Source: an uncultured Anaerolineaceae bacterium | GTDB lineage: Bacteria; Chloroflexota; Anaerolineae; Anaerolineales; Anaerolineaceae | Assembly (NCBI GenBank): GCA_937894825.1 | Contig: CALCQT010000490.1 | Coordinates: 1-15,217 of the forward strand | Direction of reading: 5' to 3' | Length of the DNA: 15,217 nucleotides | Shown: in pieces, positions 1 through 15,217 of the stretch | Layout: every line of letters starts with the position of its first letter | Position numbering within the stretch: the stretch's first letter is position 1 | Program-made: the position numbers and the translations under genes | The notes under the pieces: generated by a model | The model's database searches: none | The model's input: only the letters and a program-made list of their open reading frames with translations | What the model was told of the DNA's origin: nothing

Positions 1-2
1 TC

Positions 3-428
3 TTTTCAGAATCCACACAGGCGCGCCTGGCTGAATTGGAAAAAGAGAAGAAGACCCTTGAAGGACGGATCACCCAGGAAGAAATAATCACGCCAAAGGT
101 CACAAAGAACCAGGTGATTTTCTGGCTTGAACAATTCAAGGACGGCGACGTATATGATCCGGAATACAGAAAGAAGATTATTGACGTCTTCGTGAAGGCC
201 GTTTTTGTATATGACGATCATATCACGATCACTTATAACTATATCGACGAAAGCGGGCGGCCACGTTCTGTCCAGGTAGACGGCGACAGCTTCCCGACTG
301 ATCCGGCGAAGGGTTCGACTTTGAAGTCTGACCCTCCACCAAAGCAAAATAAGGCGAACCCCTTTGAAGATATTCTGGTCTTCCAGGATTGTTTCGCCTT
401 GATAATAAAAATAGCGGACAGGGTTTAA
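3..428 (+). CDS. Large serine recombinase (integrase), C-terminal fragment
   Basis: This is the last 141 residues of a protein whose frame is open to the left window edge, so the N-terminal resolvase catalytic domain is not visible. What is seen is a charged coiled-coil stretch (about residues 6-25, rich in E/K/L) followed by a segment with FWLEQFKDGDVYDPEYR and IIDVFVKAVFVYDDHITITY. That pattern is typical of the C-terminal end of large serine recombinases from clostridial phages and conjugative elements. Such enzymes integrate and excise the element by attP x attB recombination, and the coiled coil controls synapsis and directionality. The only apparent starts (a TTG at 36) are internal to the frame. 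The gene converges on the lysis genes, and its TAA stop lies in the loop of the terminator at 413-447. The family call is by motif memory, and the fragment could instead belong to a neighbouring mobile element. Confidence 0.8.
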   Translation, partial: FSESTQARLAELEKEKKTLEGRITQEEIITPKVTKNQVIFWLEQFKDGDVYDPEYRKKIIDVFVKAVFVYDDHITITYNYIDESGRPRSVQVDGDSFPTDPAKGSTLKSDPPPKQNKANPFEDILVFQDCFALIIKIADRV

Positions 429-447
429 TTTCCCCGTCCGCTTTTTC
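413..447. terminator. Bidirectional intrinsic terminator between recombinase and holin genes
   Basis: A perfect 7-bp stem AGCGGAC (413-419) / GTCCGCT (436-442), extended by GGG (421-423) against CCCC (432-435), is followed by TTTTT on the + strand. On the - strand it is followed by an A/T-rich run (ATTTTTAT, from 404-412). It lies between two convergent genes, so it can end both transcripts. The recombinase stop codon (426-428) is in the loop. Confidence 0.8.
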
Positions 448-451
448 GTGT

Positions 452-682
452 TTAAGTATCTGCCGAATCGCTGTTTGATTCGCCGCCAGCATTGCCGCCG
501 GTGTCCTTCTTTTCGTGCTGTGTGCCGAAATAGAAAGCGATCACCATTGTCACGATCTGCATTGTTGCCTGTGCGTCAAATACCCCACGAAGGGCAAGGA
601 TCGCGAAGACGGCGATCACGACGAAGGTGACAATCGTCTTTACATTGATCAAAGAAGCCAGCTTTTCCGATAAAGTTTTCAT
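452..682 (-). CDS. Holin-like small membrane protein
   Basis: A 76-aa protein with a short charged N-terminus, a strong hydrophobic helix at about residues 14-32 and a second, weaker hydrophobic segment at about 41-56 that ends in FYFGTQ. Its tail is hydrophilic and Gly/Ser/Asp-rich. The size, the two membrane segments, the charged C-terminus and the position after the endolysin fit a phage holin, which forms the membrane lesion that releases the endolysin. The segment ending AFYFGTQ is familiar from small membrane proteins of clostridial prophages. The ATG overlaps the stop of the upstream gene (ATGA), and the SD GGAGGG lies inside the end of that gene, so the two are translationally coupled. 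Holin function is inferred from size, topology and context; there is no catalytic motif to confirm it. Confidence 0.65.
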   Translation of the reverse strand: MKTLSEKLASLINVKTIVTFVVIAVFAILALRGVFDAQATMQIVTMVIAFYFGTQHEKKDTGGNAGGESNSDSADT

Positions 683-972
683 CTTTCTGTTCCCTCCAAT
701 CTGTTAATTCGGTGATGTGCCTGTTTTGCCGATTCTTCGACAGCGGTCAGGCGTTCCGCAATTTTTATATACTGTTCGTCCTGCTTGTCCTGTTTGCGCT
801 TAATGTCGTCAATACCAGCTTTGATATAGCCGATTTCAGTCAGAAAGACGCCGTCGTTTTTCCCTTCTTCGGCCGCGTCTTTTTCACTGTTCTTTTTGAA
901 AGTCGCCACACCGATTCCGGCGCCAAGCAAGGCACAAGCGATCGAAATGACGACTGTCAATTCAACTGTCAT
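679..972 (-). CDS. Membrane-anchored coiled-coil protein of the lysis module
   Basis: A 97-aa protein with an N-terminal transmembrane segment (about residues 4-22, VELTVVISIACALLGAGIGV). After it comes a long charged region that looks like a coiled coil (about 45-95, with KRKQDKQDEQYIK and ERLTAVEESAKQAHHRINRLE). The ATG at 972 is chosen over the longer upstream reading (to 1110) because GGGGTGA lies 5-11 bases before it. Similar single-TM coiled-coil proteins sit beside holins in many clostridial prophages. The ending AHHRINRLE resembles the HxRIDxLE pattern of XhlA-like accessory proteins, but XhlA carries its membrane segment at the C-terminus, so orthology is not claimed. It is probably a holin partner or regulator, which is inference from context. 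Confidence 0.6.
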   Translation of the reverse strand: MTVELTVVISIACALLGAGIGVATFKKNSEKDAAEEGKNDGVFLTEIGYIKAGIDDIKRKQDKQDEQYIKIAERLTAVEESAKQAHHRINRLEGTER

Positions 973-992
973 AGATTCACCCCGCTTTCCGG

Positions 993-2348
993 TTATGCCG
1001 GTAATTTTAAGACCTGGCCGGCGTAGATAGTCGTTCCGGACAGACCGTTCAGTTTTTGAATTTCGGGCCACCTGGACCCATTTCCAAGCTGTGACTGTGC
1101 GATCTGCCACAGACTGTCACCCTTCTTTACCGTGTAGGTCTTCGGCGCCGGTGTGGACGTACCGGACTTTCCGGAAGGGATTTTAATTTTCTGGCCGACA
1201 TAAATGACGTTCGGGTTTGCGATCCCGTTATATGCGGCCAATGCCTGGTATGTCGTTCCATAAGCGGACGCAATTTTTGAAAGCGTATCGCCGCTTTTTA
1301 CTGTGTAAACAGTTTCAGAAGGCGGCTGTGAATTTTCGCCAGAAGAAGGAACTTTCACGTCCCAGGCCGTCAGGTTGTACTTTTCGATCAGGTTGATCAG
1401 CTTGTTTGTGTATTCCGGATCAGTAGCGTAACCGTCTTCGCGAACATATTGACAGGCCAGTTTATAGTCGGTCAAGCCGCGAAGGTTCTTGTAACGATCA
1501 AGTCGGTTGAACAAGGCTGAATGATCCGCGACAGATTCCGCCCATGAAGGGTATTTCCTGAATGTAGCGTCAACGGTGATATATTTCGACCCGTCCCATT
1601 CCTGCGTCTTGCAGGTGTAGCCGGCGCCGTTATATGCCCCCTTGATTCCGAACAGGTTATTCGCGGCCGTTGCCAGGCCGGACTTCCCCCAGCCAGATTC
1701 AAGGATTGCCTGGGCGATCGTCAGGGAAGCCAGGATTCCGGACGTCTTCATATCAGCCGACGCCATAGGTCCGATCTTATTGATAAAGGTTTCCTGTTCA
1801 GTGTTGCCTTTTGAAATAGGTGAACCGCTGTTCTGATCCGCCTGGTCATATTCGATATAAGGGCATTTCAGCCAGTTTGTCCAGTTACGATCAGACAGCT
1901 TTGTCTGACATACGCCGTCACCAAATTTTGTGTTATTTGTGGATTCAATCACCAGGCCGCCGCCGATATAGACGCCGATATGGCCGTCAAGCCAGACACA
2001 GACGCCGGGGATTTCAGGAATAGTTCCGATCGGTCCTTTTTCTGTTGCCGCCTGGAACATACCGTTCGCGCTCTTGTCGGTGTTGGCACTGTAATTCGGG
2101 GACCCGAAGCCGCCCCAGTAATAGGACTTAATCAGACCGACACAATCCACGCCGTAGAAGTCTCTTCCAATCAGTGAACGGAATTTCTGGACGCGTGCGG
2201 GATTGTACCAGTCCGGATATTGGTTTACTTTTCCGGAAATATATGATTCCGTGACCAGTCGCATAATACCGCCCCACATATAGACGGTCTTTGTTTTAAG
2301 GGCCTTTTTGACATAGTCAACCAGGCCGGAAGCTGTAAATGTTGACAT
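993..2348 (-). CDS. Endolysin: NlpC/P60-like peptidase + glucosaminidase + two LysM
   Basis: A 451-aa peptidoglycan hydrolase with four parts in order. First is an N-terminal NlpC/P60-like cysteine peptidase (about residues 1-165), with candidate nucleophile C69 in [14 protein letters not shown] and candidate H123 in [11 protein letters not shown]. Second is a glucosaminidase-type domain (about 188-330), with E217 in [10 protein letters not shown] and the signature NNLFGIKG. Third and fourth are two LysM cell-wall-binding repeats (about 348-391 and 405-450, with YTVKSGDTL and [10 protein letters not shown]). The enzyme should cut both stem-peptide and glycan bonds at the end of infection. There is no signal peptide, so export would depend on the holin. 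Start: ATG at 2348, seven bases after AAAGGAG; the longer TTG start at 2366 lies upstream of the SD and was rejected. A hairpin separates this gene from the tail genes. The domain assignments are by motif. Confidence 0.9.
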
Positions 2349-2373
2349 ATTAAATGCTCCTTTCAAAAGATAA

Positions 2374-2410
2374 CCCCCTGGGAAGTGATCCCCAGGGGGC
2401 CGTTCTTTTT
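2374..2410. terminator. Strong hairpin with flanking A/T tracts between tail and lysis genes
   Basis: A 9-bp perfect stem CCCCCTGGG (2374-2382) / CCCAGGGGG (2391-2399) with an 8-nt loop. In the + direction it is followed by TTCTTTTTTTT, a classic intrinsic terminator for antisense transcripts. In the - (gene) direction it is followed by TTATCTTTT, a weaker tract, so it may end or attenuate tail transcription before the endolysin gene. It lies 26 bases upstream of the endolysin start. Confidence 0.7.
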
Positions 2411-2420
2411 TTTGCGTCGC

Positions 2421-2552
2421 TTACTGGGCGGCGTCTTCAATGTAACCCATTTCGACCAAGTACGCGGTTACGCGTGGCCGAAGACCATTCGGGACGTTTT
2501 CAAGCTGAATCTTTCCCAGAATGATTTCGCCGGCATAAAGACGAACTAACAT
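2421..2552 (-). CDS. Small phage protein (CD1375/XkdX-like), copy 2
   Basis: A 43-aa protein with the pattern LVRLYAGEIILGKIQLENVPNGLRPRV written here in part: LVRLYAGEI, then ENVPNGLRPRV, then an aliphatic/acidic end (VEMGYIEDAAQ). It belongs to the very short proteins found between the tail fibre and lysis genes of clostridial prophages, where a VP..L...V core is shared (CD1375-like family, by recall). The ATG at 2552 follows AGGAGGTCTTCGAA; a longer reading to 2612 starts inside the previous gene's spacer and was rejected. It resembles the next upstream gene (2613-2753), suggesting a duplication. The function is unknown. Confidence 0.65.
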   Translation of the reverse strand: MLVRLYAGEIILGKIQLENVPNGLRPRVTAYLVEMGYIEDAAQ

Positions 2553-2612
2553 TTCGAAGACCTCCTTTCCGAAAAATATCCTTGCAAGGAATATGAAAAC
2601 GGTGGTCCGCAA

Positions 2613-2753
2613 TTAGACCACCTCGTTTTCCTGTGTTTCCTGATCGGACGAAAGTGCCGCTTCGACTTTGCTTTTAAGGCCGGCCGGAACGTCTTCAATG
2701 GTCAAATTACCGGCTTTGATTTCATTGACATATAACTGAACCAGTTTAGACAT
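2613..2753 (-). CDS. Small phage protein (CD1375/XkdX-like), copy 1
   Basis: A 46-aa protein, beginning MSKLVQLYVNEIKAGNLTIE and followed by DVPAGLKSKVEAAL and an acidic tail. It shares the layout LV.LY..EI..G...E.VP.GL...V with the neighbouring gene at 2421-2552. It has a strong SD (GGAAGGAGGA) 6-8 bases before the ATG at 2753. It is too short for most gene finders, but the SD, the spacing and the similarity to its neighbour support a real gene. The function is unknown; related small proteins lie between baseplate or fibre genes and lysis genes in PBSX-like phages. Confidence 0.65.
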   Translation of the reverse strand: MSKLVQLYVNEIKAGNLTIEDVPAGLKSKVEAALSSDQETQENEVV

Positions 2754-2773
2754 GGCGTGTCCTCCTTCCTCGT

Positions 2774-2917
2774 TTATTCAGCGAACACAACGTCGCAAAT
2801 TTCCATGATACAGCCTTTCAGAAGTTCGTTTTCCTCTAATAGCTGTTTGATCAGAAGGTCCTTTTCGTTTTCCTTCTTGTCCTTCGGTACATAATCACAT
2901 TCTTTAGGATCAAACAT
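2774..2917 (-). CDS. Small coiled-coil phage protein
   Basis: A 47-aa protein with an acidic, lysine-rich N-terminus (MFDPKECDYVPKDKKENEKD). A leucine-rich helix with coiled-coil spacing follows (LLIKQLLEENELLKGCIMEI), and the protein ends in CDVVFAE. Short proteins with an E.E.LK.CI.E....V.. ending are common just after tail fibre genes in clostridial and other Firmicutes prophages (recall, not searched). SD AAGGAGGG lies 7-8 bases before the ATG at 2917, overlapping the stop of the DGR target gene, so it is in the same operon. The function is unknown; a structural adaptor or fibre chaperone role would be a guess. Confidence 0.6.
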   Translation of the reverse strand: MFDPKECDYVPKDKKENEKDLLIKQLLEENELLKGCIMEICDVVFAE

Positions 2918-2932
2918 TTCGATTCCCTCCTT

Positions 2933-4639
2933 TTAGGCGAACCTGATCGTCGCCTGAATAACTTCGATCGTCTGGGTTCCCTTCGTAAGCGTGAAGCGAT
3001 ACGCCAGGCCGTTAGTCGTTTCGACGGTCGTGTTCGCGAACGTGTGGACGTACAGATTGACCTTCGACGTGATGTCTTCCCATACCGGCGAAGGATCGAA
3101 GGGATTGTTCGACACTTCGCAATGAAGGACGCTATCGGAAGGCCTGTCCGAAGGATAGAGTGACACGAAGCATTTTGTGACCAGTTCGTCCGTAGAGAAC
3201 GCGCGGGAAGCGGCGATTCTGGTGACGGTTCGGCTGAACGTGATCACACGCTGGGCCGTTCCTCCGGCGCCGTCGTTGACACTGATCGTCAAGGTATGCG
3301 ATCCGGCCAGAAGTCGAAGCCATACAGAAGACAGGTCAGCCGTGTTCGTTGCGCCGTTTGTTGCGGTATAGGTGCGAAGGGTGATTGTTTCCGCTCCGTT
3401 TGTTACCGCTTCGGTGACGGTCAAGGTCTGGCTGGCCGATTCAGCGTCGGTCACTGTGTAGTCGTATGTCAAAGGCGCCGTCTTCGCGCCTACGTTCTGA
3501 TCTGAACCGCTGATCACCGGGTTCGTGTTGTACGAAATAGGCGTCGGTGTCCCGGTCCTGTATGCCGATTCAGCGCCCAGGGAATCGACCGCCTTCACGC
3601 GGACCTGATAATTCGTTCCGGACGACGGGACGGTGTCTGTGATCGAAGTAGAAGACGTGATTCCGATCTGGACATAGGCCCCGGAATCGACGCGACGTTC
3701 GAAGACATAATTTATCGGATTTCCTTCCGGATCAGTCGATCCGCCTGTGGTAATGGTTATGGATTGACCAGCGCGTGGGGTTCCGTGAGAAATTGAAGAC
3801 GGGGTTGTGGGCGGCTGGTTCCACTGGATAATATAAGCGCCGTCGGTATCCACAGAATCAGATACCAAGATTCCAGAACCCACTTCCAAAGCCGGCCGAA
3901 CGCCATTGCTGCCATCGTACGCGTCGCCGTTGTTGAGCGCGCCGCCCGTGTTGACATACCGCGCGCTGCTCGAATCGCCGGCGTACGGGGTTCTTAACCA
4001 CCAGTACCAGGGGGAAGAAGCGTTCAGGCTGGAATTTGTGTATTCGGAAGCGCTGACAGCTTCGGCCGTCGGGTTCGCCTTTCTGCTGTTGTCATTGCTG
4101 AATAGGTCCCACTTCGTACCTTCTGCGACGCTGTTTTCGTTCGCCAGGCCGACTTCTGTGTTTGAAAGAAGATAGACCTTTCGGGTTATGTCTTCATAAC
4201 CTCCGCCGTCGGTGACTGTATTCTTCGCGACCCTGATCGTACTGTCAAGGATTGCATTCCTGAAACTTTCTTCGAAGAAGGACAGGAAGCCAGGCTGGGC
4301 GTCATATTCGTTATAGTTCGACCAGACGTTCGCATTGTTAGGCGGTGCGTCGTAGGAATGGCGCGCGCTGTACCATGCGCCGGCGCCGGCCGCACTGTTC
4401 AGCCATTGATCAATATTCGATTGGCTGTAACGGTTATTTCCGTATTGCTTGCGGTTGTTGTCCGGGTTGCTGGCTTCAATCGCGTCGAAGCATTTCAGGG
4501 TGATAATTTTTTCGGCTATCAGCTTCGTTCTTCCGGAAGCCTGGTGTCCGACAATGAATCGAATGACGCTATTGTTGTACTTCGTGTTCACGGACTTCAC
4601 GATTGATCCAACGGGTAACGTCGATATTAACTTTGCCAT
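2933..4639 (-). CDS. DGR target protein: variable DUF6273-like domain plus fibronectin/Ig-like C-terminal part
   Basis: This 568-aa protein is diversified by the retroelement and is probably a receptor-binding tail-tip or fibre protein. Residues about 1-260 form a DUF6273-like domain: NNRYSQSNIDQWLNS (about 90-105), KVYLLSNTEVGL, WYWWLRTP (about 211-218) and GVRPAL (246-251). The variable repeat covers residues about 217-251. Compared with the template, the changed residues are Y219, D222, S224, S225, Y228, G232, A234, G238, D239, D242, S244 and A250. By analogy with the C-type-lectin folds of Mtd and TvpA these would line a ligand surface. Residues about 272-365 look like a fibronectin type III domain, about 370-465 like an Ig/cadherin-type domain, and the last 100 are beta-rich and unassigned. 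Having VR in the first half of the protein is unusual. The ATG at 4639 follows GGAGGGTTATC and lies within the end of the RT gene. Confidence 0.85.
   Translation of the reverse strand: MAKLISTLPVGSIVKSVNTKYNNSVIRFIVGHQASGRTKLIAEKIITLKCFDAIEASNPDNNRKQYGNNRYSQSNIDQWLNSAAGAGAWYSARHSYDAPPNNANVWSNYNEYDAQPGFLSFFEESFRNAILDSTIRVAKNTVTDGGGYEDITRKVYLLSNTEVGLANENSVAEGTKWDLFSNDNSRKANPTAEAVSASEYTNSSLNASSPWYWWLRTPYAGDSSSARYVNTGGALNNGDAYDGSNGVRPALEVGSGILVSDSVDTDGAYIIQWNQPPTTPSSISHGTPRAGQSITITTGGSTDPEGNPINYVFERRVDSGAYVQIGITSSTSITDTVPSSGTNYQVRVKAVDSLGAESAYRTGTPTPISYNTNPVISGSDQNVGAKTAPLTYDYTVTDAESASQTLTVTEAVTNGAETITLRTYTATNGATNTADLSSVWLRLLAGSHTLTISVNDGAGGTAQRVITFSRTVTRIAASRAFSTDELVTKCFVSLYPSDRPSDSVLHCEVSNNPFDPSPVWEDITSKVNLYVHTFANTTVETTNGLAYRFTLTKGTQTIEVIQATIRFA
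3845..3866 (-). promoter_or_regulatory. Hairpin/cruciform downstream of VR
   Basis: On the - strand GGTATC (3866-3861) and GATACC (3850-3845) form a perfect 6-bp inverted repeat with a 10-nt loop, starting 20 bp after the end of VR. In the Bordetella phage DGR, a short inverted repeat just 3' of VR promotes retrohoming. This one is longer in loop, shorter in stem and further away, and it is inside the coding sequence, so its role is inferred. Confidence 0.45.
3887..3991 (-). repeat. DGR variable repeat (VR)
   Basis: This 105-bp segment aligns gap-free to the template repeat at 5864-5968 (offset 1977). There are 13 differences, at 3891, 3909, 3916, 3925, 3927, 3928, 3940, 3945, 3958, 3966, 3969, 3976 and 3985. 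On the coding (-) strand every one is an A in TR: ten are G in VR, two T and one C. No other base type differs. The 3' end on the - strand (GGCGTTCGGCCGG then CTTTGG) is GC-rich and nearly invariant, matching the expected initiation of mutagenic homology region. Confidence 0.97.
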
Positions 4640-5699
4640 GATAACCCTCCAATTCTTTAGAAAATAGGCAGTAGAACAATTCGTCCGTCTGCCTTATAAG
4701 GTGGTGACTATTCCCGTGTTCAGCATGGCCTGTCCAGCTTGCGTATGAAGCCAGGATCGTTTCAAAGTCGATCCGGCCTTCGTCAAGCAATCCGCGGAAT
4801 TTTTTCAGCTTCCGGCGGATTCGGTTCTTGCTGTCACGGCGAATTTTCTGAACGACCTTTCCACTGTCCGTCATGAAAGTCCTGAATCCCAGGAAGTCGA
4901 TTCCCTGTTTCAGTGGGAAGATCGCTGTCTTCTGGTTCAGTTCCAGGCCCAGGGCTTCGACATACCGGCGTATTTCGTCCAGGCAATAACGAAGGTGGTC
5001 CTTGTCGTTGTGGATCAGATAGAAGTCGTCCATGTACCGGCCGTAATATTTGATTCCCAAGCGTTCCTTGATAAAATGATCCATTCCGGAAAGATAGAGG
5101 ACCGCGAACCATTGGCTGGTATGATTGCCGATCGGGATTCCTTTTCCTTCGGTGGAATCAATTATCATGTCAAGAAGCCACAGAACGTCCGGATCGTGAA
5201 TGACCCGGCGAAGCTGTGACTTCAAAACGCCATGATCTATACTGTAAAAATACTTTTTAACGTCACATTTCAGGACCCAGCCGTCTGCCCCGTATTGCCG
5301 GTAATATTTCCGCATGAACATTTTCAGGCGGTCAAGTCCGAAATGTGTTCCTTTCCCTTTCTGGCTTGCGTAGTTGTCAAAAATGAATGTCTTTTGAAGG
5401 TGCGGTTCCAGGACGTTATCGCAAAGGCTGTGCTGGACGATCTTGTCGCGGAACGAATTATACATGATCAATCTTTCCTTCGGTTCGTACACCATGAAAC
5501 AGTTGTACGGGCTAAGTCGGTATTTCTTCGACGTCAGCATATAGTGAAGGAATGTAAGGTTTTCAAGTGCGTTGATCTCATATTTCACGACCGCATATTT
5601 CCAGCGTTTACCCTTCCGGGCTTCCATGTATGCCGCATAAAGATTATTCAGGTCTGCCAATTTCGCGAAGTCAGAAACCGGGATCTGTTCTTCGCTCAA
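4569..5699 (-). CDS. DGR reverse transcriptase
   Basis: A 376-aa reverse transcriptase of the diversity-generating retroelement class. It copies the TR RNA into cDNA with errors at adenines, and the cDNA then replaces VR. Visible motifs in order are the NYASQKGKGTH block (109-119), palm motif A with D146 in LKCDVKKYFYSID, the DGR hallmark IGxxxSQ as IGNHTSQW (190-197), the catalytic YMDD (222-225, in YYGRYMDDFYLI) and DFLGFR (268-273). A basic thumb-like region (RRDSKNRIRRKLKK) follows. All catalytic aspartates are present and the length is normal for the family, so it looks intact. The start is TTG at 5699 after AAGGAGGA, with 7-nt spacing. The last 23 codons overlap the target gene (4569-4639) in another frame. 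There is no maturase or endonuclease domain, which argues against a group II intron RT. Confidence 0.95.
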   Translation of the reverse strand: MSEEQIPVSDFAKLADLNNLYAAYMEARKGKRWKYAVVKYEINALENLTFLHYMLTSKKYRLSPYNCFMVYEPKERLIMYNSFRDKIVQHSLCDNVLEPHLQKTFIFDNYASQKGKGTHFGLDRLKMFMRKYYRQYGADGWVLKCDVKKYFYSIDHGVLKSQLRRVIHDPDVLWLLDMIIDSTEGKGIPIGNHTSQWFAVLYLSGMDHFIKERLGIKYYGRYMDDFYLIHNDKDHLRYCLDEIRRYVEALGLELNQKTAIFPLKQGIDFLGFRTFMTDSGKVVQKIRRDSKNRIRRKLKKFRGLLDEGRIDFETILASYASWTGHAEHGNSHHLIRQTDELFYCLFSKELEGYHGKVNIDVTRWINREVREHEVQQ

Positions 5700-5709
5700 T
5701 ATAAAATCC
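5698..5709. repeat. 12-bp direct repeat, RT-proximal copy
   Basis: AATATAAAATCC on the + strand (GGATTTTATATT on the gene strand) lies between the RT Shine-Dalgarno and its TTG start. An exact copy is at 5983-5994, so the pair brackets the TR and spacer RNA segment. Confidence 0.8.
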
Positions 5710-5863
5710 TCCTTGCCGCTTATAGTCCGGGCGTCGTAGCCGAAGCCCTCGCGTCAGCAATCTTGTGTTTACCCTGGCCTTTCCGGCGGCGGGAAGGATA
5801 TGTCCTCCTTTGTTGGGGTTCTCTGCTTTCGGGTTCTTCGCCGTACTCGGTCACGATTTCCAC
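5700..5863 (-). ncRNA. DGR spacer RNA region between TR and RT
   Basis: These 164 bases, transcribed downstream of TR and ending at the RT start, hold no convincing gene. In the Bordetella phage DGR a spacer of about 140 nt in the same position is part of the TR RNA; it folds, binds RT-Avd and primes cDNA synthesis. The similar length and place here suggest the same job. Possible local stems can be seen, for example CCTTCC against GGAAAGG with one bulge (about 5772-5791), and a C-UUCG-G tetraloop inside GGGCTTCGGCT (about 5739-5749). I did not fold it. Confidence 0.55.
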
Positions 5864-5968
5864 CAAATCCGGCCGAACGCCATTGTTGCCATTGTACGCG
5901 TTGTTGTTGTTGAGCGTGCCGTCCGTGTTGACATTCCGCGCGTTGTTCGAATTGCCGGCGTTCGGGGT
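5864..5968 (-). repeat. DGR template repeat (TR)
   Basis: This is the non-coding template for the variable repeat. On the - strand it contains 32 adenines and, read in the VR frame, 13 Asn codons (nine AAC, four AAT), so mutated adenines change residues without easily making stops. Thirteen of the adenines differ in VR; all 73 other bases are identical. It lies 27 bp after the avd stop and 164 bp before the RT start. An ATG at 5977 makes an 85-aa reading frame across TR, but it lacks a convincing SD and is probably incidental. Confidence 0.97.
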
Positions 5969-5982
5969 ACAGGACATACCCT

Positions 5983-5994
5983 AATATAAAATCC
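5983..5994. repeat. 12-bp direct repeat, avd-proximal copy
   Basis: AATATAAAATCC on the + strand, an exact copy of 5698-5709. It starts directly after the avd stop codon on the gene strand. Confidence 0.8.
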
Positions 5995-5995
5995 G

Positions 5996-6451
5996 TCAGG
6001 CCTGGGATTCGTCCTGGCTGGCCGGCGGCTTCTGGCCGTCTTCCAGTTCTGACTTGTACCAGGCGGCGGACATATATTTGACGTCAAGAACCTTCTTTGT
6101 CCAGTATTCAAAGGTTCCGGTGTCTATATAGCCGCGTTTTTTCGACAGTTCCACATAAAAAAGCAATAGCTTACAGTCTGTCAGCGCGGCCCGTTGTAGT
6201 TCTAACCTTTTGGCCTTGTCTGAATCGTTCCGGATCGGGAATATTTCGTTCGCTTCCAGTAGGTTTTCATAGATTGAAAGGACGCGTTCCTGGATTCGGT
6301 TGACGATCGTGAACCTGACTTTCTTCGGGAAGTGCTTCGCGTTGTCCGTCAGATTCAGCGTGTAGTCGATCAGATCAGCGACCACTGGAAGAACATGAAG
6401 GGGACTGTCGTTCCCATTCTTCTTCCGCTGATAATTCCTTCTTGTTGCCAT
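5996..6451 (-). CDS. avd: Avd-like DGR accessory protein
   Basis: A 151-aa helical protein matching the accessory variability determinant / S23-like four-helix bundle family. The core runs from about residue 18 to 132 and includes ADLIDYTLNLTDNAKHFPKK and then VRFTIVNRIQERVLSIYENLLEAN; FPKK.RF (41-47) and the LL.AN ending of the second helix are typical. Later helices read LELQRAALTDCKLLLFYVE and FEYWTKKVLDVKYMSAAWYK. In characterised DGRs Avd forms a basic pentamer that binds RT and the TR RNA and is required for mutagenic cDNA synthesis. The basic N-terminus (ATRRNYQRKKNG) is a possible RNA contact. The ATG at 6451 has only a distant GGGGG as SD, and the gene overlaps the end of the upstream small gene by 77 bp. 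The C-terminal 20 residues are hydrophilic and probably disordered. Confidence 0.85.
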   Translation of the reverse strand: MATRRNYQRKKNGNDSPLHVLPVVADLIDYTLNLTDNAKHFPKKVRFTIVNRIQERVLSIYENLLEANEIFPIRNDSDKAKRLELQRAALTDCKLLLFYVELSKKRGYIDTGTFEYWTKKVLDVKYMSAAWYKSELEDGQKPPASQDESQA

Positions 6452-6671
6452 ATAAACACATTCGCCCCCTTATTGCGTCGATCGTTTCACGCCGGCCGGT
6501 ATAGTCGAACCCATAATCACGAAGGATCAAAGTCTGTTCTTCACCTTCGTATGTCAAGCCGCGAATAATGACGCTGTCGCCGCCACAGTGGCCACAGACG
6601 GGCCGTAATTCGACGAATAGACATGATATAAGGCAAGACGTTTCGGACGGCTTACAGGCGAATTTCGTCAC
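6375..6671 (-). CDS. Small CxxC protein of unknown function, upstream of avd
   Basis: A 98-aa reading frame starting at a GTG that overlaps the stop of the fibre gene (CTGTGA). It contains a single zinc-ribbon-like pair, CGHCGG (about residues 26-31), plus other scattered cysteines (about residues 6, 13, 17, 72 and 94). The middle has the look of a folded domain (DSVIIRGLTYEGEEQTLILR, then DYGFDYTGRRETIDAIRGRM). Codon choice resembles the neighbours. Its last 25 codons overlap the start of avd in another frame. I do not recognise the family. The position between fibre and avd suggests it is either part of the DGR cassette or a small fibre-associated protein. A longer reading to 6740 lies inside the fibre gene and was rejected. 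The weak SD and the overlaps lower confidence. Confidence 0.55.
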   Translation of the reverse strand: MTKFACKPSETSCLISCLFVELRPVCGHCGGDSVIIRGLTYEGEEQTLILRDYGFDYTGRRETIDAIRGRMCLYGNKKELSAEEEWERQSPSCSSSGR

Positions 6672-7426
6672 AGATAAAGCCTGTTGTTCGACGTGTCCAG
6701 GATTCCTTCCGGAAGACCTGTTCCGTCGTAGCCTTTCCATTGCGATAATTGGCCGGACGCGAATGTGTGGGTCACAGTGGTTCCTGTGAACCCGGTGTCA
6801 AGCTGTTCCTTGATCGCCTGAATGTCGTAATCTTGACGGCGCTGAACTTCTTCGACGGACTGGCCAGAAGATTCAATAATAGTTCCGGCCGCCTGTGTAT
6901 GGACCAGCGGCGCCGCATAGGCTGTCATTTGTGCCGAAGTCACGAAGGAAAAAGCCCCGACCTGTACGGAAACGGCACTGTTTTCCTGGTTCGTGACGAA
7001 GATCGCGACGTCGTGAATGTGGACCGTGTCGGCCATTTCTTCGATTTCACCCAGGAAGGAAGACGGCGGAAGTATGTTGTCGCTGTCTTCGCCGTCAAGC
7101 CATGAATAAGCGAAAAGGAATTCGACATTGTCGGCGTCCAGGGCGAAGATTCCGATTTCCCTGATCCAGACAGAAGATTCAAGCCCGGCGTTCGTAACCT
7201 GGACCGGAATTTTCATGATAGAAGGATCGCCGGCGATAAATTCTTTCGCCTGAACCTGTGTATTAACGGAAACGGGTGAAACAAGGGCGGACAATGTGTT
7301 CGGGCTTGTTTCTGGTATCCCGTCGCCGCTTGCCGCTCTCACGACTTGAAGCTGTGATCCGGACGCGATCATCTGGGTCAGGACTTCGCTTCCCTTGTCT
7401 GTGATTGTTGATCTAAAACGTGCCAT
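6668..7426 (-). CDS. Tail-collar-type fibre protein (DUF3751-like N-terminal domain)
   Basis: A 252-aa protein. The first 170 or so residues match the N-terminal domain of phage tail-collar fibre proteins (MARFRSTITDKGSEVLTQMI, later PVQVTNAGLESSVWIREIGI and VEFLFAYSWL), which attaches a fibre to the baseplate. Residues about 175-215 are helical (VEEVQRRQDYDIQAIKEQL), like the neck of a trimeric fibre. The protein then stops about 35 residues later (QWKGYDGTGLPEGILDTSNN and RLYL), where a receptor-binding region would be expected. It is short for a fibre, so adhesion may be supplied by the DGR target downstream. SD AGGAGG overlaps the stop of the preceding gene. Start: ATG at 7426. Confidence 0.8.
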   Translation of the reverse strand: MARFRSTITDKGSEVLTQMIASGSQLQVVRAASGDGIPETSPNTLSALVSPVSVNTQVQAKEFIAGDPSIMKIPVQVTNAGLESSVWIREIGIFALDADNVEFLFAYSWLDGEDSDNILPPSSFLGEIEEMADTVHIHDVAIFVTNQENSAVSVQVGAFSFVTSAQMTAYAAPLVHTQAAGTIIESSGQSVEEVQRRQDYDIQAIKEQLDTGFTGTTVTHTFASGQLSQWKGYDGTGLPEGILDTSNNRLYL

Positions 7427-7429
7427 TGC

Positions 7430-7960
7430 TTAACCTCCTTGTGGAATATGTTCGTGCTTATTTATGCTCACAGTCGCCGAACACAAGACGAAAGCCGGCC
7501 GAAGGATCGTCTGTGGAATTTGCGTCTGCATTTTAAGGACCATGTTTGCCGGGATCATCTTACCCAGCACGGCCACCAGGGCGTCGCGCTGATCATATCC
7601 GGAAAGCACGATCCGAATAAACAGTTCATACGCGTCGTTGTCCAGGTTGACGGTGAAGTCCTGGCTGACCGTGGACAGATACTTCAAAAGGTTTTTATAG
7701 GTGTAAGGAAGCTGGTCAAGGTATTTCAGAAGGATTCTTTGACGCCTTGTTTCCAGGGTATCACCAGAAGCCACAGAAAGGCCCAGAATCGCTTCCCAGC
7801 GTTTACACCCATAATCGGACAGGCTAACCAGGAAAAAGTCTTCTGGCGCCTTCCTGACGTCCTGGGCGGCCCTTTCAAATTCAGGTTGAAGCCCGTTCGC
7901 GATCTGCTGGAATTCGATCAATTCCTGGACATAGCGCGGCCAATAATTAAGAAGCTCCAT
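7430..7960 (-). CDS. DUF2313 (XkdU/YmfQ-like) baseplate protein
   Basis: A 176-aa protein starting MELLNYWPRYVQELIEFQQI, with the typical pattern of the YmfQ/DUF2313 family: a helical N-terminus, then DFFLVSLSDYGCKRWEAILG, then TRRQRILLKYL and LPYTYKNLLKYL, and a beta-rich second half (YELFIRIVLSGYDQ). In Mu-like and PBSX-like contractile tails this protein sits at the baseplate wedge between the baseplate J protein and the fibre. Gene order here (after baseplate J, before fibre) agrees. It overlaps the upstream gene by 14 bp. SD is a GGTGGTG-type sequence within the end of that gene. Confidence 0.85.
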   Translation of the reverse strand: MELLNYWPRYVQELIEFQQIANGLQPEFERAAQDVRKAPEDFFLVSLSDYGCKRWEAILGLSVASGDTLETRRQRILLKYLDQLPYTYKNLLKYLSTVSQDFTVNLDNDAYELFIRIVLSGYDQRDALVAVLGKMIPANMVLKMQTQIPQTILRPAFVLCSATVSINKHEHIPQGG

Positions 7961-9029
7961 TCGTCACCACCCCCAGGACAGGAATCGAATCAGCGTCAAG
8001 TGAAATATTCGCCGTTCCGCCGTTGATTGTGGTTCCCGTAATGTCGATCACGCCTTCGACGTTCAGAATCTTCGTTTCAATCTGGCTGACGCGGACGATC
8101 AGGCTTTCACTGTCGGCCCACACTTTAGCCAGGTCTTCGAAATAGTTCTGGATTGCCGCCTGGACTTCCGTCTGTACGCTTTCCCAGGTAACACCGGAAG
8201 CAAAGGTCAGCGTAAAGGATACGTCTATCGTTACGCCTGTAACGCCAGAAACGGTCACGACGTGGCCGATCGGTGCAATTCCCAGACCTTCGCCCTGGTG
8301 TCCCACTGGATCAATGTCAGCCTGTACCGATTCTACCAGTTCGGAGGAAGGGACGCCCCATTCACTGTCAAGAAGAATAATCTTCACGGTTCCGCCGCCA
8401 TTCCAGACAGGAATGACCTTCACGGCTCCGACGCCTTGTAATAGTTCGACCTTCTTCTTGTAGTCGGCAATATTGCCGCCGAATGCCTGGCTTTTCAGCG
8501 TTGCGAAATACCTTTCACGAAGGGAGTCGTCTGATTCTTCGTCTTCGCCAGGAATAAGTACGTCGGCAAGTGTAGCGGACGCCAGACCGTCAACAAAGTC
8601 GATCGGAAATAGTGTTCCAAAGTACACATTTCCGACAGTTCCGGCTGTTTCTGCCGTCAGTTTAAACTGGCCAGCCGCGATCCTCTCGGTGACTGTGTAA
8701 TTGATGTCGCCACCAGAAAAGCGGGTTCCGATTGGAACTTCAAATCCGCCACCCTGGGCGTTTTCGAAATATCCTTTTCGGACGGCAAAGGTTGCCGGTT
8801 GTCTGAACACACCCCTTTCCTGGGCTTTTTTCGTCAGGTCAACGTCTGCCGCTGTATCCGGGAAGGCGCGGTCCATGATAGTTCCAAGTTCTATATACAT
8901 GATCGCCAGTTCGGCCGCCGCCGGTGCGATCGCGTCATAAATGACTGACCCTTCGCGCTTGTCGACCGAATCGGACACACGCGACAGGCAGCGGTCCATG
9001 ATGTTTTCAAATGTCATGTTTTCATACAT
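7947..9029 (-). CDS. Baseplate J-like (gp47/XkdT) protein
   Basis: A 360-aa protein with the baseplate J layout: MYENMTFENIMDRCLSRVSD and DKREGSVIYDAIAPAAAELA at the N-terminus, then LTKKAQERGVFRQPAT, then FEVPIGTRFSGGDINYTVTE, and EEDDSLRERYF-type sequence (seen as DEESDDSLRERYF) in the middle. It forms the wedge ring that surrounds the hub and triggers sheath contraction. Its start overlaps the end of the upstream gp25-like gene by 8 bp, with SD CGGAGG, so expression is coupled. Length and order match PBSX XkdT. Confidence 0.92.
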   Translation of the reverse strand: MYENMTFENIMDRCLSRVSDSVDKREGSVIYDAIAPAAAELAIMYIELGTIMDRAFPDTAADVDLTKKAQERGVFRQPATFAVRKGYFENAQGGGFEVPIGTRFSGGDINYTVTERIAAGQFKLTAETAGTVGNVYFGTLFPIDFVDGLASATLADVLIPGEDEESDDSLRERYFATLKSQAFGGNIADYKKKVELLQGVGAVKVIPVWNGGGTVKIILLDSEWGVPSSELVESVQADIDPVGHQGEGLGIAPIGHVVTVSGVTGVTIDVSFTLTFASGVTWESVQTEVQAAIQNYFEDLAKVWADSESLIVRVSQIETKILNVEGVIDITGTTINGGTANISLDADSIPVLGVVTNGAS

Positions 9030-9450
9030 TCGCGCTTACCTCCGTTTCAATGTTTACTTCACCGAATACCGTCGACGCCGTGAATTCGACCGAAAGCGTT
9101 CTTTTGTCAATCTGCTTGTAGCTGACGTCATAAACGTCCGTGATCCGGCGGTCTTCAAGTAAGGCTTCACGAAGAATCCGCTTGATTTCACTTGCTATCA
9201 CTTGATAGCTTTTTCCGACAATGGCGCGCATTTCAATTCCATAGTTCCAGGAATAGATCAGGTATAGAAAACGCTCCGATTGAAGAATTTTCATGATAGC
9301 CTGTTTCATGGCGTCGATTTCGTCCACATATCCGCCGACGCGCTTTGCCGAAAAGTCTATCTTATACGTTCTTGATGTCTGGTCTTTCTGTTCGACCACT
9401 TCGACGTTCTGGCCAATAGTGACCGACGCCGCATTCGGTATAAATGCCAT
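9022..9450 (-). CDS. gp25/gpW-like DUF2634 (XkdS) baseplate wedge protein
   Basis: A 142-aa protein of the DUF2634/XkdS type. Seen are a YKIDF and KRVGGYVDEIDAMKQAIMKI segment, then SERFLYLIYSWNYGIEM, then VIASEIKRILREALLEDRRI and a final beta-hairpin (LSVEFTASTVFGEVNI). This is the gp25-like fold that joins the baseplate wedge to the first sheath ring. It sits between the DUF2577 protein and the baseplate J protein, as in PBSX. The ATG at 9450 comes shortly after the stop of the upstream gene, with GGAAGGGTGTGA as SD region. Confidence 0.9.
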   Translation of the reverse strand: MAFIPNAASVTIGQNVEVVEQKDQTSRTYKIDFSAKRVGGYVDEIDAMKQAIMKILQSERFLYLIYSWNYGIEMRAIVGKSYQVIASEIKRILREALLEDRRITDVYDVSYKQIDKRTLSVEFTASTVFGEVNIETEVSANV

Positions 9451-9454
9451 AAAA

Positions 9455-9853
9455 TCACACCCTTCCCAGGACCAGGAATTCCTGACCCCCTTGATTTCTT
9501 AAAAGAACGACCTTGTCACCGACAGCAAGTCCGAAATAGATTTCCTGTGCGGTTTCAAGGCCGGTATTTTCAGTATGGAACGGCTGTACGCTGTGGGTAT
9601 GTGCGTCGGCCGTTTCTGTATTGTGTTGTGGGACCGTGTGATCGTGTGGCGGAATTGTGTGTTTGTGTGTCAGGTACGATCCGGACTTGAATTCTTTCAT
9701 CAGGACGACCTGTTTTTCACCAATATCGAACCGGTTATCGACGCGGATCACAAGCGGACTGACCGATTTCACGGTTCCAAACAAAAAGGCCGCCGGCGCT
9801 CCGGCCTGGCCGGTTTGCTCTGCGACCTTCTTCATAGTGTCTAAAATTCCCAT
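9455..9853 (-). CDS. DUF2577 (XkdR-like) baseplate protein with His-rich tip segment
   Basis: A 132-aa protein matching the DUF2577/XkdR position and pattern: MGILDTMKKVAEQ, then GTVKSVSPLVIRVDNRF, an inserted loop, and finally VGDKVVLLRNQGGQEFLVLG, an OB-fold-like strand pattern. Between residues 63 and 93 there are eight histidines (63, 65, 70, 72, 77, 85, 87, 93), arranged as HKH, HDH and HTH. HxH triplets in the spike tips of other contractile tails bind iron, so this segment may form a metal-stabilised membrane-piercing tip; that role is inference. Start: ATG at 9853, just after the stop of the hub gene. Confidence 0.82.
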   Translation of the reverse strand: MGILDTMKKVAEQTGQAGAPAAFLFGTVKSVSPLVIRVDNRFDIGEKQVVLMKEFKSGSYLTHKHTIPPHDHTVPQHNTETADAHTHSVQPFHTENTGLETAQEIYFGLAVGDKVVLLRNQGGQEFLVLGRV

Positions 9854-9854
9854 A

Positions 9855-10805
9855 TCACACCACCTTTAACTTCAATGACATAGTTTGCTTTATTAGATCA
9901 TGGCTGGCTTCTTCGACAATGAAGAACTGCTTGACGCCGATTTCCGCAAGGCCTATAAATAAAGCGCGGCCGGCTCGGACTGACAGATCGGAAAGGGCGT
10001 TGACTTCGAACGACCGCTTCGGGCGGTTATAAAGTTCGATCATCATTTCGCCGCGTTCTTTGATCTGGGCTTCGTTCAGGCTGTCGTCCAGCTTTTCGAA
10101 GTTTTGAAGGATACCCCAGAACTTCATTGTGTTGGAATCCTGGAATATATAAACGTCACGTTTGCCGGTGTCCTTATTATCGCGGACCAGCTTGATCTTG
10201 TTATAGGTTTCGGTGTCAATGTCTGACGCGTAGGTGTAGCCAGTGGCCAGACTTGAATCACCGACGAAAAGGTCAAGCTTCGAATCTTCGACGTTTGAAA
10301 TTCGAAGACTTCCGAAGTCGTCCCATAGATAAAACATTTTTCCGGTATTGATCAGCGTCTTGTCCATGGCTTTCAGAATGATGTCAAAAAGGGTCTGATT
10401 GTCTTCAACCATTGAAGGAATGACATATCCTGTATTAGCAAGCGTCCCGGTCTTGATCTGGAAGTCTGCCGCTATCTGTGCGGCGATCTGATCCGCCCGT
10501 TTTCCTTCGAAGACGTAAGTGCCTTTATTCTTCAAGTACCTGGTTTGATCGTACGCTGTGACCGAAATTTCGCCTTTTTCAGACCTGGACAGCTTGAATA
10601 CATAGCCATAGAAGACGCCTGTATTTCCGTCCTTTATGGCCACGATCCCGCCGTGGTCCCAGGCGACGCTATCGTCAACAATGACAGTCAGTTCGACGGA
10701 AGCGGGGGAACCGGTCCGCTTCGTGGTCCATTTCGCCGCCGAAACAAGGGAAGTCACGTCGAACGCTTCGCCTGTCTTTATGTTTTGGTAAAGTACGCTA
10801 ATCAT
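9855..10805 (-). CDS. Baseplate hub protein (XkdQ / gpD-like)
   Basis: A 316-aa protein of the XkdQ/late control D type. Seen are MISVLYQNIKTGEAFDVTSL, then a beta-rich N-terminal part with VELTVIVDD, VFYGYVFKLSRSEKG and ISVTAYDQTRYLKNKGTYVF, followed by helices with RADQIAAQIAADF and further strands. It ends in FFIVEEASHDLIKQTMSL and KLKVV. It forms the central hub on which the spike sits and to which the tail tube attaches. The ATGA overlap with the upstream LysM gene (10802-10805) shows coupling. Confidence 0.9.
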   Translation of the reverse strand: MISVLYQNIKTGEAFDVTSLVSAAKWTTKRTGSPASVELTVIVDDSVAWDHGGIVAIKDGNTGVFYGYVFKLSRSEKGEISVTAYDQTRYLKNKGTYVFEGKRADQIAAQIAADFQIKTGTLANTGYVIPSMVEDNQTLFDIILKAMDKTLINTGKMFYLWDDFGSLRISNVEDSKLDLFVGDSSLATGYTYASDIDTETYNKIKLVRDNKDTGKRDVYIFQDSNTMKFWGILQNFEKLDDSLNEAQIKERGEMMIELYNRPKRSFEVNALSDLSVRAGRALFIGLAEIGVKQFFIVEEASHDLIKQTMSLKLKVV

Positions 10806-11473
10806 GGCAACGTGAAGACCTGTCCTGGATAGATAGTATATTTCGGGTTTCCGGTTCCCTTGTTGCGTGCGTCTATCGTCGCCTTATTAGCGTTATATAT
10901 ATCAGGATAACGGCTTCCGTCGTTATAATACTTTTTTGCGATCGCCCACAGGCAGTCACCTTTGACGACTGTGTGGGTTTTGACAGGCGCTGGACTTCCG
11001 GAACGCGTCGGTTCTTTTGCCTGTGCCGGCTTTGAAGCTACCGTCGGAAGGACGATTCGTTTCGGTGAATAATCCTTCCATTCGATCAGCTTGATCTGAT
11101 AGTAAATGTCGCCGACCTCACCGGCGCGTTCTTCATAGTCGAAGGAATCAACGCCGAAGCGAATGTTAATGTCCAGGTCTGTTCCAGTGATCAGAAAGCG
11201 GATCGGGGACGCGTTATCGCGTGCGTTCTCGATCGCTCTTACGATTTCGATCGGCTCCCTGATTTTGCCTGTGACATAAGGGGCCGAATGAACCGGAAGG
11301 AATGATTCCCAGGACACTTCACGAAGGCCCCTCTTGCGAAGGATATTGATTTCTCCAAGTCCGATCACGGTTGTTTTGTCGTTCTTGCCGGCGGCCTGGA
11401 CCGAAATTTTTTCAGGAAGGACCGGGATTGTGATTTCCCGCCCTTCGATAATCAATGTCATTTTATAAGCCAT
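10802..11473 (-). CDS. LysM-containing baseplate protein (XkdP / gp53-like)
   Basis: A 223-aa protein with two parts. Residues about 1-150 are the XkdP-like structural part (EGREITIPVLPEKISVQ, then GEINILRKRGLREVSWESFL, later IRFLITGTDLDINIRFGVDS). The C-terminal LysM-like domain covers about 168-223 (HTVVKGDCLWAIAKKYYNDG through YTIYPGQVFTLP). In contractile phages this protein links the hub to the baseplate wedges; the LysM-type domain is a structural adaptor in gp53-like proteins and need not bind cell wall. The ATG at 11473 uses GGGGGTG within a short tandem duplication as SD. Confidence 0.9.
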   Translation of the reverse strand: MAYKMTLIIEGREITIPVLPEKISVQAAGKNDKTTVIGLGEINILRKRGLREVSWESFLPVHSAPYVTGKIREPIEIVRAIENARDNASPIRFLITGTDLDINIRFGVDSFDYEERAGEVGDIYYQIKLIEWKDYSPKRIVLPTVASKPAQAKEPTRSGSPAPVKTHTVVKGDCLWAIAKKYYNDGSRYPDIYNANKATIDARNKGTGNPKYTIYPGQVFTLP

Positions 11474-11502
11474 TACGAATACACCCCCTACGAATACACC
11501 CC
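11474..11502. repeat. 15-bp tandem duplication at the tape measure / LysM gene junction
   Basis: TACGAATACACCCCC (11474-11488) is followed at once by TACGAATACACCCC and then T, so 14 of 15 bases repeat. On the gene strand the upstream copy encodes the last residues and TAG stop of the tape measure gene. The downstream copy supplies the GGGGGTG Shine-Dalgarno of the next gene. Confidence 0.9.
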
Positions 11503-13404
11503 TTCCGCCGCCATTGCGAATTCGTCTTCCAGCTTCGTTTCGATCTTTCTGACGACTTTGTCAACGTCAACCTTTTCGCTGATCTGGGCATTCATAGCGA
11601 CAGTTGGTGTCAAGGTAACGAAGTTCTGAACGTAGCGCATTTCGGCAACGTCGCGCATTAGTTTCAAGTCTTCATCTGCGATATTGACGTCGTCCTTGAT
11701 TTTCCCGACTTCGCCGACCTTTCCGACCTTTCCGACCTTCGCAATATCGCCGTTTGTGGCAAATTTGCCGGTCAAGTCCGCATTTTCCTGGGCCTTCTTT
11801 TGTGCGGCTTCGGCTTTAGCTGTTGCGATCTCGGCCTGGCGCTGTGCTGTGGCCACGTTCGCGGCTGTTTTCATTTGATTCAGCTTCGCGTCGCGGTCTG
11901 CGATCTGGCTTTCGATCTGGGACCGATAGGCTTCAAAGCCCTGGTTCCTGGTTTGTTTTGCCGCTTCGTTTTCCATCTGGGCCGTTGTCCCGAATGTTAC
12001 CTTGTCAATCAGTTCAATATTGACGCCAGGTATTTTATTCAGAACAGAAATGAAGCCGTTTATGATACTGATCGCTCCGTTAACCATTTTTTGAAGGATT
12101 GTCAGAACGCCGGCCTTCATGGCACCCATGAGATTCTGAATGTTCACGCCAGCGGTATAGAAGGCCAGTTGTAGCTTGTTCAGCATATCCATGACCCAGT
12201 AAACGCCGATCATAAATCCGATTTTTACCCAGTCCCAGGCGGTCAGGATCGCGTTACAAGTGATCAGCCACGCCACTCTGATTCCTCCGACAGCCTGGAC
12301 CCATTTATAGGTCATTGCCACGACGACGCCGATCGCCAGGGCGATCCAGAAAAGCGGGTTCGACAGAAGGGTCGTGAAGAACGCCTGGGCGGCTCCGTTT
12401 GCGATCCACGTCGCCACCGTCTGAATACCCAGGGCGACGGCATAGCCAAGCGCGGCCGCCGCCAGGCCCCAGAAGATAGGTGCGATCATGGACCAGTTGT
12501 CATATATCCACTGGGCGCCCTGGCCTATAACCTGGATCACCGGCTGGAAGGTTTGAAGAAGCATATTGCCTAATATTGTTCCGACCTGTGAAAAGGTCAT
12601 AGGCATGGCTTGAAACTTTGCGTTGATTTTGTCCGCTGACGATAGCATGGCGTTTTTAACGATCGTCGAAGTGATCTGACCTTCGGCGGCCATTTCACGG
12701 ATTTTCCCGATCGGGACACCCAGATAGTCGGCGATCGTCTGAATAATTGTCGGCGCCTGTTCGAATACGCTGTTCAGTTCTTCGCCGCGCAGGACGCCGG
12801 AAGACATAGCTTGCGTAAGCTGTAACATTGCCGCGTCCACACCGGCGGCCGAAGTGCCGGCGATTGTGAACTGTTTGTTGATAAGTTCGGAAAAAGCGAT
12901 CAATTCTTTGTTGGAACTGAACGCGTTCTTCGCCATAATACCCATTTGGGCCACGGCGTCGGCTGTTGACTGGTACGAAGCGCGGGATCTGTTGGCCGAC
13001 TTCATGATCATGTCTTGAAGTTCGGCCGTGGTCTGCAATCCGTCATTCATCAGATCAAGGCGTGCGGTCGTCTGTGTCATGCTGTCGGCCAGGTCTATGA
13101 TCTGTTTTGCACCGAAGGCGGTGACAGCGCTTTTAATAAGATTGCCGACGCCGCCCCAGGCGCTTTTGACCTTGTTCGCTCCATTTCCGGCTTCGTTCTG
13201 ACGCCTGTTGAACTGTTCGACTTGCTGTGTAGCGTTCCCGATCGCGGTCGTGCTTCGGCTGAAAGTATCGCCAGGGTTGACTTGATCGGTCAAGCGATCC
13301 GTGGTTTCCAACGCTCTATTAGTGCGCGAAACGGCGCTTGTGATTCTGTTCAAGGCGCTGGTCATTCTGTCATGTATTGCTAAACTGGTAGATACACCGG
13401 CCAC
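11488..13404 (-). CDS. Tail tape measure protein (XkdO-like)
   Basis: A 638-aa protein that sets tail length and fills the tail tube before DNA ejection. The N-terminus (1-75) is helical and coiled-coil-like. Residues about 90-290 form the conserved tape measure domain (KSAVTAFGAKQIIDLADSMT, then AAMLQLTQAMSSGVLRGEEL and FEQAPTIIQTIADYLGVP). About 307-408 is strongly hydrophobic, with at least three membrane-like segments (IFWGLAAAALGYAVAL and LFWIALAIGVVVAM, among others), and could insert into the host membrane at ejection. About 490-545 is an alanine/lysine coiled coil, and about 555-568 carries KVG repeats. It is about half the size of PBSX XkdO, so the tail should be shorter, near 95 nm at the usual 0.15 nm per residue. 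The start is GTG at 13404, after AAGGAAGG, overlapping the frameshift product's stop region. Confidence 0.9.
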   Translation of the reverse strand: MAGVSTSLAIHDRMTSALNRITSAVSRTNRALETTDRLTDQVNPGDTFSRSTTAIGNATQQVEQFNRRQNEAGNGANKVKSAWGGVGNLIKSAVTAFGAKQIIDLADSMTQTTARLDLMNDGLQTTAELQDMIMKSANRSRASYQSTADAVAQMGIMAKNAFSSNKELIAFSELINKQFTIAGTSAAGVDAAMLQLTQAMSSGVLRGEELNSVFEQAPTIIQTIADYLGVPIGKIREMAAEGQITSTIVKNAMLSSADKINAKFQAMPMTFSQVGTILGNMLLQTFQPVIQVIGQGAQWIYDNWSMIAPIFWGLAAAALGYAVALGIQTVATWIANGAAQAFFTTLLSNPLFWIALAIGVVVAMTYKWVQAVGGIRVAWLITCNAILTAWDWVKIGFMIGVYWVMDMLNKLQLAFYTAGVNIQNLMGAMKAGVLTILQKMVNGAISIINGFISVLNKIPGVNIELIDKVTFGTTAQMENEAAKQTRNQGFEAYRSQIESQIADRDAKLNQMKTAANVATAQRQAEIATAKAEAAQKKAQENADLTGKFATNGDIAKVGKVGKVGEVGKIKDDVNIADEDLKLMRDVAEMRYVQNFVTLTPTVAMNAQISEKVDVDKVVRKIETKLEDEFAMAAEGVYS

Positions 13405-13410
13405 AATGGA

Positions 13411-13620
13411 TCACCTTCCTTTCTTGCCGTGGCGTTTTGCCCTGGCGGCTTCCTTTTTTTCCTTCTCGACTTGAAGGTCAATGGACGCATAAATAAAGGC
13501 GCGTTCACGGATCGGAAGCGCCATGAGCGTGCCAGGCAGTATTTTCAAACGGTGGAGGGCGTAATGAGCGTAGACAGCTTCACCGTCGGCTTCCGCGTCA
13601 TTTCCGCCCCCCGTTATTAG
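13411..13620 (-). CDS. Frameshift extension of the tail assembly chaperone
   Basis: Reading after a -1 slip at A AAA AAC (13620-13626), the -1 frame stays open for 69 codons, from CTA at 13620 to TGA at 13411-13413. It encodes, in part, YAHYALHRLKILPGTLMALP, then IRERAFIYASIDLQVEKEKK and a basic end. A L..LP..L..LP..ERAF..ASI......K....A.A pattern is what is expected for the T region of the G/GT tail chaperone pair, which recruits the tube and tape measure. The full fusion would be 204 aa. There is no convincing separate start, so frameshifting is the likely way it is made. The coding evidence is strong; the efficiency is unknown. Confidence 0.85.
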   Translation of the reverse strand, partial: LITGGGNDAEADGEAVYAHYALHRLKILPGTLMALPIRERAFIYASIDLQVEKEKKEAARAKRHGKKGR

Positions 13621-14024
13621 TTTTTTGCTTCTTCCCTCAATTCATTGATGTCGGTCGAAAAGCCGTTGACCTCCTGAATTGCAAGAAGAAGATCGGTGAA
13701 TTGGCCAGGATTCAGAATCTTGTCGATAAGGTCTTCCGCCCCCATGACGTCATATTTCGCTTGAAGTTCGGCGTCCTTGAAGTTCGGGTCCACACAGCAA
13801 GCGATCACAAGGCGGTTATTATAAAGGTCCGCGTCGGTTTCAGTGTTCCTCTGGTGTGTCTTCTTGTCGAATAACACCCTTTGACACGATTTCCTGATTG
13901 CCTTGTTTTCGCCCTCCGTGATCGACCTGATAACGAAGGGAAACGGAAACGGCTTGATTTCCACCGTAGTTTCGACAGTGGCTTCAACTTCCTGTTCCAG
14001 TAAAAAGTCTGTAAGTTTGCCCAT
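13617..14024 (-). CDS. Tail assembly chaperone (XkdN-like), zero-frame product
   Basis: A 135-aa protein matching the XkdN type: MGKLTDFLLEQEVEATVETT, then VEIKPFPFPFVIRSITEGEN and later DPNFKDAELQAKYDVMGAED and DLLLAIQEVNGFSTDINELR. It coats the tape measure and guides tube assembly, and is absent from the finished tail. It lies between the tail tube and tape measure genes, as in PBSX. It ends at TAA TAA straight after the slippery A AAA AAC; a fraction of ribosomes should shift into the -1 frame. SD AAAGGAGGA precedes the ATG at 14024. Confidence 0.9.
   Translation of the reverse strand: MGKLTDFLLEQEVEATVETTVEIKPFPFPFVIRSITEGENKAIRKSCQRVLFDKKTHQRNTETDADLYNNRLVIACCVDPNFKDAELQAKYDVMGAEDLIDKILNPGQFTDLLLAIQEVNGFSTDINELREEAKN
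13620..13638 (-). promoter_or_regulatory. Programmed -1 frameshift signal with SD-like stimulator
   Basis: The heptamer A AAA AAC (13626-13620) is in the zero frame as GCA AAA AAC, followed at once by TAA TAA. Six bases upstream is AGGGA (13637-13633) within GAGGGAAG, like the internal Shine-Dalgarno that stimulates the E. coli dnaX -1 shift. I see no strong hairpin within 10 bases downstream. Confidence 0.85.
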
Positions 14025-14041
14025 TGTTTGGTCCTCCTTTT

Positions 14042-14500
14042 TTAGAATTTATTGAAAGGCGTCAGAATGTCGAAGTCTTCGAAAGTGAAGTCTGTGTCTT
14101 CTTCAAGGGGATCGTCAGAATCGCCGTCCAGCTTTGCAAGGACAGTCGAATCAATATTACAGCCCATGAGAAGGATTGACTGTTTCCCGGCGGAAGACTG
14201 CGGGTCTTCATTCTCGATCACCATATCGAAGTACAGATCGACGCCTGTTTTCTTATAGTCCGCGATCATGGAACGGAAAAGCGGGGTCAGATAGTAAAGG
14301 GTCATGGACCCAGTACCATTCAGGCCGGTCACTTTGTGTCCGGTCATGCGCTTTCCGATCGACTTGACTTCGGACTTGTTTTTATCGACATTCGCTTCGA
14401 CCGATTTTGCGAAGAACAATTCTTCATTGTTCCCGTTGATCTTCGCGTATGCTCTGCCTTCCTTGCCGGAAATGGTATCCGGCGCGTTCAAGGTTTTCAT
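14042..14500 (-). CDS. Tail tube protein (XkdM-like)
   Basis: A 152-aa protein of the PBSX XkdM core tail protein type. Seen are PDTISGKEGRAYAKINGNNE and LFFAKSVEANVDKNKSEVKS, then GKRMTGHKVTGLNGTGSMTL and YYLTPLFRSMIADYKKTG, and an acidic C-terminal region. It polymerises into the inner tube of the contractile tail. It lies directly after the sheath gene and before the chaperone, the standard order. SD AGGAGTG lies shortly before the ATG at 14500. Confidence 0.92.
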   Translation of the reverse strand: MKTLNAPDTISGKEGRAYAKINGNNEELFFAKSVEANVDKNKSEVKSIGKRMTGHKVTGLNGTGSMTLYYLTPLFRSMIADYKKTGVDLYFDMVIENEDPQSSAGKQSILLMGCNIDSTVLAKLDGDSDDPLEEDTDFTFEDFDILTPFNKF

Positions 14501-14518
14501 TTCGCTTCACTCCTTCCA

Positions 14519-15217
14519 TTAGTTGACCGTAACGGTCATATACAGCTTTTCCATGCTGTCGTTCGGCTGTAACGCGCAATTCACGGCGACGTCACGCTTC
14601 CCGACGCCTTGCTGAATGATGATGTCGGCGCTTTCGAAATTGCTGATCGCGTCGATCGCCTGGTACTGCGTAGCAAGGGAAACAAGGTCAGCCTTGAAAA
14701 GCTGGCGGCCTGTGTCGCTGTTTGTGACAAGCCCGATATAACTTTCGCCGAAGATTCTTGCGACGTCATTCGCCCAGCCGTCCATAACACGGACAACACG
14801 GTTCGAAGTCCAGTCTTCGGAAACGCCTTCGCCGAAGGTAACAAGGCTGTTGATGTCAGTCAAGACACGGGCCTTTCCGTTATCAGCATAGAATACGAAT
14901 TCGCCGGCTCTGATAGCCGCTTCGAACTGGCTTTTCGTGTATTTGATGTCGACGTCAACGGCTCCGTCATACGCGGTATTGGTTAGGGATTCGTTGACTT
15001 CTGCGCCAGCGGAAGCCCCGGCCACCCATGCGACGGCCTTGTCGCCTGTGATTGTGGTTCCGTCAGAAAGAACGACGCCGTTCTTGACATTGATTAGGCC
15101 CATGTCGTCGCCGTCATACTGATAGAGGACACCGACGATTTTCTCTCCGTTATCGTAGCGAAGACGCTTCACGAATGCGGCAAAAAGGGCCTTGATCGTT
15201 TCATCTGTGCCAGGATA
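14519..15217 (-). CDS. Contractile tail sheath protein (XkdK-like), 5'-truncated by window
   Basis: The last 232 residues of a frame that stays open to the right edge; the first visible residues are YPGTDETIKALFAAFVKRLR. The GTG at 15172 is an internal codon, not a start. Recognisable sheath features are ATWVAGA-type AVAWVAGASAGAEVNESLT, then TKSQFEAAIRAGEFVFY, then NSLVTFGEGVSEDWTSNRVV and RIFGESYIGLVTNSDTGRQL. This is the C-terminal part of the sheath, which packs against the tube and makes intersubunit strands. It contracts to drive the tube through the host wall. About half the usual length is visible; the rest is outside the window. Confidence 0.9.
   Translation of the reverse strand, partial: YPGTDETIKALFAAFVKRLRYDNGEKIVGVLYQYDGDDMGLINVKNGVVLSDGTTITGDKAVAWVAGASAGAEVNESLTNTAYDGAVDVDIKYTKSQFEAAIRAGEFVFYADNGKARVLTDINSLVTFGEGVSEDWTSNRVVRVMDGWANDVARIFGESYIGLVTNSDTGRQLFKADLVSLATQYQAIDAISNFESADIIIQQGVGKRDVAVNCALQPNDSMEKLYMTVTVN

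Follow-up and report, generated by a model that had tools for sequence, protein, structure and literature searches.

The 15,217-nucleotide stretch of DNA analysed here (the window) almost certainly carries a phage diversity-generating retroelement (DGR), complete and of an already known type. The cassette runs in the order avd-TR-RT-target, where TR is the template repeat and RT the reverse transcriptase, and lies between a run of tail genes and an endolysin-like gene. The features discussed below are the following:

6668..15172, minus strand: run of PBSX/xkd-like genes for a contractile tail, lying upstream of the cassette and identified by Pfam and PHROG matches
5996..6451, minus strand: gene for an Avd-like accessory protein of 151 aa (PHROG 3206 'Avd protein of DGR', 7.2e-34)
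5864..5968, minus strand: template repeat (TR), 105 bp, starting 27 bp past the avd stop
5864..5881, minus strand: TR 3' end with a putative IMH*-type mark, the A at TR position 101 (window 5868)
5720..5977, minus strand: open reading frame of 85 aa through TR, resembling the variable part of the target (DUF6273 8e-4, under the cut-off)
5700..5863, minus strand: TR-RT spacer, 164 nt, conserved, with a common predicted RNA fold
4569..5699, minus strand: reverse transcriptase, 376 aa, TTG start (RVT_1 6.5e-19; PHROG 1423 3.1e-141)
4569..4639, minus strand: 71 nt shared, in different frames, by the end of the RT gene and the start of target 1
2933..4639, minus strand: target 1, a tentaclin-type protein of 568 aa with DUF6273 (aa 38-253) and then Ig/FN3-like domains
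3887..3991, minus strand: variable repeat 1 (VR1), mid-gene in target 1, where it occupies codons 217-251
993..2366, minus strand: downstream endolysin-like protein with glucosaminidase and LysM domains (Pfam Glucosaminidase 6.1e-38, LysM 4e-37)

The original prediction had described a gapless alignment of the two repeats, and realignment gave the same result. Over 105 bp there are 13 differences, all of them at adenines of the TR coding (minus) strand, which contains 32 (hypergeometric p = 2.5e-8), and the similarity ends at both borders of the repeat. At the differing sites VR1 has G ten times, T twice and C once. A chance repeat as the source of the pair is ruled out by this p value. Repeats can be mixed in metagenome assembly, and no specific support was found for such an artefact, or for two unrelated repeats, at this locus; both the adenine placement and the recurrence of the pattern in the genome of an isolate, Geosporobacter subterraneus DSM 17957 (12/12 differences at A), make that explanation extremely unlikely. 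One of the 13 sites probably has a different origin. TR position 101 is A in 14/14 TRs and C in 14/14 VR1s of the close cassettes, the window counted, and C also occupies this position in all seven copies of a second variable repeat (VR2, see below) from the close clade. Because the same A/C state recurs in all 14 cassettes, we take this difference to be a fixed IMH*/IMH mark rather than a product of mutagenesis. The earlier statement that non-adenine drift is absent is thus true, with the amendment that a fixed site accounts for one of the 13 differences; with position 101 set aside, the other 12/12 lie on the remaining 31 adenines (p = 8.2e-8).

The other parts of the cassette are likewise in place. 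The Avd-like gene is recognised by its PHROG match, though the Pfam bAvd match (7.1e-5) is under the cut-off. DGR-type RTs carry the motifs YxDD and [IVL]GxxxSQ; the RT reading frame of the window contains YMDD and IGNHTSQ, as had been reported, and the YMDD and IGNxxSQ columns are invariant across 12 aligned RTs. An RT/target overlap of 65-209 nt, with the furthest-upstream ATG taken as the target start, is present in 10/10 loci (nine relatives and L004, a record of the same phage). The spacer fold has 44 pairs with 97.3% of cells paired, in an alignment that takes in the last 15 TR bases. Five of its pairs are changed on both sides, a number matched by 149 of 500 shuffles and hence no better than shuffled; the covariation score and the paired cells both lie above all 500 shuffles, with the kinship of the sequences uncontrolled. 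The reading frame through TR is interrupted by stops in eight of ten loci (L005, L007-L012 and L014; L004 and L006 are free of them), and is therefore probably not a gene. With the TR/VR pair, RT, Avd-like gene and target all identified, the predicted complete DGR is confirmed. Its proposed span, 3887..6451, does hold the cassette parts, but the target gene extends to 2933.

Target 1 matches Pfam DUF6273 (2.6e-40) and, across its whole length, PHROG 10993 (1.3e-225), a family labelled 'Hoc-like head decoration' in PHROGs. It is 43.5% identical to target 1 of nd12 and 40.7% identical to that of nd4, two phage DGRs with tentaclin targets (both over 98%). Its DUF6273 region spans the VR codons, as in the N-terminal variable domain of tentaclins. 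In the predicted structure most of the VR part has pLDDT < 50, and a C-lectin fold is not confirmed there. A structure search returned 567 PDB chains at E <= 0.001; the first-ranked matches listed are mostly FN3/Ig arrays and adhesins, and their TM-scores, taken across the whole chain, are low. A Pfam match to Big_9 (0.0066) is under the cut-off. The C-terminal Ig region aligns with target 1 of nd4 and nd12 and has a similar NN...SP.WED stretch. We read target 1 as a tentaclin-type adhesin that most likely sits on the virion; the variable receptor-binding protein on the tail that had been suggested is a plausible description of it, although the PHROG label of the family points to the head. The PBSX-like tail operon is borne out by Pfam matches to sheath, tube, XkdN-like chaperone, YQBQ-like protein, DUF2577, sheath initiator, baseplate J and Gp48; tape measure, LysM and tail-fibre-like genes are also present. 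Sheath, tube, XkdN-like, YQBQ-like, sheath initiator, baseplate J and Gp48 genes are consecutive in xkd-type order, that of the tail genes of PBSX.

An important question is whether the cassette is active. L004, the only other record of the window phage that was found, differs from the window by 5 mismatches in 13,699 bp and has an identical VR1; the samples behind the two are possibly identical or linked. Since VR1 is the same in both records, evidence of activity comes from relatives. Related genomes with the same TR and different VRs, which the original prediction had proposed to look for, do exist: L010 and L011 have identical TRs and 0 mismatches in the 1878 bp between TR and VR1, and their VR1s differ at 14 sites, 14/14 at TR adenines. 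L009 has 6 mismatches to each of these two and 23 and 21 VR1 differences, all at A. Across 13 close cassettes, with position 101 and L007 excluded, 173/174 TR/VR1 differences are at A. L007 (5/13 at A) and, from the VR2 counts below, G103 on the same contig (9/21) were left out because TR there seems itself to have lost adenines. A pooled total of 1025/1156 over 81 pairs was not used because it includes swapped or unrelated pairs (L065, L066 and the first pairs of L285 and L288). These data support recent or continuing retrohoming in close relatives, as suggested by their repeat sequences. That part of the earlier claim is supported for the relatives, also by two VR2 alleles described below; for the window phage itself, whose VR1 is identical in L004, it is a prediction. 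The latter identity, kept despite the five mismatches elsewhere, could mean that the cassette of the window phage is complete but resting, with VR1 a record of past events. We consider this rather improbable, given that TR and VR lack any off-adenine difference, that close relatives with identical intervals have differing VRs and that the spacer fold is conserved.

A near-identical contig reveals a second, remote VR of the same TR, which the original prediction missed because the gene containing it is outside the window. This VR2 is located ~11 kb from VR1 in a small DUF6273 gene (target 2) that overlaps a RusA-like gene, and it differs from TR at 18 sites over 104 bp, 18/18 at A (18/19 over 105 bp). 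A target 2 of this kind is present in 15 of the 21 records examined, and VR2 was found in all 13 records, chosen from these 21, that were tested for it. For 13 copies from 12 records, G103 excluded, 161/166 differences are at A; nd12 has 13/13 and nd4 9/10, and a separate comparison gave 11/13 for G113 and 12/14 for G112. The isolate Geosporobacter subterraneus DSM 17957 has a VR2 as well as TR and VR1. Two VR2 alleles at the two ends of one contig differ at 14 sites, 14/14 at A, and their flanks have 0 mismatches in 125 bases. There is thus very little doubt that one TR serves two targets. Target 2 is absent from record G000, and so is the phage terminase; that the window's own copy of the phage has target 2 is therefore inferred, on the strength of the near-identical contig with its 5 mismatches in 13,699 bp. 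No TR was found in FP_Brigit within the tested interval.

Where would target 2 act? Target 2 proteins match phrog_9958 over its full length (4.5e-62 in G101, 7e-81 in nd4, 1.2e-54 in G114), and in G101 and G104 the overlap with the RusA-like gene is 23 nt, assuming a MAVK/MSVK start. Neighbours of target 2 include exonuclease, Erf, replication initiator, DnaC-like, RusA-like, methyltransferase (G101) and SSB (G104) genes, and a replication initiator is also nearby in G108, G113, G115, G118 and G119; replication-type neighbours are thus found in several divergent phages. Of 32 neighbours hand-picked across 11 records, partly for their recognisable look, none matched a PHROG of head or tail type. 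Neighbours in G102, G103 and G106 were assigned by similarity to those of G101, the annotation excludes G114 and G117, and in G107 both tested neighbours are not replication genes. Some target 2 proteins are fused to other domains: that of nd12 to DUF3310 (Pfam 2.5e-16; PHROG nucleotide kinase 3.8e-31), and relatives in G114 and P0171 to an NTP pyrophosphohydrolase-like domain (PHROG 2.6e-16 and 9.8e-18), for which Pfam gave no pyrophosphohydrolase match at E 0.01 and the PDB no good match to the fragment (best E 0.41). Neighbours and fusions indicate the site of gene expression and are therefore no proof of the product's destination; neither target has a membrane-like stretch, so this feature cannot separate their sites. 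Judged from neighbourhoods and fusions, target 2 is probably a non-virion protein.

A receptor-binding role has been proposed for target 2 of nd4 and nd12 in the available text of PMC10743442, and both targets could accordingly be receptor-binding proteins of the virion, target 2 being an Mtd-like tropism determinant encoded among early genes. The two targets have the DUF6273 variable domain in common, VR2 is diversified in the same manner as VR1, and in G104 late-type terminase genes start ~2.5 kb further on, downstream of target 2 and on the same strand. We nevertheless think this unlikely, since target 2 has replication-type neighbours in divergent phages, is fused to DUF3310 and pyrophosphohydrolase-like domains, has no anchoring domain that we could find, and on the near-identical contig is remote from VR1. 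Contrary to the published suggestion, we infer that target 2 is an early intracellular variable binder.

The two-target explanation as a whole, a virion adhesin plus an intracellular binder, is in our judgement the probable one. Reverse transcription of a transcript spanning avd, TR, spacer and RT would introduce errors at TR adenines, and by retrohoming the resulting cDNA would replace the VR in a target gene. Target 1, with its VR in DUF6273 followed by Ig-like domains, would be displayed on the virion, and target 2 would be made from the DNA-replication gene cluster and remain inside the infected cell, where, as a hypervariable protein, it would bind some component of the host or of a rival phage. 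A role for target 2 in, for example, counter-defence or superinfection exclusion is put forward tentatively. That one template hypermutates both a particle adhesin and an early cytoplasmic binder directed against host defences or rival phages has, we estimate, slightly less than an even chance of being correct; the cytoplasmic protein would in that case be either free-standing or fused to nucleotide-metabolism domains. The available text of PMC10743442, PMC11792537, PMC3240598, PMC12875486 and PMC8144416 does not place the small target among replication genes or mention its fusion to a pyrophosphohydrolase, and the same holds for PMC10907252, PMC12402451, PMC13432834 and PMC7981956 (supplements, figures and most subscription papers being outside this scope). 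The large metagenome survey of PMC8144416 says, in the text available, that its own method is unable to detect remote targets, so such targets may be under-counted. Phage DGRs have so far been discussed chiefly as a means of altering host recognition. If our reading is true, phages also randomise a protein used within the cell, and phage DGR targeting extends from host recognition to conflict inside the cell.

In BPP-1 the target is located before avd; unlike this, the present target comes after RT and overlaps it, with VR mid-gene. BPP-1-type target sites have a GC-rich hairpin of 7-10 bp with a 4-nt GRNA loop after VR, and no such hairpin was found in 14 cassettes searched for exact stems with loops of 3-12 nt in the 70 nt from VR position 101 (longest exact stem 6 bp; no stem in three). 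Shared with the BPP-1 DGR, as far as described in the available parts of PMC3240598 and PMC12875486, are the avd-TR-RT order, A-specific TR/VR differences, IMH* and IMH that differ from each other at the 3' end, and a structured spacer. Closer are nd12 and nd4, where the accessible text of PMC10743442 describes a DUF6273 and Ig target whose VR is in the 5' part of its gene, plus another, small DUF6273 target that has a separate VR, calls both genes cassette targets and mentions that part of nd12 target 2 is DUF3310-like. These are different phages, and what we stress here is that target 2 sits among replication-type genes and has enzyme-like fusions. The Faecalibacterium prophages Lelie and CP11, from what is available of PMC11792537, likewise combine a single DGR with two VRs, their DUF6273 targets being a large and a small one. 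In Lelie, a gene that matches nd4 target 2 is part of a run of unannotated genes with a layout like that in FP_Toutatis. Compared with the TR of another record, G113, it has 17 differences, 15 at A. The Faecalibacterium systems are more distant, with RTs 46-47% identical in the related genomes L063 and L064. Finally, the DGR-diversified conflict-system sensors of multicellular bacteria (STAND/NACHT or ternary systems), as described in the available text of PMC10907252, are similar in concept, being hypervariable binders of C-lectin type of which some are predicted to be cytoplasmic; those sensors are cellular, whereas target 2 is a phage gene among replication genes.

Tracing the diversity-generating retroelement (DGR) of the window outwards leads to its more interesting side, a second target amid replication genes, with enzyme-like fusions in some relatives. 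The cassette itself follows a contractile-tail run of xkd type, in keeping with the predicted PBSX-like tail operon, and its minus-strand gene order is avd-like gene, template repeat (TR), 164-nt spacer, RT and target 1.

DGR features in the window (position, strand, feature, basis)
6451-5996, minus strand, avd-like gene, PHROGs
5864-5968, minus strand, TR, gap-free alignment with VR1
5699-4569, minus strand, RT gene with TTG start, Pfam and PHROGs
4639-2933, minus strand, target 1 gene, Pfam and PHROGs
3887-3991, minus strand, variable repeat of target 1 (VR1), gap-free alignment with TR

Both the RT and the Avd-like gene originally named are backed by these matches, Avd by PHROGs only. The RT and target 1 genes overlap by 71 nt in the window and by 65-209 nt in 10/10 loci examined, one of which is the same phage. 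The spacer has a common predicted RNA fold with 97.3% of cells paired and a covariation score above all 500 shuffles; the count of spacer pairs with both partners altered does not exceed that of the shuffles. A BPP-1-type hairpin was looked for 3' of the VR and not found.

The predicted repeat pair is borne out: TR and VR1 align over 105 bp without gaps, and the likeness stops at both sides. All 13 differences do lie at coding-strand adenines of the TR (chance p = 2.5e-8), but one of them, position 101 (window 5868), is A in the TR and C in VR1 in 14/14 close cassettes including the window, and C also in all 7 copies of the second variable repeat (VR2) of the close clade. We read it as the IMH*/IMH difference that would give homing its direction, and it is therefore left out of the mutagenesis counts. 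This leaves 12/12 differences at 31 adenines in the window (p = 8.2e-8) and 173/174 at adenines in 13 close cassettes (L007 excluded), with 91 changes to G, 57 to T and 25 to C.

As for the recent or continuing retrohoming originally proposed, the case is strong in close relatives, but the window's phage gives no direct sign of it: the only other record found, L004, has 5 mismatches in 13,699 bp and identical TR and VR1, and was possibly obtained from the same sample or one linked to it. Relatives sharing a TR but differing in VR, suggested as a check, do exist. L010 and L011, contigs of different metagenomes judging by their names, agree at every base of the TR and of the 1878-bp TR-VR1 interval, but their VR1s differ at 14 sites, 14/14 at TR adenines. 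L009 differs from both at 6/1878 interval bases and at 23 and 21 VR1 sites, respectively, all at adenines.

The template may itself wear, as in one close cassette.

Adenine-poor template (position, feature)
L007:7744-7848, TR with 18 adenines versus 28-33 in 13 other close cassettes

This TR differs from the clade consensus at 18 positions, 14 of them adenines, all replaced by other bases, and keeps the A at position 101; the interval to VR1 differs from that of L005 by 3.5% (65/1860). It looks as if mutated copies of the template, or a VR up to the mark, had overwritten it, although this TR may instead be a product of mixed assembly. The TRs of L059 and L006 show 3 differences, all at adenines. 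Other TR pairs differ mostly off adenines (e.g. window and L005, 6 differences, 1 at A), and adenine loss by the TR is therefore not general.

Target 1 has DUF6273 at residues 38-253, with VR1 as codons 217-251, and then Ig/FN3-like domains. Its identity over 98% is 43.5% to target 1 of phage nd12 and 40.7% to that of nd4, the phages with which PMC10743442 introduced the name tentaclin. The C-lectin fold of tentaclins is likewise taken from that paper and not from our structure model, which has low confidence across the VR. PHROGs labels the family Hoc-like head decoration; target 1 would be shown on the virus particle, tail or head.

The near-identical contig has a further match to this TR, VR2, which lies about 11 kb beyond VR1 in the gene of target 2, a DUF6273 protein of 235 aa (PHROG 9958, family labelled unknown function).

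Target 2 features outside the window (position, strand where assigned, feature, basis)
L123:13204-13308, also L320:10572-10676, VR2 in small DUF6273 gene of replication gene cluster, near-identical contig, TR match
L321:110-213 and L322:13378-13481, two VR2 alleles at opposite ends of one contig
L329:7094-8044, minus strand, target 2-type protein fused to NTP-pyrophosphohydrolase-like domain, 215 homologues at E <= 0.001

A search of 21 genomes or records matched all 21, but a separate second target gene is present in just 15 (13 + 2); G000 (the window's assembly), G105, G110, G111, G116 and G120 showed only target 1, the TR or, for G120, a contig-edge fragment, G110 and G111 being contigs of 16 and 14 kb. 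Differences in VR2 fall at TR adenines in 161/166 cases (13 copies, 12 records, G103 excluded); the counts are 13/13 for nd12, 9/10 for nd4, 11/13 for G113, 12/14 for G112 and, measured against another record's TR, 13/14 for FP_Toutatis. The ends of the L005 contig overlap by 230 bp inside the target 2 gene and bear two VR2 alleles, with 14 differences (14/14 at TR adenines) and 0 mismatches in 125 flanking bases; we take these as alleles of one population, and the hypervariable repeat seems to have broken the assembly. Some clusters of target 2 at 90% (P0104, P0118, P0108, P0091) are large, with 919 to 4130 members that may be VR variants. In several close relatives, target 2 (L320:10146-10850) terminates in acidic residues and a final F (EDDDF, DDNDF), a tail that may resemble the tip of SSB proteins.

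In the G000 bin, a terminase and the second target were both searched for with no match; the bin therefore holds only part of the phage, and the window's host assignment is uncertain. At L123:6847-7686 (minus strand) and window 36-428 (plus strand) there is a HTH_3 repressor-like N-terminus joined with a recombinase zinc ribbon, near an ORF that looks like a serine-recombinase C-terminus (judged by eye; Pfam gave no match).

In several divergent phages, target 2 has neighbours of replication type. Ahead of it in G101 come the genes for an exonuclease, an Erf-type annealing protein, a replication initiator, a DnaC-like loader and a RusA-like resolvase; target 2 overlaps the last of these by 23 nt, and a methyltransferase lies two genes on. 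RusA-like and DnaC-like neighbours are common to five records (G101, G103, G104, G106, G109); in G104, the next genes are those of an SSB and a regulator or sigma-like protein, with terminase and portal genes from ~2.5 kb on. A replication initiator is among the neighbours of target 2 in G108, G113, G115, G118, G119 (with Holliday junction resolvase and methyltransferase) and FP_Toutatis (with methyltransferases and antiterminator Q). In nd4, target 2 has a DNA polymerase exonuclease subunit and a methyltransferase as neighbours, and FP_Brigit, with a candidate target 2 and putative VR, has regulators, exonuclease, RecT, DnaC and RusA. Two neighbours checked in G107 are of moron type, not replication. 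None of 32 neighbours, chosen by us from 11 records, has a head or tail PHROG match. Because of these neighbouring genes, target 2 is probably expressed early.

Some forms are fused to enzyme-like domains. That of nd12 starts with DUF3310 (Pfam; PHROG nucleotide-kinase type); PMC10743442 likewise describes a DUF3310-like motif. The C-terminal domain of the G114 protein matches the PHROG NTP pyrophosphohydrolase (2.6e-16), as does P0171 from Faecalispora jeddahensis (9.8e-18); Pfam at E 0.01 gave no match for this domain of the fused protein. The G114 domain has EExxE...ExxD, the pattern of MazG-type enzymes, which occurs in 4/4 fused proteins examined versus 10/433 ORF stretches of at least 150 aa from 12 loci (the fused one included). 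The fused form seems common, as 119/120 homologues among the matches listed (of 215) span at least 79% of the fused protein. Separate pyrophosphatase-type genes adjoin target 2 in G108 and lie near it in G109.

PMC10743442 suggests that target 2 of nd4 and nd12 is a receptor-binding protein like Mtd. Its surroundings and fusions speak against this, without settling the matter. A membrane-like stretch is found in 0/11 second-target-type proteins (top 19-residue hydropathy 1.41 versus 2.65 for window ORF 452-682), but target 1 also lacks one (1.06), so hydropathy cannot separate a virion from an intracellular site. We favour an early, intracellular job, in which target 2 would perhaps bind a defence factor of the host or a protein of a rival phage.

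At the sequence level, the system has one TR, two VR families, variation confined to adenines and a conserved cassette. RT-Avd, acting on the TR-spacer RNA, would carry out mutagenic retrohoming that reaches both VR1, adjoining the cassette, and VR2, far off. The window element is a true DGR of an already known sort, and is new among tentaclin-type phage DGRs.
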